NCBI GenBank assembly: GCA_946615865.1
Contig: CAMOIJ010000005.1
Span: 1 to 64,000, forward strand
Reading direction: 5' to 3'
Origin: an uncultured Lachnospiraceae bacterium
GTDB lineage: Bacteria > Bacillota > Clostridia > Lachnospirales > Lachnospiraceae
Length of the DNA stretch: 64,000 nucleotides
The translations under genes were made by a program, and so were the position numbers. Below the pieces are notes generated by a model. The model worked only from the letters and a program-made list of their open reading frames with translations. It did no database searches and was not told where the DNA came from. This document shows positions 1 through 64,000 of this stretch, in pieces. Each line of letters begins with the position of its first letter. Position 1 is the first letter of the stretch.

Positions 1-2
1 AC

Positions 3-2651
3 GGCGTAAACGAACTTCGCGAAATGTTCCTGAAGTTCTTTGAGAGCAAGGGACATCTGAGAATGAACAGCTTCTCATTGGTCCCTCACAATGACAAGAG
101 CCTTCTGATCATCAACTCCGGAATGGCTCCCTTAAAGCCCTATTTCACAGGGGAAGAGATCCCGCCCAGGCGGCGCGTGACCACCTGCCAGAAGTGCATC
201 CGCACAGGCGACCTTGAAAATGTAGGCAAAACAGCGCGTCACGGCACTTTCTTCGAGATGCTCGGAAACTTCTCTTTCGGCGACTATTTCAAGAAAGAAT
301 CTATTCCGTGGGCATGGGAGTTTTTGACCGAGTGGGTCGGCCTCGATCCCGAGAGACTCTATCCTTCCGTTTACGAAGGCGATGACGAAGCCTATAACAT
401 CTGGCTCAACGACATGCACATCCCGGCTGAGCGCATCTACAAGTTCGGCAAGGAAGACAACTTCTGGGAGCACGGCTCAGGTCCCTGCGGCCCCTGCACC
501 GAGATCTACTATGACCGCGGCGAGAAGTGGGGGAACGGTCCCGAGGACGTCATGGGCGGCGAAGGCGACCGCTTCATGGAAGTATGGAACGTCGTATTCT
601 CCCAGTTCAACAACGACGGACACGGCAACTACACTGAGCTCGAGCACAAGAACATCGACACAGGCATGGGCCTGGAGCGTCTGGCAGTAGCTGTTCAGGA
701 CGTAGCTTCCCTGTTTGACGTGGATACTGTCCGCGCGCTCAGAGATGAAGTATGCGCGCTTGCAGGCTGCGAGTACGGCAAAGATCACGAGACGGATGTC
801 TCCGTGCGTATCATCACAGACCACATCCGCAGCGCGACCTTCATGATCTCCGACGGTATCATGGCGAGCAACGAGGGCAGGGGATATGTTCTCCGCCGTC
901 TGATTCGCCGCGCGATCCGTCAGGGCAGAAAGCTCGGCATCAAGGATGCTTTCATGACAAAGCTCGCGGAAGCCGTCATCGAGGGATCCAAGAGCGGTTA
1001 TCCTGAACTCGAGGAGAAGAAAGTATTCATCCTCAAGAACCTGGCCATCGAGGAAGAGCGCTTCGCTAAGACAATTGACCAGGGTCTCGATATTTTGGCA
1101 GGAATGATGGAGAAACTTCGCGCAGAGGGCAAAACACAGCTCTCCGGCGACGACGCGTTCCTTCTCTATGACACATACGGATTCCCGATCGACTCCACAC
1201 AGGACGTCCTTGAGGAGAACGGTTTCACAGTTGATACCGAAGGCTTTGAGAAGGCAAGAGCAGAGGCCCGTGAGAAATCCAAGGGCAGCTGGATCAAGAC
1301 TTCCATGAGCGGCAAGGAAGCCACTGTCTATGATCAGATGGATGCTTCCTGCAACTCCGAGTTCGACGGCTATGACAAGCTCGTTCAGGACAGCGAGATC
1401 ATTGCGCTGGCAGAGCTTCATGATGCAGCTGATGAAGAGCCCGATTCTGTTGCCGAGGCAGTGACAGACGGCATGCGCGCTGCGATCATTACAAAGGAAA
1501 CTCCTTTCTACGGCACCATGGGCGGTCAGGTCGGCGATATCGGCGAGATCGTATGCGGAAAGAGCACTTTCAAGGTTGAGAAGACTGAGCATGTAGCAGG
1601 CTCCAAGATCGCGCACATCGGCGTGGTGACAAGCGGCATGTTCAAGATGGGCGATGTGGTCACTCTGAAAGTCGATGCGAAGAACCGCCGCGATATCTGC
1701 AGAAACCACAGCGCTACGCACCTTATGCAGAAGGCGCTCCGCGTAGTCCTCGGCACTCATGTTGAGCAGAAGGGCTCCTATCAGGATGCGAACCGCACAA
1801 GATTCGACTTCAGCCACTTCCAGGCTATGACTGCTGATGAGATCAAGGCTGTTGAAGATCTTGTCAACGAGAAGATTTCAGAAGGTCTCGATGTCAAGAC
1901 CGCGATCATGGGCATTGAAGACGCCAAGAAGAGCGGCGCAATGGCTCTGTTCGGCGAGAAATACGGCGACGAAGTCCGCGTAGTAAAGATGGGCGAATTC
2001 TCCACCGAGCTCTGCGGCGGAACACATGTAAAGAACACAAGCCAGATCGGCCAGTTCAAGATCCTGTCCGAGAACGGCGTCGCGGCAGGCGTCCGCAGAA
2101 TTGAGGCGCTGACCGGCGACAATGTACGCGCTTACTATGAGGATCTTGAGAAGAAGATGCATGAGGCGGCTGCCATGGTCAAGGCAACTCCTGACACATT
2201 GGCTGACCACATCAGGAAGCTTCAGGATGAGCTCAAGGCTGTCAAGAGCGAGAACGAGTCCCTCAAGGCCAAGGAAGCGCAGAACGCTCTCGGCGACGTC
2301 ATGGACAAGGTAGTGGAGATCAAGGGCGTGAAGTTCCTGGCTTCCTCCGTCAAGGATGTCGACATGAACGGACTCCGCGACCTGGGCGACCAGCTTAAGG
2401 AGAAACTCGGCAGCGGCGTGATCCTTCTCATCTCAGAGAAGGGCGGCAAGGTCAACCTGATGACCATGGCGACAGACGATGTAGTCAAGAAGGGAGCTCA
2501 TGCGGGCAACCTCATCAAAGCGATCGCCAAGGAAGTCGGCGGTGGCGGCGGCGGACGTCCCACTATGGCACAGGCGGGCGGCAAGAACCCTGCGGGCATT
2601 GACAGTGCTCTGAATGCGGCTCCGGCTGTTCTGGAAGGCATGATCAAATAA
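3..2651 (+). CDS. alaS: Alanyl-tRNA synthetase, 5' partial
   Basis: Charges tRNA-Ala with alanine in the cytoplasm and edits mischarged tRNA. The frame is open to the window edge: codons before the first ATG (nt 24) read GVNELREMFLKFFESKGH, the usual AlaS N-terminal helix, so the true start lies just upstream. The catalytic core includes SLVPHNDKSLL and TCQKCIRTGDLENVGKT. The editing domain carries NHSATHL near nt 1705 and CGGTHV near nt 2012, which supply the zinc ligands. A coiled linker follows, then the C-Ala domain ending in VGGGGGGRPTMAQAGG. About 880 residues are visible, close to the full family length. A strong terminator follows. Any T-box leader would lie outside the window. Confidence 0.97.
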   Translation, partial: GVNELREMFLKFFESKGHLRMNSFSLVPHNDKSLLIINSGMAPLKPYFTGEEIPPRRRVTTCQKCIRTGDLENVGKTARHGTFFEMLGNFSFGDYFKKESIPWAWEFLTEWVGLDPERLYPSVYEGDDEAYNIWLNDMHIPAERIYKFGKEDNFWEHGSGPCGPCTEIYYDRGEKWGNGPEDVMGGEGDRFMEVWNVVFSQFNNDGHGNYTELEHKNIDTGMGLERLAVAVQDVASLFDVDTVRALRDEVCALAGCEYGKDHETDVSVRIITDHIRSATFMISDGIMASNEGRGYVLRRLIRRAIRQGRKLGIKDAFMTKLAEAVIEGSKSGYPELEEKKVFILKNLAIEEERFAKTIDQGLDILAGMMEKLRAEGKTQLSGDDAFLLYDTYGFPIDSTQDVLEENGFTVDTEGFEKARAEAREKSKGSWIKTSMSGKEATVYDQMDASCNSEFDGYDKLVQDSEIIALAELHDAADEEPDSVAEAVTDGMRAAIITKETPFYGTMGGQVGDIGEIVCGKSTFKVEKTEHVAGSKIAHIGVVTSGMFKMGDVVTLKVDAKNRRDICRNHSATHLMQKALRVVLGTHVEQKGSYQDANRTRFDFSHFQAMTADEIKAVEDLVNEKISEGLDVKTAIMGIEDAKKSGAMALFGEKYGDEVRVVKMGEFSTELCGGTHVKNTSQIGQFKILSENGVAAGVRRIEALTGDNVRAYYEDLEKKMHEAAAMVKATPDTLADHIRKLQDELKAVKSENESLKAKEAQNALGDVMDKVVEIKGVKFLASSVKDVDMNGLRDLGDQLKEKLGSGVILLISEKGGKVNLMTMATDDVVKKGAHAGNLIKAIAKEVGGGGGGRPTMAQAGGKNPAGIDSALNAAPAVLEGMIK

Positions 2652-2666
2652 TCATCTGAATTGTGA

Positions 2667-2713
2667 GACCGGTGCACCGGGAACCATGTGATTCCCGGTA
2701 CGCCGGTCTTTTG
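2667..2713 (+). terminator. Rho-independent terminator after alaS
   Basis: A 17-bp near-perfect stem (GACCGGTGCACCGGGAA with TTCCCGGTACGCCGGTC) has a short loop and is followed by TTTTG, 15 nt after the alaS stop codon. Confidence 0.85.
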
Positions 2714-2875
2714 TCGTTCACGCGGTTCGATCCTGCAGATTCTTCTAAAACATGTGCGGTGCTTCAAAAATAAACGCTATTTGCATTATTTTGGTGCTAA
2801 GCTGCACAGATTAGTGTTAAAATAAGATTCGTGGCGCGGTGAGGGCGCACAAATACAGTTTAGAAAGCAAACTAT

Positions 2876-3406
2876 ATGAATATTACGGTTTATTTAGGCT
2901 CTGCCTCGGGTAATCATCCCGGGTATGCACAGGAAGTCATCAAACTCGGAACATGGATCGGAAAGTCAGGTCATCGGCTGATCTACGGCGGAAGCAGGAT
3001 CGGACTTATGGGTGAACTGGCGGAAGCGGTCCTTCAGGCGGGCGGCGAAGTCATCGGTATTGAACCGGGATTTTTCGTGGACAGCTGCCTGCAGCATGAC
3101 GGGATCACACAGCTCATCGTCACAGAGACAATGGCGGAGAGAAAAGAGAAGCTGATCGCATACGGGGACGCCTATATCGCATTTCCCGGGGGAACAGGGA
3201 CACTTGAAGAGATCTCAGAGGTGATGTCCCAGGTGAGGCTGGGTCACAACGATAAGCCATGTATTGTTTTTAATCTCAACGGTTATTATGAACCCCTTCG
3301 GCAGATGCTGGACGTCATGGTCCGGGAGGGATTTTTGGACGAGGAGAGCAGGAGCAGTTTCCTGTTTCTGCCGGATGTAGAGAGTATAGCGCGGGCGCTT
3401 GAATAA
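2876..3406 (+). CDS. LOG family (TIGR00730) Rossmann-fold protein
   Basis: This 176-residue protein belongs to the LOG/TIGR00730 family. Characterised members are cytokinin riboside 5'-monophosphate phosphoribohydrolases that release a base from a nucleoside monophosphate; the substrate in Clostridia is unknown. The family motif PGGTGTLEE is intact near residue 102, preceded by the Rossmann glycines GGSRIGLMGELA. The length is typical. The ribosome binding site is weak (AGAAAGCAAAC). It is the first gene after the alaS terminator and lies 32 nt before the AAA+ ATPase gene, so co-transcription is likely. The family assignment is firm and the reaction is inferred. Confidence 0.88.
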   Translation: MNITVYLGSASGNHPGYAQEVIKLGTWIGKSGHRLIYGGSRIGLMGELAEAVLQAGGEVIGIEPGFFVDSCLQHDGITQLIVTETMAERKEKLIAYGDAYIAFPGGTGTLEEISEVMSQVRLGHNDKPCIVFNLNGYYEPLRQMLDVMVREGFLDEESRSSFLFLPDVESIARALE

Positions 3407-3438
3407 AGCCCGGACGGCAGGAGGAAAGGAGAGCGCAG

Positions 3439-4887
3439 GTGGATAAGAGAACTAAGAAAGACCTTGAAAGACTTAACGAGCTTACAAACAGAGAGAAGGA
3501 TCTGCTCAAGGGCCTGTACGGAGATATGTTCGGCTCATCGATCAGGAAGAAGTCAAAAGATATCTTCGAGGATACAGATTCCTCCCGGAAGCCGTCTGCA
3601 GCCGAACTTCTTGATCAGGCAAGACGGAAACGCCCCGATCCCTTAGAGGACGCGAAGAAGGCCCTCAGGGAGGCACAGGACCTGATGTCCCGCACAGAGG
3701 AGATCGCCCAGAATATGGACGAATCCAATAAAAAGAAGATGGAAGAGCTCATGAAGCTGACCAATGAGACCGGGGAAGTGAGACCTGTCGGGATGCCTCA
3801 GGGCGCTTCTAAGGGCGGAGAGTCCGCAGTTGCGGCGGGCGGCCCGGGTCCCGAGGGACAGGAAGAGGAGCAGAAGCCTCAGGAGCCTGAGAAAGATCCC
3901 ATGGAGGAACTGGAATCTCTCGTCGGCCTTACGACGATCAAGGATGACGTCAAGGAACTCATGGCATTTGTCAAAATACAGAAAATGAGAAGCGATGCCG
4001 GTCTCAGATCAGTACCTGTATCTCTTCATCTGGTCTTTACAGGCAATCCCGGAACAGGCAAGACTACTGTCGCCAGGATCATCGGAAGGCTCTACAAGCA
4101 GATCGGCGTGCTCTCCAAGGGACAGCTCGTCGAGGTGGACCGCTCCGGCCTTGTGGCGGGCTATGTCGGACAGACCGCCCTCAAGACCCAGGAACAGATC
4201 AAGAAGGCTATGGGAGGTGTTCTGTTTATTGATGAAGCATACGCGCTTGCACAGAAAGACGACGCCTTTGGCCAGGAAGCCATAGACACAGTCCTCAAAG
4301 CCATGGAAGATCACAGAGACGACCTGGTCGTCATTGTCGCGGGCTACACAAAGCCGATGGAAAAGTTCATTAACAGCAATCCCGGCCTGAAATCCCGTTT
4401 CAACAAGTATTTCGAATTCCCGGACTATACCATTGATGAACTGGAAGCGATCTTCTATCTGAACTGTCAGAAATATGACTATGTTGTGGAAGAGGACGCG
4501 AAGAAGCAGATCCGCGCCCGCATTATCGGACGGAAGATGATGAGGCAGGAGAATTTTGCCAACGCGCGCGAAGTTCGCAACATGTTCGAGGACATCATCA
4601 CAAACCAGGCCCGCCGCGTCGCAGCTATGGAGAATCCGACCCACGACGATATGATGAAGATCACGATCGAGGACCTGTCCGACGACATCGGCGACAAGAC
4701 GGATACCAAGGAACTGGAGAAGATGATGGAAGCTGCTAAGGATGTGAGAGTCACAGAACTCGAGATGCCCGGCGGCGAGTCTGCAGTCGGAGATTCCGCA
4801 GCAGAGAAGACGGCAGATGCTGCGGCAGAAAATACAGAGAATACGGAAACCACCGAAGCGGCACAAAACACAGATACAGAGGAATGA
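3439..4887 (+). CDS. CbxX/CfxQ-type AAA+ ATPase (SpoVK-like)
   Basis: A 482-residue AAA+ ATPase of the CbxX/CfxQ family, whose members include rubisco activases and sporulation SpoVK. GTG start with AGGAAAGGAG upstream. The N-terminal 150 residues are charged and probably helical or disordered. The AAA module follows from about residue 155, with Walker A GNPGTGKTT (about 201-209), the pore-like segment SGLVAGYVGQTA, and Walker B VLFIDEAY (261-268). The last 50 residues are a low-complexity Ala/Glu/Thr tail. There is no rubisco or spore gene nearby, so the client is unknown. The next gene, 10 nt downstream, is a TPR/SEC-C protein that could be an adaptor (inference). Confidence 0.88.
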   Translation: MDKRTKKDLERLNELTNREKDLLKGLYGDMFGSSIRKKSKDIFEDTDSSRKPSAAELLDQARRKRPDPLEDAKKALREAQDLMSRTEEIAQNMDESNKKKMEELMKLTNETGEVRPVGMPQGASKGGESAVAAGGPGPEGQEEEQKPQEPEKDPMEELESLVGLTTIKDDVKELMAFVKIQKMRSDAGLRSVPVSLHLVFTGNPGTGKTTVARIIGRLYKQIGVLSKGQLVEVDRSGLVAGYVGQTALKTQEQIKKAMGGVLFIDEAYALAQKDDAFGQEAIDTVLKAMEDHRDDLVVIVAGYTKPMEKFINSNPGLKSRFNKYFEFPDYTIDELEAIFYLNCQKYDYVVEEDAKKQIRARIIGRKMMRQENFANAREVRNMFEDIITNQARRVAAMENPTHDDMMKITIEDLSDDIGDKTDTKELEKMMEAAKDVRVTELEMPGGESAVGDSAAEKTADAAAENTENTETTEAAQNTDTEE

Positions 4888-4897
4888 GCGGCAGATT

Positions 4898-6202
4898 ATG
4901 GCAGAACAAAGAGACGGAATGATCACTGTGCGCAGTGATCTCCACGATTATATGGAACAGATCGACCAGTACACGGCACAGCTGCCGCTGACGATCAGGG
5001 AACAGATGAGACAGGCTCTCTACAGAGAGTATGACGGCGATTACGCGGGTCAGGAGAAACTCTGCAGAGAGATGCTGGAGGTATTGCCGGACAGTGCCGA
5101 CGTGCTCTCCATGCTGGGCAGGTGCCTGATGTCCCAGGGACGTTACGATGAGGCGAGGGAATATCTGGAGAAGGCAGCGGAAGCAGATCCGGATGACCAG
5201 AACACGATCATCAGCCTCGGACAGGCCTGCCACGCGCAGAAGGATTATAAGAAAGCCGTGGAACTGCTTGGTGGTATCTTCCCTCCTAAGGACTACCATC
5301 CATTCTACTATACGGTATACGCAGAAAGTCTCGAGAGCCTGGGGCAGAGAGAAAAGGCCAGGGACATGTACCGCAAAGAGATCTCGATCTGGGAAGAATC
5401 CCGTATCGTCCGCTCCGTGGAGATCCTGGACGGCTGCTTCGTCCGGACGCTCTATCTGGACGCCATTCTGGGCGCAATGGAGCTCACAGTGGATATGGGA
5501 GTTTACAAACGATTTCTCGCGACTGTTACCATGGATGCAGTTATGCAGAGAAAGCTGGCACAGAATATCTCTTATCTGAGTACAGCGCTGACAGTACGCA
5601 CTTTCCGCATTCCCTTCCGTTCTCTGGTCAGGGAGATCGAGGAACAGGGCTATCTTTTGGACAGTGAGCACTATCCCATCATAGAGAACGCATACCGCTC
5701 GGTGGAGTCCTATGAATATCACGAGGATAATGCTGTGAGCGCCATGATGGAGAGTTTCCTCTCCGCGGAGAGTAGAGCGCCCATGGCGGGAGACAAGGAT
5801 GCGGACAACAATGACAGACTTACTGTGCTGTCCTATGAGTGGTACATGACCAGATACATAGAGAACCACGGAGAAGAACTGCTCTATGTCTCTGAGAAAT
5901 ATCCTCACACATATATCAGAGCCGTCACATTCCTGGATCAGCTGCAGACTCTGGGAGCCGAAGGCATGAGAAACGCGATCCTGGACAAACTGGAGACTTT
6001 CGATGAGATCAAAGTGCCCAGAGCAGCTTTGGAAGCAGGCATGGAAGAAGCCTATCAGAAAGCCCTGAAGCGGAAAAAAGAGCCGGTTTATCTTACGGAA
6101 GGCAATGTGACCTATAAGAGAAGCGGCAAGAAGATCCTTCCCAACGATCCCTGCCCGTGCGGCTCCGGAAAGAAATATAAGAAGTGCCACGGGAGAAAGT
6201 GA
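4898..6202 (+). CDS. TPR protein with C-terminal SEC-C zinc motif
   Basis: About 434 residues. The frame extends upstream into the AAA+ gene, but the ATG at 4898 (MAEQRDG) is preferred because it lies just after that gene's stop; no strong ribosome binding site is visible. Residues of about 30-120 form tetratricopeptide repeats (DSADVLSMLGRCLMSQGRYD, then DDQNTIISLGQACHAQKDYK). The middle is helical with no motif I recognise. The last 20 residues are a SEC-C motif, CPCGSGKKYKKCH, a zinc-binding tail first known from SecA. SEC-C tails are found on many unrelated proteins, so the function is unassigned. Co-directional and close-packed with the AAA+ gene. Confidence 0.82.
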   Translation: MAEQRDGMITVRSDLHDYMEQIDQYTAQLPLTIREQMRQALYREYDGDYAGQEKLCREMLEVLPDSADVLSMLGRCLMSQGRYDEAREYLEKAAEADPDDQNTIISLGQACHAQKDYKKAVELLGGIFPPKDYHPFYYTVYAESLESLGQREKARDMYRKEISIWEESRIVRSVEILDGCFVRTLYLDAILGAMELTVDMGVYKRFLATVTMDAVMQRKLAQNISYLSTALTVRTFRIPFRSLVREIEEQGYLLDSEHYPIIENAYRSVESYEYHEDNAVSAMMESFLSAESRAPMAGDKDADNNDRLTVLSYEWYMTRYIENHGEELLYVSEKYPHTYIRAVTFLDQLQTLGAEGMRNAILDKLETFDEIKVPRAALEAGMEEAYQKALKRKKEPVYLTEGNVTYKRSGKKILPNDPCPCGSGKKYKKCHGRK

Positions 6203-6210
6203 ATCACCGA

Positions 6211-6510
6211 ATGAAAATAGACCCGAAAGAACTGTACTCGATCAGTTTTTATGAATATGGCGAGGCATATTATGGCAGCTGCGGCGGAACACGGTACAGG
6301 CTGGCCAGAGAGCCTCTGAAGAATGTCCATTACACTCCTGTTGACCAGAGAGACCCTGCGGTCCTTCTGGCGACAGTGTGGCCGGAGCCGTACGCTTACG
6401 GCGCGGCGGACCCTGAAACAATGACGAGCAGCGAATTCGAGTTTTCGGCAGAGGGACTTGCCGCGGCGGCGGAATGGCTTAACGGCAGGATTACTGCGGA
6501 AGAAGAGTGA
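6211..6510 (+). CDS. Hypothetical protein, 99 residues
   Basis: Family not recognised. The ATG at 6211 (MKIDPKELYSISFYEYG) has GGGAGAAAG about 12 nt upstream, inside the end of the preceding gene; an in-frame ATG at 6184 is less likely because it overlaps that gene. The protein is soluble, rich in Tyr, Ala and Glu, and has no signal peptide or membrane segment. It is packed between the TPR/SEC-C gene and the metallo-beta-lactamase-fold gene, two nt from the latter, which suggests a shared transcript. Confidence 0.65.
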   Translation: MKIDPKELYSISFYEYGEAYYGSCGGTRYRLAREPLKNVHYTPVDQRDPAVLLATVWPEPYAYGAADPETMTSSEFEFSAEGLAAAAEWLNGRITAEEE

Positions 6511-6512
6511 GT

Positions 6513-7184
6513 ATGAAGATAACACACATATATCACAGCGGTTTTGTGATCGAACTTGAGAGTACAGTGCTGATCTTTGACTGGTACTCGGGGGAACTGC
6601 CGGATTTTGACCCGGGCAAAAAAGTGTTCGTCTTCGTGACTCACGGACACGCGGATCACTATTCCTCCAGGATATGGACGCTTCGCGGAATGTATCAGAA
6701 TATCTGCTACATTTTGGACTGCTGTACGGCACCGGAGCAGAAGGGAGATAATATCTTCCATGTACAGCCCGGAAGGCATTACAGGATCAGAAATACACTT
6801 GTCTATGCGATCCGGTCCAACGACGAGGGAGTAGCTTATGTTGTCAGCGCGGAAGGATACAATTTCTTCCACGCCGGAGATCTCAACATATGGCACTGGA
6901 AGGATTCACAGGACGATCAGAACGCCTATTCTCTTAAGATCTTCCGAAGGCAGATCGAGAAGATCAGCAGCTGGTGCTTCGACGCGGCGATGATCCCGCT
7001 TGACCCAAGACTTGAGGACAACGCCCCGAACGCGATCATCGAATTCATGAGCACAGTGGAGTGCAGGCATCTGTTCCCGATGCACTACTGGAACCGGCGG
7101 GAAGAAGCGGCCGGGTACCTCAAAGACACAAGGCTGGATCCTTACAGGGATCATATTTGTTTTCTGAGGAAAATAGAAGTATGA
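6513..7184 (+). CDS. Metallo-beta-lactamase-fold hydrolase
   Basis: 223 residues from the ATG at 6513; a GTG two codons upstream is possible but sits too close to the GGAAG ribosome binding site. The HxHxDH motif is present as HGHADH (residues 44-49), and a later Asp/His pair is seen in FFHAGDLNIWHW. Near the C-terminus CRHLFPMHYWNR provides another His. This resembles the UlaG/YcjG-like branch of the MBL fold, whose members hydrolyse phosphodiesters or lactones, but the substrate cannot be read from the sequence. Last gene of the close-packed group that begins with the AAA+ ATPase. Confidence 0.85.
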   Translation: MKITHIYHSGFVIELESTVLIFDWYSGELPDFDPGKKVFVFVTHGHADHYSSRIWTLRGMYQNICYILDCCTAPEQKGDNIFHVQPGRHYRIRNTLVYAIRSNDEGVAYVVSAEGYNFFHAGDLNIWHWKDSQDDQNAYSLKIFRRQIEKISSWCFDAAMIPLDPRLEDNAPNAIIEFMSTVECRHLFPMHYWNRREEAAGYLKDTRLDPYRDHICFLRKIEV

Positions 7185-7209
7185 AACAAGCCTCCAAAAC
7201 ACCATTGTT

Positions 7210-7238
7210 TTGACGAATCGGGCTATAACTGCTATTCT
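7210..7238 (+). promoter_or_regulatory. Sigma-A type promoter for lipoprotein-scpA
   Basis: TTGACG (7210-7215), 17-bp spacer, TATTCT (7233-7238), about 39 nt before the lipoprotein start. It begins a new transcription unit after the MBL gene. Confidence 0.7.
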
Positions 7239-7276
7239 AAAAACAATGACAGAAGTTCTGGTATAGGAGGATGGAG

Positions 7277-8068
7277 ATGAGTAAGAGATTAATAACAGTA
7301 CTTGTGACTGTTTTTTCAGTTATGCTTCTGGCAACCGGCTGTAACTCTGATAAAAAGGCGGTTACAGAGTCTGTTGAAGGCTTCCTGAACGCTATGGTCG
7401 CTAACGACATGGAGAAGGCTTCCCAGTACGCCACGGAAGATTTCATGAAAAGCGATACTATGAAATTAATGCAGCCGGACTATCTCGCCGACACATTCTA
7501 TTCGGCTATGGGAATCGAGAAGGATGATCTGGATGAGAAAGCGCAGAACGCGGTCAACGAATACGTTAAGGATGTAGTGGATAAGGCCTATAAGAGTTTT
7601 GAGATCCAGGATATCAAGGTGCAGGAAGAGACTGCTGCTGTCACGGCCAGGATCACTCTGGGATATAATCCCGATGCTTCTTCGAATGTGTCAGATGATA
7701 CGGGCGAGTTGATCAGTGCGTATCAGACTGAGCACTACGATGAACTCATAACTATCTATACTGAAGAGGGCGAGAAGGCAATGAATAAAAAGATCTATAA
7801 TGATCTGATCCCCATTGTCATCAGCAAGATGCAGGAAGCTCTTGAGAGCAGCGAGCCTTCCGAAGAGAAAACAATCCTCTCGCTCGTAAAGAAAGATGGG
7901 AAATGGCTTGTGACGGATCTGGAGGAAAACAGACCCGGAGCAGCGGCCGGCGATACTGCTGCAGAGGCAGGAGACGGAAATACTGCTGAAGAGAAGCCTG
8001 AAGCCGGAGAAACCGCTGACAAGGCGGCCGCAGCAGAGGCAACAACTCAGGAGGAGACTGCCAAGTAA
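7277..8068 (+). CDS. Lipoprotein with NTF2-like (DUF4878/DUF5105-type) region
   Basis: 263 residues. The ATG at 7277 is chosen over the one at 7271 because AGGAGG ends at 7270, giving correct spacing only for 7277. The lipoprotein signal MSKRLITVLVTVFSVMLLATGC has lipobox LATGC, so the mature protein is predicted to be anchored outside the membrane. The body (VEGFLNAMVANDMEKASQY) resembles secreted NTF2-like domains such as DUF4878/DUF5105. The last 40 residues are Ala/Glu-rich low complexity. Its stop overlaps the scpA start (TAATG), so translation is coupled to a chromosome-segregation gene although the protein looks unrelated. Confidence 0.85.
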   Translation: MSKRLITVLVTVFSVMLLATGCNSDKKAVTESVEGFLNAMVANDMEKASQYATEDFMKSDTMKLMQPDYLADTFYSAMGIEKDDLDEKAQNAVNEYVKDVVDKAYKSFEIQDIKVQEETAAVTARITLGYNPDASSNVSDDTGELISAYQTEHYDELITIYTEEGEKAMNKKIYNDLIPIVISKMQEALESSEPSEEKTILSLVKKDGKWLVTDLEENRPGAAAGDTAAEAGDGNTAEEKPEAGETADKAAAAEATTQEETAK

Positions 8069-9192
8069 TGCCTATACCTCTTAAACTGCAGGTGTTCGAA
8101 GGCCCGATGGACCTTCTGATGCATCTGATCGAGAAAAACAAAATTGACATTTATGACATACCTATTGTCACGATCACCGATCAGTATCTGGAATATGTAA
8201 GGCAGATGGAACACAGCGACATGAACGTCACCAGCGAGTTCCTTGTCATGGCCGCGACACTTCTCGATATTAAGAGCCGTATGCTCCTTCCCAGAGAGGA
8301 AGATGAGGAGGGCGAAGAAGAGGATCCCAGAGATGAACTGGTGAGACGTCTTCTGGAGTACAAAATGTACAAGTTCATGTCGGAGGAACTCAGGGAAAAG
8401 AGCCGGCATGCAGGTTTGAGCTATTTCAGAGAACAGGATCTTCCGGAGGAGGTGCGCAGCTACGTGCCTCCTCTCAATTATGAAGAGTTGATCGGGGATC
8501 GGACGGCGCAGAGCCTCAGAAACGTATTCGCCGATGTGATGAAGCGCAGGAAGAGCCGCGTCGATCCCATAAGAAGCGGGTTCGGAAAGATCCACAGGGA
8601 AGTGATCAGCGTCGCTGACAAAACTCTCTATATCCGGGCCTATCTCCAGAGCCATCCCCATGCGGACTTCAGGGAGATGCTCGAACTCGAGGACAGCAAG
8701 GAAGAGATCATCGTGACATTTCTTGTGATCCTTGAACTAATGAAGCACCAGAAGATCCGCATCACCCAGGAGGAGGCTTTCGGGAAGATCCTCATTGACC
8801 TCGTGGATCCGGAGGAGGACAGTTCCGCGGAGGACAGTTCCGCGGAGGCGGAGCCGCTTCCTGAAGAACCTGAACTGACACCTGAGCTGACGATGCCCGA
8901 ACCGATTATGATTGAACCGGAACCGGAAGAGCCGGCATCGGAGCAGGAACAAATACCGGAAGAACCCAAACCTGAGCCGGAATCGGAACCGGAAGAACCT
9001 GCACCTGTGGAAAAGAGACACCTGGTCCACAGACCAAGGCTTGGAAGATATGGGATTGGAAGCCTTGCATCCCGGTTTACGGCAAGAAGATCGCGCGGGG
9101 ATCTGTATCGCAGAGCCAGGGGGAACAGGATCTGGAAGAGAAAGAGGAACAGAAGCCGTGTGCTGAGGCGGATCCGGAAGGATAAACGTTAG
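8068..9192 (+). CDS. scpA: Segregation and condensation protein A
   Basis: ScpA is the kleisin that bridges SMC heads in the bacterial condensin. The N-terminus LQVFEGPMDLLMHLIEKNKI and the DIKSRMLLP segment are diagnostic. ATG overlaps the upstream stop, with CAGGAGGA as ribosome binding site. The kleisin core ends near residue 250 (ILIDLVDPEED), the normal family length. About 120 extra residues follow: a Pro/Glu-rich stretch, then an Arg-rich end. From nt 8976 to the TAA at 9183-9185 the -1 frame is also open and reads as an acidic continuation ending EEKEEQKPCAEADPEG, so the Arg-rich end may be a frameshift artefact or a real frame change. scpB is not adjacent but at 29957. Confidence 0.93.
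   Translation: MPIPLKLQVFEGPMDLLMHLIEKNKIDIYDIPIVTITDQYLEYVRQMEHSDMNVTSEFLVMAATLLDIKSRMLLPREEDEEGEEEDPRDELVRRLLEYKMYKFMSEELREKSRHAGLSYFREQDLPEEVRSYVPPLNYEELIGDRTAQSLRNVFADVMKRRKSRVDPIRSGFGKIHREVISVADKTLYIRAYLQSHPHADFREMLELEDSKEEIIVTFLVILELMKHQKIRITQEEAFGKILIDLVDPEEDSSAEDSSAEAEPLPEEPELTPELTMPEPIMIEPEPEEPASEQEQIPEEPKPEPESEPEEPAPVEKRHLVHRPRLGRYGIGSLASRFTARRSRGDLYRRARGNRIWKRKRNRSRVLRRIRKDKR
8815..8844 (+). repeat. 15-bp tandem repeat in scpA
   Basis: GAGGACAGTTCCGCG occurs twice in tandem, encoding EDSSA twice, at the junction between the ScpA core and its low-complexity tail. It probably arose by replication slippage. Confidence 0.85.
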
Positions 9193-9195
9193 AGT

Positions 9196-9501
9196 ATGAG
9201 AACGATATCGCAGTATGATGCGCAGATGTATAAGGATGAGCTCAAGGGCCTCCGGGAAGAGATGACAAGTATCCTTGTGGAAATGGAACACCGTCAGAAC
9301 ACATCTTCCCGGGAGGCCTTTTCCCTCTGGTGGGACGAGGGGGGAGCGATGAGGCACTATTTTGACCTCAAGGGAAAAGCTGAGAGAATAGAACAGATCC
9401 TGCAGTTTTCGATCATCGAAGAGGAGGAGCATCCCAGGATGAGAGGAGGCGATCCCTCTCTGCGGCACAGATACGGCGAGAGCGAACAGGAAGGGCAGTG
9501 A
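9196..9501 (+). CDS. Small hypothetical protein preceding Y-family polymerase
   Basis: 101 residues, charged, predicted mostly helical (DELKGLREEMTSILVEMEHR; KAERIEQILQFSIIEEEEH). No family recognised with confidence. It begins 3 nt after the scpA stop and ends 6 nt before the Y-family polymerase start, so it is probably translated with the polymerase. No signal peptide or membrane segment. A role as polymerase accessory is inferred only from position. Confidence 0.7.
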   Translation: MRTISQYDAQMYKDELKGLREEMTSILVEMEHRQNTSSREAFSLWWDEGGAMRHYFDLKGKAERIEQILQFSIIEEEEHPRMRGGDPSLRHRYGESEQEGQ

Positions 9502-9507
9502 GAGCGA

Positions 9508-11037
9508 ATGACCAAACCGGCAAGACAGCGGACCTATGCGGCCATAGATCTTAAATCTTTCTACGCCTCGGTGGAATGCAATGAGCGCGGCCTGAACCCT
9601 CTGACGGCTAATCTTGTGGTGGCAGACCGCAGCAGGACAGAAAAGACGATCTGCCTGGCAGTATCTCCGTCTCTCAAGGCCATCGGGATCCCGGGCCGCG
9701 CGCGGCTTTTTGAGGTCACAGAGAAAGTAAAACTTCATAATGCGCAGCGCCTTAAAAGACTCAGAAAACTGGGGATCAGTGATTTTGCGGGGCGTTCCTG
9801 CGACAGTGAGGAACTGGCCGCTCATCCGGAGCTGGAACTCGATTTCATCGCGGCAAAGCCCCGCATGAAGTACTACATGAATTACAGCGCGCGGATCTAC
9901 AACATCTATCTGAAGTACATCGCTCCTGAGGACATTCATGTCTACTCCATCGACGAGGTCTTCATGGATCTCACAGAGTACCTGGGCACTTATGGAATGA
10001 CAGCCGCGGAATTGGTGCAGACCATGATCAGAGATGTGCTGGGAGAGACAGGGATCACTGCCACAGCCGGCATCGGACCGAATCTGTACCTCGCCAAAAT
10101 AGCGATGGATATAGTTGCCAAGCACATAGAGGCGGATGAGGATGGTGTGCGTATCGCTGAACTGGACGAGAGATCCTACAGGGAGAAGCTGTGGGGACAC
10201 AAGCCAATTACTGATTTCTGGCGGGTCGGAAGAGGATATGCGGCGAAACTGCGGAAGATCGGAGTCCTCACAATGGGGGATGTGGCGCGGTGTTCGGTGC
10301 AGAACGAGGAGATCCTGTACAGTTTATTCGGGGTCAACGCGGAGCTTTTGATCGATCACGCATGGGGATGGGAACCCTGTACGATCGCGCAGATCAAGGC
10401 TTACAGGCCTGCGGACAATAGCATAGGCGAAGGTCAGGTCCTTCACTGCGCTTACACAGCGGCCAAGGGGAAACTCATCATGAAGGAAATGATGGACAAG
10501 CTGATCCTTAAACTGGTGGATAAGGGGCTTGTCACCGATCATATCGTGCTGACTGTGGGTTACGACATGGAGAGCCTGGAGATCCCTGAGATCAGGGAGA
10601 ACTACAGGGGAGAGATCACGAAAGACTGGTACGGGCGCCTTGTTCCGAAACACGCCCACGGCTCAGTGACACTGGAAAGGCCGACATCTTCTTCCAGGAT
10701 CATTATGGAGGAGGCTGAGAAACTCTACGACAGGATCGTGGATCCGATCCTTCTTGTGAGAAGACTGACAGTGGCGGCCGCCAGAGTGCTTCCGGAGCAG
10801 GAAGCGGAGGAAAAGGAAGAGATCTATGAGCAGATGGATCTGTTTACGGATTACGAAGCGCTGGAAAAGGAGAGAGAAATCCGTAAAGCTGAGCAGGACA
10901 GAGAAAAGCGTATGCAGAAAGCCATATTGGATATTCGCAAGCGCTTTGGAAATAACGCCATTGTAAAAGGAATGAATCTGGAGGAGGGCGCGACGGCGAT
11001 CGAGCGTAACAGCCAGATCGGAGGACACAACGCTTGA
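9508..11037 (+). CDS. Y-family (DinB/UmuC-like) DNA polymerase
   Basis: 509 residues; translesion DNA polymerase of the UmuC/UvrX-like group common in Clostridia. The metal-binding Asp lies in AAIDLKSFYASVE (D14), and the second acidic pair in YSIDEVFMDLT (about 149-150). A little-finger domain follows. The C-terminal QMDLF matches the beta-clamp binding consensus and is followed by a charged helix and RFGNNAIVKG, typical of the Bacillus UvrX/YqjW branch. Such enzymes copy past lesions and are error-prone. The next gene, a YolD-like small protein, overlaps its stop. I saw no convincing LexA box upstream. Confidence 0.93.
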   Translation: MTKPARQRTYAAIDLKSFYASVECNERGLNPLTANLVVADRSRTEKTICLAVSPSLKAIGIPGRARLFEVTEKVKLHNAQRLKRLRKLGISDFAGRSCDSEELAAHPELELDFIAAKPRMKYYMNYSARIYNIYLKYIAPEDIHVYSIDEVFMDLTEYLGTYGMTAAELVQTMIRDVLGETGITATAGIGPNLYLAKIAMDIVAKHIEADEDGVRIAELDERSYREKLWGHKPITDFWRVGRGYAAKLRKIGVLTMGDVARCSVQNEEILYSLFGVNAELLIDHAWGWEPCTIAQIKAYRPADNSIGEGQVLHCAYTAAKGKLIMKEMMDKLILKLVDKGLVTDHIVLTVGYDMESLEIPEIRENYRGEITKDWYGRLVPKHAHGSVTLERPTSSSRIIMEEAEKLYDRIVDPILLVRRLTVAAARVLPEQEAEEKEEIYEQMDLFTDYEALEKEREIRKAEQDREKRMQKAILDIRKRFGNNAIVKGMNLEEGATAIERNSQIGGHNA

Positions 11038-11246
11038 GTTATACAAAGAACACAGGCGCGGACGATTACCGCGATATCATCGATATGCCGCATCACACTT
11101 CCCAAAGGCATCCTAGGATGGCGGAGGAAATGCGGGCGGCACAGTTTGCTCCTTTTGCGGCTCTTACAGGCTATGAGGAAGTCATTGAAGAGACAGAGCT
11201 GCGCCAAAAGGCTGAGGTCATGGCGAGGGACCGGATGAAGGATTAA
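11034..11246 (+). CDS. YolD-like small protein
   Basis: 70 residues. TTG start overlapping the polymerase stop by 4 nt, with GGAGGA at 11020 giving good spacing. Contains RMAEEMRAAQFAPFAALTGY, the conserved block of the small proteins encoded beside Clostridial Y-family polymerases and related to Bacillus YolD. Bacillus yolD genes are paired with uvrX or yqjW, so this is a likely partner or regulator of the polymerase. No biochemical role is established. Confidence 0.82.
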   Translation: MSYTKNTGADDYRDIIDMPHHTSQRHPRMAEEMRAAQFAPFAALTGYEEVIEETELRQKAEVMARDRMKD

Positions 11247-11250
11247 AGAC

Positions 11251-12099
11251 ATGTATTACATTACAGAGACGGAACGTCTGGAGGATCCGCGGCTGCAGAT
11301 ATACACTGAGCTTTCCGAAACCCAGTTATTCCACTGCAGAGAGCCTCACAGAGGACTTTTTATTGCTGAGAGCCCAAAGGTGATCGAAAGGGCACTGAAC
11401 GCCGGATATAAGCCGGTTTCAATGCTCATGGACAGCCGACAGGTGAAAGGCGAAGGCGCAGGAGTACTTGAAAGAATAAAGGTTATGGGAGGCGATCCCA
11501 TACCGGTCTATATGGCGGAGGAAGCGGTCCTTCGAAATCTGACGGGATTTCCCCTGACACGGGGATGCCTGTGCGCGATGGAGCGCAGAGAACTTCCGTC
11601 CGTGGAAGAGACGATCCGCGAAGCGACAAGGATATGTATTCTGGAGGAAGTCGTAAATCCCACTAATGTGGGCGCGATCTTCCGGTCAGCGGCGGCACTG
11701 GGCATGGACGCGGTGCTCCTGACACACGGCTGCGCGGACCCTCTTTACAGAAGAGCGGTGAGAGTGAGCATGGGAACTGTCTTTCAGATTCCCTGGACAT
11801 TTCTCGGAGACCGCAGAGATCCCGGATGGCCCCATCCGGGAATGGAGATGCTTCGAGGACTCGGCTTCCGGACTGCGGCGATGGCGCTGAAAAAGGATTC
11901 CGTGTCCATATCGGATCCCGGGCTGATGACAGAACCCAGACTGGCTGTAGTCCTGGGAACTGAAGGAGACGGCCTTGCGGAGGAGACGATTACGGCGTGT
12001 GACTATACAGTCATGATCCCCATGTTCCACGGAGTGGACTCCCTGAATGTTGCTGCTGCCAGCGCAGTGGCGTTCTGGGAACTCAGGGACAGGAGATGA
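11251..12099 (+). CDS. TrmH/SpoU-family RNA methyltransferase
   Basis: 282 residues. SPOUT 2'-O-ribose methyltransferase, SAM-dependent. The three SpoU motifs are clear: NPTNVGAIFRSAAALG, VLGTEGDGL, and IPMFHGVDSLNVAAASAV, which form the trefoil-knot SAM site. An N-terminal substrate-binding region (GLFIAESPKVIERAL) resembles TrmH-type rRNA methyltransferases. Whether the target is 23S rRNA or tRNA cannot be told. It starts 4 nt after the YolD-like stop and ends at a bidirectional terminator. Confidence 0.9.
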   Translation: MYYITETERLEDPRLQIYTELSETQLFHCREPHRGLFIAESPKVIERALNAGYKPVSMLMDSRQVKGEGAGVLERIKVMGGDPIPVYMAEEAVLRNLTGFPLTRGCLCAMERRELPSVEETIREATRICILEEVVNPTNVGAIFRSAAALGMDAVLLTHGCADPLYRRAVRVSMGTVFQIPWTFLGDRRDPGWPHPGMEMLRGLGFRTAAMALKKDSVSISDPGLMTEPRLAVVLGTEGDGLAEETITACDYTVMIPMFHGVDSLNVAAASAVAFWELRDRR

Positions 12100-12127
12100 T
12101 TTTCATATAACTATATTTTGACGTGAC

Positions 12128-12163
12128 AAAAAAGAGATGCCGCATATGCAGCATCTCTTTTTA
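12128..12163. terminator. Bidirectional terminator between methyltransferase and PTS gene
   Basis: A-run, GAGATGC stem, loop, GCATCTC, then T-run. It is symmetrical and lies between convergent genes, so it can serve both strands. Confidence 0.85.
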
Positions 12164-12207
12164 TTGAACTGTTTAATTTAATTGCGATTTGACTCGCGGC
12201 CTGGGCA

Positions 12208-14400
12208 TCAGCCGAGCAGTTCGATGAAGTCGTCGCCGACCTTAACATCGCCGGTCTTAAGAGGACGAAGTGTGCTGTAGTCCTCCCAGTTGGTCACGAT
12301 GCAAGGAGTTGTGCACTTGTAGCCTGCAGCCTTGATCGCAGGGATATCGAACTTGATGAGGGTCTGGCCCTTCTTGACCTGGTCGCCGTCAGCAACGAAG
12401 ACCTCGAAGTTCTTGCCTTCGAGTTTGACGGTGTCGATACCGATGTGCATCAGGATCTCAGCGCCGTCAGTTGTGGTCATAGCCACAGCGTGCTTGGTAT
12501 CAAATACCATTGTGATCTCGCCGTCTGCGGGAGCTACCAGCTCACCTACGGAAGGCTCGATGGCAACGCCGTCGCCGAGCATGCGGCCTGCGAATGCCTC
12601 ATCCTCAACTTCGTTCATGAGGAGCATCTTACCTGTCAGGCAGGCACCGAGAACCTCATCCTTCATCTTGGGAGCAGCGGGAGCAGCAGCTGCGGGAGCT
12701 GCGGTAGCGGGCTCTTCATCCTGGACAGCGGACAGCGGGATGGTGCCGTTGCGGAGCTTCTCAACGAGCTCTTCGAAATTGGACTTAACGATTGTTACGG
12801 AAGGTCCGTAGATGACCTGGATGCCGTTGCCCTTTACAACGACGCCGGAAGCGCCGGTTCCCTTGAGCAGAGGCTGGTCAACCTTGGAGGCATCCTTGAG
12901 CGTAAGACGAAGTCTTGTGGCGCAGCAGTCGATATCGCCTGTCAGGTTGTCGAGACCGCCGATGCCTTTGAGGATCGCTGCGGACTTGGGATCTACGTTT
13001 GCAGCAGCAGCTTTGCCGCCTGCAACGCCGACACCGGTTCTCTTACGATACTCGTCCTTGGAGATCATCTTGACTTCTTCGTCGTCAGCTTCACGTCCGG
13101 GAGTCTTGAGATCCTTCGCGAGGATGAAAGTGCGGAATACGAAGAAGTACAGCACGAAGTAGATCGCGATCAGAGGAAGCACGCGGATCCAGTGAGTCTT
13201 GGCATTGCCGGGAAGGATACCGTACAGGATCAGGTCGATCAGACCATCTGAGAAAGTGGTTCCGATCAGGACATCAAACAGGTCGCAGAGCAGGAATGCC
13301 ATACCTGCGAATACTACGTGGATACCGAACAGTACGGGAGCGAGGAAGAGGAATGTGAACTCGATAGGCTCTGTGACACCGGTAAGGAAGGATGTAAGAG
13401 CTACGGAGAACAGCAGGGATCCTGCCTCTTTCTTCTTCTCGGGTCTTGCGCAGGTGTACATAGCAAGAGCAGCACCGGGAAGTCCGCCCATCATGAAAGG
13501 ATACTTACCCGCGAGGAACTTCGCGGACTCGTCGAATACCTGGGTATTGGGGTCAGCCAGCATTCTGAAGAAGATGTTCTGGGCACCCTGAACCATTTCG
13601 CCGGCGATTTCTCTGGATCCGCCGACACCTGTCTGCCAGAAAGGCATATAGAAGATGTGGTGCAGACCGAAGGGGATCAGAGCACGCTCGATGCAGCCGT
13701 AGATGAAAGTTCCGAACAGACCTGCCGCATTGACGAGATCGCCCAGTGCATAGATACCGGTCTGGATCGCGGGCCAGATGAAGTAGCAGATGAAGCCTGT
13801 TACGATACCGAATACCATACACATGATCGGTACGAAACGGGTGCCGGAGAAGAAGGCCAGAGACTGGGGCAGAACCTGTTTATAGAACTTGTTGCAGGTA
13901 AGAGCCGCCAGAAGGCCTGCAAGGATACCGCCGAACACGCCCATCTGCAGGGTCTGGATACCAAGAGCCGTAGCGATCGCGCCGTCCTTGACGTTGGGGC
14001 CGAGGCTGCCGTCTGCCAGGATGGATCCGTCGATGGTGAGCAGTACGTTCATAGTCGTCAGCATGATCAGATAGAAGATTGCCGCGGATAGAACTGCTAC
14101 ACCTTTTTCCTTCTTGGCCATGCCGAGCGCAACTGCCAGGGCGAAGATCAGAGCCAGGTTGCCGAACACTGCGTTGCCTGCGCCGTTGAGCAGCTGGAAG
14201 AACATGTAAAGAATATTGCCTTCATGCAGAATACCTGACAGTCCGTAAGTAGCAATTGTCGTAGGATTTGTGAAAGAGCTGCCTATGCCGAGCAGAATAC
14301 CTGCGGGCGGCAATACTGCGATCGGAAGAAACAGAGACTTACCGATCTGCTGGGCGACCGCAAATGCCTGCGAACCGCCGTTACCTTTGTTTTTTGCCAT
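12208..14400 (-). CDS. ptsG: PTS glucose-type EIICBA
   Basis: 730 residues; takes up and phosphorylates a hexose using phosphate from HPr. Domain order is IIC, IIB, IIA. The IIC membrane domain (about 1-425) contains ERALIPFGLHHIFYMPFW and FSDGLIDLILYGILP, matching the PtsG glucose branch rather than NagE. IIB carries the phospho-Cys in DIDCCATRLRLTL. IIA carries the phospho-His in ILMHIGIDTVKL. An Ala/Pro-rich linker separates IIB and IIA. Ribosome binding site GAGAGGGAA. A perfect cre box lies 62 nt upstream. Glucose is the best guess; glucosamine or GlcNAc are alternatives. Confidence 0.9.
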   Translation of the reverse strand: MAKNKGNGGSQAFAVAQQIGKSLFLPIAVLPPAGILLGIGSSFTNPTTIATYGLSGILHEGNILYMFFQLLNGAGNAVFGNLALIFALAVALGMAKKEKGVAVLSAAIFYLIMLTTMNVLLTIDGSILADGSLGPNVKDGAIATALGIQTLQMGVFGGILAGLLAALTCNKFYKQVLPQSLAFFSGTRFVPIMCMVFGIVTGFICYFIWPAIQTGIYALGDLVNAAGLFGTFIYGCIERALIPFGLHHIFYMPFWQTGVGGSREIAGEMVQGAQNIFFRMLADPNTQVFDESAKFLAGKYPFMMGGLPGAALAMYTCARPEKKKEAGSLLFSVALTSFLTGVTEPIEFTFLFLAPVLFGIHVVFAGMAFLLCDLFDVLIGTTFSDGLIDLILYGILPGNAKTHWIRVLPLIAIYFVLYFFVFRTFILAKDLKTPGREADDEEVKMISKDEYRKRTGVGVAGGKAAAANVDPKSAAILKGIGGLDNLTGDIDCCATRLRLTLKDASKVDQPLLKGTGASGVVVKGNGIQVIYGPSVTIVKSNFEELVEKLRNGTIPLSAVQDEEPATAAPAAAAPAAPKMKDEVLGACLTGKMLLMNEVEDEAFAGRMLGDGVAIEPSVGELVAPADGEITMVFDTKHAVAMTTTDGAEILMHIGIDTVKLEGKNFEVFVADGDQVKKGQTLIKFDIPAIKAAGYKCTTPCIVTNWEDYSTLRPLKTGDVKVGDDFIELLG

Positions 14401-14461
14401 AGTTTTTCCCTCTCAATCTAAAACTAGCAAAGATTAATAGTTACGACAATAGAATACGACA

Positions 14462-14475
14462 TGAAAACGATTTCA
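14462..14475. promoter_or_regulatory. CcpA cre box upstream of ptsG-like gene
   Basis: TGAAAACGATTTCA fits the cre consensus TGWAANCGNTNWCA at every position on both strands. On the minus strand it overlaps TTGAAA, a possible -35 element with TCTATT 17 bp downstream, so CcpA bound here could block transcription of the PTS gene. Confidence 0.75.
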
Positions 14476-14626
14476 ATACATATTTTTTTTAGCAATATTA
14501 TCATTTCTTTATAATTATTAAAGAAAAAAGTGTGCAAATTGGCGAAACATGCTAAAATATACCCAAAATAAAAAAGAAAATGTTTATACGGGAAGAAAAT
14601 GTTCATTTCAAAAAAGGGGGGAAATT

Positions 14627-14878
14627 ATGGACGATATCATTATCCTTGTTGATGAGAACGGAGAGGAGCAGGAATACGAACTGCTGGATACAGTCGAATA
14701 CGAAGGGAACCGTTATGTAGTGCTGATCCAGGATGAAGATGATGAGGTCTCTATTTTGCAGATTGAATCTGAAGAAGATGAGGAATTATCGCTCATTACC
14801 TGTGAAGACTCGGTGATCGAAGAGGTTTATCAGATCTTTAAGGAAAAGAATACTGAGAATTACGATTTCGACGACTGA
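14627..14878 (+). CDS. DUF1292 family protein
   Basis: 83 residues from the ATG at 14627, placed by the strong ribosome binding site GGGGGGAAA; an upstream in-frame ATG at 14549 has no such site. Very acidic, beginning MDDIIILVDENGEEQEYELL and followed by EGNRYVVLIQDEDDE, the DUF1292 pattern (YrzB group) found across Firmicutes. In Bacillus the gene commonly sits near alaS, but here it is about 12 kb away. Function unknown. A strong terminator follows. Confidence 0.88.
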   Translation: MDDIIILVDENGEEQEYELLDTVEYEGNRYVVLIQDEDDEVSILQIESEEDEELSLITCEDSVIEEVYQIFKEKNTENYDFDD

Positions 14879-14920
14879 TCTTCCCGCGATGGGAATATAG
14901 GGGAAATGTTATTATTAAAG

Positions 14921-14957
14921 AAGCGGTGGAATCCATGTTGGATCCCGCCGCTTTTTT
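14921..14957. terminator. Terminator after DUF1292 gene
   Basis: 14-bp stem (AAGCGGTGGAATCC with GGATCCCGCCGCTT, two G-U pairs), a 5-nt loop and six T residues. It lies between convergent genes. Confidence 0.85.
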
Positions 14958-14964
14958 GTGCGTG

Positions 14965-15843
14965 TCAGATATAGTTCCTGTTTCCCCAGTGGATCACTGC
15001 CAGCATGCCGGGACCTGTGTGGGCGCCTATGACCGGGCCCAGGCCGCAGATCAGGACATCCGCGTCAGGGGTGGATGTGAGGACGCGCTTCTTCATCGCC
15101 TCTGCCTCGGACGCACAGTCGGCGTGCGCGATGATCACATTTTTGGGCAGAGATCTGTCAACAGCAGCTTCATAACACTCAGTTAGAAATGAAGAAGCTT
15201 TGGCTAGTCCTCTTTTCTTGGCTATACTGATCAGGGTCCCGTCGTCGGCGATCTTGAGGATCGGCTTGATGTTGAGAACGGTGCCGGCTACAGCAGTTGC
15301 TGCAGAGATCCGTCCGCCTCTACGCAGGTATTTGAGGTCATCTACGAGGAACCAGTGACAGATCCTGAGTGCATTTTCGCGGAGCGCCTTCGCGTTTTCT
15401 GAAAGGGATACGCCGTCCTGTCTGGCCTTGACAGCGCTCATCAGGAGAAGGCCCATTCCTCCGGTAGCAGCCAATGAATCGACGATCTCGATCTCGAGCT
15501 CCGGAAAATCTTCCTCGATCTCTTCCGCGGCAGTGCGGGCAGAGGAGCAGGTGCTGCTGAGTCCCCCGGACAGAGAGATGTAGAGAATATCGCGGCCCGA
15601 AGAAGCTTCGCGCCTGAATACCTGTTGGTAAAAATAGGGAGTGATCTGACTGGTGTGCGTCATCTCGCCGGCCCGCATGGCGTTATAGAAATCCAGGAGC
15701 TGGGCGTCGGAGAGCCGGTTTTCCATCAGGTGTTCTGTCTCTCCGAGAATGTATTTCATGGGAATGATCACGATATTATTATCTTCGATATATTTCTGGT
15801 CGATGTCCACCGACGCGTCGATGCAGATCACATAGTCTTTCAT
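14965..15843 (-). CDS. DegV family fatty-acid-binding protein
   Basis: 292 residues. DegV proteins bind a fatty acid in a two-domain fold; FakB members present it to the kinase FakA. Visible motifs are the fatty-acid-head-group loop THTSQITP near residue 62, LSGGLSSTCSSA near 92, and the C-terminal GLGPVIGAHTGPGMLAV. Ribosome binding site CAGGGGAA. No FakA-type (DAK2-domain) kinase is adjacent, although dhaL, a related fold, lies 5 kb away. The upstream region holds a palindrome that overlaps a candidate promoter for this gene. Confidence 0.9.
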   Translation of the reverse strand: MKDYVICIDASVDIDQKYIEDNNIVIIPMKYILGETEHLMENRLSDAQLLDFYNAMRAGEMTHTSQITPYFYQQVFRREASSGRDILYISLSGGLSSTCSSARTAAEEIEEDFPELEIEIVDSLAATGGMGLLLMSAVKARQDGVSLSENAKALRENALRICHWFLVDDLKYLRRGGRISAATAVAGTVLNIKPILKIADDGTLISIAKKRGLAKASSFLTECYEAAVDRSLPKNVIIAHADCASEAEAMKKRVLTSTPDADVLICGLGPVIGAHTGPGMLAVIHWGNRNYI

Positions 15844-15891
15844 TTTGGTTTTCCCCTGCTTTATTTATATAGGTTTTTATGGAATAAGAAA

Positions 15892-15915
15892 CATTTGTGT
15901 ATTATTATACAAATG
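15892..15915. promoter_or_regulatory. 24-bp operator-like palindrome between degV and tetR
   Basis: Near-perfect inverted repeat with half-sites CATTTGTGTATT and CATTTGTATAAT (10 of 12 positions match) in the divergent degV/TetR intergenic region. On the minus strand it includes TATAAT, the candidate -10 element of degV. Size and symmetry fit a TetR-family operator. Confidence 0.6.
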
Positions 15916-15933
15916 CACCAATATTCTAAACAA
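15904..15933 (-). promoter_or_regulatory. Candidate degV promoter
   Basis: On the minus strand TTGTTT, 18-bp spacer, TATAAT (ATTATA at 15904-15909 on the + strand). The -10 lies inside the palindrome, about 60 nt from the degV start codon. Confidence 0.45.
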
Positions 15934-16062
15934 CCCTAAGTTGACAGCTGAGTGTATAAGAAGCATCAATGAAGTCGGAAATTGTTTCTTTTTACACAGA
16001 TTTACAGTATGTTGGGGAATTTTGAGAGAGAATTGTAAGAAAAGGTTCGGGGAGACGTCAAT

Positions 16063-16650
16063 ATGGACAAAAGAGTGATGAAAACAAAGCGGGCTATTCA
16101 CAGTGCTATGACAAGACTTCTGTCGGTAAAGCCGATCGAGGAGATAACTGTGACGGAATTGTCCAATGCCGCCGAGATCAACAGAAAGACTTTTTACAGT
16201 TATTACAACAGCGTCTATATGGTCGCGGAGGAAATGGAAGACGAGATCGTTGAGAGGTTTGAAGATACCCTCCGGATAATTGATTTCGAAACTCTTCTTC
16301 AGGATCCCCAGACCACTTTTAACACGCTGGCCAGGATCATCGCTTCCGATCTGGACTTCTATGAGACGATCCTTACGAACAGAAATCAGGTCTATTTCCT
16401 GCAAAAGATCATCACGTCCTTAAAAGAGAGGATCATGGCGCTGTATTTTGACAGAAACAGCAAAGACTTCGAACTGCAGGAATATATGCTGGAATATATC
16501 ATCTCGGGTCTGGTGTCCGTTTACCAGAAATGGTTTAAGAGCGGCAGAAAGACAGACATGGAAGAATTGTCAAAGTATATCAGCATGCTGGCTGTAAACG
16601 GAGTAAAGAGTATTCTGACGGCGCCCGACGAGGAGAAAGAATCCCGCTAA
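16063..16650 (+). CDS. TetR/AcrR-family transcriptional regulator
   Basis: 195 residues. The N-terminal helix-turn-helix (residues about 10-55) includes ITVTELSNAAEINRKTFYSY, the TetR DNA-recognition signature. The C-terminal helical domain resembles the Firmicute TetR C-terminal type seen in DhaS-like regulators. Ribosome binding site GGGGAGA. Divergent from degV across a region holding a 24-bp palindrome, so autoregulation together with degV control is the simplest reading. The ligand is unknown. The dha operon lies 3-5 kb away, and a link to it is only a possibility. Confidence 0.88.
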   Translation: MDKRVMKTKRAIHSAMTRLLSVKPIEEITVTELSNAAEINRKTFYSYYNSVYMVAEEMEDEIVERFEDTLRIIDFETLLQDPQTTFNTLARIIASDLDFYETILTNRNQVYFLQKIITSLKERIMALYFDRNSKDFELQEYMLEYIISGLVSVYQKWFKSGRKTDMEELSKYISMLAVNGVKSILTAPDEEKESR

Positions 16651-16694
16651 ATCAGCAGATCTGTGTCGTGGATGATGCTTAATCGTCTGAAGTC

Positions 16695-16703
16695 TGATAT
16701 AAT
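16695..16703 (+). promoter_or_regulatory. Extended -10 promoter for cytidylate-kinase-like gene
   Basis: TGATATAAT, a consensus extended -10 (TGnTATAAT), lies 72 nt before the start codon. No good -35 is seen, as is usual for extended -10 promoters. Confidence 0.5.
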
Positions 16704-16725
16704 AATAACAGATAACAGAAATGAT

Positions 16726-16745
16726 CCGGCTGTCCTTTCAGCCGG
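16726..16745 (+). other. Leader hairpin upstream of cytidylate-kinase-like gene
   Basis: CCGGCTG and CAGCCGG form a 7-bp GC-rich stem in the predicted 5' leader, with no T-run after it. It could stabilise the mRNA or be a remnant terminator of the tetR gene. Confidence 0.4.
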
Positions 16746-16775
16746 TCCCTTGCTTTACAAAAAGGGGGAGAGCTT

Positions 16776-17375
16776 ATGAAAAACCAGATCATCATTACAA
16801 TCGGAAGAGAATCCGGAAGCGGCGGACATGCCATTGCCAAGAAGATCGCTGACGAAATGGGAATCGAGTGCTATGACAAGAAGAAACTTGTTGAGGGCAC
16901 TGCGAAGATCAGCGGCATGGACAGAAACTATGTCAAAAAGCTTGACGAAAAGCCAGTCGGTTTCCCCTTTTCAGGAAGAATCGGCGCCTTCGAGGATTCT
17001 CCCGAGAGCAACGTCGCGAGAAAGACATTCGAATATATCAGGCAGATCGCTGAGAGCGGCGAGAGCTGTGTGATCGTAGGCCGCTGCGCGGATTCTGTTC
17101 TGAAGGGCAATCCCAATGTGCTGCGTGTCTTCGTAGTGGGCGATGTCGAGCAGAAGAATAAGAGACTGGCCAGGATCCAGCAGATCTCTGTGGAGGAGGC
17201 AGATGAAGAGCGCAAGGAAACAGACAAGTACCGCCGCTCTTATCACAATTTCTACAGCGACACGAAGTGGGGAGATTCCAGGGCTTATGACCTGATCGTC
17301 AACTCCAGCCGGCTCGGGATCCAGGGAACAGCTGATTATATTAAAAACTTTGCGGAAGCATTTAAGGAGATCTAA
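16776..17375 (+). CDS. Cytidylate-kinase-like protein
   Basis: 199 residues, P-loop NTPase of the cytidylate-kinase-like family. The P-loop variant is ITIGRESGSGGHAIAKKIA (residues 7-25), the form typical of this uncharacterised family in anaerobes rather than the GPSGSGKS of true Cmk. SCVIVGRCADSVL is also characteristic. Ribosome binding site AAAGGGGGAG. It is followed after 3 nt by a zinc-ribbon membrane protein. The phosphorylated substrate has not been established. Confidence 0.85.
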   Translation: MKNQIIITIGRESGSGGHAIAKKIADEMGIECYDKKKLVEGTAKISGMDRNYVKKLDEKPVGFPFSGRIGAFEDSPESNVARKTFEYIRQIAESGESCVIVGRCADSVLKGNPNVLRVFVVGDVEQKNKRLARIQQISVEEADEERKETDKYRRSYHNFYSDTKWGDSRAYDLIVNSSRLGIQGTADYIKNFAEAFKEI

Positions 17376-17378
17376 GAC

Positions 17379-17843
17379 ATGAAGATGTGTGGACACTGCG
17401 GATCAGGCAACGACGACAACAGCAGATTCTGCATACACTGCGGGGCACCTCTTGAGACCCGGAGCGGAAGTGATGCAGACAGAGGGCCTAAGGAGGAGAT
17501 CATTTACACGGACGTGGCTCCGAGGAGCATTCCGATAGCGATTATTCTGTCGTTTGTCACCTGCGGTATTTACATGCTCTACTGGATCTACAGGCTCAAC
17601 GATGAGATCAATGAGCTTGCGCAGGATGAGACCGCGCCCGGCGGCGGACTGGTAATAATACTTACGGTCCTGTCCTGCGGCATTTACGGACTCTACTGGT
17701 ATTACAGGATGGGAGAGAAGTGTGATTACATCGCACAGACCCATACATCTAACAATGTCCTTTATCTTGTTCTCGGCATATTCGGGCTCGGGATCGTCTC
17801 GATCGCTCTAATGCAGGATACTGTCAACAGAGTGCTGGAGTAA
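17379..17843 (+). CDS. Zinc-ribbon membrane protein with DUF4234
   Basis: 154 residues. The N-terminal zinc ribbon is CGHCGSGNDDNSRFCIHCG. A short linker is followed by three hydrophobic segments: IPIAIILSFVTCGIYMLYWI, then a second GGGLVIILTVLSCGIYGLYW and a third near the end. The repeated CGIYxLYW pattern is typical of DUF4234. Probably an integral membrane protein with a cytoplasmic zinc ribbon. Function unknown. Packed between the kinase-like gene and a DUF2752 gene, a common pairing in Clostridia. Confidence 0.85.
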   Translation: MKMCGHCGSGNDDNSRFCIHCGAPLETRSGSDADRGPKEEIIYTDVAPRSIPIAIILSFVTCGIYMLYWIYRLNDEINELAQDETAPGGGLVIILTVLSCGIYGLYWYYRMGEKCDYIAQTHTSNNVLYLVLGIFGLGIVSIALMQDTVNRVLE

Positions 17844-17847
17844 GCGG

Positions 17848-18258
17848 ATGCGTCCGGATATGGTAAAAGAGAGTGGACCGGAAGGTCTTTATAGAGAAAG
17901 ATACAGCAGCAGAAAGATACGCTTTCTGCTGCTTGTCTGTCTTTTGGGGATTGCCTGCCTGATCTGGCTGAGAATGGGAGGACCATCGGTTCCCTGCGTA
18001 TTTCACAAACTGACGGGACTGGAGTGTCCCGGCTGCGGCGTCACCCGGATGATCCTAGCGCTCTCGAGACTGGATCTGCAGGCGGCCATGAAGGCCAACG
18101 CTTTTTTGACCGTTACACTGCCTTACCTGACCGTCCTCCTTCTATACAGCGCTTATAAATGGATAAGAAATGAAAAGGCGGGAGCAAAAGCTGAAGCCGC
18201 GGCAGTCGTTTACTGTATTGGTCTTATCTTATTCGGGATATTCAGAAATCTCACATGA
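17848..18258 (+). CDS. DUF2752 membrane protein
   Basis: 136 residues. The DUF2752 signature is LTGLECPGCGVTRMILALSR, with two or three hydrophobic helices around it. Four nt after the DUF4234 gene, whose end supplies the GGAG ribosome binding site. The TGA stop abuts the stop codon of the convergent PAP2 gene with no gap. Function unknown; the conserved Cys pair may bind metal. Confidence 0.85.
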   Translation: MRPDMVKESGPEGLYRERYSSRKIRFLLLVCLLGIACLIWLRMGGPSVPCVFHKLTGLECPGCGVTRMILALSRLDLQAAMKANAFLTVTLPYLTVLLLYSAYKWIRNEKAGAKAEAAAVVYCIGLILFGIFRNLT

Positions 18259-19224
18259 TCATCCTTTTTCTGCGGCCTGTCCGATGTTTCTGCGCCTGCG
18301 GACAGCTGTGAACAGAGCGGGATAACCGGCGACGATATAAAGGGTCAGACCAGTGTAGAGGATAACATGTCCCGCGGCAGTACCGGCCAGGGAATAGATC
18401 GGCTTTTTGAGGACGAGCATCCAAACAAGGGCAAACGGCACGCCGCATAATGCGCGGAGGATCTTCTGAGGGAGCGTACCTTCTGCTGTAAAGTGCACGT
18501 AGCGGATCTCGATGTAAGCCCCTGCCAGAACGCCTAAAAAGGCGCCGGCGGCCGCATAGCCGTCATTTTTCATAACGGTGGGATCTACAACAAGATCGCC
18601 GTCAATATAGTCCACAGGATAAGTTTTAAAAGTGAAATATATAATAGCGAGCACTGCCGCGGCACATCCGGCGGCGATCAGCTTGTTAAGAAGGGAACGG
18701 TCTTTCTTCACTTTTTCAAACAGGCGGGCGTTGACCGCGATCATGATCACGGAGATCATGATAGACGCCAGTACGTCCGTCAGAGTGTGAACTCCCAGAT
18801 AATTGCGGGATAATGCCGTAAGAAAGATGACCACGGCGCACAAAAAAGACACAGCCTTATTTTTATTCCACATCGAGAGAGAGCATGACCCGAAGAAAGA
18901 AGACGCTACCTGAGTGTGTCCGCTGGGAAAGGAGTAGCCTGTAGCGCTCTCGATGGCTTTTTCCGGAGGATCCAGCTGCGGCCACCGTACCCAGGGGCGG
19001 TAGATGCAAGCGGTCAGTTTGATGACATTGTTCAAAAAGAGACCGCTTACAGTATTGGTGATGAGCCAGTATCCGAAGACCCTGTCGACTGTCCAGAAGA
19101 TGATCACGCACAGGATGGCCGAACCGAACATCGCTATATTGGTGATCGTCATCATAAAGGAAGTCATAAGATCACCGGATGACTCTCGCAGTTGTTGAAG
19201 AAGCAGTAAATATCTCAGATCCAT
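18259..19224 (-). CDS. PAP2-family membrane phosphatase
   Basis: 321 residues with several membrane helices. The three PAP2 motifs are present: KLTACIYRPW (K-x6-RP), YSFPSGHTQ (PSGH), and SRNYLGVHTLTDV (SR-x5-H-x3-D). Such enzymes remove phosphate from lipid phosphates such as undecaprenyl diphosphate or phosphatidic acid at the outer membrane face. The C-terminal third adds further helices beyond the core, a form common in Firmicutes. Ribosome binding site AGAGAGGC. It follows the dhaK terminator on the same strand. Confidence 0.9.
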   Translation of the reverse strand: MDLRYLLLLQQLRESSGDLMTSFMMTITNIAMFGSAILCVIIFWTVDRVFGYWLITNTVSGLFLNNVIKLTACIYRPWVRWPQLDPPEKAIESATGYSFPSGHTQVASSFFGSCSLSMWNKNKAVSFLCAVVIFLTALSRNYLGVHTLTDVLASIMISVIMIAVNARLFEKVKKDRSLLNKLIAAGCAAAVLAIIYFTFKTYPVDYIDGDLVVDPTVMKNDGYAAAGAFLGVLAGAYIEIRYVHFTAEGTLPQKILRALCGVPFALVWMLVLKKPIYSLAGTAAGHVILYTGLTLYIVAGYPALFTAVRRRRNIGQAAEKG

Positions 19225-19252
19225 GTAAAAGCCTCTCTTTTTGAAAATTAAT

Positions 19253-19283
19253 GCAGGGCCGGCAGTTCAACTGCCGGCCCTGC
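19253..19283 (-). terminator. Terminator after dhaK
   Basis: Perfect 15-bp inverted repeat (GCAGGGCCGGCAGTT and its complement) with a 1-nt centre. On the minus strand it is followed by a T-rich stretch (ATTAATTTTC), about 80 nt after the dhaK stop. Confidence 0.75.
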
Positions 19284-19362
19284 TCTGTGCTTAATTATAA
19301 ATGCGATCAGATTCGGATGCAACTGTTTACAGTAGCTGATCGGCCCTGACGGGTCAGGTGCT

Positions 19363-20361
19363 TCAGAACTGAGTGAACGCAGGCGTGTCAGCCGGTGCAT
19401 TCAGAAGAGCTTCGAGCTCATCATCCAGTTTCAGAAGGGAGATGGAGAAGCCGGCCATGTCGAGGGAAGTCATGTAGTTGCCTACCAGAGTCTTGGCAAC
19501 GACGATGCCCTTGTCAGCGAGGACTTTGGAGACCTCAAGGTTGGCAATGTAGAGCTCGCTCAGAGGTGTAGCGCCCATGCCGTTGACCATAACGGCAACT
19601 CTGTCACCTGCGCCATAGATGCCTTCCGCGAGGATCTTGTCAAGGAGCTGGTCAACAGTGGCGTCAGCTGTGCCGATCTTCTCCTTGTGGGTTCCGGGCT
19701 CGCCGTGGATACCGATACCGATCTCAACCTCGTCATCCTCCAGCTCGAATCCGGGCTTTCCTACTGCGGGGACCGTGCAGGGCTCAATGCCCATGCCCAT
19801 GGAGCGCACATTGGCGATAACCTTCTCAGCTACAGCCTTTACTTCCGCAAGGCTTGCGCCTTCTTCCGCCTTGGCGCCTGCGATCTTGTGAACGAAGATC
19901 GTGCCTGCGATGCCTCTGCGGCCGGTTGTCCATGTGCTGTTCTCAACAGCGACGTCGTCTGCTACGACGACCTTTTCGACCTCAATGTCTTCGTCGGATG
20001 CCATATCAGCTGCCATCTCGAAGTTCATGACATCACCCGTGTAGTTCTTGATGATCAAAAGAGCGCCTTTGCCGCACTCAGTTGCCTTGATGGCCTCATA
20101 GACCTGGTCGGGAGTGGGTGAAGTGAACACTGCGCCTGCAACTGCGCCGTCCAGCATTCCTTTTCCTACAAATCCGCCGTGTGCCGGCTCGTGTCCGGAT
20201 CCGCCGCCCGAGATCAGAACGACCTTATCGGTCTTCTTGGCGCCGGTACGGATCATGACGTCCGTGCCTTCCACGCGCTCAACGTACTGAGGGCATGCGG
20301 CAGCCATACCGCGGAGCATCTCATCAACTACATTGTCGACCCCATTGATAAGTTTCTTCAT
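19363..20361 (-). CDS. dhaK: Dihydroxyacetone kinase subunit DhaK
   Basis: 332 residues from the ATG at 20361 (MKKLINGVDNVVDEM), which has AGGAGGT at ideal spacing; a longer in-frame start at 20397 has none. DhaK binds dihydroxyacetone covalently through a His, here in IGIGIHGEPGTHKE, and passes it to DhaL for phosphorylation. GGGSGHEPAHGGFVG near residue 50 is the other substrate loop. Length matches the PTS-dependent enzyme. It is the last gene of the dhaL-dhaM-dhaK operon, separated from dhaM by 97 nt. Confidence 0.95.
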   Translation of the reverse strand: MKKLINGVDNVVDEMLRGMAAACPQYVERVEGTDVMIRTGAKKTDKVVLISGGGSGHEPAHGGFVGKGMLDGAVAGAVFTSPTPDQVYEAIKATECGKGALLIIKNYTGDVMNFEMAADMASDEDIEVEKVVVADDVAVENSTWTTGRRGIAGTIFVHKIAGAKAEEGASLAEVKAVAEKVIANVRSMGMGIEPCTVPAVGKPGFELEDDEVEIGIGIHGEPGTHKEKIGTADATVDQLLDKILAEGIYGAGDRVAVMVNGMGATPLSELYIANLEVSKVLADKGIVVAKTLVGNYMTSLDMAGFSISLLKLDDELEALLNAPADTPAFTQF

Positions 20362-20458
20362 TTGGATACCTCCTGTTAATACATTGATTTCATGCATTTA
20401 TGATTGTCAGTATTCATTCCCCAAAATGAAATACTGAAAATGCCGTGAATGAAAAGCG

Positions 20459-20848
20459 TCAGCTGAGCTTGGATGCGGTCCTTGCCTCCTCTGCGGCTTC
20501 GATCACTTCATCGAGAGAAGCCCCTGATGTGGAGGTTACCGCAGCGCTGATCGCGCCCTCGAGGATCGGGGCGTCTGCGATTCGGACATTAATGTCGCTC
20601 TCAAGCATCTCGATCGCCATCTCGGCGCTCATGATGCCGCTGCCCAGATCGGCGAGTACGGCGACGCCGTCGCCGGTGTCTGCTTTCTCGATCGCCTCCT
20701 GGATCTTCATCGCATCTGTGCCGATTGAACCGTCCTCCATTCCGCCGGCTGCAATGATGTGCTCATTCTCAGCAGCCATCTGCATTGCAAGGTCATAAAT
20801 ACCCTCAGCGACTTTCCAACTGTGGGATACAATAACGATGCCTACCAT
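20459..20848 (-). CDS. dhaM: Dihydroxyacetone kinase phosphotransferase subunit DhaM
   Basis: 129 residues; a single EIIA-mannose-like domain, the short Gram-positive form without the HPr and EI domains of the Escherichia coli protein. The phospho-acceptor His is His9 in IVIVSHSWKVAEG. DLGSGIMSAEMAIE is also conserved. It carries phosphate from HPr to the ADP bound on DhaL. It begins 4 nt after the dhaL stop, so translational coupling is likely. Confidence 0.94.
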   Translation of the reverse strand: MVGIVIVSHSWKVAEGIYDLAMQMAAENEHIIAAGGMEDGSIGTDAMKIQEAIEKADTGDGVAVLADLGSGIMSAEMAIEMLESDINVRIADAPILEGAISAAVTSTSGASLDEVIEAAEEARTASKLS

Positions 20849-20852
20849 AAGA

Positions 20853-21476
20853 TCACATCCCCTTTACAAAATCACGAATAGACTCAAGTGTATAGGTGGC
20901 GGAAGTGGCGCCCGGATCCTGATGGCCGATGCTGCGTTCTCCCAGATAGCTCGCGCGTCCCTTTGTGGCGATGATGGTCTTTGTGAATTCCACGCCTTCC
21001 TCGGCCGCCTTGCACATCGCGTCCAGAGCATCCGGAAGTGAAGCGCCGCCGTCGATGGCTGCCGCATAAGCTTCGGAAGCGGGGATGATGGCGTCGAGCA
21101 TAGTCTTTTCACCTTTTACAGCCTTGCCGCGTTTCTGAATCCCTGCGATCACTGCATCAAAAATAGCCTTGCCGTCTTCAGGCGTAAGAGATGTCTTGCC
21201 TGCGCAGACTTTGCCGGCCTGCATATAAGCGGTGCCGTAGAGAGGACCTGACGCGCCGCCCACCTTGGAGAGCAGGGTCATGCCGGTCTTCTTGAGGAGT
21301 TCGCCGATATTGTCGCTGTCCTTGGGCAGGACTCCCAGAACTTCCGTGAAACCTCTGGCCATGTTGATCCCGTGGTCTGCATCGCCGATCTCGCGGTCGA
21401 GCTCAGTAAGGAATTCTTTTTCCTCAATGATACGGGTTCCGATCTTTTCGATGCACTCATAAATCTTTGATGCCAT
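20853..21476 (-). CDS. dhaL: Dihydroxyacetone kinase nucleotide-binding subunit DhaL
   Basis: 207 residues. All-helical ADP-binding subunit. DREIGDADHGINMARGF holds the Asp residues that bind the two magnesium ions and ADP. GGASGPLYGTAY and the C-terminal GHQDPGATSATYTL are standard. It is transcribed first in the operon, which has the order L-M-K instead of the usual K-L-M. Ribosome binding site GGAGGTAAC. An extended -10 promoter lies about 75 nt upstream. Confidence 0.95.
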   Translation of the reverse strand: MASKIYECIEKIGTRIIEEKEFLTELDREIGDADHGINMARGFTEVLGVLPKDSDNIGELLKKTGMTLLSKVGGASGPLYGTAYMQAGKVCAGKTSLTPEDGKAIFDAVIAGIQKRGKAVKGEKTMLDAIIPASEAYAAAIDGGASLPDALDAMCKAAEEGVEFTKTIIATKGRASYLGERSIGHQDPGATSATYTLESIRDFVKGM

Positions 21477-21550
21477 AAACTGTTACCTCCAAATACAAAT
21501 ATTGGTTTCTGCCGTTTCTACCCCAATAAAAACAGTAGAATTCTATAAAA

Positions 21551-21559
21551 ATTATATCA
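21551..21559 (-). promoter_or_regulatory. Extended -10 promoter of the dha operon
   Basis: On the minus strand TGATATAAT, a consensus extended -10. Just upstream (21575-21584) is the palindrome TAAACGTTTA, a possible regulator site overlapping the -35 region. Confidence 0.6.
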
Positions 21560-21665
21560 CTATTATCAGAAAGTTAAACGTTTATACATGTTTTTTTCAT
21601 GGAATATCACTAAAAAAGTTTGTTCAGGTTATCAGCAAAGATCATTTTTAATATGTTCAGAATAC

Positions 21666-21695
21666 TTGCGCGCGGTTTGTTCATTAGGGTATAAT
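21666..21695 (+). promoter_or_regulatory. Promoter of PIN/NYN-like gene
   Basis: TTGCGC, 18-bp spacer, TATAAT (21690-21695). Transcription would begin near 21702, which argues for the ATG at 21726 and against the GTG at 21702 as the start codon. Confidence 0.6.
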
Positions 21696-21725
21696 GCATG
21701 AGTGCCGACCGACCAGGTATATCAT

Positions 21726-23024
21726 ATGAAACATTATTTGATCGACAGCGAGAATGTCGGAGATTTCTGGATTCCGCTGCTGGAACTTCCGGCAGACAGG
21801 GCGGAGCTGATCGTTTTTTATACAAAGAACAGCCCCCATATGAGTTATGACAGTCTCATCAAACTCAAGGAATCGGACAGAAAAGTCACTTTTATCAAAT
21901 GCTATGAGGGAACAAACGCTCTTGATTTCCAGCTCTGCTCGGAACTGGGCTTCCTCATCGCACAAAATCCGGGTGACGAATTCATCATCGTGACAAACGA
22001 CACGGGATACGACGCGGCGGTGAAGTATTGGAGACGAAAAGAGTATTCCGTAAAGAGGATTGCCGGTAAGGACAGCCGGACCGGCAGCCGCAGAAGAGGC
22101 ACCACTGCCAGGAGCGATGTCGCCGCGGAAGTGAGCTCGATCCTCCACAAACTTGTGAGGGTGCCTGATCATGAAGAGAGCGACGAACGGGAAGAACAGG
22201 CCGGGGAAGAGACAATGGTTACCGCGTCTGAGGCTTTTATGGCCTCGGAAACGGATCCGGAAGAGGATTATGACGAAGAGAAACCTGATCTGACCGCGGA
22301 TGAGTATCCGGAAGAAGAATTTTCTGATGAGGATTATGAAGAGGATTCTGAAGAGTATACCGAGGAGTCTCCCGAAGAGGAGCCGGCGGATATCTTTGAA
22401 GAGACGGCCGCGGTTGACGCTGATGCAGAATCTGATGAAGCTTCCCAAACTTCTGAGATCCCGGAGCCGGAGAGCGCTGACCCTGCAGATGAGGGGAAAG
22501 ATGATGATGGGTCCGCCGATATTTTGACCGGCGAAGAACCCGCCGGCGGCGACGCAGATATCTCCTCCGACGACAGCGAAGATGAAACAGAAAAGTCTTC
22601 GGAAAACGAAAAGGCTGAAGCATTTATCCCCGATCCCGACGAGATCACGGCGATCGTCAGCTGCATAGGAATGGAGAATCTGGCGGAACTTCATAACCAG
22701 CTGATCCAGTTCTACGGAGATGACGGAAAAGATGTCTATCAGTCCCTCAAATCCGGCACATTAACGATCGAGAAGAAGGACTGGGACAAAGCGGAAAAAT
22801 TCCTCTATTATTGCGTTCTGATCTTCAGGCACAGTGATGTGCCCCAGGAGGAACTCAGCGAGGAGAATATCAGCGAATTCGCCCAGTTCCTGATCGGAGC
22901 CGAAAACAAGAGAAAGAATCTCAACTCTCTGCGCTATGCGCTTCTCAAGCATTATGGCAAGGAAAAAGGCCGCAGATACTATTTTATGCTGAAGCCTTAT
23001 GTGAAAGCACTTAACCAGATGTAA
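21726..23024 (+). CDS. PIN/NYN-like domain protein with long acidic linker
   Basis: 432 residues. The N-terminal 120 residues look like a PIN-like/NYN nuclease fold: HYLIDSENVGDFWIPLLEL begins with a strand ending in an Asp, and DEFIIVTNDTGYDAAV carries a second acidic strand end, as expected for metal-dependent RNA cleavage. A basic patch (KDSRTGSRRRG) follows. Residues of about 145-305 are extremely Asp/Glu-rich and probably disordered. The C-terminal 120 residues (from PDEITAIVSCIGMENLAELH) form a helical domain I do not recognise, ending in a basic YALLKHYGKEKGRRYYF stretch. Monocistronic, divergent from the dha operon. The nuclease function is inferred. Confidence 0.75.
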   Translation: MKHYLIDSENVGDFWIPLLELPADRAELIVFYTKNSPHMSYDSLIKLKESDRKVTFIKCYEGTNALDFQLCSELGFLIAQNPGDEFIIVTNDTGYDAAVKYWRRKEYSVKRIAGKDSRTGSRRRGTTARSDVAAEVSSILHKLVRVPDHEESDEREEQAGEETMVTASEAFMASETDPEEDYDEEKPDLTADEYPEEEFSDEDYEEDSEEYTEESPEEEPADIFEETAAVDADAESDEASQTSEIPEPESADPADEGKDDDGSADILTGEEPAGGDADISSDDSEDETEKSSENEKAEAFIPDPDEITAIVSCIGMENLAELHNQLIQFYGDDGKDVYQSLKSGTLTIEKKDWDKAEKFLYYCVLIFRHSDVPQEELSEENISEFAQFLIGAENKRKNLNSLRYALLKHYGKEKGRRYYFMLKPYVKALNQM

Positions 23025-23048
23025 AAAAGGAAAATCGGTCGGCTGTAC

Positions 23049-23103
23049 AGGGGCTGTGAAGAAATGAGTCTTATAAAAGACCCGTCTTCACCGCCTCTTT
23101 TTA
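23049..23103 (+). terminator. Probable terminator after PIN/NYN-like gene
   Basis: Stem GTGAAGA/TCTTCAC with an inner GTCTT/AAGAC stem and a short outer extension, followed by a T-run at 23098-23102. Confidence 0.55.
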
Positions 23104-23231
23104 TGGATTCTAAAGCGATATACGGTTATAATGTACACGACTGTGTAAATACTTCGGTGGAAATTTTGACCCGTCAGTGGTAGGATATGATTCATAATGA
23201 GAACACCGGGTCTTAGTGGCGGAGACGATGT

Positions 23232-23876
23232 ATGACAAAAAACAGATGGGCAGCGGTCCTTGCGGCTGCAGGTCTTGCCGCACTGCTGATATCATGCGGG
23301 AAGGGCGATAAGAGTAATAACGCGGGAGACGCCGGGACTACTGCCGGGCTCCTTTCAGAGTATGCCGATACTGACATAGAAGAGGACTCGGAGCAGGAGG
23401 AAAATGAAGCGGTGGAGCCCGCGGCTTCAACGGATCTTTTTTTCGAGGAAGGGAATGTCTGCACACAGTTTATCCGCCTCACGCCGCCTCAGGAATGGGA
23501 CAGCGGGGTGAGTTATCACTATTTTCAGGAGCCGGACGACGGCAGATACGCTCTGGATATCATTGAAAACAGCAGTATGACAGCGACCGACGGCGTCGGA
23601 GGATTTGTGTATTCCATTGTCCTGTATGACTCATATACAGAAGAACGCGGTATGGAAAACTCGGGATACGCGGGAATGCTCAGGGGAGACGACGGGAGTT
23701 TTTACTATGTGTTTCTGGAGTTTCCCACCGGGAAACAGTATACGGAGGGGACTGAGGAAGCGTACAGAAGAGCTGCGGATACCAAGAGCTGGATCGCAGG
23801 AAATATAGAAGGAAGAAACGGATACACTTTCGAGGCCGGAAAGGAACCTGAGAATGATACAGGAGAAGATAAATAA
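23232..23876 (+). CDS. Lipoprotein, function unknown
   Basis: 214 residues. The lipoprotein signal MTKNRWAAVLAAAGLAALL ends in lipobox LISC (Cys about 22). An acidic spacer (DIEEDSEQEENEAVEP) is followed by a globular part with TPPQEWDSGVSYHYFQE and VYSIVLYDSYTEERG. I do not recognise a family. It overlaps the next lipoprotein gene by 23 nt and is predicted to be surface-anchored. Confidence 0.75.
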   Translation: MTKNRWAAVLAAAGLAALLISCGKGDKSNNAGDAGTTAGLLSEYADTDIEEDSEQEENEAVEPAASTDLFFEEGNVCTQFIRLTPPQEWDSGVSYHYFQEPDDGRYALDIIENSSMTATDGVGGFVYSIVLYDSYTEERGMENSGYAGMLRGDDGSFYYVFLEFPTGKQYTEGTEEAYRRAADTKSWIAGNIEGRNGYTFEAGKEPENDTGEDK

Positions 23877-24579
23877 GAACATAAGGAGTCTTACAGAACG
23901 GATCAGACGATTCATGATCATTGCCGCCGCTGCTGTGATCATGACCGGATGCGCCGCGAATCCGCAGCCCGGTACTCCTGCGGAGGAAGCAGGCACAGCG
24001 GAGACTGAAAAGCCCGCTGCCGAAAACACGACTTCGGGCAAGACGGACGCACCGGGCGGAGAATCCGAGGAAAAACAGTCTTCAGAGGCGCAGAGCACCG
24101 TGGAAGTGAAGCCGCAGGAGGAAGAAAAGGTAACTCTCGTGATCCCGACTGTCTATGAGAATGTCAGCACGCAGGAAGAAGCTGATGAGATCAGGGACAG
24201 GAATGGATATGAGAGCGCGACCCTCGAGGAGGACGGCAGTCTTACCATTGTCATGAACCGCAGCCAGTATGATGAGCTGATTAGCGACTTCAGGGAATCA
24301 GTAGATCGGGGTATCGCGGAGATCGTAAGTGAAGATTACGGCTCTTCGATTGAAAAGATTGAATATAATGATGATTACAGCGTATTTACCGTGACGGTGT
24401 CCACAGAGGAGATCGGGATCCCGGAGCGTCAGACGGCCAATGAGCTTGTGATGTACGGCACGCTGTATCATATATATACTGCAGGCGATGCGGATCACAT
24501 CCGGGTCGATTATGTGAACCGTGATTCCGGCGAGGTCATTGAATCTGCGGATTCGGGGAGTCTTGACAACGCCTATTGA
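23854..24579 (+). CDS. Lipoprotein, function unknown
   Basis: 241 residues. The ATG at 23854 has AAAGGAA 7 nt upstream, inside the preceding gene; an ATG at 23914 would give a signal with no positive n-region. The signal has an unusually long basic n-region (KINKNIRSLTERIRR), a hydrophobic core and lipobox IMTGC. A low-complexity Glu/Thr/Pro spacer is followed by a domain containing LEEDGSLTIVMNRSQYDELI and ending SGEVIESADSG. Family not recognised. Translationally coupled to the upstream lipoprotein. Confidence 0.75.
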   Translation: MIQEKINKNIRSLTERIRRFMIIAAAAVIMTGCAANPQPGTPAEEAGTAETEKPAAENTTSGKTDAPGGESEEKQSSEAQSTVEVKPQEEEKVTLVIPTVYENVSTQEEADEIRDRNGYESATLEEDGSLTIVMNRSQYDELISDFRESVDRGIAEIVSEDYGSSIEKIEYNDDYSVFTVTVSTEEIGIPERQTANELVMYGTLYHIYTAGDADHIRVDYVNRDSGEVIESADSGSLDNAY

Positions 24580-24632
24580 GACAGAGGCACCGTCGGTCTT
24601 GAGCGGGTGTCACGAAGTGAAGGGAGGTCTTT

Positions 24633-25433
24633 ATGAAGCACTTGGGAAGGTTTTCCGACAGAAGAAAAGAAGCGGCTTATCTTCGTTCCCTTAAGGGAGA
24701 AGAGAAATATGAGGCTCTTAACGAGATCATAGAGCAGTCAAAGCATATTGCTTTCTTTGGCGGCGCGGGCGTTTCCACAGAGAGCGGCATTCCGGACTTC
24801 AGAAGTAAGGACGGCCTTTACAATCAGCACGACGTCAGGTTCGACAGGTACCAGCCCGAATACCTTCTCAGCAGCAGCTGCCTCTACCATGAGCCTAAGG
24901 TGTTTTTTGAATTCTACCGCCAGAAAATGGACGCAAGGCATTGCCTTCCCAACAGAGCGCACGTCAAACTGGCTCAGATGGAGGAAAAAGGGAAGCTTGA
25001 CGGGATCATTACCCAGAATATTGACGGCCTTCACCAGAAGGCCGGCAGTAAGACAGTATACGAGGTGCACGGCTCGACGCTCAGAAACTATTGCGACCGA
25101 TGCGGAAAGAAATATCCTGAGAGTTATATCTATGACAGCGACGAGGCTGTACCGCACTGCGCATGCGGCGGCATGATCAGGCCTGATGTAACGCTTTACG
25201 GTGAATCTCTTCCCGTGGCCGCATGGGAAGGAGCGGAGCGCCTTATTCAGAAAGCAGACTGCCTGATCGTGGGAGGAACATCCCTTACGGTCTATCCCGC
25301 GGCTTCACTGGTCCGCTATTACAGCGGCGGATACCTGATCATCGTAAATCGTGATCACACAGGCCAGGAGGACTGGGCGGACCTCACATTCAACGAGAGT
25401 ATCGGAGAAGTCTTTTCTCATATCGAAATTTGA
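24633..25433 (+). CDS. cobB: NAD-dependent protein deacylase (sirtuin)
   Basis: 266 residues. Sirtuins remove acyl groups from lysine using NAD. Motifs are FGGAGVSTESGIPDFRS (NAD binding), ITQNIDGLHQKAGS, the catalytic His in YEVHGSTL, and a zinc site CDRC plus CAC. VGGTSLTVYPAA and IIVNRD close the Rossmann fold. There is a roughly 30-residue N-terminal extension before the core, common in Clostridial members. Ribosome binding site AAGGGAGG. It follows the lipoprotein pair and precedes a CpXC gene. Confidence 0.93.
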   Translation: MKHLGRFSDRRKEAAYLRSLKGEEKYEALNEIIEQSKHIAFFGGAGVSTESGIPDFRSKDGLYNQHDVRFDRYQPEYLLSSSCLYHEPKVFFEFYRQKMDARHCLPNRAHVKLAQMEEKGKLDGIITQNIDGLHQKAGSKTVYEVHGSTLRNYCDRCGKKYPESYIYDSDEAVPHCACGGMIRPDVTLYGESLPVAAWEGAERLIQKADCLIVGGTSLTVYPAASLVRYYSGGYLIIVNRDHTGQEDWADLTFNESIGEVFSHIEI

Positions 25434-25479
25434 CGATCAATAATCAAGCGAACGGGCTGAAAGGAAAGTCTAAGGTACA

Positions 25480-26151
25480 ATGTCAGAGAAAGAGATCAAG
25501 AGGATCAAATGTCCCAAATGCGGAGCGCTGCATGATTTTGAGATCTGGGTCAGGATCAATACGGACCTTGACCCTGTACTGGGGAAAAAAGTAAAGAGCG
25601 GAGAACTGTTCAGGACAACATGTCCCTTCTGCGGACAGAAGATCGACGTCGTGTATCCGTGCCTTTACCATGAGATGGAAAATAAGGTCATGATCTATTA
25701 CGCGCCCGGAGCGCAGGCAATGAAGGACGCTGAAGCAGCTTTTGACGAAGGCTCGGAAGAAGCTGCCAGAGAACGAGGCTTCGATCCGGCGCAGAGAGGC
25801 TACAGAAACCGCGTAGTCGGAAGCCTGTATGACCTGCAGGAGAAGATAGCGATATTCGATGCAGGCCTCGACGACCGGGTAGTGGAGATCTGCAAGGTCA
25901 TGGTCGGCAGCGAATTGCAGCAGTCCCAGCCGCAAGCTGAATTTGACGATCTTTTGTTCTATAAGGACAGCACAGGCTGGCGCCTTGCCCTTATGAAAAA
26001 CGGGAATGCGTTTGCTTCTGTGGCGCTGCCCCCGGAGATTTATAACGCGGTCGGCGATCACTATAAACCGTTGATCGACCGCTTCGGGGATGAGAAAGTG
26101 ATCGATATGAACTGGGTAATGAACAGCGTTAACAGGGCAGAAGAAAAATAA
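25480..26151 (+). CDS. CpXC-domain protein
   Basis: 223 residues. The CpXC domain has two Cys pairs, IKCPKCGALHDFEIW and TTCPFCGQKIDVVYP, which form a zinc-ribbon-like fold. The C-terminal half (LYDLQEKIAIFDAGLDDRVV) is helical and then beta-rich and resembles the companion region found in other CpXC proteins. Role unknown. Probably cytoplasmic: there is no signal or membrane segment. Same strand and direction as the sirtuin gene, 46 nt downstream. Confidence 0.82.
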   Translation: MSEKEIKRIKCPKCGALHDFEIWVRINTDLDPVLGKKVKSGELFRTTCPFCGQKIDVVYPCLYHEMENKVMIYYAPGAQAMKDAEAAFDEGSEEAARERGFDPAQRGYRNRVVGSLYDLQEKIAIFDAGLDDRVVEICKVMVGSELQQSQPQAEFDDLLFYKDSTGWRLALMKNGNAFASVALPPEIYNAVGDHYKPLIDRFGDEKVIDMNWVMNSVNRAEEK

Positions 26152-26184
26152 GAACTGCCTTCAACATATCAGGAGGAATAAAGA

Positions 26185-26814
26185 ATGAGATTAAACAAGA
26201 TTATTGTTACAGGCATTGCAGCTGCGGCCGTATTGGCGATAGCAGGCTGCGGGTCTTCTTCGACCGGCGCGGCTTCATCTGCGGGAGAAACAGCCCCTTA
26301 CGCGGCGACAGACGATTCCTGGATGGAAGAAGGACCGGGAGGAGCGGGCTCTACCGCTTCGGAAGCAATGACTGCGCCGACGGCGGATATTGACGGCGAG
26401 AACAGCGATCTGCCGAAGTCGGGCGCGTATACCGAAGAAACCGGCAAGGGATATTCTATGCTGCTTACGTTTACGGATGAAGACTCCGACGTATATGTTA
26501 GCGTAGGACATATGGACGAAGATAGTCAGACTTATTACGCCTGGGAAATTTTCGGCGAGAACAATAATAATGTGATCACCTACAGCGGTGCTTCCTGCGT
26601 GAAACAGGCTTTTGATCCGGAGTCGGAGACCGGTGTCAGTACGGAGACGGTCTACGGCGACGGCAAGGGTACGATCGAGATCACCAAAGACGGCAAATTC
26701 ATCTGGAAGGATGAAAAAGTCAACGACGGAGAAGAACTCGTCTTTGCGTGGGATCAGGAACTTAACGACAAGCTGAATGAGCTGCAGCAGCAGGATCAGA
26801 CAGGGCAGAACTGA
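26185..26814 (+). CDS. Lipoprotein, function unknown
   Basis: 209 residues. Signal MRLNKIIVTGIAAAAVLAIAG with lipobox IAGC. A Ser/Ala/Gly spacer is followed by a domain with TGKGYSMLLTFTDEDSDVYV and GDGKGTIEITKDGKFIWKDE, possibly beta-rich. The C-terminus is Gln-rich. Family not recognised. Third lipoprotein within 4 kb. Ribosome binding site AGGAGGAA. Confidence 0.78.
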   Translation: MRLNKIIVTGIAAAAVLAIAGCGSSSTGAASSAGETAPYAATDDSWMEEGPGGAGSTASEAMTAPTADIDGENSDLPKSGAYTEETGKGYSMLLTFTDEDSDVYVSVGHMDEDSQTYYAWEIFGENNNNVITYSGASCVKQAFDPESETGVSTETVYGDGKGTIEITKDGKFIWKDEKVNDGEELVFAWDQELNDKLNELQQQDQTGQN

Positions 26815-26873
26815 TCGGCAGTAAACTGTTTATTAATGGTTAAGAGACTTCGCACTTTTAAAAAGAGGTGAAT

Positions 26874-27194
26874 ATGTGGATCAGAGATTTTTGGAACCGC
26901 GTATTGGCAAAATTCAGAAAAGAGGACAGTGTTTCAGAACCGGTGATGGAACTGACGGCGCAGGAGGCTCCCGAACCGGTTCCGGAGCGGAAGACTTCCG
27001 ATGAGATGATCATTGAAATGGCGCAGTCGGCTGCTGAGCCGCCGCAGACAGATGCTTCAAGTAAAAATCCGGAACCGGAAGCGGAATCTGAGGTGGAACC
27101 GGAAGCAGAACCTGAGGTGGAACCGGAAGCGGAGACAGGGCCGGAAGATGAGGCTTATGAAGATGAAAGAGAATACTTCGAAGAAGAATGTTAG
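26874..27194 (+). CDS. Small acidic hypothetical protein
   Basis: About 106 residues from the ATG at 26874 (MWIRDFWNRVLAKFRKED), placed by AAAGAGG; the GTG at 26868 overlaps that site. After a basic amphipathic start, the rest is Glu/Pro-rich low complexity with a repeated EVEPEAEP unit. No known domain. It overlaps the start of the next, strongly basic gene by 32 nt. It might be a disordered partner of that protein (inference). Confidence 0.55.
   Translation: MWIRDFWNRVLAKFRKEDSVSEPVMELTAQEAPEPVPERKTSDEMIIEMAQSAAEPPQTDASSKNPEPEAESEVEPEAEPEVEPEAETGPEDEAYEDEREYFEEEC
27088..27130 (+). repeat. Tandem repeat in small acidic gene
   Basis: CTGAGGTGGAACCGGAAGC occurs at 27088-27106 and 27112-27130, a 19-bp identity at 24-bp spacing that encodes the repeated EVEPEA unit. 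Confidence 0.85.
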
Positions 27195-27477
27195 AAAAGC
27201 TCATTTACTGCTCGGCGCCTACTGGGGATACAAAGTGCTGACCGGAGGAAGCGTCCCTAAAACGACTTTAAGAGTGCTTCAACTGGAGAGAAGATCTGTT
27301 AAGAAAGAAAAAAGGGAAGCTGAACTTGCGGAAGAAAACGCCCGAAAGAGCGCGGATCCCGGTAAAAAAATCAGTAAGAAAAGAAAAACTGCCTCTGCGG
27401 CTTTGAGCGGGACCACAAAGAAACCGCTTCTTCTAAAAGCTGGGAAAAGGATCCTCAAAAATGCGCGGGTGATCTGA
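27163..27477 (+). CDS. Small basic hypothetical protein
   Basis: About 104 residues from the ATG at 27163 (MKENTSKKNVRKAHLLLGAY). The frame stays open for another 50 codons upstream, but that part is Arg-rich and lies in a shifted frame of the acidic gene, so it is rejected. AAHLLLGAYWGYKVL-type residues (about 13-26) form a short hydrophobic stretch; the remainder is very Lys-rich. Family not recognised. It is possibly translated by coupling to the acidic gene. Confidence 0.5.
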   Translation: MKENTSKKNVRKAHLLLGAYWGYKVLTGGSVPKTTLRVLQLERRSVKKEKREAELAEENARKSADPGKKISKKRKTASAALSGTTKKPLLLKAGKRILKNARVI

Positions 27478-27534
27478 TCCGGCGCGAGGTTTCCCGCCCT
27501 TGTGGGCGGACTATGTTAAAAACGGAGATAGAGT

Positions 27535-28584
27535 ATGAGTAAAGTGCGCAATTCAGATATAAGATCAGAACTCAGGCCTTCTGCGCAGCTGTTGAAGCTC
27601 ACTTATACGGCCGCGAGCGAGACGGCTTTTGAAAAGTTTGACCGCCAGTGTATTAAAAAATACCGCGGAAAATGGAAAAGCAGGAACACTGTGGCTGAAG
27701 AAAAAGCGATCGTACGAAGCGACGGCAGTATTCTCAGGATCCTGGTGGTCCGCTGTGAGGACGGGGAGGAAGAGAATGCGACAGGTCTTCTGTGGCTCCA
27801 TGACGGCGGCTATGCTTACGGAGTTCCTGAACAGGAGAGCCTTCTCGTGGATATGTTCTGCGGCGACGGAAGCTGTGTGGCTGTTCTCCCGGATTATACA
27901 AAATCCATAGAGGCTCCCTATCCCGCAGCTCTCGAGGACTGCTACAGCGTACTTCTGTGGATGAAGAACAACGCTGAGGAACTGGGGATCAACCCTGACC
28001 AGATCTTTGTGGGAGGCAGCGGCTCCGGAGGGGGCCTTACAGCTGCTCTGTGCCTGCGCGCCAGGGATATGAAAGATGTGCATATCGCTTTCCAGATGCC
28101 GATCGAGCCCATGCTGGACGACCGGATGGAGAGCGAATCGGCAAAGGATAACAATGCGCCGGTCTGGGACAGCCGCAAGAACCGGGCCGCCTGGGATCTG
28201 TATTTAAGAGACATGAAAGAAGAGATACCCGTCTATGCGGCGCCCGGCAGAGAGACAGACCTGAGAGGAATGCCCCCCGCCTGCAGTATCGTCGGCGATC
28301 TGGAGCCGGTAAAGGATGAGACTGTCCTGTATTTTGCCAGGATGAAAAAGGAAGACGTTCCGGTATCTCTCAGAGTGTATCACGGCTGTTTTCACGCTTT
28401 TGAAGTAACCGCGGTCAACAGCAATGTGGCCCTGAACGCCCAGAGATACCTTCTTGACAGTTTCAGGTACGCCCAGAAGCGATATTTTGCCCACAATGAG
28501 GAACTTCCCGATCCTGTAGAGAGTATGGAGAGCGTGGAGAATGCGGAGGTCCCTGAAGCGGAAGAAGAGGAAAAAGACGAGTGA
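27535..28584 (+). CDS. HSL-type alpha/beta hydrolase with altered nucleophile site
   Basis: 349 residues. Fold and motifs match the hormone-sensitive-lipase-like esterases: LLWLHDGGYAYG (normally HGGG, here HDGG) near residue 89, the elbow VGGSGSGGGLTAAL around 162, the acid in IVGDLEPVKDET and the His in HGCFHAFE. In related Clostridial esterases the elbow reads GG(D/E)SAGG. Aligned without gaps, the nucleophile Ser position is Gly163 here, with Ser at the positions on both sides. It may be inactive, altered in chemistry, or use the neighbouring Ser. The C-terminal tail is acidic. No signal peptide. Confidence 0.82.
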   Translation: MSKVRNSDIRSELRPSAQLLKLTYTAASETAFEKFDRQCIKKYRGKWKSRNTVAEEKAIVRSDGSILRILVVRCEDGEEENATGLLWLHDGGYAYGVPEQESLLVDMFCGDGSCVAVLPDYTKSIEAPYPAALEDCYSVLLWMKNNAEELGINPDQIFVGGSGSGGGLTAALCLRARDMKDVHIAFQMPIEPMLDDRMESESAKDNNAPVWDSRKNRAAWDLYLRDMKEEIPVYAAPGRETDLRGMPPACSIVGDLEPVKDETVLYFARMKKEDVPVSLRVYHGCFHAFEVTAVNSNVALNAQRYLLDSFRYAQKRYFAHNEELPDPVESMESVENAEVPEAEEEEKDE

Positions 28585-28592
28585 GTTTGTGC

Positions 28593-28620
28593 TTGACACG
28601 TCAAACTTTTATGCTATAAT
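28593..28620 (+). promoter_or_regulatory. Consensus sigma-A promoter of rpsU
   Basis: TTGACA (28593-28598), 16-bp spacer, TATAAT (28615-28620). Both hexamers are perfect consensus. It lies 78 nt before the rpsU start codon. Confidence 0.9.
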
Positions 28621-28697
28621 TTCACTGTATGTTTGAAAAAGGCATATAGAAAAACCCAATCAGTCAAGCTGAAGGGACTGAAGGGAGGGTAGAACGA

Positions 28698-28874
28698 ATG
28701 TCAAGTGTAATCTTAAAAGAGAATGAGACTTTGGACAGCGCACTGCGCCGCTTTAAGAGAAGCTGCGCGAAGGCCGGTATCCAGCAGGAGATCCGCAAGA
28801 GAGAGCATTATGAGAAGCCTAGCGTAAAGCGCAAGAAAAAGTCCGAAGCAGCCAGAAAGAGAAAATATAACTGA
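28698..28874 (+). CDS. rpsU: 30S ribosomal protein S21
   Basis: 58 residues: [20 protein letters not shown] at the start, then [16 protein letters not shown] and a basic end, the classical S21 sequence. S21 binds the platform of the small subunit near the 16S 3' end and supports initiation. Ribosome binding site GGGAGGG. It is a stand-alone gene with a perfect consensus promoter and a strong terminator, consistent with high expression. Confidence 0.97.
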
Positions 28875-28897
28875 TTTGACGGCTGATCTGCAAGCAG

Positions 28898-28932
28898 AAA
28901 GTTCCCTGATCTCGAATCAGGGAACTTTTTTT
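28898..28932 (+). terminator. Rho-independent terminator after rpsU
   Basis: Perfect stem AAAGTTCCCTGAT with ATCAGGGAACTTT, 5-nt loop CTCGA, followed by a T-run. Confidence 0.95.
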
Positions 28933-28992
28933 GCAGGCTGAGACGAACATAGACCCGTTCGACAATGATCTTAAAGGAAACGCGGTGGATTC

Positions 28993-29970
28993 ATGATAGT
29001 ATTGATAATTAAAATACTGGCAGTGTTGATCGCAGTCATGATCATCTCAATGATCATTGATAACAGGCGCTTTGTCGTGCGCACCTACAGGCTGCGCTCT
29101 TCCAGGATAAAAAAGCGGCTGAAACTGGTATATATAGCTGACCTTCACGAAAAGGCTTACGGAGAGAATAATGAAAAGCTGGCTGAGAAGATAAAAGAGC
29201 TGTCTCCCGACGCGGTGATCGTCGGCGGAGACCTGATCGTATACGGGAAGGTGAACAGTCTCTACCGGAAATCTGCCGGAAACGGACAGGCGGCATCAGA
29301 TCCGGGCACGGACTGGATGAAGAACAGTCTCTCACTGATGAGGAGGCTGACGCAGATCTGCCCGGTCTACTTCGCTGAGGGAAATCACGAACTCAGGCTT
29401 GAATACTTCGAAGAACTGAGAGCCTATGATGACATATTTAATGAAGAGATGGAAAAAGCCGGCGTGCGGATGCTTCACAACAGAGCAGTGTGTCCTTTTG
29501 GAGGCGAAGATTCAGGGATCCTGCTTCAGGGGCTGGAACTTCCGATGAAATACTACAGGAAGTTTAAAAAGACCAGGCTCTCAGACGAAGAACTGCGCGA
29601 GCTGATCGGAGAAGCCGACAGATCCGCGTATACTGTGCTTGTATCTCACATTCCGGTCTATTTTCCGACTTACGCGGAGTGGGGGGCAGACCTGTGCCTC
29701 TGCGGCCATGTCCACGGCGGCCTTATGCGTCTTCCCGTGATAGGAGGGGTGATGGGGACAAGGCCCAATCTCTTTCCCAGATACAGCTGCGGGCAGTATT
29801 TTTACTGTGCCAGAACCGATGGAAAAAAGCATCTGAGTTCCATGGTGCTCACCTGCGGTCTCGGAATGCACACACTGCCGATCCGGATCTTTAATCCCGG
29901 AGAGATCTCCTTAGTGGAGCTTATTCCGGCGGACGAAGCGGAACAGGAGGAAAAAAATGGAACTGAATGA
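28993..29970 (+). CDS. Membrane-anchored metallophosphoesterase (YkuE-like)
   Basis: 325 residues. An N-terminal hydrophobic helix (MIVLIIKILAVLIAVMIISM) is followed by a calcineurin-like phosphoesterase domain with the full metal set: IADLHEKAYG, IVGGDLIVYG, AEGNHELR, LVSHIPVYF and CGHVHGGLMRLP. Related Bacillus YkuE is a secreted or cell-wall-associated metal-dependent phosphoesterase. The substrate is unknown. The 3' end overlaps scpB by 14 nt. Confidence 0.9.
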   Translation: MIVLIIKILAVLIAVMIISMIIDNRRFVVRTYRLRSSRIKKRLKLVYIADLHEKAYGENNEKLAEKIKELSPDAVIVGGDLIVYGKVNSLYRKSAGNGQAASDPGTDWMKNSLSLMRRLTQICPVYFAEGNHELRLEYFEELRAYDDIFNEEMEKAGVRMLHNRAVCPFGGEDSGILLQGLELPMKYYRKFKKTRLSDEELRELIGEADRSAYTVLVSHIPVYFPTYAEWGADLCLCGHVHGGLMRLPVIGGVMGTRPNLFPRYSCGQYFYCARTDGKKHLSSMVLTCGLGMHTLPIRIFNPGEISLVELIPADEAEQEEKNGTE

Positions 29971-30526
29971 GACTACAGCGGCGATTGAGACGATCCTGTT
30001 CGCTATGGGGGATTCGGTGGAGATAAGCACTCTTGCGGCAGTTCTTGAACTCTCCGAAGACGAGGTCCGCGAAGCCGTAGGCGTACTGGAGAAGCGCTGC
30101 GACAAAGAAGGGAGCGGCCTCAGGATCAACTGGTTTGAGGACGCCGTCCAGCTCTCCAGCAGGCCTGAGTATTACGAGTATCTTGTCAAAATAGCGAAGC
30201 AGCCCAAAAAGCAGGTCCTGACCGACACACTGATGGAGACTCTGTCCATTATCGCGTTCAAGCAGCCCGTGACTCGCGCGGAGGTGGAGAGTATCCGCGG
30301 CGTCAACAGTGATTTCGCGATCAGCAAACTTGTGGGATTCGGACTTGTCGAGGAGAAAGGCCGGAAGGAAGCGCCAGGAAGACCGCTCCTGTTCGGAACT
30401 ACGGAACAGTTTCTGAGATCCTTCGGGATCAGTTCCCTCGAGGATCTTCCGGATTTCGGATCCGAACAGATGGAAGAGTTCCGCGAAGAAGCTGAAAAAG
30501 AAGTTGATATGCGGCTTGAGATCTGA
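29957..30526 (+). CDS. scpB: Segregation and condensation protein B
   Basis: 189 residues. Winged-helix partner of ScpA in the Smc-ScpA-ScpB condensin. Contains TTAAIETILFAMGDSVEIST at the start and LSIIAFKQPVTRAEVESIRG with VNSDFAISKLVGFGLVEEKG, all diagnostic. AGGAGG is placed 7 nt before the ATG, inside the phosphoesterase gene. It is about 21 kb from scpA, whereas the two are adjacent in most Firmicutes. Confidence 0.95.
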   Translation: MELNETTAAIETILFAMGDSVEISTLAAVLELSEDEVREAVGVLEKRCDKEGSGLRINWFEDAVQLSSRPEYYEYLVKIAKQPKKQVLTDTLMETLSIIAFKQPVTRAEVESIRGVNSDFAISKLVGFGLVEEKGRKEAPGRPLLFGTTEQFLRSFGISSLEDLPDFGSEQMEEFREEAEKEVDMRLEI

Positions 30527-30647
30527 GCGCGGACAAAGGGAGAGTTTTTTTGATTTCACCTGGAAACTTTTCGTGAAAGGGTATGAAAGATTTATAAAAA
30601 TCATTAAAAAAAAGGATAGAAATCACATATTGTTATTATTTAAACTA

Positions 30648-30656
30648 TGTTATACT
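30648..30656 (+). promoter_or_regulatory. Extended -10 promoter of the decarboxylase operon
   Basis: TGTTATACT (TGn plus TATACT), with TTGTTA 15 bp upstream of the -10, in an AT-rich gap 45 nt before the first gene of the operon. Confidence 0.5.
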
Positions 30657-30700
30657 CATAGTGTTTATAATAGGATATTTTTGATATGGAGGTCGAAAAA

Positions 30701-32119
30701 ATGAGCAGTTCTTCAAAAGCGAGACAGAGAATAACCGCCCTGCTCGATGAAAACAGTTTCGTTGAGATCGGCGCGAAGGTTACAGCCAGAGCGACTGATT
30801 TCAATCTGAAACCTGAGCAGACACCTTCCGACGGTGTGATCACCGGCTATGGCGTGATTGACGGTAATCTGGTCTATGTCTACAGTCAGGATGCATCTGT
30901 ACTGGGGGGGAGCGTCGGAGAGATGCACGCGAGAAAGATCGCGTCGATCTATGATCTGGCTATCCGCACAGGTGCGCCGGTGGTTGGCCTTATCGAGTCA
31001 GCCGGACTCCGCCTGCAGGAAGGCATGGACGCGCTTAACGCATTCGGTACTATTTACGGCAGACAGGTAAAGGCTTCCGGCCTGATTCCCCAGATCACGG
31101 CGATCTTCGGAAACTGCGGCGGCGGTCTTGCTATTGTACCCGCACTTACAGACTTTGCTTTTATGGCAAAGGATGCAAAGCTCTATGTGAATGCGCCTAA
31201 TACGCTTGCAGGGAACAAAGAGGACAAGAATGATACTGCAGCCGCAGCTGTAAAGGCTGCTTACGGTAGTGTCGACGCAGTGGGAACGGAAGAGGAGATC
31301 CTCGGCGAGATCAGAACGCTGGTATCCATGCTTCCTTCCAATAATGAAGACGAAGCTGTCGCTGACTGCACAGACGATCTGAACCGCGCCTGCGGCAGTA
31401 TTGCGGGCGGTTACGCGGATCCCGCGATCGTTCTCAGCGATGTAGCCGATGACGGCCTCTTCTTTGAGACAAAGAGAGACTGTGCTCCTGAGATGGCTAC
31501 AGGCTTTATCAGACTGAACGGCACAACGGTCGGCGCGGTAGCCAACAGAAGCGCAGTATATGATGAGAACGGCGAAGAGAAGAATACCTATGAGACGGTC
31601 CTTACGGCTTCCGGCTGCTACAAGGCGGCGGATTTCGTAAGATTCTGCGACGCTTTTGAGATCCCCGTGATCACACTCACCAATGTGACAGGATTCGCGG
31701 CGACTGAGAGCGAGGAAAAGAAGGTGGCGGACGCTGCAGGCAAGCTCACAGCTGCTTTTGCCGGCGCCAATGTGCCCAAGGTCAATGTCATCGTTAAGAA
31801 GGCAGTCGGAAGCGCTTATGCTGTCATGAACAGCAAGGCCTGCGGCGCGGACTTTACGATCGCGTTCCCCGACGCTGTGATCGGCATTATGGACGCCAAA
31901 CTGGCGGCTCACGTTCTCTGCACCGGAACCGCTGATGAAGTCGCGCAGACCGCGGCAAAATATAACGCTCTGCAGAACAGCATCGACAGCGCGGCCGCAA
32001 GGGGATATGTGGATCAGATCATCGAGCCCGAAGATCTGCGCAAGTATCTGATCGGCGCAATGGAAGTGCTTTATACAAAGAGAGAGGAATTCCCTGCGAA
32101 GAAGCACAGCGCGAAGTAA
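30701..32119 (+). CDS. mmdA: Carboxyltransferase subunit, MmdA/12S-like
   Basis: 472 residues from the ATG at 30701, placed by TGGAGGT; the ATG at 30686 overlaps that site. Acyl-CoA carboxyltransferase fold in two crotonase-like halves. Motifs are GGSVGEMHARKIASIYD, LIESAGLRLQEGMDALNAFG and FGNCGGGLAIVPALTDFAF. In the second half, ITLTNVTGFAATESEEKK replaces the usual GFLPG loop. Compared with MmdA of Propionigenium/Veillonella or the 12S transcarboxylase subunit, it is shorter and diverged, so methylmalonyl-CoA is likely but not certain as substrate. First gene of a five-gene operon with its own biotin carrier and pump. Confidence 0.78.
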   Translation: MSSSSKARQRITALLDENSFVEIGAKVTARATDFNLKPEQTPSDGVITGYGVIDGNLVYVYSQDASVLGGSVGEMHARKIASIYDLAIRTGAPVVGLIESAGLRLQEGMDALNAFGTIYGRQVKASGLIPQITAIFGNCGGGLAIVPALTDFAFMAKDAKLYVNAPNTLAGNKEDKNDTAAAAVKAAYGSVDAVGTEEEILGEIRTLVSMLPSNNEDEAVADCTDDLNRACGSIAGGYADPAIVLSDVADDGLFFETKRDCAPEMATGFIRLNGTTVGAVANRSAVYDENGEEKNTYETVLTASGCYKAADFVRFCDAFEIPVITLTNVTGFAATESEEKKVADAAGKLTAAFAGANVPKVNVIVKKAVGSAYAVMNSKACGADFTIAFPDAVIGIMDAKLAAHVLCTGTADEVAQTAAKYNALQNSIDSAAARGYVDQIIEPEDLRKYLIGAMEVLYTKREEFPAKKHSAK

Positions 32120-32135
32120 GAAGGAGACACGAAAT

Positions 32136-32888
32136 ATGAAAAAATGGTTAATAACAACACTTCTTGTTATCGCCTGTGTTTTCAATCTTGTGGCCTGCGG
32201 CTCTTCCGAAAATAATTCTACAGCTTCTTCAGAGGTAGAACTCACAGAGGAACAGCAGCAGCAGTGGTATGACTCAGCCAGTCAGTTCGTTCTGTCGATG
32301 AACGATGCAGTGGCGACCGGACAGGCTGAGGCACAGATGGATGATCCGATCTACGGCCCTGCATTTTCCAGCTGGGAGAATGCACTTGTCGATATCGGGG
32401 AAATACAGGGGATTGAAGGAAATTCCTGTTCCTTCACAAAGAAGGAAGGAAGAGTTACGGTTACCGTCAAGGGCTCCAAGCATGACGCCGACGTCGTCTT
32501 TACCATGGAGAGCTCGGACCAGGGGTATTCCGTGACCGGCATCACGACCAACGTCATTTACAGTATGAGTGAGAAGATCCAGCAGGCGGCCCTCAATACC
32601 TTGCTGGGTATGGGAACTACATTTGCAGTGCTGATCCTTCTGGCACTGGTGATCGCTCTGTTCGGCAAAATTGTGGGCGACGCTTCGAAGAAGCCGGCCA
32701 AGAGCAAGGCACCGGCTAAGTCCGCGCCTGCTCCCGCGCCCGTCGCAGCTGCAGTCGCAGAAGAGGAAGAACTCGCTGACGACATGGAGCTTGTTGCAGT
32801 GATCGCAGCGGCTGTCGCCGCATTTGAAGGAAAACAGAGTACAGACGGATTTGTAGTCCGCTCGATCCGCAAGGCCAGAAGAAAATAA
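32136..32888 (+). CDS. OadG/MmdD-type subunit fused to a lipoprotein domain
   Basis: 250 residues. Begins with a lipoprotein signal (MKKWLITTLLVIACVFNL, lipobox VAC-G at Cys21) and a globular outside domain with DSASQFVLSMNDAVATGQA and EGRVTVTVKGSKHDADVVF. A membrane helix (LLGMGTTFAVLILLALVIAL) is followed by an Ala/Pro/Lys linker and the end ELVAVIAAAVAAFEGKQS plus DGFVVRSIRKARR, typical of OadG/MmdD subunits. OadG organises the carboxyltransferase and the pump. A lipidated extracytoplasmic domain is an addition to the classical roughly 80-residue subunit. Confidence 0.85.
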   Translation: MKKWLITTLLVIACVFNLVACGSSENNSTASSEVELTEEQQQQWYDSASQFVLSMNDAVATGQAEAQMDDPIYGPAFSSWENALVDIGEIQGIEGNSCSFTKKEGRVTVTVKGSKHDADVVFTMESSDQGYSVTGITTNVIYSMSEKIQQAALNTLLGMGTTFAVLILLALVIALFGKIVGDASKKPAKSKAPAKSAPAPAPVAAAVAEEEELADDMELVAVIAAAVAAFEGKQSTDGFVVRSIRKARRK

Positions 32889-32906
32889 TCTCAGGAGGAA
32901 ATGAAA

Positions 32907-33281
32907 ATGAAGAATTATATCATTACTGTCAACGGTACAGCTTATGAAGTTACAGTAGAAGAGAATGAGAACGGCGCAGCAGCTCCCGCAGCTCCCAAGG
33001 CTGCCCCTAAGGCGGCTCCCAAGGCAGCTCCCGCACCCAAGGCGGCAGCTCCCGCAGGCGGCGCAGGCAAGTACAGAGTAGAAGCCGGCGCAGCCGGTAA
33101 GGTCTTCAAGGTAGAGGCGTCCGTAGGCCAGGCGGTCAAGAAGGGCGACGCGATCGTTATCGTAGAAGCCATGAAGATGGAGATCCCCATGGTCGCTCCT
33201 GAAGACGGCACTGTCGTTTCCATCGACTGCCACGTCGGTGATCCCGTTGAGGCAGGCACTCTGCTGGCTACGATCGACTGA
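32907..33281 (+). CDS. mmdC: Biotin carboxyl carrier protein of the decarboxylase
   Basis: 124 residues from the ATG at 32907, set by AGGAGG at 32893; the ATG at 32901 is too close to it. N-terminal segment MKNYIITVNGTAYEVTVEE, an Ala/Pro/Lys hinge, then a biotinyl domain with VEAMKMEIPM; Lys90 is the biotin site. It carries the CO2 between the carboxyltransferase(s) and the membrane pump. The separate carrier fits a MmdC/1.3S-like role and explains why the OadA protein here lacks a biotin domain. Confidence 0.93.
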   Translation: MKNYIITVNGTAYEVTVEENENGAAAPAAPKAAPKAAPKAAPAPKAAAPAGGAGKYRVEAGAAGKVFKVEASVGQAVKKGDAIVIVEAMKMEIPMVAPEDGTVVSIDCHVGDPVEAGTLLATID

Positions 33282-33310
33282 TCGTCTGACTTCAAGGAGG
33301 TCTAAGTTAT

Positions 33311-34456
33311 ATGGAATATATTACACGTACTCTTGATAACTTAGTACATCAGACCGCATTCTTTAACCTGACATGGGGCAACTACCTCATGATTTGCGTA
33401 GCACTCGTGTTCATGTACCTTGCAATCGCAAAGGAATTTGAACCCCTCCTGCTCGTTCCGATCTCTTTCGGCATGCTGCTGGTCAATATCTATCCGGATA
33501 TCATGGCAGTTCCCACGGAGACGGCAAGCGGCGGCCTTTTGTACTATTTCTTCCAGCTCGACGAGTGGGCGATCCTGCCTTCCCTGATCTTCATGGGCGT
33601 CGGCGCTATGACGGATTTCGGTCCCCTGATCGCAAGTCCTTCGAGCTTCCTTATGGGAGCGGCAGCACAGTTCGGTATCTTTTCCGCTTACTTCGGCGCG
33701 ATCGCGCTGGGATTCAACGGAAAAGCGGCTGCAGCTATTTCCATCATCGGAGGCGCGGACGGCCCGACATCCATCTTCCTTTGCTCCAAGCTGGGACAGA
33801 CAGAACTGCTGGGGCCGATCGCTGTCGCGGCGTATTCCTATATGTCGCTGGTTCCGATCATCCAGCCCCCGATCATGAAGCTCTTTACTTCTGAGAAGGA
33901 TAAAAAGATCAGGATGAGCCAGCTTCGTCCGGTCTCCAAACTTGAGAAGATCCTGTTCCCGATCGTCGTAACGATCGTCGTCTGCATGATCCTTCCCACT
34001 ACGGCGCCTCTGGTAGGTATGCTGATGCTGGGCAACCTCTTCCGCGAGTGCGGCGTTGTCAGACAGCTGACGGAGACAGCCAGCAACGCGATGATGTACA
34101 TCGTTGTCATTCTTCTGGGTACTTCTGTCGGCGCGACTACCAGCGCAGAAGCTTTCCTGAATGTCACCACCCTTAAGATCGTGGCACTGGGCCTGATCGC
34201 GTTCTCGTTCGGAACATTTGCGGGCGTCATGTTCGGCCAGTTGATGAAGATCGCTACCGGCGGCAAGGTTAATCCGCTGATCGGCTCTGCCGGCGTCTCG
34301 GCTGTTCCTATGGCAGCGCGTGTATCCCAGAAAGTCGGATCGGAGTATGATCCTTCCAACTTCCTTCTGATGCACGCCATGGGACCTAACGTCGCGGGCG
34401 TCATCGGTACTGCAGTCGTTGCAGGTGTATTCATGGCCGTATTCGGAATTGTCTAA
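33311..34456 (+). CDS. oadB: Sodium-pumping decarboxylase beta subunit (OadB/MmdB)
   Basis: 381 residues, polytopic membrane protein. It decarboxylates carboxybiotin and moves sodium out of the cell. The key regions are present: SIIGGADGPTSIF with the essential Asp, NPLIGSAGVSAVPMAARV, and LMHAMGPNVAGVIGTAVVAG. Length is slightly short of the roughly 400-430 typical of OadB and closer to MmdB. Ribosome binding site AAGGAGGT. It sits between the biotin carrier and the OadA subunit. Confidence 0.94.
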   Translation: MEYITRTLDNLVHQTAFFNLTWGNYLMICVALVFMYLAIAKEFEPLLLVPISFGMLLVNIYPDIMAVPTETASGGLLYYFFQLDEWAILPSLIFMGVGAMTDFGPLIASPSSFLMGAAAQFGIFSAYFGAIALGFNGKAAAAISIIGGADGPTSIFLCSKLGQTELLGPIAVAAYSYMSLVPIIQPPIMKLFTSEKDKKIRMSQLRPVSKLEKILFPIVVTIVVCMILPTTAPLVGMLMLGNLFRECGVVRQLTETASNAMMYIVVILLGTSVGATTSAEAFLNVTTLKIVALGLIAFSFGTFAGVMFGQLMKIATGGKVNPLIGSAGVSAVPMAARVSQKVGSEYDPSNFLLMHAMGPNVAGVIGTAVVAGVFMAVFGIV

Positions 34457-34467
34457 TGGAGGTAAAT

Positions 34468-35880
34468 ATGTCAGAACAGGTTAAAAAACCGGTAAGAATT
34501 ATGGAGACCGTCCTTCGTGACGCGCATCAGTCCCTGATCGCGACCAGAATGCCCACCGAAGTGATGCTCCCCATCGCAGATAAAATGGACCAGGTAGGCT
34601 ACGAAGCCGTTGAGATGTGGGGCGGAGCTACATTTGACTCCTGCCTGCGCTTCCTCAAGGAAGATCCCTGGGAGAGACTCAGAAAGCTCAAAGAGAAATT
34701 CAAGAAGACTCCGATGCAGATGCTTCTTCGCGGACAGAACCTTCTCGGCTACAGCCACTACAGTGACGACGTAGTTGAATATTTTGTCCAGAAGTCCATC
34801 GCGAACGGAATCGACAGGATCCGTATCTTCGACTGCCTTAACGACCTCAGAAACCTTGAGACATCCGTCAAGGCGACAAAGAAAGAGGGCGGCCACGCAC
34901 AGATCGCGCTGTCCTATACACTGGGTGACGCTTACACAGAAGATTACTGGATGAACATCGCCCGCGAGATCGAGGAGATGGGCGCGGATTCCCTCTGCAT
35001 CAAGGACATGGCAGGACTGCTTCTTCCTTACGATGCTGAAAAGCTTGTAAAAGCGCTCAAGAGAGGTACCGATATCCCGATCGAGCTGCACACACACTAT
35101 ACATCCGGCTGCGGAAGCATGACCTACCTCAAGGCCATCGAAGCCGGCGTCGATATCATCGACTGCGCGATCAGCCCCCTGGCACTGGGAACATCCCAGC
35201 CTGCAACCGAGGTTATGGTCGGCGCGCTTAAGGGAACTGAGAGAGATACAGGTCTTGACCAGGCTCTCCTCAAAGAAATCGCTGATTACTTCACACCTTA
35301 CCGTGAGGAGTGCCTTGAGAACGGCCTTCTGAGCACCAAGGTTCTCGGCGTCAATATCAGAACTCTGATCTACCAGGTTCCCGGCGGAATGCTTTCCAAC
35401 ATGGTGAGCCAGCTGGCAGAGCAGGGCGCTTCCGATAAGCTGACGGCAGTTCTTGAGGAAGTTCCGAGAGTCCGCAAGGACCTGGGCGAGCCCCCGCTGG
35501 TTACTCCTTCTTCCCAGATCGTCGGCACACAGGCTGTCATGAACGTACTTATGGGCGAGCGCTACAAGATGGCTACCGAGCAGACCAAGGACCTGATCCG
35601 CGGCAAGTACGGCCAGACCATCAAGCCCATGAACGAGGAAGTTGTCAAGAAGGTCATCGGCGACGAAGAGAGAATCACCTGCAGACCTGCAGATCTCATT
35701 CCTCCGCAGCTGCCTCAGTTCGAGAAAGAATGCGCACAGTGGAAGCAGCAGGATGAGGACGTTCTGTCCTATGCCCTGTTCCCTCAGGTCGCGGTAGATT
35801 TCTTCAAATACCGCCTGGCACAGCAGGAGAAAGTGGATCTGACCAAGGCAGATACTGCTAACGGCGCTTATCCCGCGTAA
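34468..35880 (+). CDS. oadA: Oxaloacetate/pyruvate carboxyltransferase subunit (OadA/5S-like)
   Basis: 470 residues from the ATG at 34468, with TGGAGGT upstream; the ATG at 34456 overlaps the oadB stop. TIM-barrel carboxyltransferase: ETVLRDAHQSLIATRM, YEAVEMWGGATFDSCLRFL, the metal-ligand region IELHTHYTSG and the Lys segment LCIKDMAGLL. It transfers carboxyl between oxaloacetate/pyruvate and biotin. It stops after the barrel and helical C-terminal part; there is no biotinyl domain, so it must use the separate carrier. Last gene of the operon, followed by a strong terminator. Confidence 0.93.
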   Translation: MSEQVKKPVRIMETVLRDAHQSLIATRMPTEVMLPIADKMDQVGYEAVEMWGGATFDSCLRFLKEDPWERLRKLKEKFKKTPMQMLLRGQNLLGYSHYSDDVVEYFVQKSIANGIDRIRIFDCLNDLRNLETSVKATKKEGGHAQIALSYTLGDAYTEDYWMNIAREIEEMGADSLCIKDMAGLLLPYDAEKLVKALKRGTDIPIELHTHYTSGCGSMTYLKAIEAGVDIIDCAISPLALGTSQPATEVMVGALKGTERDTGLDQALLKEIADYFTPYREECLENGLLSTKVLGVNIRTLIYQVPGGMLSNMVSQLAEQGASDKLTAVLEEVPRVRKDLGEPPLVTPSSQIVGTQAVMNVLMGERYKMATEQTKDLIRGKYGQTIKPMNEEVVKKVIGDEERITCRPADLIPPQLPQFEKECAQWKQQDEDVLSYALFPQVAVDFFKYRLAQQEKVDLTKADTANGAYPA

Positions 35881-35903
35881 AGACTGAGATTGTACAAAAC
35901 CAG

Positions 35904-35941
35904 GACCCGAAAGAGAACAAAGGCTCTTTCGGGTCTTTTTT
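35904..35941 (+). terminator. Rho-independent terminator of the decarboxylase operon
   Basis: Perfect 12-bp stem GACCCGAAAGAG/CTCTTTCGGGTC, 8-nt loop, then TTTTTT. Confidence 0.95.
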
Positions 35942-36059
35942 GACGCAGTCACAACTTTCCAAGCGCTGCATTATCTGTTAAAATAATACTTTAGAGTATA
36001 CAGGTTCAGGTACGCGATCCTGTTCATAAAACGTTTAAGTGAGGCGTTAATAATCAGTT

Positions 36060-38237
36060 ATGAGGCGTTTCGACGTAGTCCGGAGGCTGCTGGAAGTGCA
36101 GTCCGGTAAGAAAACAGAAAAAAACAGCATAACGATCAAGGCCCACATGTCTGTCAGGGAACATAGAAGGGAGAAACTTGATGAGATCTCCGGCTTTTAT
36201 GTAAGACCCGGCAATTATCGGCTTAACGGCGCAAGAGCGCTGCGCGGTGGAGTGAATTTTACTATTTCGTCCGTGGGCGCGACTTCCTGCGACCTTCTCC
36301 TTTTCAAAAGAAAGCAGTCTGTACCTTATGCGATCATCCGCATCCCGGAATCTTACAGGGTCGGCAGCACTTATTCGATCTTTGTGTCGGGGCTGGATGT
36401 GGAGGACTTTGAGTACGCATATAAGTTGGACGGACCTTTTGATCCTACAAAGGGGCTGTATTTTGACCGCAATAAACTAATTCTCGATCCCTATTCCAGA
36501 GCTGTCACAGGGCAGAGGGCGTGGGGAGTAGCAAAGACTGAGGCGGATTACCATTCAAGAGTTGTGAAGGAAAACTTCCGGTGGACGGAGAACCAGTTCC
36601 CGCACACGCCTATGGAAGATTCGATCATATATGAGATGCACGTCAGGGGATTTACCAGGCACAAGACATCCGACGTGCAGTATCCCGGCACTTTCGCGGG
36701 GATCATCGAGAAGATACCTTATCTCAAGGAACTGGGAGTTACTGCTGTAGAATTGATGCCCATCTTTGAGTTTGACGAGCGCATCAACGCCAGAAGCCAC
36801 AACGGCAAGATGCTTTTGGAGTACTGGGGCTATAATACGGTCGCATTTTTCGCCCCCAATACAGCCTACACGGCGTCGATCGAGTACAACGAAGAGGGAA
36901 CGGAGCTCAAACAGCTGATCAGGCTTCTCAAGAAGGAAGGGATCGAGGTCATTCTGGACGTAGTGTTCAACCACACTGCCGAAGGAAACCGAAACGGCCC
37001 TTACTTCTCCTTCAAGGGGATCGACAGCAATATTTACTACACGCAGACGCCGGGAGGAGATTATTACAATTTCAGCGGCTGCGGTAATACTTTCAACTGC
37101 AATCACCCCCAGGTGAGCCGCTTTATCGTAGACTGCCTGAGATATTGGGTGACGGAATATCATGTTGACGGCTTCAGGTTCGACCTTGCTTCTATCCTGA
37201 CAAGGGATGAGGACGGCGCGCCTATGACTGATCCGCCGCTTCTTAGGATGATCAGTACGGACCCGGTGCTTATGAAGACCAAGATGATCGCGGAGCCCTG
37301 GGACGCCGGCGGCCTGTATCAGGTCGGCAGTTTCCCTGCCTACAACAGGTGGTCCGAGTGGAACGGAAGATACAGGGATTCCATCAGAGATTTCCTCAAG
37401 GGCAATTACTGGCACGCGCCTGAAACGGCGGCCAGGATCACCGGCTCAATGGATATGTACGGTAAGGCGCCCTACAATGGTTACAATTCATCGGTGAATT
37501 TTGTGACCTGCCATGACGGATTTACTATGCACGATCTGTTCTCCTACGACCACAAGCACAACGAGGCGAATGGCTGGAACAATACAGACGGAGCCGATGA
37601 CAACAGAAGCTGGAACTGCGGTGTGGAGGGGCACACGGAGGATCCGGTGATCAAATCTCTGCGGCAGAAGATGATGAGGAACGCCATGACAGTCCTTCTG
37701 TGCAGCCGCGGAACACCTATGATCCTTTCCGGTGATGAGTTTGGAAATACGCAGTACGGCAACAATAACGGTTACTGCCAGGACAGCGAGATCTCCTGGC
37801 TGAACTGGGATTATCTTAAAGCCAACAGGGACCATTTCAACTTTGTCAAAAACGTGATCGCGTTCAGAAAGAAGCACCCGGTCATTTCCCGGACGCTGGG
37901 ACCGGCGCATTGCGGGCTTGAACCGGTGACATGCTGCGGCGCGGATCCGGATAACCATGTGATAGGAATGGGCAATAAAGTATTGGGCGTTCTGTTCGCA
38001 GGGCGTTTGCCCGATGACTCCGGGGACGATGTGGTCTATATGGCGATCAACGCGTACTGGGAGAAACAGCAGATCAGACTCCCCGCTCTGTCCGGAGGAC
38101 TGGCGTGGGGCGTAAATATCTATACTGACGCGGACGACGAACAGTATTTCCATGAAGAGTGCAGATTTGTACACAGTCCGATCTTCACGCTGAAAGAAAG
38201 AAGCGTCGCCGTGTTTACGCTTTATCATCCGGAGTGA
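36060..38237 (+). CDS. glgX: Glycogen debranching enzyme / isoamylase-type GH13
   Basis: 725 residues. N-terminal CBM48-like beta domain (NGARALRGGVNFTISSVGAT), then the GH13 barrel. The catalytic set is intact: nucleophile D375 in VDGFRFDLA, acid/base E412 in MIAEPWDAGG, and D486 in FVTCHDGFTM. It hydrolyses alpha-1,6 branches of glycogen or limit dextrins. About 50 basic N-terminal residues precede the domain. The start has only a weak GTGAGG 15 nt upstream; the in-frame ATG at 36147 is an alternative. Lone gene between two terminators; no glgBCDAP genes are nearby. Confidence 0.9.
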   Translation: MRRFDVVRRLLEVQSGKKTEKNSITIKAHMSVREHRREKLDEISGFYVRPGNYRLNGARALRGGVNFTISSVGATSCDLLLFKRKQSVPYAIIRIPESYRVGSTYSIFVSGLDVEDFEYAYKLDGPFDPTKGLYFDRNKLILDPYSRAVTGQRAWGVAKTEADYHSRVVKENFRWTENQFPHTPMEDSIIYEMHVRGFTRHKTSDVQYPGTFAGIIEKIPYLKELGVTAVELMPIFEFDERINARSHNGKMLLEYWGYNTVAFFAPNTAYTASIEYNEEGTELKQLIRLLKKEGIEVILDVVFNHTAEGNRNGPYFSFKGIDSNIYYTQTPGGDYYNFSGCGNTFNCNHPQVSRFIVDCLRYWVTEYHVDGFRFDLASILTRDEDGAPMTDPPLLRMISTDPVLMKTKMIAEPWDAGGLYQVGSFPAYNRWSEWNGRYRDSIRDFLKGNYWHAPETAARITGSMDMYGKAPYNGYNSSVNFVTCHDGFTMHDLFSYDHKHNEANGWNNTDGADDNRSWNCGVEGHTEDPVIKSLRQKMMRNAMTVLLCSRGTPMILSGDEFGNTQYGNNNGYCQDSEISWLNWDYLKANRDHFNFVKNVIAFRKKHPVISRTLGPAHCGLEPVTCCGADPDNHVIGMGNKVLGVLFAGRLPDDSGDDVVYMAINAYWEKQQIRLPALSGGLAWGVNIYTDADDEQYFHEECRFVHSPIFTLKERSVAVFTLYHPE

Positions 38238-38307
38238 AATTACAGGCCGGAAACAGTGACCGTGTAAGAAATCCTGAGCGTACAGGATACTCTGATAGGC
38301 AAGTTAT

Positions 38308-38348
38308 ACCCCGCAGAAGGCTGGCCCGTTTTGCGGGGTTCATTTTTT
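38308..38348 (+). terminator. Terminator after glgX
   Basis: Stem ACCCCGCA/TGCGGGGT with a 16-nt loop, then TTCATTTTTT. Confidence 0.75.
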
Positions 38349-38408
38349 AATCTGCAAAACCGATGCGGACCGGTAATAGTCCGGAACATGAATGAGGAGT
38401 AAATAAAA

Positions 38409-39083
38409 ATGGCAGTACAGAAGATTCTTGTGGTGGACGATGAGGCGAGAATGCGCAAACTTGTGTCGGACTTTCTCGTACGGGAAGGCTTTGAAGTGCT
38501 CGAAGCAGGAGACGGAGAGAAAGCCATGGATCTCTTTTACAGCAATAAAGACATCGCGCTTGTTATTTTAGATGTGATGATGCCCAAAATGGACGGATGG
38601 CAGGTGCTCAGGGAAATGCGCGAATCGTCTCAGGTCCCTGTGATCATGCTAACGGCGCGCTCTGATGAGAAGGATGAACTGCGAGGTTTTGAACTGGGCG
38701 TGGACGAATATGTCACAAAACCCTTCAGCCCCCGCACTCTGGTCGCCAGAGTCAACGCGATCCTTCGAAGAACGGGCGGCAAAGAGGAGAACGACAGGAT
38801 CGAGCTGAGCGGCATCGTTCTTGATAAATCGGCACATCAGGTCACGATCGACGGCGAGCCTGTGGAACTGAGTTTCAAGGAATTTGAACTGCTGGAATAC
38901 TTCATGGAGAATAATAAGATCGCCCTTTCAAGAGAAAAAATACTCAACCATGTTTGGAATTATGACTATTTTGGCGACGCAAGGACCATTGATACACATG
39001 TCAAGAAACTCAGGAGCAAACTGGGAGCCAAAGGAGAACTGATCAAGACGATCTGGGGAATGGGTTATAAACTGGAGGCGTAA
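38409..39083 (+). CDS. OmpR-family response regulator
   Basis: 224 residues. Receiver domain with VVDDEARMRKLV, phospho-acceptor D55 in VILDVMMPKMDGW, Thr in IMLTARS and Lys in YVTKPFS. C-terminal winged helix with LSFKEFELLEYFMENN and DARTIDTHVKKLRSKLG. Ribosome binding site GAGGAG. The partner kinase follows 38 nt downstream. Targets unknown; no neighbouring gene points to a stimulus. Confidence 0.95.
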   Translation: MAVQKILVVDDEARMRKLVSDFLVREGFEVLEAGDGEKAMDLFYSNKDIALVILDVMMPKMDGWQVLREMRESSQVPVIMLTARSDEKDELRGFELGVDEYVTKPFSPRTLVARVNAILRRTGGKEENDRIELSGIVLDKSAHQVTIDGEPVELSFKEFELLEYFMENNKIALSREKILNHVWNYDYFGDARTIDTHVKKLRSKLGAKGELIKTIWGMGYKLEA

Positions 39084-39121
39084 AATGCGCCGGACGAAAA
39101 GGCGCGGAGGCATGACAGACC

Positions 39122-40696
39122 GTGAGTACCACTGAGAAAAGATCCGGCAGGGGCCGGTATTCCATAAAGATCCAGTTCACGCTCATTTTTTTCTTTCTGA
39201 TGCTCGGGGCGATCAGCCTGTGCTGGATCATCAACAGCACATTTCTGGAGAGATATTATACCAGGGAGAAGAGGATCGCTCTGACGCAGATGTTCAATGA
39301 AGTCAACGAGGCGAGTAATAACAACTCGATCGATTCCGACGAGTTTGACGAGAAAGTGAGCATTCTTGCCGGAACGGAAAATGTGAGCCTGATCGTGATG
39401 GATGCAGAGAGCTCCACTGTGAAGATGTACGCTTCGGACAGTTCCGCGATGGTGCGCAGAATGTGGGACAACCTCTTTGGCCAGACACCGTCCATTGAGG
39501 AGAGGGAAAAGATCCGGAGTCAGTATTATGTATACCGGACGCTTTCTGATACTGATAATTACAGTGTAAGAATCATCTATGACAGCCGTATGGATCTGAA
39601 GATCATGGAGCTCTTCGGGGTCCTGGACGACGGAAGCTTCTGCCTGCTGAGCACGGTGCTGGAGAGTATCCATAACAGCACGGCGATCGCGAACAGGTTC
39701 ATGGGATATGTCGGGATCGCGATATCGCTTCTGGGAGCTCTTTTTGCTCTCTTTCTCGCGGGGAAACTGACACAGCCGATCCGGGAACTGACAGAGATTT
39801 CAGCAAGGATGAAGAAGCTGGATTTCAGCGCCAAATACAAGGGACACAGCCGCACTGAGATCGCGGAGCTCGGCGAGAATATCAATGAGCTCTCAGAGAT
39901 ACTGGAGAAGACGATCTCGGAACTTAAGACAGCGAACAACGAGCTCAGGGAGGATATAGAGAGGAAAGAGAAAACCGAGGAGATGCGACGGGAATTTCTC
40001 TCCAATGTGACCCATGAACTCAAGACGCCGCTCGCCCTGATCAAGGGCTACGCCGAGGGGCTGTCCGAGGGAGTCGCGGAGGATCCGGACAGTATCCGGT
40101 TCTATACCGATGTGATCGTCGATGAAGCGGACAAGATGAACAGAATGGTCGCAAGGCTTCTTTCCCTGAATCAGCTGGAATTCGGCGACACGCAGTTTAC
40201 AATGGTGCGCTTTGACATTGTAGGCTTTATCAGGGGATGCCTGAACAATGCGGGAGTGCTCGCCGAGCAGAAACAAATCATCGTCAGAATGGAAGAACGT
40301 TCACCGCTCTATGTCTGGTCGGACGAGTTCTGGACGGAGGAAGTCTTTATGAATTACTTCTCCAATGCAGTGAATCACTGCGATGGAGAAAAAGTGATTG
40401 ACATTCATTTTGAAGAGAAGCAGAATTGTGTTCGGGTCGTTGTTTTCAATACCGGAAAACCGATCCCCGAGGAGTCGGTCCCTCATCTGTGGGAGAAGTT
40501 TTACAAGGTGGACAAGGCAAGGACCAGAGCCTATGGCGGATCCGGCGTAGGACTGTCGGTCGTCAAGGCGATCATGGACCAGCTCCATCAGGGATACGGC
40601 GTGATCAATTACGACAACGGCGTTTCATTCTGGTTTGAACTTGAGAAGGCAGCTGTCGCGGATACTGCTCCGGGATCAGCGGTCAAAGAGGATTGA
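39122..40696 (+). CDS. Sensor histidine kinase
   Basis: 524 residues, GTG start with GCGGAGG upstream; an in-frame stop at 39113 rules out a longer N-terminus. Transmembrane helix 1 at about 17-40, an extracellular sensor region of about 150 residues, helix 2 near 195-215, HAMP, a coiled segment, then HisKA with VTHELKTPLALIKG (phospho-H298). The ATPase domain has NAVNHC (N box), NTGKPIPEE (G1) and GGSGVGLSVVKAI (G2). Partner of the OmpR-type regulator upstream. It is separated by only 4 nt from hisH, which may place the his genes on the same transcript. Confidence 0.94.
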   Translation: MSTTEKRSGRGRYSIKIQFTLIFFFLMLGAISLCWIINSTFLERYYTREKRIALTQMFNEVNEASNNNSIDSDEFDEKVSILAGTENVSLIVMDAESSTVKMYASDSSAMVRRMWDNLFGQTPSIEEREKIRSQYYVYRTLSDTDNYSVRIIYDSRMDLKIMELFGVLDDGSFCLLSTVLESIHNSTAIANRFMGYVGIAISLLGALFALFLAGKLTQPIRELTEISARMKKLDFSAKYKGHSRTEIAELGENINELSEILEKTISELKTANNELREDIERKEKTEEMRREFLSNVTHELKTPLALIKGYAEGLSEGVAEDPDSIRFYTDVIVDEADKMNRMVARLLSLNQLEFGDTQFTMVRFDIVGFIRGCLNNAGVLAEQKQIIVRMEERSPLYVWSDEFWTEEVFMNYFSNAVNHCDGEKVIDIHFEEKQNCVRVVVFNTGKPIPEESVPHLWEKFYKVDKARTRAYGGSGVGLSVVKAIMDQLHQGYGVINYDNGVSFWFELEKAAVADTAPGSAVKED

Positions 40697-40700
40697 GAAT

Positions 40701-41306
40701 ATGGTAGCGATCATCGATTACGGTGCCGGTAATATCAAGAGCGTCGAGAATGCGGTAAAGTTTCTGGGCCATGATGCTGTCCTGACAAGAGACAGCGAAG
40801 TGATCCTCTCTGCGGATCACGTTATCCTGCCCGGAGTGGGAGCCTTTGGCGACGCCATGACCCGCCTCAGAAAATACGGCATGGATGAAGTGCTCAGGGA
40901 GGTCGTCAGACGGCAGATCCCTCTTCTTGGAATCTGCCTGGGACTTCAGCTTCTGTTCGAGAGCAGCGAGGAGAGTCCCGGCGCGGAAGGTCTGGGCATA
41001 CTGAAGGGCAAAATATTGAGGATCCCGGAAGGGGATGGAAGAAAAGTTCCTCAGATCGGGTGGAATGATCTTGCTTTTCCCAATACCGGAAGACTTTTTA
41101 AGGGCCTTTCAGAAGGTGTCTATGTGTATTTTGTCCACTCCTATTATCTGAGAGCGGAGGATCCCTCAATCGTGACTGCCACTACGCAGTACGGTGTCAG
41201 AATAGACGCGGCAGTGGAGAAAGGAAATGTCTTCGCATGTCAGTTCCATCCTGAGAAGAGTGAATCAGTCGGAATGAAGATGCTGGAGAATTTCCTTAAT
41301 ATCTGA
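40701..41306 (+). CDS. hisH: Imidazole glycerol phosphate synthase, glutaminase subunit
   Basis: 201 residues from the ATG at 40701 (MVAIIDYGAGNIKSVENAVK). Class-I glutamine amidotransferase with nucleophile C79 in GICLGLQLLFE and the His/Glu pair in CQFHPEKSE. It supplies ammonia to HisF for ring closure in histidine synthesis. The ribosome binding site AGAGGA lies at the end of the kinase gene. Paired with hisF; other his genes are not in the window. Confidence 0.95.
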   Translation: MVAIIDYGAGNIKSVENAVKFLGHDAVLTRDSEVILSADHVILPGVGAFGDAMTRLRKYGMDEVLREVVRRQIPLLGICLGLQLLFESSEESPGAEGLGILKGKILRIPEGDGRKVPQIGWNDLAFPNTGRLFKGLSEGVYVYFVHSYYLRAEDPSIVTATTQYGVRIDAAVEKGNVFACQFHPEKSESVGMKMLENFLNI

Positions 41307-41347
41307 TAACTGAAGGGACGTTTTTGGTCTGACAGAAAGGAGCGCCG

Positions 41348-42109
41348 ATGCTCACAAAGAGAATCATCCCCTGCCTGGACGTTAAGGACGGGCGGGTTGT
41401 AAAGGGAATCAATTTCGTGCAGCTGCGGGACGCGGGAGACCCCGTGGAGACCGGAGAAGCCTACTCCAGGCTGGGAGCGGACGAACTGGTCTTCCTTGAT
41501 ATAACTGCGACCAGCGACGCCAGAAAGACTGTGGCGGACATGGTGAGGAGAGTCGCCGAGAGGGTATTTATCCCTTTTACCGTCGGCGGCGGGATCCGCA
41601 GCGTGGAGGATATGAAGGCGATCCTTAGAGAGGGAGCGGACAAGATCTCCGTGAACTCAGCGGCGATCCTGAGGCCTGAACTGATCGCCGAGGGAGCAGA
41701 GCGTTTCGGCAGCCAGTGCATTGTAGTCGCGATCGACGCAAGGAGAAGAAAAGAAGACGGCGGATGGACAGTTTATAGAAGCGGCGGAAGGATCGACACA
41801 GGGATCGACGCCGTTGAGTGGGCGGTAAGAGCCCAGGAACTCGGGGCCGGAGAAATTCTTCTGACCAGCATGGACTGCGACGGTACGAAGGCAGGGTATG
41901 ATCTGGAACTGACAAGGGCTATTTCCGATCGCCTGTCAATCCCCGTGATCGCCTCGGGAGGAGCCGGCAGGCTGGAGCACTTCTATGACGCGCTGACAGT
42001 GGGAGGCGCGGAAGCAGCTCTGGCGGCATCCCTGTTCCATTACAAGGAACTGGAGATCCGGGAGGTCAAGGAATATCTCAAAGGAAGAGATATACCGGTC
42101 CGTTTGTGA
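41348..42109 (+). CDS. hisF: Imidazole glycerol phosphate synthase, cyclase subunit
   Basis: 253 residues. TIM barrel with catalytic Asp in [15 protein letters not shown] and the second Asp in [15 protein letters not shown]. Phosphate loops are VGGGIRS and ASGGAG. Forms the HisHF complex that converts PRFAR plus glutamine into IGP and AICAR. Ribosome binding site GAAAGGAG. Confidence 0.96.
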
Positions 42110-42160
42110 CCGGAATACAGATAGATGTGTTAATGCCAACTGAACAGCAGGAGAGATAAT

Positions 42161-43768
42161 ATGCAATTATTCAGAAAAACCCGCAAGTCACCTAAGAGAA
42201 AACCTAACGTAGGAAAGAAGAACCGCGTTGAAAATACCGCAAAGGCAGATGTTATGACGCAGCCTGATGCGGCAGACGGTGAGAATACAGCGCCGGTAAT
42301 AACGGAAGAGGAGCCCATTGAATTTGAAAGGGCCAACGCTGACAGAGTATTCCACTATTTCCGCGAGATCTCTGCGATTCCTCACGGATCCCATCATACG
42401 AAGGAGATCAGTGACTATATCGCGGCGTTTGCACGGGAAAAAGGGTTTGAGTACACGCAGGATGATGCCAATAATGTCATCATTTCCAAAAAGGCCTCGG
42501 AAGGCTTTGAGGACGCGGAGCCCATTGCGCTTCAGGGACATATCGACATGGTCCTTGCAAGCGAACCTGATAAGGAGATCGACCTGTTGACTGAACCGGT
42601 CAGCATCGTTGCCGATGGGGACTGGATGAGTGCAGACGGAACAACACTGGGGGCTGACAACGGAATCGCAGTAGCCATGATGCTTGCAGCGCTGGAGAAC
42701 GATGAGATCATTCATCCCTATCTGGAATGCATATTCACATCCGATGAAGAAGTAGGACTGATCGGCGCGAACGCGATCGACATCTCCGGCCTCAGAAGCC
42801 GCAGACTTCTGAATCTGGATTCCGAGGACGAAGGTGTGTTCACCGCAGGGTGCGCAGGCGGTGCGGATGTGGTCTGCCGGATGCCTCTGAAAATGAAGAA
42901 CAGACAGGGCAAGATACTTAGTATCAGCGTCAGCGGACTCAGGGGAGGCCACTCCGGAGCGGATATCCATATCGGAAGCGCTAACGGAAATGTCCTTATG
43001 GCAAGAATGCTGCGCGTTCTCTACAAAGCTTTTCCTTTTAACCTGATCCGTATAGACGGTGGAGACGCCAATAACGCAGTGCCGACCGGATCTAAAGCGC
43101 AGGTTCTGTTCTCGAAGAAGATTTCCTGCGAGGAGATAGAAGCTGCGACTTCTGCAGCGGCGGAAGCGATGAAACAGGAGTATTCCGTCACCGATCCCGG
43201 CATGGAGTGGGATTTTGAGTGGACGGACGCGGAAACGGTGAAAGCTGCTTCCAAGAAGAACACGGATAATCTGCTCATGTACCTGATGGCTCTGCCCAAC
43301 GGTATCACTCACATGAGCCATGTGATCGCCGGAATGCCCCAGACATCCCTGAACCTTGGCGTTATCCGTACCGAAGGCGATACAGTCAGGATTGAATTAA
43401 TGGTCAGAAGCGGGGTGAACTCCCAGGCAGCTTATCTGGCGGACCGTCTCGTATGTATCACTAAAGGATTCGGCGGGAAGCCGGAGGTTCGCAGCTCTTA
43501 TCCCGCATGGGAGTACAGAGAAGATTCACCGCTCCGCGACCTTTGTGTGAGCACCTATAAGAAGCTTTACGGGAAAGAACCCAAAGTGGATGTGATCCAT
43601 GCAGGCCTTGAGTGCGGCATTCTGGCAGGCAAACTGGAAGGACTCGACTGCATTTCCACCGGCCCGGACCTGGAAAACGTTCACACGGTGAGGGAAAGAA
43701 TGAAGATCTCTTCCGTGGAAAATGTATGGACCTTTGTGCTGGCGCTCCTTAAGGAGGCTGCACTCTGA
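42161..43768 (+). CDS. pepD: Aminoacyl-histidine dipeptidase (M20)
   Basis: 535 residues. PepD-type metallopeptidase that cleaves Xaa-His dipeptides and other dipeptides. The core starts near residue 58 (RVFHYFREISAIPHGSHHT). Metal ligands lie in LQGHIDMV, GADNGIAVAMML and FTSDEEVGLIGA; SGLRGGHSGADI belongs to the lid domain, and DCISTGPDLENVHTVRE is the C-terminal ligand. The first 55 residues are an extra, strongly basic then acidic, low-complexity extension with no signal peptide. Ribosome binding site AGGAGA. The his context may be coincidental. Confidence 0.93.
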   Translation: MQLFRKTRKSPKRKPNVGKKNRVENTAKADVMTQPDAADGENTAPVITEEEPIEFERANADRVFHYFREISAIPHGSHHTKEISDYIAAFAREKGFEYTQDDANNVIISKKASEGFEDAEPIALQGHIDMVLASEPDKEIDLLTEPVSIVADGDWMSADGTTLGADNGIAVAMMLAALENDEIIHPYLECIFTSDEEVGLIGANAIDISGLRSRRLLNLDSEDEGVFTAGCAGGADVVCRMPLKMKNRQGKILSISVSGLRGGHSGADIHIGSANGNVLMARMLRVLYKAFPFNLIRIDGGDANNAVPTGSKAQVLFSKKISCEEIEAATSAAAEAMKQEYSVTDPGMEWDFEWTDAETVKAASKKNTDNLLMYLMALPNGITHMSHVIAGMPQTSLNLGVIRTEGDTVRIELMVRSGVNSQAAYLADRLVCITKGFGGKPEVRSSYPAWEYREDSPLRDLCVSTYKKLYGKEPKVDVIHAGLECGILAGKLEGLDCISTGPDLENVHTVRERMKISSVENVWTFVLALLKEAAL

Positions 43769-43794
43769 TCTTTAGATAAAACAGAGGAAAGAAA

Positions 43795-44463
43795 ATGGCA
43801 CAGATCACGGGCGACTGGCTTCCCGCTGTCAGAGCGGAATTCGCTAAACCCTACTACAGGGAGCTTTATACATTCCTGCAGAAAGAATACAGAAACGTAA
43901 CCGTATATCCGCCTGCGGACCAGATTTTCAATGCGCTGCACCTGACCCCGCTGGGGAAGGTCAAAGTAGTGATCCTCGGACAGGATCCCTACCACAATGT
44001 ACACCAGGCCCACGGCCTTTGTTTTTCAGTGCCGGAGGACCAGAAAGAGATCCCGCCTTCACTGATAAATATCTTCAGGGAACTGCACGACGATGTCGGC
44101 TGCAAAATGCCGCAGACCGGGTGCCTGACCAAATGGGCGCAGCAGGGAGTCCTGCTTCTGAACACGGTGCTGACCGTCAGGGCTCATCAGGCGAATTCCC
44201 ACAGGGGGCACGGCTGGGAGCAGTTCACGGACGCGATCATACAGGCGGTGGAGCAGCAGGACAGGCCGATCGTCTATATGCTCTGGGGTTCACCGGCTCA
44301 GACCAAATCCGTAATGGTGACAAATCCCAGACATCTGGTACTTAAGGCTCCGCATCCCAGTCCGCTGTCGGCTTACAGAGGATTTTTCGGATGCAGGCAT
44401 TTCAGCCAGTGCAACGAATTTTTGCAAGCACACGGAGAGACGCCTATAGACTGGCAGCTCTGA
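43795..44463 (+). CDS. ung: Uracil-DNA glycosylase
   Basis: 222 residues, family 1 UDG. The catalytic water-activating Asp is D64 in ILGQDPYHNVHQAHGLCFSV. The intercalation loop is HPSPLSAYRGFFGC, with its His near residue 187. It removes uracil from DNA to start base excision repair. Full length. Ribosome binding site AGAGGAAAG. Confidence 0.97.
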   Translation: MAQITGDWLPAVRAEFAKPYYRELYTFLQKEYRNVTVYPPADQIFNALHLTPLGKVKVVILGQDPYHNVHQAHGLCFSVPEDQKEIPPSLINIFRELHDDVGCKMPQTGCLTKWAQQGVLLLNTVLTVRAHQANSHRGHGWEQFTDAIIQAVEQQDRPIVYMLWGSPAQTKSVMVTNPRHLVLKAPHPSPLSAYRGFFGCRHFSQCNEFLQAHGETPIDWQL

Positions 44464-44516
44464 CCGCGTGAATAAAGAATGGAGGATCACCGGATCTTCC
44501 GGGAAATGGAGGAATC

Positions 44517-45812
44517 ATGAAAAAAACACCCTATATCACCAGAGAGAAGGCAGAAGAGATAGCGAAGAAATGGCCCACCCCCTTTTATCTGTATGATGAA
44601 AAGGGAATCCGCGAGAACGCGGAGGCGGTGAAAAAGGCGTTTTCCTGGAATCCGGGATTTCGTGAATATTTTGCCGTGAAGGCGACGCCGAATCCCTATA
44701 TTATGCAGATCTTTAACGATTATGACTTCGGATTCGACTGCTCTTCCCTTGCGGAGCTGATGCTGGCCGACGCTGTCGGGGCAGATGGAAATCACATCAT
44801 GTTTTCTTCCAACGATACGCCGGCAGAGGAGTACGCGTATGCGGCTAAACTCGGCGCTATCATCAACCTGGATGATATCACGCACATTCCTTTCCTGGAG
44901 GAGATTCTGGGAGGTAAATTCCCTGAGACCATGAGCCTTCGCTATAATCCCGGCGGCGTCTTCAGGATGTCCAACGGGATCATGGACAACCCCGGCGATT
45001 CCAAGTACGGCTTCACGAAGCAGCAGCTCTTCGAGGGAGTCAGGATCCTCAAAGAAAAGGGGGTTAAGCACTTCGGAATCCATGCTTTCCTGGCAAGTAA
45101 TACTGTCACTAACGAGTATTATCCGATGCTGGCAGCCCAGCTGTTTGAACTTGTAGCTGAACTGCACCGCACCTTCGACGTGCATATCGCTTTCGTCAAC
45201 CTGTCCGGCGGCGTCGGCATAGCGTATTCCCCCTATGATACTCCTAATGATATCGCGGTGATCGGCGAGGGAGTTAAGGAAGTTTACGACGCTGTCCTGC
45301 GCGACAAGGGCATGGGAGATGTGGCGATCTACTGCGAGATGGGCCGCTTTATGCTGGCTCCCTACGGCGCGCTGATCACCAAAGCGATCCATGAAAAGCA
45401 TATCTATAAGGAATACATCGGCGTGGACGCGTGCGCGGCTAACCTGATGAGGCCCGCTATGTACGGCTCCTATCATCACATCACGGTGCTCGGCAAGGAA
45501 GACGCGCTCCGGGATCACATGTATGATGTCACGGGTTCTCTGTGCGAGAACAATGACAAGTTCGCGGTGGACCGCCTGCTCCCCAAGATCGACATGGGAG
45601 ATTACTTGTTTATTCACGATACCGGCGCGCACGGTTTCGCGATGGGTTACAACTACAACGGAAGACTGCGCAGCGCTGAACTTCTTCTGAAAGAGGACGG
45701 AAGCGTACAGGAGATCCGCAGGGCGGAGACTGAGATGGACTACTTCGCGACTTTTGACGGCACAGAGTTTTACGGCAGCCTTCAGGAGCAGTACAGAGAA
45801 CTGAGAGGCTGA
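44517..45812 (+). CDS. lysA: Diaminopimelate decarboxylase-like PLP enzyme
   Basis: 431 residues. Fold-type III PLP enzyme. The Schiff-base Lys is K55 in YFAVKATPNPY. The glycine-rich phosphate loop is LSGGVGIAYSP. YCEMGRFMLAPYG and TGSLCENND hold the substrate Arg and active-site Cys. The usual HIGSQ motif after the first domain is replaced by FGIHAFLASN. It most likely makes lysine from meso-diaminopimelate, as this Clostridial clade is generally annotated. Ribosome binding site GGAGGAA. It lies 3.4 kb before a second, shorter member of the same fold in the Dlt-like locus. Confidence 0.85.
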   Translation: MKKTPYITREKAEEIAKKWPTPFYLYDEKGIRENAEAVKKAFSWNPGFREYFAVKATPNPYIMQIFNDYDFGFDCSSLAELMLADAVGADGNHIMFSSNDTPAEEYAYAAKLGAIINLDDITHIPFLEEILGGKFPETMSLRYNPGGVFRMSNGIMDNPGDSKYGFTKQQLFEGVRILKEKGVKHFGIHAFLASNTVTNEYYPMLAAQLFELVAELHRTFDVHIAFVNLSGGVGIAYSPYDTPNDIAVIGEGVKEVYDAVLRDKGMGDVAIYCEMGRFMLAPYGALITKAIHEKHIYKEYIGVDACAANLMRPAMYGSYHHITVLGKEDALRDHMYDVTGSLCENNDKFAVDRLLPKIDMGDYLFIHDTGAHGFAMGYNYNGRLRSAELLLKEDGSVQEIRRAETEMDYFATFDGTEFYGSLQEQYRELRG

Positions 45813-45820
45813 GCGGGATC

Positions 45821-46606
45821 ATGGAAAAAAAGTACTTCTTCTTTGATATCGACGGGACGCTGACGGACAGAAATACGGGAAAGATCGTTCCTTCGGCGGC
45901 GCTTGCTCTTTCAAAACTCAGAGACGCCGGTCATTTCGTCGCGATCAACACCGGAAGGGCACACTATAAAGCAAGGAAGTTCTTTGAAGAGAACGGGTTT
46001 GACAATATGGTGTGCAATGGCGGCAAGGCGATCGTCATCGACAAAATGCTTGTGGAGAACAGCCCGCTGGTATATGAGAACGCTCTCAGACTGTATTATG
46101 AGGCGCTGGAGAAAGGCTACGGCGTTCTGGTCGCCGACGAGGACTCTGAACTTGTGAGGACCAGGGACTTCAGGTTCTATGACCAGGCGGGGATCAGAAA
46201 AGAGCCGACCACCTATGTGATCGACAAAAACTACACTCCTGAAGAAAAAGGGATCATCTATAAGATGTACATTTCTATACCGCAGACTTGCGAGAAAGAC
46301 ATCTTAAAGATCCTGCCCGCGTCAGAACCCCTGGGACGCCTGTGGTTTGAGCCGGAATATCTGCTGATCCAGCAGGACTGCAAGAGGGAAGGGATCCTGA
46401 GATGCCTGGAACTTGTCGGCGGAGATAAGAAGAGCGTAGTGGTATTCGGTGATGATATCAATGACCTTGATATGTTTGCCCCGGACTTTTACAAGGTCGC
46501 GATGGGCAACGGACATGATGCGCTCAAGGCGGCTGCGGATGAGATCGCCCCTGCAAATGTGGACGACGGAATCTATAAAGTATGTCAAAAAAACGGATGG
46601 TTCTGA
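45821..46606 (+). CDS. HAD-superfamily hydrolase, Cof type
   Basis: 261 residues. Motif I is FFFDIDGTLTDRNTGK with the Asp nucleophile, motif II AINTGRAH, and motif III/IV VFGDDINDLDMFA. The C2-type cap lies between residues of about 85 and 185. Cof-type phosphatases act on sugar phosphates or cofactors; the substrate is not known. It starts 8 nt after the lysA-like gene. The stop codon lies in the loop of the following terminator. Confidence 0.92.
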   Translation: MEKKYFFFDIDGTLTDRNTGKIVPSAALALSKLRDAGHFVAINTGRAHYKARKFFEENGFDNMVCNGGKAIVIDKMLVENSPLVYENALRLYYEALEKGYGVLVADEDSELVRTRDFRFYDQAGIRKEPTTYVIDKNYTPEEKGIIYKMYISIPQTCEKDILKILPASEPLGRLWFEPEYLLIQQDCKREGILRCLELVGGDKKSVVVFGDDINDLDMFAPDFYKVAMGNGHDALKAAADEIAPANVDDGIYKVCQKNGWF

Positions 46607-46624
46607 GGAACCATCCGTTTTCTT
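46588..46624. terminator. Bidirectional terminator overlapping the HAD gene end
   Basis: 12-bp stem AAACGGATGGTT/AACCATCCGTTT, with the HAD gene TGA stop (46604-46606) in the loop. A-run before and T-rich after. It serves the HAD gene and the convergent SGNH gene. Confidence 0.85.
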
Positions 46625-46634
46625 TCATTATTGG

Positions 46635-47672
46635 TCAGTCGTAGATCTCATCGCCTTCGAGCATGTAGTAACTGACGCCCTCCATTTTTTCAAGCGTTTT
46701 CTCATATGCCGTGTACAGAGTATCCCAGTCGCTGTATTCGGGCTCTCCTCTGTGATCTGTGAGACTGTAATTCTCTCTGAGAAAGTTTCCTATATAAGAA
46801 GTGACTTTAGCGACGCCGTATTCATTGAGATGGTCGCCCTCGTCCCTGGTGTCGTGACTCCAGTCGATTCCGATCTCTTCCCAGTTCTGGTTGAGGTCGA
46901 TGTATGTAAGTCCGCGGGACTGCGCGTAGTCCCTGATGGAGTTGAGCCTTGTGGTATCGTAGCACTTGGGTGAACAGAGGCTGTAGAAGATGACATCGAT
47001 ATCATTTTTCTCACAGAGTCTGAGGATCCTGTCCATGTAGTAAGTGGAGAGGCGCTCGATCTTTTTCCTCTCATCTGTGGGCTTTAAGTAGCCTGTATCT
47101 CCTGTGTAAGGCAGGATATGCTCACTGATCAGATATCCCATATAGTATTCGCGAAGGCTCGGAGCCGATCCGACGGCCTGCCACAGATTGTGGTATCTGC
47201 AGAAAGGGAAGTAATACTCGAAGAACTCCGTGAGTCCGGTGCCGAGATCGGATAAAGGATCGTCGGTTCGAAACAGCATATTGGACTCAATGAGTATGAG
47301 ATCCGGATGCTGGTAATCGAGTCCGTGCTTTAGCAGATAATATGCCTCCGATGTCTTCGCCGCGCCTTTGCATAGATTAAAGGATGTAAATCCTTCGTCT
47401 TTCCAGAGATCCATGGGGGAGATGCCCACCATTGCGAGGCTGTTTCCTATATTATAGATATCGATACAGTCCCGGGGTATCGTTGTGATCTCCGCGTCCC
47501 GGGCATTTCTGTCCTTGATCCTTCCCTCCAAAAACCACTGCCCCGGGTTTAAGAGGATCCCGGCTCCGACAAGAAGGAATGCGAGGATCATGAAAAATGC
47601 GATGATCTTAAGCGCCGACCGTATGGGGACGCTATATTTTGATTTAGTGATTGTAGAGGGTTCCTGCGGCAT
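46635..47672 (-). CDS. Membrane-anchored SGNH/DltD-like protein (paralogue 1)
   Basis: About 345 residues from the ATG at 47672, preceded by AAGGA; a TTG at 47735 is an alternative start. An N-terminal membrane helix (LKIIAFFMILAFLLVGAGIL) is followed by an SGNH-type domain: IDIYNIGNSLAMVGISPMDL carries the Ser, with Asn in place of the Asp of GDS, and RDEGDHLNEYG carries the Asp-His pair. The tail LTDHRGEPEYSDWDTLY is shared with the paralogues at 52559 and 53685. Inverted relative to the Dlt-like operon, which starts on the other strand. A DltD-like acyl-transfer role at the cell surface is inferred. Confidence 0.82.
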   Translation of the reverse strand: MPQEPSTITKSKYSVPIRSALKIIAFFMILAFLLVGAGILLNPGQWFLEGRIKDRNARDAEITTIPRDCIDIYNIGNSLAMVGISPMDLWKDEGFTSFNLCKGAAKTSEAYYLLKHGLDYQHPDLILIESNMLFRTDDPLSDLGTGLTEFFEYYFPFCRYHNLWQAVGSAPSLREYYMGYLISEHILPYTGDTGYLKPTDERKKIERLSTYYMDRILRLCEKNDIDVIFYSLCSPKCYDTTRLNSIRDYAQSRGLTYIDLNQNWEEIGIDWSHDTRDEGDHLNEYGVAKVTSYIGNFLRENYSLTDHRGEPEYSDWDTLYTAYEKTLEKMEGVSYYMLEGDEIYD

Positions 47673-47754
47673 GTCCTGTAAGTCCTTAATAAATGACCGA
47701 ACGGCGGCTTTACGGCGATCACAAATTGTTTCCAATTTTGATCAATTCCCGAAA

Positions 47755-47782
47755 GTGACAAATTCTGAATTTTCAGTATAAT
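47755..47782 (+). promoter_or_regulatory. Promoter candidate 1 of the Dlt-like operon
   Basis: GTGACA, 16-bp spacer, TATAAT (47777-47782). Would give a leader of about 125 nt. Confidence 0.6.
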
Positions 47783-47831
47783 GCAGAAGAAAGAATTTGT
47801 CGAGTTTTTGCCGGTAATTAACACAATAGGC

Positions 47832-47860
47832 TTGCAAAAATGTAGTTTAGAGATTATGGT
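47832..47860 (+). promoter_or_regulatory. Promoter candidate 2 of the Dlt-like operon
   Basis: TTGCAA, 17-bp spacer, TATGGT. Weaker than candidate 1 and closer to the first gene. Confidence 0.4.
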
Positions 47861-47912
47861 AGATTAGATGCGGTTAAAGTCAATTATTGATATTGGAAGG
47901 AGTGTATAACTT

Positions 47913-49436
47913 TTGGAAACTATACTTGACAGACTTGAACTGACTGAGAAAGAATACGGCAGCCGTCCCGCAGTTGACGACGGATCGGTCTGCCTTACTT
48001 ATACGGAACTCGTCACGAAGGCGAGGGGGATCGGCGCGATCCTGAGCGGGAAGATCAGCCTCAAGCAGCCTGTGGCTATCCTGGCTGAAAAGAGTACGGC
48101 TACGCTTTCCTGCATGTACGGCGTTGTTTACGCGGGCGGCTTCTACGTCAGCGTAAACCCCGAGCAGCCGCCGGAGAGGATCCGCAAGATCCTTGATGTG
48201 CTTGAATCAAAGATCGTAGTGGTGGATGAAGCCAGAAGGGATCAGCTTACTGCGTCCGGATATACCGGAGAAGTGCTCTATCTCGAGCAGCTCTATGCGG
48301 AAGCCGGCGAGATCAGCAATGAGGAAACTGAAAGACTCGCTGAGATCCGCGGACAGATCAAGGGAGAGGACCCGCTCTACGGCGTCTTCACATCCGGATC
48401 CACGGGAAATCCCAAGGGCATCATTGTGGGCCATAAGTCGGTTATCGACTTTATCGGTCATTTCACTCAGATCTTCGGAATTACCTGTGAGGACATCCTC
48501 GGAAACCAGGCTCCTTTTGATTTTGACGTATCTGTCAAGGACCTGTATTCCGCAATGTTCACAGGAGCGGAGGTCGTCCTCATTCCCAGAGAGTTCTTCA
48601 GCACGCCCCCGAGGCTTTTAGATTATCTCTGCGACAAGAATGTGACTGTACTGATCTGGGCGGTTTCAGCCCTTTGCATTGTATCCGGACTCAAGGGACT
48701 GCGCTACAGAGTGCCCGAGAAGGTCAGGATCATCATGTTCAGCGGCGAAGTGATGCCGATCAAGCATCTGCAGATCTGGCAGGCGGCTCTTCCGCAGACT
48801 GAGTATGTAAATCTTTACGGCCCCTCCGAGATCACCTGCAACTGCACTTACTACAGGATCAACAGAACTTTCGAGAAGACGGACAAGCTGCCCATCGGCG
48901 GCGCGTTCCCCGGAAGAACCGTTTTCCTTATGGACGAAGAGGGCAAAGTAGTGACGGAGCCCGGCGTGTCGGGAGAGATCTGCTGCGCAGGCGAGTCCCT
49001 GGCGATCTGCTATTACAACAATCCGGAGCAGACCGCGAAGCAGTTCATCATGTATGACTTCGGCGAAGGCGAGCAGCGCGTCTATAAGACAGGCGACCTG
49101 GCGGCATACGGAACGGACGGCGAGCTCTATTTTGCCGGACGCGGAGACTTCCAGATCAAACACATGGGACACAGGATCGAACTCGAGGAGATCGAGACCA
49201 ATTTCATGGCGCTGGACGGCGTCGCGAGAGCAGTATGCCTCTTCGATGAGCCCAAGAACAGGATCGTTTGCTGGTATATGGGCGATATCGATCCCAAGGA
49301 AGTGAGGATCCGTCTCAAGGAGAAGGTACCGGCTTACATGGTGCCCGGAAGGATCAACAGAGTCGACGACATGCCTTATAATAAGAACGGAAAGATCGAC
49401 AGAGCTTACTTCAGGACACTTCTGGCTGCGAAATAA
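47913..49436 (+). CDS. dltA: DltA-like amino-acid adenylating ligase
   Basis: 507 residues, TTG start with GGAAGGAG 10 nt upstream. ANL-superfamily adenylation enzyme: P-loop FTSGSTGNPKG, FSGEVMP, NLYGPSEITC, VYKTGDLA and the catalytic Lys in NGKIDRAYF. The pocket region NQAPFDFDVSVKDLYSAM and a Cys in SALCIVSG match DltA, which activates D-alanine with ATP and loads it on the DltC carrier. Substrate is therefore D-alanine or a close relative. It leads an operon with a PLP enzyme, a carrier, an MBOAT protein and an SGNH protein. Confidence 0.86.
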   Translation: METILDRLELTEKEYGSRPAVDDGSVCLTYTELVTKARGIGAILSGKISLKQPVAILAEKSTATLSCMYGVVYAGGFYVSVNPEQPPERIRKILDVLESKIVVVDEARRDQLTASGYTGEVLYLEQLYAEAGEISNEETERLAEIRGQIKGEDPLYGVFTSGSTGNPKGIIVGHKSVIDFIGHFTQIFGITCEDILGNQAPFDFDVSVKDLYSAMFTGAEVVLIPREFFSTPPRLLDYLCDKNVTVLIWAVSALCIVSGLKGLRYRVPEKVRIIMFSGEVMPIKHLQIWQAALPQTEYVNLYGPSEITCNCTYYRINRTFEKTDKLPIGGAFPGRTVFLMDEEGKVVTEPGVSGEICCAGESLAICYYNNPEQTAKQFIMYDFGEGEQRVYKTGDLAAYGTDGELYFAGRGDFQIKHMGHRIELEEIETNFMALDGVARAVCLFDEPKNRIVCWYMGDIDPKEVRIRLKEKVPAYMVPGRINRVDDMPYNKNGKIDRAYFRTLLAAK

Positions 49437-49451
49437 GAGAGGTTATGACTT

Positions 49452-50648
49452 ATGGAACTGAGCAGAATCAAAGAGGCGGCTGACCGCTTCGGTACACCGC
49501 TGTATCTGTTTGATCTCGACTGCATAAGAGACCGCGTGCAGAGATTCCGCGACGCGTTCAGAGGAGAGATCGGACTTACATATTCAATGAAGACCAACCC
49601 TTTTCTGACCCTTGAGATGTCCAGGCAGGTGGAGCGCATTGAGGTGTGCTCCATGGGCGAATTCAGGATCTGCAGGGATCTTGAGATCCCGGCGGAGAAA
49701 CTCTATATCTCCGGCGTTTTAAAGATCCGCGAAGACCTGATGGAGATCCTCGAATACGGTCAGGACATTGCCAGGTATACCGCGGAATCCCCGCTTCAGC
49801 TTAAGATGCTGTCCGAGTGGGCGGACGCGCATGAAAAGACTCTCAGAGTCTACCCCAGACTTACCAACGACAGCCAGTTTGGCATGGATGAGGACACGAT
49901 CCTTGGACTTATAAAGAATAGAGTGGATTATCCCCACATCGAATTCGCTGGAATTCATTTCTTCTCAGGGACACAGAAGAAAAAGCTTAAGAAGCACGAG
50001 AAGGAACTTGCCATGCTGGACGCTTTCTTTGAGAGACTGAGCGCCGAGGCGAATTTCGAAGTTCCCGAACTTGAATACGGCACGGGATTTGCTGTTTCCT
50101 ATTTCGAGGACCAGAAGAAGAAGGAAGAGGATCTGCGGGATCCGGAGCACCTTGAGATGTTCCGTCAGATGGTGCAGGATATGAAGTGGAAAGGCATTGT
50201 CACCATCGAGATGGGCAGAGCTTACGCTGCTGAGTGCGGATGCTATGTGACGACCGCGCTGGATATCAAGGAGAACAATGGAAACGCGATCTGCCTTGTG
50301 GACGGCGGTATTCACCAGCTCAATTACGACGGCCAGATCAAGGGAATGTACAGACCGCAGATGGCTGTGATCCCCGCTGACGAGCCCTGCGGCAGAGCGC
50401 AGAAGGACTGGAGCATTTACGGCTCCCTCTGCACGATGAACGACCTGCTGTGCCGGAGTTTTCCCGAAACAATCGGGCTTGGTGACCGCGTTGTCTTCTT
50501 TAAGACCGGCGCCTACAGCTTCTATGAGGGAATGTCCCTGTTTTTGAGCCATGAGCTTCCCGCTGTAGTTCTCTTCGGAGAGAAAGACGGTTTTATAAAG
50601 GCAAGGGATCAGATCCAGTCCTATACTTTCAATATGGCAAAATATTGA
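49452..50648 (+). CDS. PLP fold-type III decarboxylase-like enzyme in Dlt-like operon
   Basis: 398 residues, LysA/ornithine-decarboxylase-like fold. Schiff-base Lys K47 in LTYSMKTNPFL. IEVCSMGEFRIC replaces the usual VVSGGEL. GIHFFSGTQKKK corresponds to the HIGSQ region. ELEYGTGFAV is the phosphate loop, IEMGRAYAAECG holds the Arg, and C327 in GSLCTMNDLL fits the active-site Cys of decarboxylases. All catalytic positions look present. Its closest functional precedent by context is BtrK, a LysA-like enzyme that decarboxylates a carrier-bound amino acid. A racemase supplying D-alanine is the alternative. It sits between ligase and carrier genes, spaced 15 nt from the ligase. Confidence 0.8.
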   Translation: MELSRIKEAADRFGTPLYLFDLDCIRDRVQRFRDAFRGEIGLTYSMKTNPFLTLEMSRQVERIEVCSMGEFRICRDLEIPAEKLYISGVLKIREDLMEILEYGQDIARYTAESPLQLKMLSEWADAHEKTLRVYPRLTNDSQFGMDEDTILGLIKNRVDYPHIEFAGIHFFSGTQKKKLKKHEKELAMLDAFFERLSAEANFEVPELEYGTGFAVSYFEDQKKKEEDLRDPEHLEMFRQMVQDMKWKGIVTIEMGRAYAAECGCYVTTALDIKENNGNAICLVDGGIHQLNYDGQIKGMYRPQMAVIPADEPCGRAQKDWSIYGSLCTMNDLLCRSFPETIGLGDRVVFFKTGAYSFYEGMSLFLSHELPAVVLFGEKDGFIKARDQIQSYTFNMAKY

Positions 50649-50744
50649 GGACAAACAGATCCTATAATGATATGGCGGATTTGCCGCAAATAAGTTATGA
50701 TAAGCATGTTACTTACAACATATGAATAATACTAGGAGGAAATT

Positions 50745-50972
50745 ATGGAAGAATTACTGGAAATCCTGCAGGACATCGACGACTCTGTAGATTATGAGAA
50801 CGAGACTGCTCTCATTGACGATCACATTCTTGATTCCTTCGGAATCATCACTCTGATCTCCGAGATCGAGGAGCATTTTGATATCGAAGTAGACGCGGCG
50901 GAGATGACCCCTGAGAACTTCAACTCTGCAGCAGCAATGTGGAAAATGATACAGAGGCTTCAGGAGAACTGA
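50745..50972 (+). CDS. dltC: DltC-like carrier protein
   Basis: 75 residues, acidic four-helix carrier. The phosphopantetheine Ser is S31 in DDHILDSFGIITLISEIEE, matching the LDSFGTV motif of DltC. It receives the activated amino acid from the ligase. Ribosome binding site TAGGAGGAAA. It precedes the MBOAT gene by 4 nt. Confidence 0.92.
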   Translation: MEELLEILQDIDDSVDYENETALIDDHILDSFGIITLISEIEEHFDIEVDAAEMTPENFNSAAAMWKMIQRLQEN

Positions 50973-50976
50973 GTAA

Positions 50977-52557
50977 ATGGCTATACATACCAATCTGTAC
51001 CTGCTGGTATTTCTGCCTCTTGTTCTGATCATATACCAGCTGGCACCTAAAAAAGCAAGGTGGGGAGTTCTGCTCGCTGCCAGTTATGCATTGTATATTT
51101 CATTCAGCAAATACCTCGTGCTTCTGCTGATGGCGACGTCAGCGTTCACATGGGGAATAGGCCTGTGGCTGGATAAGATTGGCGCCGAGTGCAAGGAGAA
51201 GCAGGCGGAGTGCACGGACCGCAAACAGAAGAGCGAAGTGAAGAAGGAGTTCCAGAAGAAGAGAGTGCTTGCTCTCAGAGTGGGAGTCCTTGTTTTGCTG
51301 GGCATTCTGTTCTATGTTAACTACCTGAACTTCGTGATCGATAACATGAATATCTTATTGGGCAAGCTCGGTACGCAGCTGCCGCTGGTGAAAGTGATGT
51401 TCCCTATGGGAATTTCGTTCTACACACTGGAAGCGGTGGGCTATATCGCCGACGTATACTGGGAGAGATATCCGGCTGAGAAGCATCTGGGCAAACTGGC
51501 CCTGTTTCTGAGCTTCTTCCCTCAGATCATGGAAGGTCCCATTGCGAGATATCCCGACACATCGGATGCTCTGTTTGCAGGCGAGCCCCTGAATATGGCG
51601 AACCTCAATGAAGGTTTCCTCAGGATCATCTGGGGTCTGTTCAAGAAGATGGTAGTGTCCGACAGACTCAGCTACCTCACAACACATCTGTTCGGAAACT
51701 ACAAGGATTACCACGGAAGCTTTATCATACTGGCGGCGATCGCGTATACGATCCAGCTGTACCTTGAGTTTTCCGGAAGTATCGACATCGTCATCGGCAG
51801 CGGCAAAATGTTCGGCGTGACGCTCCCGGAGAACTTCAACCAGCCTTTCTCGGCGCAGAGCGCGGCAGAATTCTGGAGACGCTGGCACATGAGTCTCGGG
51901 AACTGGTTCAAGAACTATGTGTTCTATCCGATCACAGTATCCCCGATGGTGAAGAACTGGAACAAAACAGCCAGAAAGAAATACGGAAAGTACTGGGCCA
52001 TGGTAGGAACGAGCGCGATGGCGCTGTTTCCCGTATGGGTGGCGACAGGCATCTGGCACGGAGCAGGGTGGAAATACCTGTTCTACGGAATGTACTACTT
52101 TGTGATCCTTCTCTTTGGAGTGGCGATGGAGCCGATCAAGGAGAAAAATTACGCAAAGATGGGGCTCGACCCGAACGTCTGGTGGCTCAAGACACTGCGG
52201 ATCCTCAAGACCTGGGTGATCATCTTTACGGGAGAACTGTTCTTCAATGCAGTTAACCTAAAGGCAGGATTCCACATGTTCTTCAGTATATTCGGGAATT
52301 TCCACATCAGCTCGATCTGGAAGTACTGGCCCGACGCGATCACGACGGGAGACGTCTGGGCGATCTGCGTAGGCAGCGTCATCGTATGGATCGTCGGCTT
52401 CCTTAAGGAACACGGCGTCGATGTGAGAGGAAAAATACTGAATGCGCGCACTCCCTACAAGTGGAGCGTGTATTATCTGATCATCTTCGCGATCCTGCTG
52501 TTTGGAGCATATGGAACAGGTTATCAGCCTGTAGATCTGATCTACGCGGGGTTCTGA
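50977..52557 (+). CDS. dltB: MBOAT-family acyltransferase (DltB/AlgI-like)
   Basis: 526 residues with about ten membrane helices. MBOAT signatures are AEFWRRWHMSLGNWFKNYVF and the catalytic His H361 in TGIWHGAGWKYLFYGMYY. In Dlt systems this protein moves the acyl group from the carrier across the membrane. It is longer than typical DltB (about 400 residues) and in size and motif closer to AlgI-type O-acyltransferases. An extra charged cytoplasmic loop (residues about 65-95, KEKQAECTDRKQKSEVKKEF) is visible. One nt separates its stop from the next SGNH gene. Confidence 0.92.
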   Translation: MAIHTNLYLLVFLPLVLIIYQLAPKKARWGVLLAASYALYISFSKYLVLLLMATSAFTWGIGLWLDKIGAECKEKQAECTDRKQKSEVKKEFQKKRVLALRVGVLVLLGILFYVNYLNFVIDNMNILLGKLGTQLPLVKVMFPMGISFYTLEAVGYIADVYWERYPAEKHLGKLALFLSFFPQIMEGPIARYPDTSDALFAGEPLNMANLNEGFLRIIWGLFKKMVVSDRLSYLTTHLFGNYKDYHGSFIILAAIAYTIQLYLEFSGSIDIVIGSGKMFGVTLPENFNQPFSAQSAAEFWRRWHMSLGNWFKNYVFYPITVSPMVKNWNKTARKKYGKYWAMVGTSAMALFPVWVATGIWHGAGWKYLFYGMYYFVILLFGVAMEPIKEKNYAKMGLDPNVWWLKTLRILKTWVIIFTGELFFNAVNLKAGFHMFFSIFGNFHISSIWKYWPDAITTGDVWAICVGSVIVWIVGFLKEHGVDVRGKILNARTPYKWSVYYLIIFAILLFGAYGTGYQPVDLIYAGF

Positions 52558-52558
52558 T

Positions 52559-53605
52559 ATGACACAGGACAGCAGAAAGAGTATTGTTAAACTGATCCTT
52601 TTCGGGGGCATTACATTACTCGCGCTTGTGATTGCGTCAGCAATGATGAAACCCACGAAATGGTTTGATGAAAAACTGATCCAGGACAGAAACGCCCGCA
52701 CTGTACAGATGATGGAACAGCCGGAGAATACGATCGATGTTTTGAATCTCGGAGACAGTCTGAGCACTGCAGGCTTTTCGCCCATGGAACTCTGGAGAGA
52801 TCAGGGATATACCTCTTTCAATATCGGCGCAGACGGAATGCGTATGAACGAAGCTTATTACGCCGTGGTTGAAGCATGTGAGAAGCAGAAGCCGAAATAT
52901 CTTATGATCGAATCGCTGACGCTTTTCCGCTATGCAATGGGACAGGATCTGCAGATGCTCCTCTCTCAGCCGCTCTATCATCGGTTTTCTTTTCTGAAAT
53001 ACCACAATATTTGGAAATCTCTGGTGGAAGAAAAAGGATTGATGGAGTATCACAGAGGTTATACCATCAATCAGAATGTGTGGGAATACGACGGTGAAGA
53101 GGATTATCTGAATCTCAATGTTGGTGATTCCAACAGCAAGCTGACCATATCTGCTTTAAACAGCATGACATTTGACCGGATCAAAAAATTCTGTGATGAG
53201 AGAGGAATAGAGATCATTATTTACAGCATGCCCTCCGCCAAGAACTATAATCAGATCCGGATCGACGCCATGGAGGCTTTCGCGAAAGAAAAAGGCGTGA
53301 CCTATATCGACCTGAACGAAAAGGCGGATGATTTGGGGATTGACTGGACACAGGATACCAACGACGGCGGCGATCACATGAATCTGAACGGCGCAAAAAA
53401 GGTCGTGAAGTATTTTGGGAATTATTTCCGGGAAAACCTGAACCTGACGGACCATAGGGGAGATCCCTCTTATAGTGATTGGGACGAGGAACTCGTGGAA
53501 TACGACAAACTCGTTGAAGAGATGGATGGAAAGAGTTACCTGGACATCTACACTGAGAAGAAGAACAAAGAGTGGGACGAGAAATATAATAATAAACAAA
53601 AATAG
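52559..53605 (+). CDS. Membrane-anchored SGNH/DltD-like protein (paralogue 2)
   Basis: 348 residues. Membrane anchor IVKLILFGGITLLALVIASA. Catalytic Ser S67 in NLGDSLSTAGFSPMELW, the only paralogue here with a full GDS; D272-H273 in GGDHMNLNGAKK. The tail is LTDHRGDPSYSDWDEELVEY. Directly coupled to the MBOAT gene, so it takes the position of DltD and probably completes transfer to an extracellular acceptor. A terminator follows, so this is the natural end of the core operon. Confidence 0.85.
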   Translation: MTQDSRKSIVKLILFGGITLLALVIASAMMKPTKWFDEKLIQDRNARTVQMMEQPENTIDVLNLGDSLSTAGFSPMELWRDQGYTSFNIGADGMRMNEAYYAVVEACEKQKPKYLMIESLTLFRYAMGQDLQMLLSQPLYHRFSFLKYHNIWKSLVEEKGLMEYHRGYTINQNVWEYDGEEDYLNLNVGDSNSKLTISALNSMTFDRIKKFCDERGIEIIIYSMPSAKNYNQIRIDAMEAFAKEKGVTYIDLNEKADDLGIDWTQDTNDGGDHMNLNGAKKVVKYFGNYFRENLNLTDHRGDPSYSDWDEELVEYDKLVEEMDGKSYLDIYTEKKNKEWDEKYNNKQK

Positions 53606-53629
53606 TATTAAAGTCCCGCAAGAATTCGG

Positions 53630-53670
53630 GCTCCGGGTCTGCGATTTTACCGCGGGCCTGGAGCTTTTTT
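53630..53670 (+). terminator. Terminator after SGNH paralogue 2
   Basis: Long GC-rich stem (GCTCCGGGTCTGCG with CGCGGGCCTGGAGC, including G-U pairs), short loop, then TTTTTT. Confidence 0.8.
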
Positions 53671-53684
53671 GAAATAAGGACAAG

Positions 53685-54707
53685 ATGAAGAATTTACTTA
53701 AGATTGCAGGCTTCGTGAGCATATTTCTCATCATAACGGTATTCCTGGGCTTTTTCTTCGACGGAGGGAGCTGGTATTCCAGAGGATTTATTGCGGAGAG
53801 AGATTCAAGACTGGCCGGATTTGAAAATGAACCAAAAGGACAGATCGATGTGATCTGCGTAGGCAACAGTCTGGGTATATGCGGCGTAGATCCCATGTAT
53901 TTGTATAAGAACTATGGAATCACCTCTTACAATATCGGCTGTGAGATGCAGATGCCGGTTGAAACCTATTACACGATACGGAGGACGATCAAGGACCAGC
54001 CGGTAAAAGTGATCCTCTGGGAAGCAAACAATATATCAAAGCATCACAAAAATCTGGATGCATATATTTCACGCCTGGCGGAAGCGATCAGATACAGGTC
54101 CCCTTTTATTAAATACCACTATGTCTGGAAGAACGTAGTCGACGGCTATATTCAAAGGAATTACTTTAAGGGATTTTCAGTTAATGAGATCGCTAAGCCG
54201 TATACCGGTGGAGAATACTATGATTACAGCGATGAACATGTCGATAAATTTGCCCGCGAACAGTATTACTATTTTGACAAGATCAAAGAATTGTGCGACG
54301 AGAATAATATAGAACTGATTCTTTACGGCGTTCCTTCTCCTGTCAGTTACAATATCAGGATGCACAGAGGGATCGAGAAACTGGCAGAGGAAAATGGTGT
54401 TGCCTTTCTTGATGGCAATAGTGATACAGATAAACTTCACATTGACTGGGAGAAAGATACTTTTGATAAAGGCGATCACCTGAATCTTTTCGGGTCCGCA
54501 AAAATGACGGATTACCTGGCACAATACATGACAGGCAATTGCGAGCTGACAGATCATCGCGATGATCCCGCATATCAGTCATGGAATGAATTGATCACAG
54601 CTTATGAGCAGGAGATCAAAGATATGGAGGGAACCTCGTATTCGGAAATAGAAAAAGAGCGAAAGAGGGAGAAGAAAAACCGATATAATTATAAGGATGC
54701 TGAGTGA
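53685..54707 (+). CDS. Membrane-anchored SGNH/DltD-like protein (paralogue 3)
   Basis: 340 residues. Membrane anchor LLKIAGFVSIFLIITVFLGF. S62 in VICVGNSLGICGVDPMYLY and H265 in DKGDHLNLFGSAK. The tail LTDHRDDPAYQSWNELITAY is followed by a basic end (KERKREKKNRYNYKD). It is more AT-rich and more diverged than paralogue 2, with Tyr-rich stretches replacing parts of the middle. Ribosome binding site AAGGACAAG. It follows a terminator, so expression needs read-through or an unseen promoter. Confidence 0.82.
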   Translation: MKNLLKIAGFVSIFLIITVFLGFFFDGGSWYSRGFIAERDSRLAGFENEPKGQIDVICVGNSLGICGVDPMYLYKNYGITSYNIGCEMQMPVETYYTIRRTIKDQPVKVILWEANNISKHHKNLDAYISRLAEAIRYRSPFIKYHYVWKNVVDGYIQRNYFKGFSVNEIAKPYTGGEYYDYSDEHVDKFAREQYYYFDKIKELCDENNIELILYGVPSPVSYNIRMHRGIEKLAEENGVAFLDGNSDTDKLHIDWEKDTFDKGDHLNLFGSAKMTDYLAQYMTGNCELTDHRDDPAYQSWNELITAYEQEIKDMEGTSYSEIEKERKREKKNRYNYKDAE

Positions 54708-54997
54708 TGAAATTTAGAAATACGGGAATAATCAAGTCATCAATATCGGTGCTGACGGCATTCGTATGCCGGAAGTTTACTATACGATCCTGGAAGCGAG
54801 CGAGAAACAGAATGTATTTCACGAGAGAGGGGATCCTTACAGATCACAGAGGAGATCCTGCTTACAGCAGCTGGGACGAGGAACTCAAAGCTTATGACAA
54901 ACTTGTGGAAGAGATGGAAGGAATAAGCTTCTACCACGTTCAGAAACGGGTTGAAAAGGAGCGCAAAGAGGAAAAAGAAAAAGCCAAAGAAGAATAG
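54708..54997 (+). pseudogene. Decayed fourth SGNH/DltD-like copy
   Basis: Two pieces of an SGNH paralogue lie in different frames. Nt 54727-54812 read NNQVINIGADGIRMPEVYYT and then ILEASEKQNVF, matching FNIGADGMRMNEAYYAVVEA of paralogue 2. From about 54831 another frame reads ILTDHRGDPAYSSWDEELKA and continues to the stop at 54997, matching the paralogue C-terminus. The region between, about 190 codons including the Asp-His site, is missing, and the N-terminus with anchor and Ser is also gone. An ATG at 54707 opens a 96-codon frame through the mixture, but it is not a functional gene by this reading. Confidence 0.85.
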
Positions 54998-55107
54998 ATT
55001 TAGTGTATACTAAGAGTACGTAATGTATAAGAACTGAGAGCTTTCAGGGGTGAGATGCTCTCAGACTAAAAACAACCTATTCAGTTTTATGTGACGGGGG
55101 TGACAAA

Positions 55108-56706
55108 GTGTATAAGGATGGCAAAATTTGGCTGGCTCTTAATGATGCCGGAGAGGAGATCTGCCTTCTGCCCGCAAAGGCAAACAGGCACGGTTTGGTC
55201 GCGGGAGCGACCGGAACAGGAAAAACCGTGACTCTCAAAGTCATGGCTGAGGCGTTCAGCGATATGGGAGTTCCCGTATTTCTTGCGGACGTAAAGGGCG
55301 ACATTGCCGGAATGATGGCTCCCGGTGAGGACAGTGAGAACATGCGTGAAAGGATCGAGCGCTTCGGTCTTGCGCAGTATGGATTTTTCTATCAGGGATA
55401 TCCGGTCACATTCTGGGATATTTACGGAGAAAAAGGCATTCAGCTAAGGACAACAGTTTCTGAGATGGGGCCGCTTCTTTTGTCCCGCATTCTTAAACTC
55501 AATGAGCTGCAGTCCAACATCCTGTCGATCATCTTCAAGATCGCCGATGACAACGGGCTTCTTCTGATCGATCTCAAAGATCTCAAGTCCATGCTCAATC
55601 ATGTGAATGATAACCGCAAGGATTATGAGGCTATGTATGGCAAGATGAGTCCCGCTTCCATTGCGGCGATCCTTCGCGCAGTTGTCGCTATGGAGATCGA
55701 CGGCGGCGAGACATTCTTCGGTGAGCCCGGTCTCAATATCCGCGACTGGCTGGCCGCAGAAGGCGGCAAGGGCATGATCAATATTTTGGACAGTGAGAGC
55801 CTGATCAACAACGGAAGACTTTATTCAACATTCCTTCTGTGGCTTCTTTCTGAACTGTTCGAGATGCTTCCGGAAGTGGGCGATCTCTCAAGGCCCAAGA
55901 TGGTATTCTTCTTTGACGAGGCCCATCTGCTCTTCAATGACGCGCCCAAGGCTCTGTTAGAGAAGATCGAGCAGGTAGTAAAACTCATCCGCTCCAAGGG
56001 AGTAGGAGTCTATTTCTGCACGCAGAATCCCAGGGATATTCCGGACGGAGTCCTCGCGCAGCTCGGCAACAGGGTCCAGCACGGGCTCCGGGCTTATACC
56101 CCCGCTGACCAGAAGGCCGTCAAGGCTGCAGCGGAATCGTTCCGGGTCAATCCCGAATTCAATACCTTTAATACGATCCTTGAACTGGGAACCGGCGAAG
56201 CTGTAGTTTCTTTCCTTCAGGAAGACGGCACGCCGAGCGTCGCGCAGAAGGTATCCATACTTCCTCCGCAGAGCCGAATGGGCGCTGTGAGCGATTATGA
56301 GAGGGACCAGAAGATCAAGGAGAGCATTCTCTACGGCAAATACGCGGAAGCGGTCGACCCTGAATCCGCATATGAGATCCTTCTGCGTCTCGGAATTGAG
56401 AAGGAAGCGGCGCTTGCCAGAGCGAAGGAAGAAGCAGAGGCCGCCAAACTCAAAGCGAAAGAAGAGGCGGAAGCTGCCAAACAGCAGGCTAAAGAGGCGG
56501 CGGCGGCCGCCAGAGAGGCCGAGAAGGAAGCTGCGGCCAAGAAGCGCGCTGCCAAGACGATCGGAGGCACTGTCGCGGGTACGGTCGGCAGAGAAGTCGG
56601 AAAGACTGTGGGCGGAACTATCGGCGGAAAATTCGGAAAGACCCTCGGCGGCAATCTGGGATCCAGCCTCGGAAGAGGAATTCTCAACACACTTTTCGGA
56701 AGCTGA
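55108..56706 (+). CDS. HerA-like ATPase, DUF853 family
   Basis: 532 residues, GTG start with GGGGGTG upstream. P-loop VAGATGTGKTVTLKVMAE (about 31-48), FLADVKGDIAGM, and Walker B VFFFDEAHLLF near 272. FCTQNPRDIPDGVLAQLGNR is the sensor region typical of HerA/VirB4-like DNA-pumping ATPases. DUF853 proteins are widespread and of unknown cellular role. The C-terminal 110 residues are a coiled Ala/Glu/Lys helix, then a Gly-rich stretch with repeated GGTIGG/GKTLGG units. No NurA nuclease gene is adjacent. Followed by a strong terminator. Confidence 0.9.
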   Translation: MYKDGKIWLALNDAGEEICLLPAKANRHGLVAGATGTGKTVTLKVMAEAFSDMGVPVFLADVKGDIAGMMAPGEDSENMRERIERFGLAQYGFFYQGYPVTFWDIYGEKGIQLRTTVSEMGPLLLSRILKLNELQSNILSIIFKIADDNGLLLIDLKDLKSMLNHVNDNRKDYEAMYGKMSPASIAAILRAVVAMEIDGGETFFGEPGLNIRDWLAAEGGKGMINILDSESLINNGRLYSTFLLWLLSELFEMLPEVGDLSRPKMVFFFDEAHLLFNDAPKALLEKIEQVVKLIRSKGVGVYFCTQNPRDIPDGVLAQLGNRVQHGLRAYTPADQKAVKAAAESFRVNPEFNTFNTILELGTGEAVVSFLQEDGTPSVAQKVSILPPQSRMGAVSDYERDQKIKESILYGKYAEAVDPESAYEILLRLGIEKEAALARAKEEAEAAKLKAKEEAEAAKQQAKEAAAAAREAEKEAAAKKRAAKTIGGTVAGTVGREVGKTVGGTIGGKFGKTLGGNLGSSLGRGILNTLFGS

Positions 56707-56765
56707 CCGGCTTCGGCGGAAAATCCGCCGAAAAAAATTGAGTATAATAACGAAAACAGGTCGAA

Positions 56766-56800
56766 AACGCGGCATATCTGATGATATGCCGCGTTTTTTT
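56766..56800 (+). terminator. Rho-independent terminator after DUF853 gene
   Basis: 13-bp perfect stem AACGCGGCATATC/GATATGCCGCGTT with loop TGAT and a T-run. A smaller CGGCGGA/TCCGCCG hairpin at 56714-56730 precedes it but has no T-run on this strand. Confidence 0.9.
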
Positions 56801-57075
56801 GATGCCTTTTCATGCGTACAGGCACATTTTTCTGAAGTATCAACTATAATCTCTCTATCGGTTCCGGATCGTGCAGTGGTCTTTTGCCGCCGGAACAATG
56901 AGGCTGTTTTCTAAAAGCTGCATTTCATGCGCATTTTTCCGCGCAGATCATCCATTGTATCAAGAACAATACCGGGTAGTTCTCCCAGTTTCACCGGTCC
57001 GGCATCAATTGCCGCTCTCGTTGCCCGTTTTCATAAAGTCACAATTCATAAGTCATTACTAGCAGGAGTAAAGAG
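56801..57075. other. Non-coding leader region of the surface-protein gene
   Basis: No supportable gene here. TATAAT at 56845-56850 is a candidate -10 without a clear -35, and would leave a leader of about 220 nt. The ribosome binding site AGCAGGAG lies just before the next start. No riboswitch was recognised. Confidence 0.4.
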
Positions 57076-60000
57076 ATGAAGAGGTTTTTTAGCTGGATGC
57101 TTGCAGCGGCTATTGCTGCGGCAGCGGTCATTTCGACGTCGGTTCCGGGGACAGTCTGCGCCGCGGAATCTTTTGACGCGGGTACGACAGAGGCGGCTGC
57201 GGATGATGAAAACGAGGTTACCGGAAAGAATGCGGAAGGAGCAGAGAATTCTTCTTATGCTGCAACAGTTCATGAAGAGAAATGGGAAGTCGCGCCCGAA
57301 ACAGAGCCTGAAAGAGAGGAGCCCGAAGCCGGGCCCGAAAAAAAAGAGCCCGATGATGAGCCTGAAGGGGATATTTCCGGAGAACCGAATGTGGAACCCA
57401 AGGAAAGCACTGCCGAAAAGAAAGCCGGAAAAGCGGTGCTGACCGCTGCACCTGAACCTGACTGGACGAAAGGAGGCGGAGGGATCAGAAACGTTTCGGA
57501 TCTGCTCAGGATAACTCACCACGATCAATACCGCTACTGGTATGCTGATTTCGGATTTCTGGGGGAGGGCGAAGACAAATGGTCAACTTTCTGCTATGGC
57601 ATGTATTTAGGTGATAAACTGGTTGGATGGTCCTACTGCCTGGATCCGCATCTGGACGGGCGCGAAATGGAGGGCGTGACAGCAGGGGAAGTGTATGAGG
57701 TTTCGGCACCAATGTTTGTGAAAGCCCTCTATTACGGACCAAGCGGTCCCGGTTCAGATGTGATCGAGGGAATAACAGGTACTTCTGATTACGGCGCAAA
57801 CAATATTGTCACACATGTCGCGGCGTCTGAGATCTACGCGCGGCTTGGATATTCCCAGTCCGACGCCGGAGAAGGATTTGAAAATACTAACGACAGACTG
57901 AAAAATCTGGTATACAGATATGTAAAAGCGATCGAGGACCTGCCGGTTCCCGGAGGGTACTACGGATATGTCACGGAAAAGAACGGCCGCTCCGGATATG
58001 GATACAGAAATCAGAACTTCGGCTTTGGCAGTTACTCGCTCTTACCCGGCGTCAAGGTCAGAAAAGTATCATCTGATCCCGGCATGTCAGGAGGCAGCAG
58101 CTGCTACGGACTCAAAGACGCAGTCTACTGGATCTACACATCTGAACATGAGGCGCGTTTAAGAGGAGACGCGGGATATGTGAGCGGCGGCACTCTGGTC
58201 ACGGGGTCAGACGGGGTTTCTGGTACTGTTGAACTGAGCCCCGGTACTTACTATATGATCGAAGGAACGGCTCCGGACGGATTCGAACTTTCAGACAGGG
58301 TATATGAATTTACCGCAGGTGCGGGAGAAACCACAGTTGTAACAGCATATGACAGCCCCAAATGTGTTCCCGCAAATCTTATGATCGAAAAGAAATGTAA
58401 GGGCGCAGAAGGAGGGAGGATCAACAGTCTTGAAGGGACAAAGTTCACTGTCAACTACTATAAAGGCTACTATAACGCCTCTTCTCTTCCTTCAAAACCT
58501 TCTGCCAGCTGGGTCATAAAGACTCTGAAGAGCGGAAACAAATACACCGCGATGCTCAGGAACGAAAATCTTGTCTCCGGTACACTGTACAAAAGAGGAG
58601 GAGAGGTCGTCTTTCCTCTTGGGACGATCACTATCACGGAAACGGAAGCTGCCCCCGGCTACATTAACGACGGCACGTTCGGCGGCTTTAAAATGTATGT
58701 CGGACAGATCAAAGATGTCTCAGGAAAGGGAGATGTAAGACTTGTCGATATACAGGGGAAGAGAACGTCTTCGGGCAGCTTTGAGGTAACGGATACTCCG
58801 GATAAGCCCGGTGTGATAACAAAGGCCTGTGATCAGGCAACCGGTTCCCAAAATGCCTTTGCAGGAGGAGAGATCACGATCCTCGACAATGTGTCTTATA
58901 AAAACCTGATCATTGGAAATGAATATGTTATAAAGGGGCGCCTTGTCGACAAGGAAACCGGCGAAACTGTCAAAGACGCGGAAGGGCATGAAGTCACCGC
59001 GGAGAAAAAATTCACTGCAGATAAGATCAACGGCACTGTAGACATAGCATTTTCTTTCAAGGCGGACGATTCGCTTGCCGGGAAGACAACAGTTGTATTT
59101 GAAACTTTGCAATACGAGGGAAAGGATCTTGCAGTCCACGCCGACCTCGAAGATCTGCCGCAGCATATTTACTTTCCTCGGATTGGAACTGAGGCAGTTA
59201 ATCCCGCCGCCGGAGACCATATCATGGCTGCGGGAGAAGAGGCCGAGATCAGGGATACCGTCTCATACGAGAAACTGCTGCCCGGAACAGAGTATACGCT
59301 CAAGGGCGTGCTCATAGTGGGATCCACAGGAGAGCCCCTGACAGTAAACGGTGAAGAAGTGAGAGCGGAAAAGACATTTATTGCTGAGAGTCCCGAGGGA
59401 GAAGAGGAACTGGTCTTTAATTTCGACGCGTCAGGGCTCTCCGGCGATGAACTCGTCGTCTTTGAAGAACTGTATCTGGACACATCTCTGGTCGCGCAGC
59501 ACAAAGATCCTGAGGACGAAGGCCAGACCGTTTATATTCCGGATGGACACACCACGGCGGCTGATCCGGACACGGAGGAACATACAATGATGGCCGGCGG
59601 AAAAGTGCTCATCAGAGACAGGGTCTTTTATGAGAATCTTGTGCCGGGCGCCGAATACGCCGTGCGCGGAAGAGTGATGTTAAAGCCCCTGGGTGATGAA
59701 GAAGCCCTGGAACTCGAAGCCGCGATGGTGGATGAGAACGGCAAAGAAGAGGAGGAGCGGATCTTCACGCCAAAAGAGAGAGACGGAAGTGTGGATGTAT
59801 ATTTTGAAGTTGATTCCGAAGAACTCAGGGGCAGAAGCGTCGTCGTATTCGAGACAGTTGAATATATCGTGCGGGAACCTGAGTCGAGGGTTCTTTTGTT
59901 TGCCCATGAGGATATCGCGGATGAAGAGCAGACGATCCATTTCCCTGACGGGGAAACCACAGCCTTGGACAGCGACACCGGAGGCCATACCGCAAACGCT

Positions 60001-60807
60001 GATGAAGACGTAAAGATCATTGATGAGGTGAGATACATTAACCTGATCCCCGGAAAGACATACATTGTGAACGGAACCCTCATGGATAAAGAGACGGGAT
60101 CTCCCGTGACTGCGGGTGGAAAACCTGTAACGGTCTCACAGGAGTTTGTGCCCGGGAGTGCTGACGGAAGCGTGACCGTCGTGTTCGAGTTTGACGCTTC
60201 CCTGATCGAAGGGAGGTCTGTCACTGCCTTTGAGAAAGTGACTTCCCGCGGTAAGGAAGTGTTCGTCCACGAAGACCTTGAAGACAAAGAGCAGAGCATC
60301 GATTTCCCGTGGATCCGCACATCTGCAGAAGACATGGCCGACGGTGATAAGGAGATCGCCGCTGAAGGCACTGTACAGATCAAAGATACAGTTACTTACA
60401 GGAATCTGACGCCGGGGACAAAATATCGCCTGTCAGGTGTTTTGATGGACAAGGCTTCCGGAAAACCTGCTGTAAGCGAAGGACGAGAGATCACAGGAGA
60501 GACAGTTTTTACCGCCTCAGAGAAAAGCGGGAAAGCATCTGTGACCTTCAGGCTCAATTCAGCAGATCTTAAGGACGGAGAATATGTTGTGTTTGAGACA
60601 CTGTTTGAGAAAGCACCGGAAACAGGCGTAGAAAAAGTGGTCGGCACGCATCAGGATACTGAAGATAAAGCGCAGACGATAAGACGAAAGACACGGACCG
60701 GAACAGCTACGGGCGACGGGAACCATACTGTATTGTGGATCGCTGTTTTAGCAGCCGCATCAGCATGCGCGGCAGGTATCTTTTTACAAAAAAGAAACAG
60801 GAAATAA
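57076..60807 (+). CDS. VaFE-repeat surface-anchored protein
   Basis: 1243 residues. Signal peptide MKRFFSWMLAAAIAAAAVIS cleaved near VCAAES. A Glu/Pro spacer (about 40-130) is followed by a thioester-domain-like region (about 145-300) with FCYGMYLGDKLVGWSYCLDP and IVTHVAASEIYA, where His stands in place of the usual Gln. Two SpaA/Cna-B-like domains (about 325-435 and 440-575) include GTYYMIEGTAPDGFELSD and ITITETEAAPGYINDG. Five VaFE domains follow (577-1203), then a C-terminal membrane helix TVLWIAVLAAASACAAGIFL and RNRK. No LPXTG is evident; RTGTATGD precedes the helix. Likely an extended stalk adhesin stabilised by intramolecular bonds. Confidence 0.88.
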   Translation: MKRFFSWMLAAAIAAAAVISTSVPGTVCAAESFDAGTTEAAADDENEVTGKNAEGAENSSYAATVHEEKWEVAPETEPEREEPEAGPEKKEPDDEPEGDISGEPNVEPKESTAEKKAGKAVLTAAPEPDWTKGGGGIRNVSDLLRITHHDQYRYWYADFGFLGEGEDKWSTFCYGMYLGDKLVGWSYCLDPHLDGREMEGVTAGEVYEVSAPMFVKALYYGPSGPGSDVIEGITGTSDYGANNIVTHVAASEIYARLGYSQSDAGEGFENTNDRLKNLVYRYVKAIEDLPVPGGYYGYVTEKNGRSGYGYRNQNFGFGSYSLLPGVKVRKVSSDPGMSGGSSCYGLKDAVYWIYTSEHEARLRGDAGYVSGGTLVTGSDGVSGTVELSPGTYYMIEGTAPDGFELSDRVYEFTAGAGETTVVTAYDSPKCVPANLMIEKKCKGAEGGRINSLEGTKFTVNYYKGYYNASSLPSKPSASWVIKTLKSGNKYTAMLRNENLVSGTLYKRGGEVVFPLGTITITETEAAPGYINDGTFGGFKMYVGQIKDVSGKGDVRLVDIQGKRTSSGSFEVTDTPDKPGVITKACDQATGSQNAFAGGEITILDNVSYKNLIIGNEYVIKGRLVDKETGETVKDAEGHEVTAEKKFTADKINGTVDIAFSFKADDSLAGKTTVVFETLQYEGKDLAVHADLEDLPQHIYFPRIGTEAVNPAAGDHIMAAGEEAEIRDTVSYEKLLPGTEYTLKGVLIVGSTGEPLTVNGEEVRAEKTFIAESPEGEEELVFNFDASGLSGDELVVFEELYLDTSLVAQHKDPEDEGQTVYIPDGHTTAADPDTEEHTMMAGGKVLIRDRVFYENLVPGAEYAVRGRVMLKPLGDEEALELEAAMVDENGKEEEERIFTPKERDGSVDVYFEVDSEELRGRSVVVFETVEYIVREPESRVLLFAHEDIADEEQTIHFPDGETTALDSDTGGHTANADEDVKIIDEVRYINLIPGKTYIVNGTLMDKETGSPVTAGGKPVTVSQEFVPGSADGSVTVVFEFDASLIEGRSVTAFEKVTSRGKEVFVHEDLEDKEQSIDFPWIRTSAEDMADGDKEIAAEGTVQIKDTVTYRNLTPGTKYRLSGVLMDKASGKPAVSEGREITGETVFTASEKSGKASVTFRLNSADLKDGEYVVFETLFEKAPETGVEKVVGTHQDTEDKAQTIRRKTRTGTATGDGNHTVLWIAVLAAASACAAGIFLQKRNRK
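58804..60684 (+). repeat. Five tandem VaFE (T-Q ester) domains
   Basis: Repeat starts are near nt 58804, 59182, 59545, 59950 and 60313 (residues 577, 703, 824, 959 and 1080), each about 120-135 residues. Each has a Y-x-N/K-L-x-x-G block (SYKNLIIGNEY; TYRNLTPGTKY), a VVFE-like block and a closing D-x-x-Q-T/S (DEGQTVY, DEEQTIH, DKEQSID, DKAQTIR). The first closes with LPQHIYFP instead. The Thr and Gln positions fit the ester cross-link known for this domain family. Confidence 0.8.
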
Positions 60808-60820
60808 AATGAGATAATAT

Positions 60821-60852
60821 AACGGGCGCCTTCCGCAGACGGCGCCCGTTTA
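60821..60852. terminator. Terminator between surface-protein gene and aroA
   Basis: 10-bp perfect GC-rich stem AACGGGCGCC/GGCGCCCGTT with a 10-nt loop, between convergent genes; only a short T-run on either strand. Confidence 0.75.
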
Positions 60853-60877
60853 ACTATATGTGTTATTAAGATGAATC

Positions 60878-62191
60878 TCAGAGAGCATTCAGATCCCGGT
60901 AGAACCCGGGGTAACTGACTTCCACACAGTGCTCATCGTCGATCAGTGTCTCGCCTTCCGCGATCAGAGCCGCGACAGAAAAGGCCATCGCGATCCGGTG
61001 ATCGCCGCCTGTATGTATCGCGGAACCTTTCAGGGAAGAAACGCTCTCCGCGCCGAAGCCTTCTATGACCAGCCCGTCGTCATTGGCGATCACAGTGCAG
61101 CCCATCGCCCTGAGGTTTTCGGAAATAGTGACGATCCGGTCTGTTTCCTTAACTCTGAGTTCGGCCGCGTCCCTGATACAGGTCGTACCTTCGGCAGCGG
61201 CAGCCATGACCGCTATCACAGGGATCTCATCGATCAGGGTCGGGATCACGGAGCCGCCGAATGTGACGCCGTGAAGAGGAGCGTGCCGCACGAGAAGATC
61301 TGCGGAAGGTTCGGCGTCATTGCGGATATTGAGCATCGTGATATCGGCGCCCATGCGGACCGCGATATCAATGATCCCTGCCCTGGTCGGATTGATCCCG
61401 ACATTGCGGATCAGGATCTCGGAGCCCGGGACAAGGGAAGCCGCCGCGATGAAGTAGGCGGCGGAGGAAATATCACCCGGAACGACGATGCTGCGCGCGC
61501 TCAGTTCCCGGCAGGATGAGGCGCGGGCGTGCCATCCGTCCTTTTCTTCAAATGAATCGATCTCAGCTCCGAATGCGCGGAGCATCCTCTCGGTATGATC
61601 CCTTGAGAGAGAGGGTTCAATGACCTCCGTCACACCCTCCGCGTACAGACCCGCGCACAGAATAGAGGATTTGACCTGGGCGGAAGCTACGGGACTGCGA
61701 TAGGTGATCCCATGAAGCGCTCGTCCCTCTATCCTGAGCGGAGCGCAGCCATTTCCGCGGACGCTTGTTATAGACGCCCCCATAAGTGACAGGGGCGAAA
61801 TGATCCTGCGCATAGGCCTCGAAGATATGGATGCGTCTCCTGAGATCACAGATGTGAAGGGCTGCGGAGCAAGTATTCCTGAGATGATCCTTGTTGTGGT
61901 ACCGCTGTTTCCGGTATAGAGACTGACGGGATCTGAGGCGGGCCTTAGGCCGCGCATTCCTTTTCCCCGCACTGTGACGCGCCCGCTGCCGGGATCTGTG
62001 TCGATATCCACTCCGAGCCTTCTGAAGCAGTCAACGGTAGAGAGACAGTCAGCGCCGGGGAGAAACCCGGTGATCTCTGTATTTCCGCCCGCTATAGAGC
62101 CAAACATGACTGCCCGGTGAGAGATGGATTTGTCTCCCGGGACAGTGATCTCGCCGCGAAGGGGAGATGTTCTTTGTTGAATCATTTTCAT
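60878..62191 (-). CDS. aroA: 3-phosphoshikimate 1-carboxyvinyltransferase (EPSP synthase)
   Basis: 437 residues. Sixth step of the shikimate pathway, joining PEP to shikimate 3-phosphate. Motifs are VPGDKSISHRAVMFGSIAGG, YTGNSGTTTRIISGIL, ELRVKETDRI and GGDHRIAMAFSVAA. The GNSGTTTR loop binds PEP. Full length. Start at 62191 (MKMIQQRTS), with an in-frame ATG two codons later; the ribosome binding site is weak. It lies 43 nt after tyrA and is probably co-transcribed with it. Confidence 0.96.
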   Translation of the reverse strand: MKMIQQRTSPLRGEITVPGDKSISHRAVMFGSIAGGNTEITGFLPGADCLSTVDCFRRLGVDIDTDPGSGRVTVRGKGMRGLRPASDPVSLYTGNSGTTTRIISGILAPQPFTSVISGDASISSRPMRRIISPLSLMGASITSVRGNGCAPLRIEGRALHGITYRSPVASAQVKSSILCAGLYAEGVTEVIEPSLSRDHTERMLRAFGAEIDSFEEKDGWHARASSCRELSARSIVVPGDISSAAYFIAAASLVPGSEILIRNVGINPTRAGIIDIAVRMGADITMLNIRNDAEPSADLLVRHAPLHGVTFGGSVIPTLIDEIPVIAVMAAAAEGTTCIRDAAELRVKETDRIVTISENLRAMGCTVIANDDGLVIEGFGAESVSSLKGSAIHTGGDHRIAMAFSVAALIAEGETLIDDEHCVEVSYPGFYRDLNAL

Positions 62192-62234
62192 ATAACTGAA
62201 GCCTCGCTGATAGGACCTCAGGGGATGCCCCGGG

Positions 62235-63347
62235 TCAGTAGACAGAATAGTTTCTGTTAGTCAGAAGTTCGCGGGCCTTTGAAAGACCGTCGGAGGAGTG
62301 GCACTCCACACGCAGAACGCCCTGCTGGTACTCTCGATTGTGGGTGATTCCGATATTCTTGATGTTGATGCCGGCGATCGCCAGGTACATGACAACTTCG
62401 GCCAGGACGCCGGGGCGGTCTTCGATATCGACATGCAGGATATACGATCTGTTGATCGGACCGCTTGTGATGTCTGCAAAACTCTCGCGGTACTGCCTCG
62501 CGCTGTCAAAAAACTCATTGATGGAACTGTTGTCCCTTGAGTCCAGGAAGTTCCTGAAAACCAGCAGACTTTCAATGTAGCGGTCCAGAAGGATACGGAT
62601 ATTATCCGTGTTTGTCATGCAGATCTGCTCCCACATCACGGGAGATGAAGAGGAGATCCTGGTGATGTCCTTAAATCCGCCGGCGGCTATGGTTTTCATA
62701 AACTGGCTCGCGTCGTCACTTTCTCTGACTAGATTTACAAGACTCGCCGAGATGACATGGGGTACATGGCTGATCGCGGCGACGGCGTAATCGTGTCTCT
62801 CCGGTGAGACTACCAGAGGCAGCGCCTTTATGGCCTGAGCAAAAGAGAACATCCAGTTGAGGTCATCCTCTGCGGCTTCGGGCTCGGGAGTGAGGATATA
62901 ATACGCGTTTTCAAGAAGGCCGGATTTGGAGTTCCTGTAGCCGATGCGCTCACTGCCTGCCATGGGATGGCCGCCTATGAAATTCTTCTGAAGGCCTGCA
63001 GCCCTCACAGCTCTGTGGATGTCAGCCTTTGTGCTGCCGACATCGGTCAGGATCATTCCTTCTCTGATCCAGGGCTTTAGAAGCTGCAGATTAGACGCGT
63101 TACGCTCCACCGGAGCGCATAGAAAGATCACGTCGCAGACTGAGAACCCTTCTCCGACAGCGGACACATACTCATTGACCACGCCGTCGTCTACAGCTTC
63201 CTGTACAGTCTCCGGATGAGGAGTGAACGCGAGGATCCTCGCGCCAGGCATATATTTTCGGATGGCTCTGGCGATGGATCCGCCGATGAGGCCAAGCCCG
63301 ACAAAGCCAAAAGTATTTCTTGTATTATTTGCGGTATTTTCGTTCAT
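62235..63347 (-). CDS. tyrA: Prephenate dehydrogenase with ACT domain
   Basis: 370 residues. NAD-binding fold with FGFVGLGLIGGSIARAIR (residues 13-30), then FIGGHPMAGSERIG with the catalytic His. The helical dimer domain contains AISHVPHVISASLVNL. A C-terminal ACT domain starts near residue 297 (YILHVDIEDRPGVLAEVVMY) and likely gives feedback control by tyrosine. Converts prephenate to 4-hydroxyphenylpyruvate. Ribosome binding site AGGAAAG. Forms an aromatic amino-acid pair with aroA under the promoter at 63435-63463. Confidence 0.95.
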   Translation of the reverse strand: MNENTANNTRNTFGFVGLGLIGGSIARAIRKYMPGARILAFTPHPETVQEAVDDGVVNEYVSAVGEGFSVCDVIFLCAPVERNASNLQLLKPWIREGMILTDVGSTKADIHRAVRAAGLQKNFIGGHPMAGSERIGYRNSKSGLLENAYYILTPEPEAAEDDLNWMFSFAQAIKALPLVVSPERHDYAVAAISHVPHVISASLVNLVRESDDASQFMKTIAAGGFKDITRISSSSPVMWEQICMTNTDNIRILLDRYIESLLVFRNFLDSRDNSSINEFFDSARQYRESFADITSGPINRSYILHVDIEDRPGVLAEVVMYLAIAGINIKNIGITHNREYQQGVLRVECHSSDGLSKARELLTNRNYSVY

Positions 63348-63434
63348 GTTTTTGCACTTTCCTGTTCCCGGATATTTTGGCGGAACCGTTTGTGTTCCGT
63401 TGTCGGCAGCTGATCACAATCAGTCAGCGCTTAT

Positions 63435-63463
63435 ACTATATTACTTTAAAGCAGGAAAGTCAA
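63435..63463 (-). promoter_or_regulatory. Near-consensus promoter of tyrA-aroA
   Basis: On the minus strand TTGACT, 17-bp spacer, TATAGT. Leader of about 80 nt, too short for a T-box. Confidence 0.8.
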
Positions 63464-63518
63464 CCGCGATAAACGGGTATTTAACGCCGCAGGATGTGAA
63501 AACTTACAGATATACTCC

Positions 63519-63547
63519 TTGTAAACAGCATGAAGAATTGTTAAAAT
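63519..63547 (+). promoter_or_regulatory. Promoter of EF-G-like gene
   Basis: TTGTAA (63519-63524), 17-bp spacer, TAAAAT (63542-63547), about 70 nt before the start codon. Confidence 0.65.
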
Positions 63548-63622
63548 ATACAAGACTGTTTGTTGCCTCCAAAGCACAGAGGCCGCAGATGATCAAAATA
63601 TTGGTATAGTGGAGGTCTGGAA

Positions 63623-64000
63623 ATGAAAGTTTATACAACCGATAAGATCAGAAATATCGTTCTTCTGGGTCACGGCGGTGCAGGAAAGACAACTCTGGCA
63701 GAGGCTATGTGCTATCTGGCAGGTGTAACTTCAAGAGTAGGCAGGGTCGAGGACGGAAATACCGTCAGCGATTTTACCAAGGAAGAGCAGAAGAGAGGTT
63801 TCTCCATCAAGACTTCTCTTATTCCCGTCGAGTGGCAGGATTGCAAGATCAATATTCTGGATACTCCCGGATACTTTGACTTCGTAGGTGAAGTAGAAGA
63901 GGCGATCAGTGTTGCCGACGCGGCAATCATTGTTATTTCCGGTAAGGCCGGCGTCGAGGTCGGCACTGAGAGAGCATGGGATATTTGCGAGAAGTACAAC
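63623..64000 (+). CDS. Elongation factor G-like GTPase, 3' partial
   Basis: 126 residues visible, cut by the window end. Start ATG with GGAGG. P-loop LGHGGAGKTTLAEAM (G1), a switch I region ending DFTKEEQKRGFSIKTS, where standard EF-G has an E-x-E-RGITI pattern, and G3 ILDTPGYFDFVGEVE where standard EF-G has DTPGHVDF. The His of DTPGH, which is catalytic in translational GTPases, is Tyr here. This fits the EF-G-like paralogue group (often named FusA2) rather than the main translocase. Monocistronic start with its own promoter. Confidence 0.88.
   Translation, partial: MKVYTTDKIRNIVLLGHGGAGKTTLAEAMCYLAGVTSRVGRVEDGNTVSDFTKEEQKRGFSIKTSLIPVEWQDCKINILDTPGYFDFVGEVEEAISVADAAIIVISGKAGVEVGTERAWDICEKYN

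Follow-up and report, generated by a model that had tools for sequence, protein, structure and literature searches.

A five-gene operon that is common to many gut and rumen Clostridia carries the gene for a probable PLP decarboxylase alongside genes for a ligase, a carrier, an MBOAT protein, and an SGNH protein. We lean toward reading it as a pathway that decorates a polymer of the envelope, outside the cell, with an ester-linked, decarboxylated aminoacyl group, the amino acid being decarboxylated while bound to the carrier; a small charged group other than D-alanine may in this way end up on the cell surface. In textbooks, it is by D-alanylation that Gram-positive bacteria make their envelope less negatively charged and withstand cationic peptides. 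If our reading is true, many gut Clostridia use a small amino acid other than D-alanine, and D-alanine-directed methods would miss the modification. To our knowledge, the making of such an amino acid by this route is known only from antibiotic pathways, and no description of this operon was found in the literature searched (titles and abstract openings, with few subscription journals). An initial annotation of the locus is partly supported: its claims of an operon other than plain dlt and of a BtrK-like enzyme stand, and the gene order proves to be conserved in relatives, while its DltA-like pocket with D-alanine as cargo is not supported and its racemase is disfavored.

All five open reading frames lie on the plus strand and were confirmed in the ORF listing of the window (the whole 64,000-nt stretch analyzed), with the catalytic residues named in the initial annotation intact (Lys47, Cys327, Ser31, and His361). 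The first gene (47913..49436), with a TTG start, encodes an amino-acid adenylating ligase that is DltA/NRPS-like (AMP-binding PF00501, 8.7e-56). It is followed by the fold-III PLP enzyme, a putative decarboxylase with K47 and the loop C327-T328-x-x-D331 (49452..50648); a stand-alone carrier protein (PF00550) with its phosphopantetheine Ser31 (50745..50972); an MBOAT acyltransferase (PF03062) with His304, His361, and the C-terminal acyl-shuttle motif LIYAGF, which includes Tyr523 (50977..52557); and an SGNH transferase with Ser67, GDHMN at 271-275, and an N-terminal helix, probably membrane-anchored (52559..53605). The successive intergenic gaps are 15, 96, 4, and 1 bases; the PLP-carrier gap, at 96 bases, is thus not very short. 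The single terminator stands: folding showed an intrinsic terminator on the plus strand at ~53629..53671, a strong hairpin whose 15-bp stem leads directly into a run of T (z = -3.6 versus shuffles) and which a simple pattern scan had missed. Upstream, a promoter-like site on the plus strand, GTGACA-16-TATAAT (47755..47782), matches the consensus at 11/12 positions in a scan that found 16 such sites in the window versus 9.1 expected in shuffles, and it is no evidence of function.

The terminator hairpin separates the operon from an SGNH paralogue at 53685..54707 (plus strand), possibly a second transferase or esterase; in some near relatives, too, the operon is followed by a second SGNH gene. 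A divergent SGNH paralogue (46635..47735, minus strand) is likewise found in near relatives. The window holds a second LysA-like gene at 44517-45812, which scores 271.2 bits with the lysA model, just below the cut-off of 297.9, and can serve lysine synthesis.

The five-gene order, which the initial annotation had proposed to look for in other genomes, is conserved. All five genes occur together in 66/80 named loci from many Clostridia (the best 80 of 460 stretches, not all of which necessarily belong to the same clade), and 10 of the 14 named loci without the full set reach a contig end. This count accepted SGNH genes from 28 bits; the SGNH genes found in L113, L119, L120, and the loci with the order ligase-carrier-PLP match weakly, at 30 to 118 bits. 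Among 13 class-wide high scorers, the five genes were together in 10 of the 12 whose surroundings were examined. Bearers of the operon include Blautia, Mediterraneibacter, Roseburia, and Ruminococcus, among others; Blautia sp. An81, Mediterraneibacter catenae, and Claveliimonas bilis are examples of bearers that are commensals in culture. Where loci are rearranged, the PLP gene still adjoins that of the ligase or the carrier (orders A-PLP-ACP, A-ACP-PLP, and PLP-ACP-A); no recognised carrier gene lies beside the operon in L074 and L075. Neighborhood conservation is far above chance expectation, as judged without a shuffled control. There are also related operons of four genes, in which the PLP gene is missing, and in a few loci phosphatidylserine-pathway genes lie downstream of the operon. 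Viral contigs searched with the PLP alignment yielded no relative.

In the pathway that we favor, the ligase would adenylate a dicarboxylic amino acid, most likely Asp or Glu, at its side-chain carboxyl and load it onto the phosphopantetheine at Ser31 of the carrier. On the carrier, the alpha-carboxylate of the amino acid would still be free, and the PLP enzyme would remove it as CO2 to leave a beta-alanyl- or 4-aminobutyryl-S-carrier (GABA). The MBOAT protein would then carry the acyl group through the membrane to Tyr523 at its own C terminus, from which the SGNH protein would take it on Ser67 and esterify a polymer such as teichoic acid.

The ligase does not have the pocket of DltA. Its 10-residue code, DVKIMSLCNK, is nearly invariant among relatives and has 3/10 positions in common with that of Bacillus subtilis DltA, DLMTMCTVAK; DltA's pocket Cys is replaced (here by Ser277), and the code differs in 96/96 PLP-linked ligases of more than 450 residues (rows that, like those of the PLP alignment below, mix genomes and named loci, partly from the same contigs, and are not independent species counts). 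The protein scores far below the cut-offs of the DltA models (TIGR01734, 266.9 of 559.85 bits; NF003417, 274.6 of 476 bits) and is at 310.7 bits with AA-adenyl-dom, whose cut-off is 317.4. No DltA over cut-off was found in 61 genomes (its own and 60 relatives, some incomplete), and 2/14 control genomes have one. The pocket had initially been called DltA-like and taken to argue for D-alanine; we reject D-alanine as the leading cargo, as the code, including DltA's Cys, differs in every one of these 96 ligases, and the associated racemase proposal is disfavored with it. Two pocket classes were seen, DVK..SLCN and IARC.SQAS, the second of them for example in the ligase of Ruminococcus sp. zg-924 (L121). 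Adenylation codes ascribed to other amino acids were not found in the literature searched, and therefore no argument rests on them.

Position 239 of the pocket (GrsA numbering; Lys209 in the present ligase) is basic, with K in 86 and R in 10 of the 96 PLP-linked ligases, and Lys239 could pair with a substrate carboxylate. All seven related ligases from four-gene operons without a PLP gene likewise have Lys239, however; it is therefore no mark, alone, of a decarboxylated cargo, and as proof of an acidic cargo it is weakened. This residue also bears on an alternative order of steps, in which Asp or Glu would lose CO2 to the PLP enzyme while still free, so that the ligase would load ready-made beta-alanine or GABA; the final decoration would be the same. 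Such a route is chemically simple, and action of the PLP enzyme on the carrier is a prediction, but we consider the route unlikely: BtrK, the best PDB match, is described as using a carrier-linked substrate (accessible part of PMC7857480), the ligase of the VinN system is reported to refuse the decarboxylated amino acid (accessible part of PMC11284099), and a basic residue 239 would suit a substrate with another carboxylate more than one whose chain is neutral, a point that the four-gene-operon ligases weaken.

For the carrier, Ser31 is kept in 86/86 rows (threshold, >60 bits), and the DltC model NF003464 gives 40.7 bits against a cut-off of 68. The MBOAT protein, at 139.2 bits with the DltB model TIGR04091 (cut-off, 375), has H304 and H361 kept in 82/82 rows (threshold, >300 bits). 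SGNH residues S67 and D269 are present in 81/81 rows and H273 in 80/81, these rows being those of >150 bits, which leaves out weakly matching Ruminococcus-type SGNH genes and includes the neighboring paralogues. From DltB and SGNH enzymes, we take the MBOAT His and the SGNH Ser, Asp, and His residues to be catalytic. No model matched the SGNH protein in the curated profile search; in the structure comparison of its model, small esterases rank first, and DltD is absent among the 50 matches listed, which is not an exclusion. The C-terminal end of the MBOAT protein reads xxYxxF in 81/82 rows, its first position often being L, M, or P, not the F of FXYXXF, the shuttle motif given for DltX and PatA in the accessible text of PMC12148441. 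The initial annotation was silent on this fused Tyr motif.

The phosphatidylserine-pathway genes downstream in a few loci would suit an arrangement in which the MBOAT/SGNH pair hands its cargo to a non-polymer, e.g., a small molecule that is secreted or the head group of a lipid. For MBOAT-SGNH pairs that have the Tyr motif, however, the targets described are envelope polymers (PMC12148441, in its accessible part), and we regard a non-polymer acceptor as quite unlikely and keep to the envelope polymer.

The PLP protein shows fold III with a catalytic Lys and a Cys-Thr loop, as in BtrK and VinO. Lys47, Cys327, and Asp331 are kept in 109/109 rows of the alignment, and residue 328 is Thr in 103 and Ser in 6 of them; these rows passed length and score thresholds (>300 bits for one source), with short and low-scoring rows and, for one source, X-containing rows left out, and they contain near-duplicates. 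The family is without one loop that the references have, and at position 169, where the references share a His, 13 of the 109 rows have Gln and 1 has Glu. A decarboxylase C-terminal domain matches the protein (Pfam), and BtrK is its best PDB sequence match, in line with the LysA-fold, BtrK-like enzyme initially proposed. These features suggest that the enzyme probably strips CO2 from an amino acid. Comparison of its structural model with LysA, BtrK, and alanine racemase had been put forward as a check; the 50 matches listed are all decarboxylases, but the BtrK and DAPDC structures tie.

The LysA-type PLP fold is common to alanine racemase, and Ala_racemase_N matches the protein at 19.3 bits (E 0.001), under the cut-off of 24.1. 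The enzyme could on this basis be a racemase or epimerase that serves D-aminoacylation of the Dlt type, either by supplying a D-amino acid or by working on the loaded carrier. The decarboxylase C-terminal domain, the C327-x-x-x-D331 loop in 109/109 rows, and a ligase code that is not DltA's speak against this; alanine racemase is absent from the 50 listed structure matches, which is no exclusion of folds beyond that list. We judge this role very unlikely, and there is little behind the racemase of the initial annotation. Most improbable of all is a role for the PLP enzyme outside the pathway, on some free amino acid of lysine or polyamine metabolism, its gene being no more than a bystander in the operon: the lysA model (136.8 bits; cut-off, 297.9) and, weakly, lysine/ornithine decarboxylase models match under their cut-offs, but the gene lies between, or after rearrangement beside, those of the ligase and carrier in many named genera, the position after the catalytic Cys, Glu in both LysA references and Thr in BtrK and SbnH, is T or S in 109/109 rows, and a separate LysA-like gene lies next door. 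An identity as LysA of lysine synthesis is likewise rejected, given the absence of this Glu, the family score, and that neighboring gene. On the other side, for a Blautia relative (L078), lysA, at 154.4 bits, scores slightly above TIGR03099, at 149.8, both under cut-off.

In trees, the PLP family forms a clade of its own (support, 100/100). A VinO-like enzyme was its sister at 98/97 in the first tree, with long branches, and at 93/92 in the second, which raised a warning of long branches. The AU tests, for which the first tree was already known, gave p values of 0.049 for the family with LysA, 0.060 with BtrK, and 0.128 with PEP1; a closer tie to LysA is therefore rejected only at the borderline. 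Sisterhood with VinO was downgraded as proof after the second tree and these tests.

More tentatively, and with less confidence than in the pathway itself, we suggest that this widespread Clostridia pathway places beta-alanine or GABA, either of them an achiral omega-amino acid, onto an envelope polymer after decarboxylation on the carrier, and that the two pocket classes correspond to two cargos and the four-gene operons to a further set, within a family of systems that aminoacylate the cell surface with interchangeable cargo modules.

Several known systems share parts of this arrangement. The exosortase-A trio TIGR03098-TIGR03099-carrier has the same ligase-decarboxylase-carrier order and occurs on Sinorhizobium meliloti pSymB beside glycosyltransferase genes, in a stretch with no MBOAT or SGNH gene annotated (its gene table may be incomplete); its ligase pocket differs from that of the present operon, and the exosortase models score far below cut-off here (TIGR03098, 180.8 of 592.35 bits; TIGR03099, 155.9 of 478.45 bits). 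The butirosin system belongs to an antibiotic pathway and loads its carrier, BtrI, with another kind of enzyme than the present ligase. Its BtrK, at ~26% identity to the PLP protein, is described as a LysA-fold enzyme that decarboxylates carrier-bound glutamate, glutamyl-BtrI (PMC7857480). The macrolactam starter-unit systems VinN-VinL-VinO and FlvN, the latter of the same kind with Asp, have the same trio of adenylating enzyme, stand-alone carrier, and PLP decarboxylase, acting in this order, with decarboxylation described as following only upon thioester formation (accessible part of PMC11284099); their cargo, however, goes to a polyketide synthase, and their ligase pocket is unlike the one here. 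The VinO-like enzyme, the nearest branch to the PLP family in our trees (long branches), is without the loop deletion of that family.

The dlt operon likewise combines a ligase, a stand-alone carrier, an MBOAT protein, and an SGNH protein, with the same reaction family, but it has no PLP decarboxylase; the present operon adds one, with another ligase code. Its ligase, carrier, and MBOAT proteins stay under the Dlt model cut-offs and its SGNH protein is without a model match, and the departure from plain dltABCD first noted for the locus is borne out. In dlt, the shuttle Tyr is on a separate microprotein, DltX, and DltB is without the motif, whereas here it is fused at the MBOAT C terminus (LIYAGF). 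Peptidoglycan O-acetylation by PatA/PatB likewise has an MBOAT protein with a fused C-terminal Tyr hexapeptide and a separate SGNH protein; MBOAT/SGNH pathways with the fused motif are stated to be without a carrier protein (both in the accessible part of PMC12148441), a statement to which this operon, if our reading is true, is an exception. PatA uses acetyl-CoA, whereas the present operon encodes a ligase and carrier alongside its MBOAT-SGNH pair. Because of the fused C-terminal Tyr motif on the MBOAT protein, we read the system, from its encoded proteins, as a hybrid that joins a Dlt-type carrier supply and a PatA-type shuttle with a putative decarboxylase.

Relatives of the PLP gene (>90 bits) were present in 22 of the 37 genomes of the window's genus, its own genome counted, and a species-genome scan with an alignment of 16 of these 22 sequences identified 460 stretches with some relative. 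The best 80 of the 460 were retained; these were records from Lachnospiraceae, Ruminococcus, Oscillospiraceae, and Mogibacterium, and the named strains include Mediterraneibacter catenae, Blautia sp. An81, Claveliimonas bilis, Sporofaciens musculi, Extibacter muris, Schaedlerella arabinosiphila, and [Ruminococcus] faecis. The initial annotation had proposed searching other genomes for the five-gene order found at 47913 to 53605 (+), and all five genes occur together in 66 of these best 80 loci: 56 follow the window's order (ligase-PLP-carrier-MBOAT-SGNH), 7 have ligase-carrier-PLP-MBOAT-SGNH, with weak SGNH matches (49 to 118 bits), and 3 have MBOAT-SGNH placed first. By our reading, 10 of the remaining 14 loci are cut by a contig end (L049, L053, L055, L059, L077, L101, L111, L115, L116, and L128); the other 4 are genuinely different (L110, L074, L075, and L122). 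No carrier gene was recognized between the PLP and MBOAT genes of L074 and L075, and it may lie elsewhere in these genomes. In a class-wide sample, 36 of 391 genomes matched the PLP alignment at E 1e-30, 14 of the 391 exceeding 320 bits, own genome included. Surroundings were fetched for 12 of the 13 others: 10 of the 12 carry the complete five-gene set, one has just ligase-PLP-carrier, and the last stops at a contig end. Around eight lower scorers, neither MBOAT nor SGNH was matched and no ligase gene adjoined a carrier gene; what matches there were lay kilobases off and were weak, ligase-family in six of the eight (25 to 80 bits) and carrier in one (30 bits). Occurrence of the operon thus follows this clade of PLP enzymes. 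The locus picked out initially is real, and its five genes are a conserved system, not a chance neighborhood.

In [Ruminococcus] faecis JCM 15917 (L107), the ligase and PLP genes are split into pieces, through either assembly frameshifts or decay of the copy. All five genes also lie at 9661 to 15034 of MT836540.1 (L188), an unverified "bacteriophage" contig from human feces; this stretch is probably bacterial DNA rather than phage cargo. Other Clostridia have a separate group of PLP decarboxylases (L163 to L169 and L182; about 180 to 225 bits); one of two trees places it close to BtrK, and any ligase or carrier matches are weak and lie kilobases from the PLP gene.

The window ligase was aligned to GrsA and DltA reference sequences verified against the PDB, which gave DVKIMSLCNK at its ten pocket positions. 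This code, with small changes, is shared by 86 of 96 PLP-linked ligases aligned; the remaining 10, all from ligase-carrier-PLP loci, have IARC.SQAS.K. Single VinN-like and exosortase-type ligases have pockets unlike these. In both PLP-linked codes, position 239 is basic and position 301 is Ser (GrsA numbering), and because DltA has Met and Cys there, the predicted pocket speaks against a D-alanine pocket of the DltA type. The suggestion that the ligase loads D-alanine and the PLP enzyme is a racemase is therefore disfavored, and of the two halves of the initial annotation, the decarboxylase idea is the stronger. Ligase, carrier, MBOAT, and SGNH operons without a PLP gene also exist, in several gene orders; the ligases of the seven inspected (L189, L190, L191, L192, L193, L194, and L195; six from the window's genus, one from its order) have five codes, none of the PLP-linked type, and keep Lys at 239. 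Judged by alignment, presence of the PLP gene coincides with a particular pocket type (96 of 96 versus 0 of 7); Lys239 alone does not identify the cargo, since the four-gene operons share it. Two genomes (G018 and G019) carry both operon kinds. In L190, a putative GNAT acetyltransferase gene, judged from its translation (L190:8195-8989), lies between ligase and carrier, the slot held elsewhere by the PLP gene, and perhaps encodes another cargo-tailoring enzyme. No DltA was above the cut-off in 61 genomes (own plus 60 relatives, some incomplete), versus 2 of 14 control genomes flagged by the same search, so we rejected the operon as a supplement to an ordinary dlt operon in these genomes.

A LysA-type decarboxylase requires a free alpha-amino acid end, and a carrier-bound substrate would therefore be held by another carboxyl, which suggests that it is a dicarboxylic amino acid, with Asp or Glu the simplest candidates. 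Decarboxylation on the carrier would yield a beta-alanyl or GABA thioester, with which the MBOAT/SGNH relay would then esterify a polymer. The one sulfatase-fold match in the genome, a 787-residue protein, looks like the LtaS/OpgB kind, which makes a glycerol-phosphate polymer a candidate acceptor, not more. In 30 of 92 loci, members of a two-component-kinase-like gene cluster lie no more than four genes from the operon, a raw count without background control, and Pfam confirmed two regulator-kinase pairs. Genes for a phosphatidylserine decarboxylase, a CDP-alcohol phosphatidyltransferase, and a VTT-domain protein are each found downstream of the operon in 5 to 7 of 92 loci, L098 and L102 among them. 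In the window, 57076 to 60807 encodes a large surface protein with a TED_2 thioester domain and a SpaA fold, together with five stretches of T-Q ester-bond domains, and a short open reading frame at 54704 to 54997, whose end resembles the SGNH protein C terminus (LTDHRGDPAYSSWDEEL...), is probably a remnant of another SGNH copy.

No description of the five-gene operon was found in titles and abstract openings from a partial range of journals, and we regard it as a new form of MBOAT-SGNH envelope acylation. A C-terminal xxYxxF is present in 81 of 82 MBOAT proteins (LIYAGF in the window), the exception being L107 with its split reading frames. In the excerpts available of PMC12148441, the acyl-shuttle motif FXYXXF is on DltX in Dlt and fused to the MBOAT in PatA. 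The window's operon, in contrast to dlt, has the motif at the MBOAT C terminus, as in PatA, but adds a Dlt-type carrier supply; by combining this supply with an MBOAT-fused tyrosine motif, it forms a hybrid between the two known layouts. The decarboxylation proposed resembles antibiotic pathways: in the portions consulted, VinN-VinL-VinO and FlvN perform the same carrier-bound chemistry on 3-methylaspartate and Asp (PMC11284099), and BtrK decarboxylates glutamyl-BtrI (PMC7857480).
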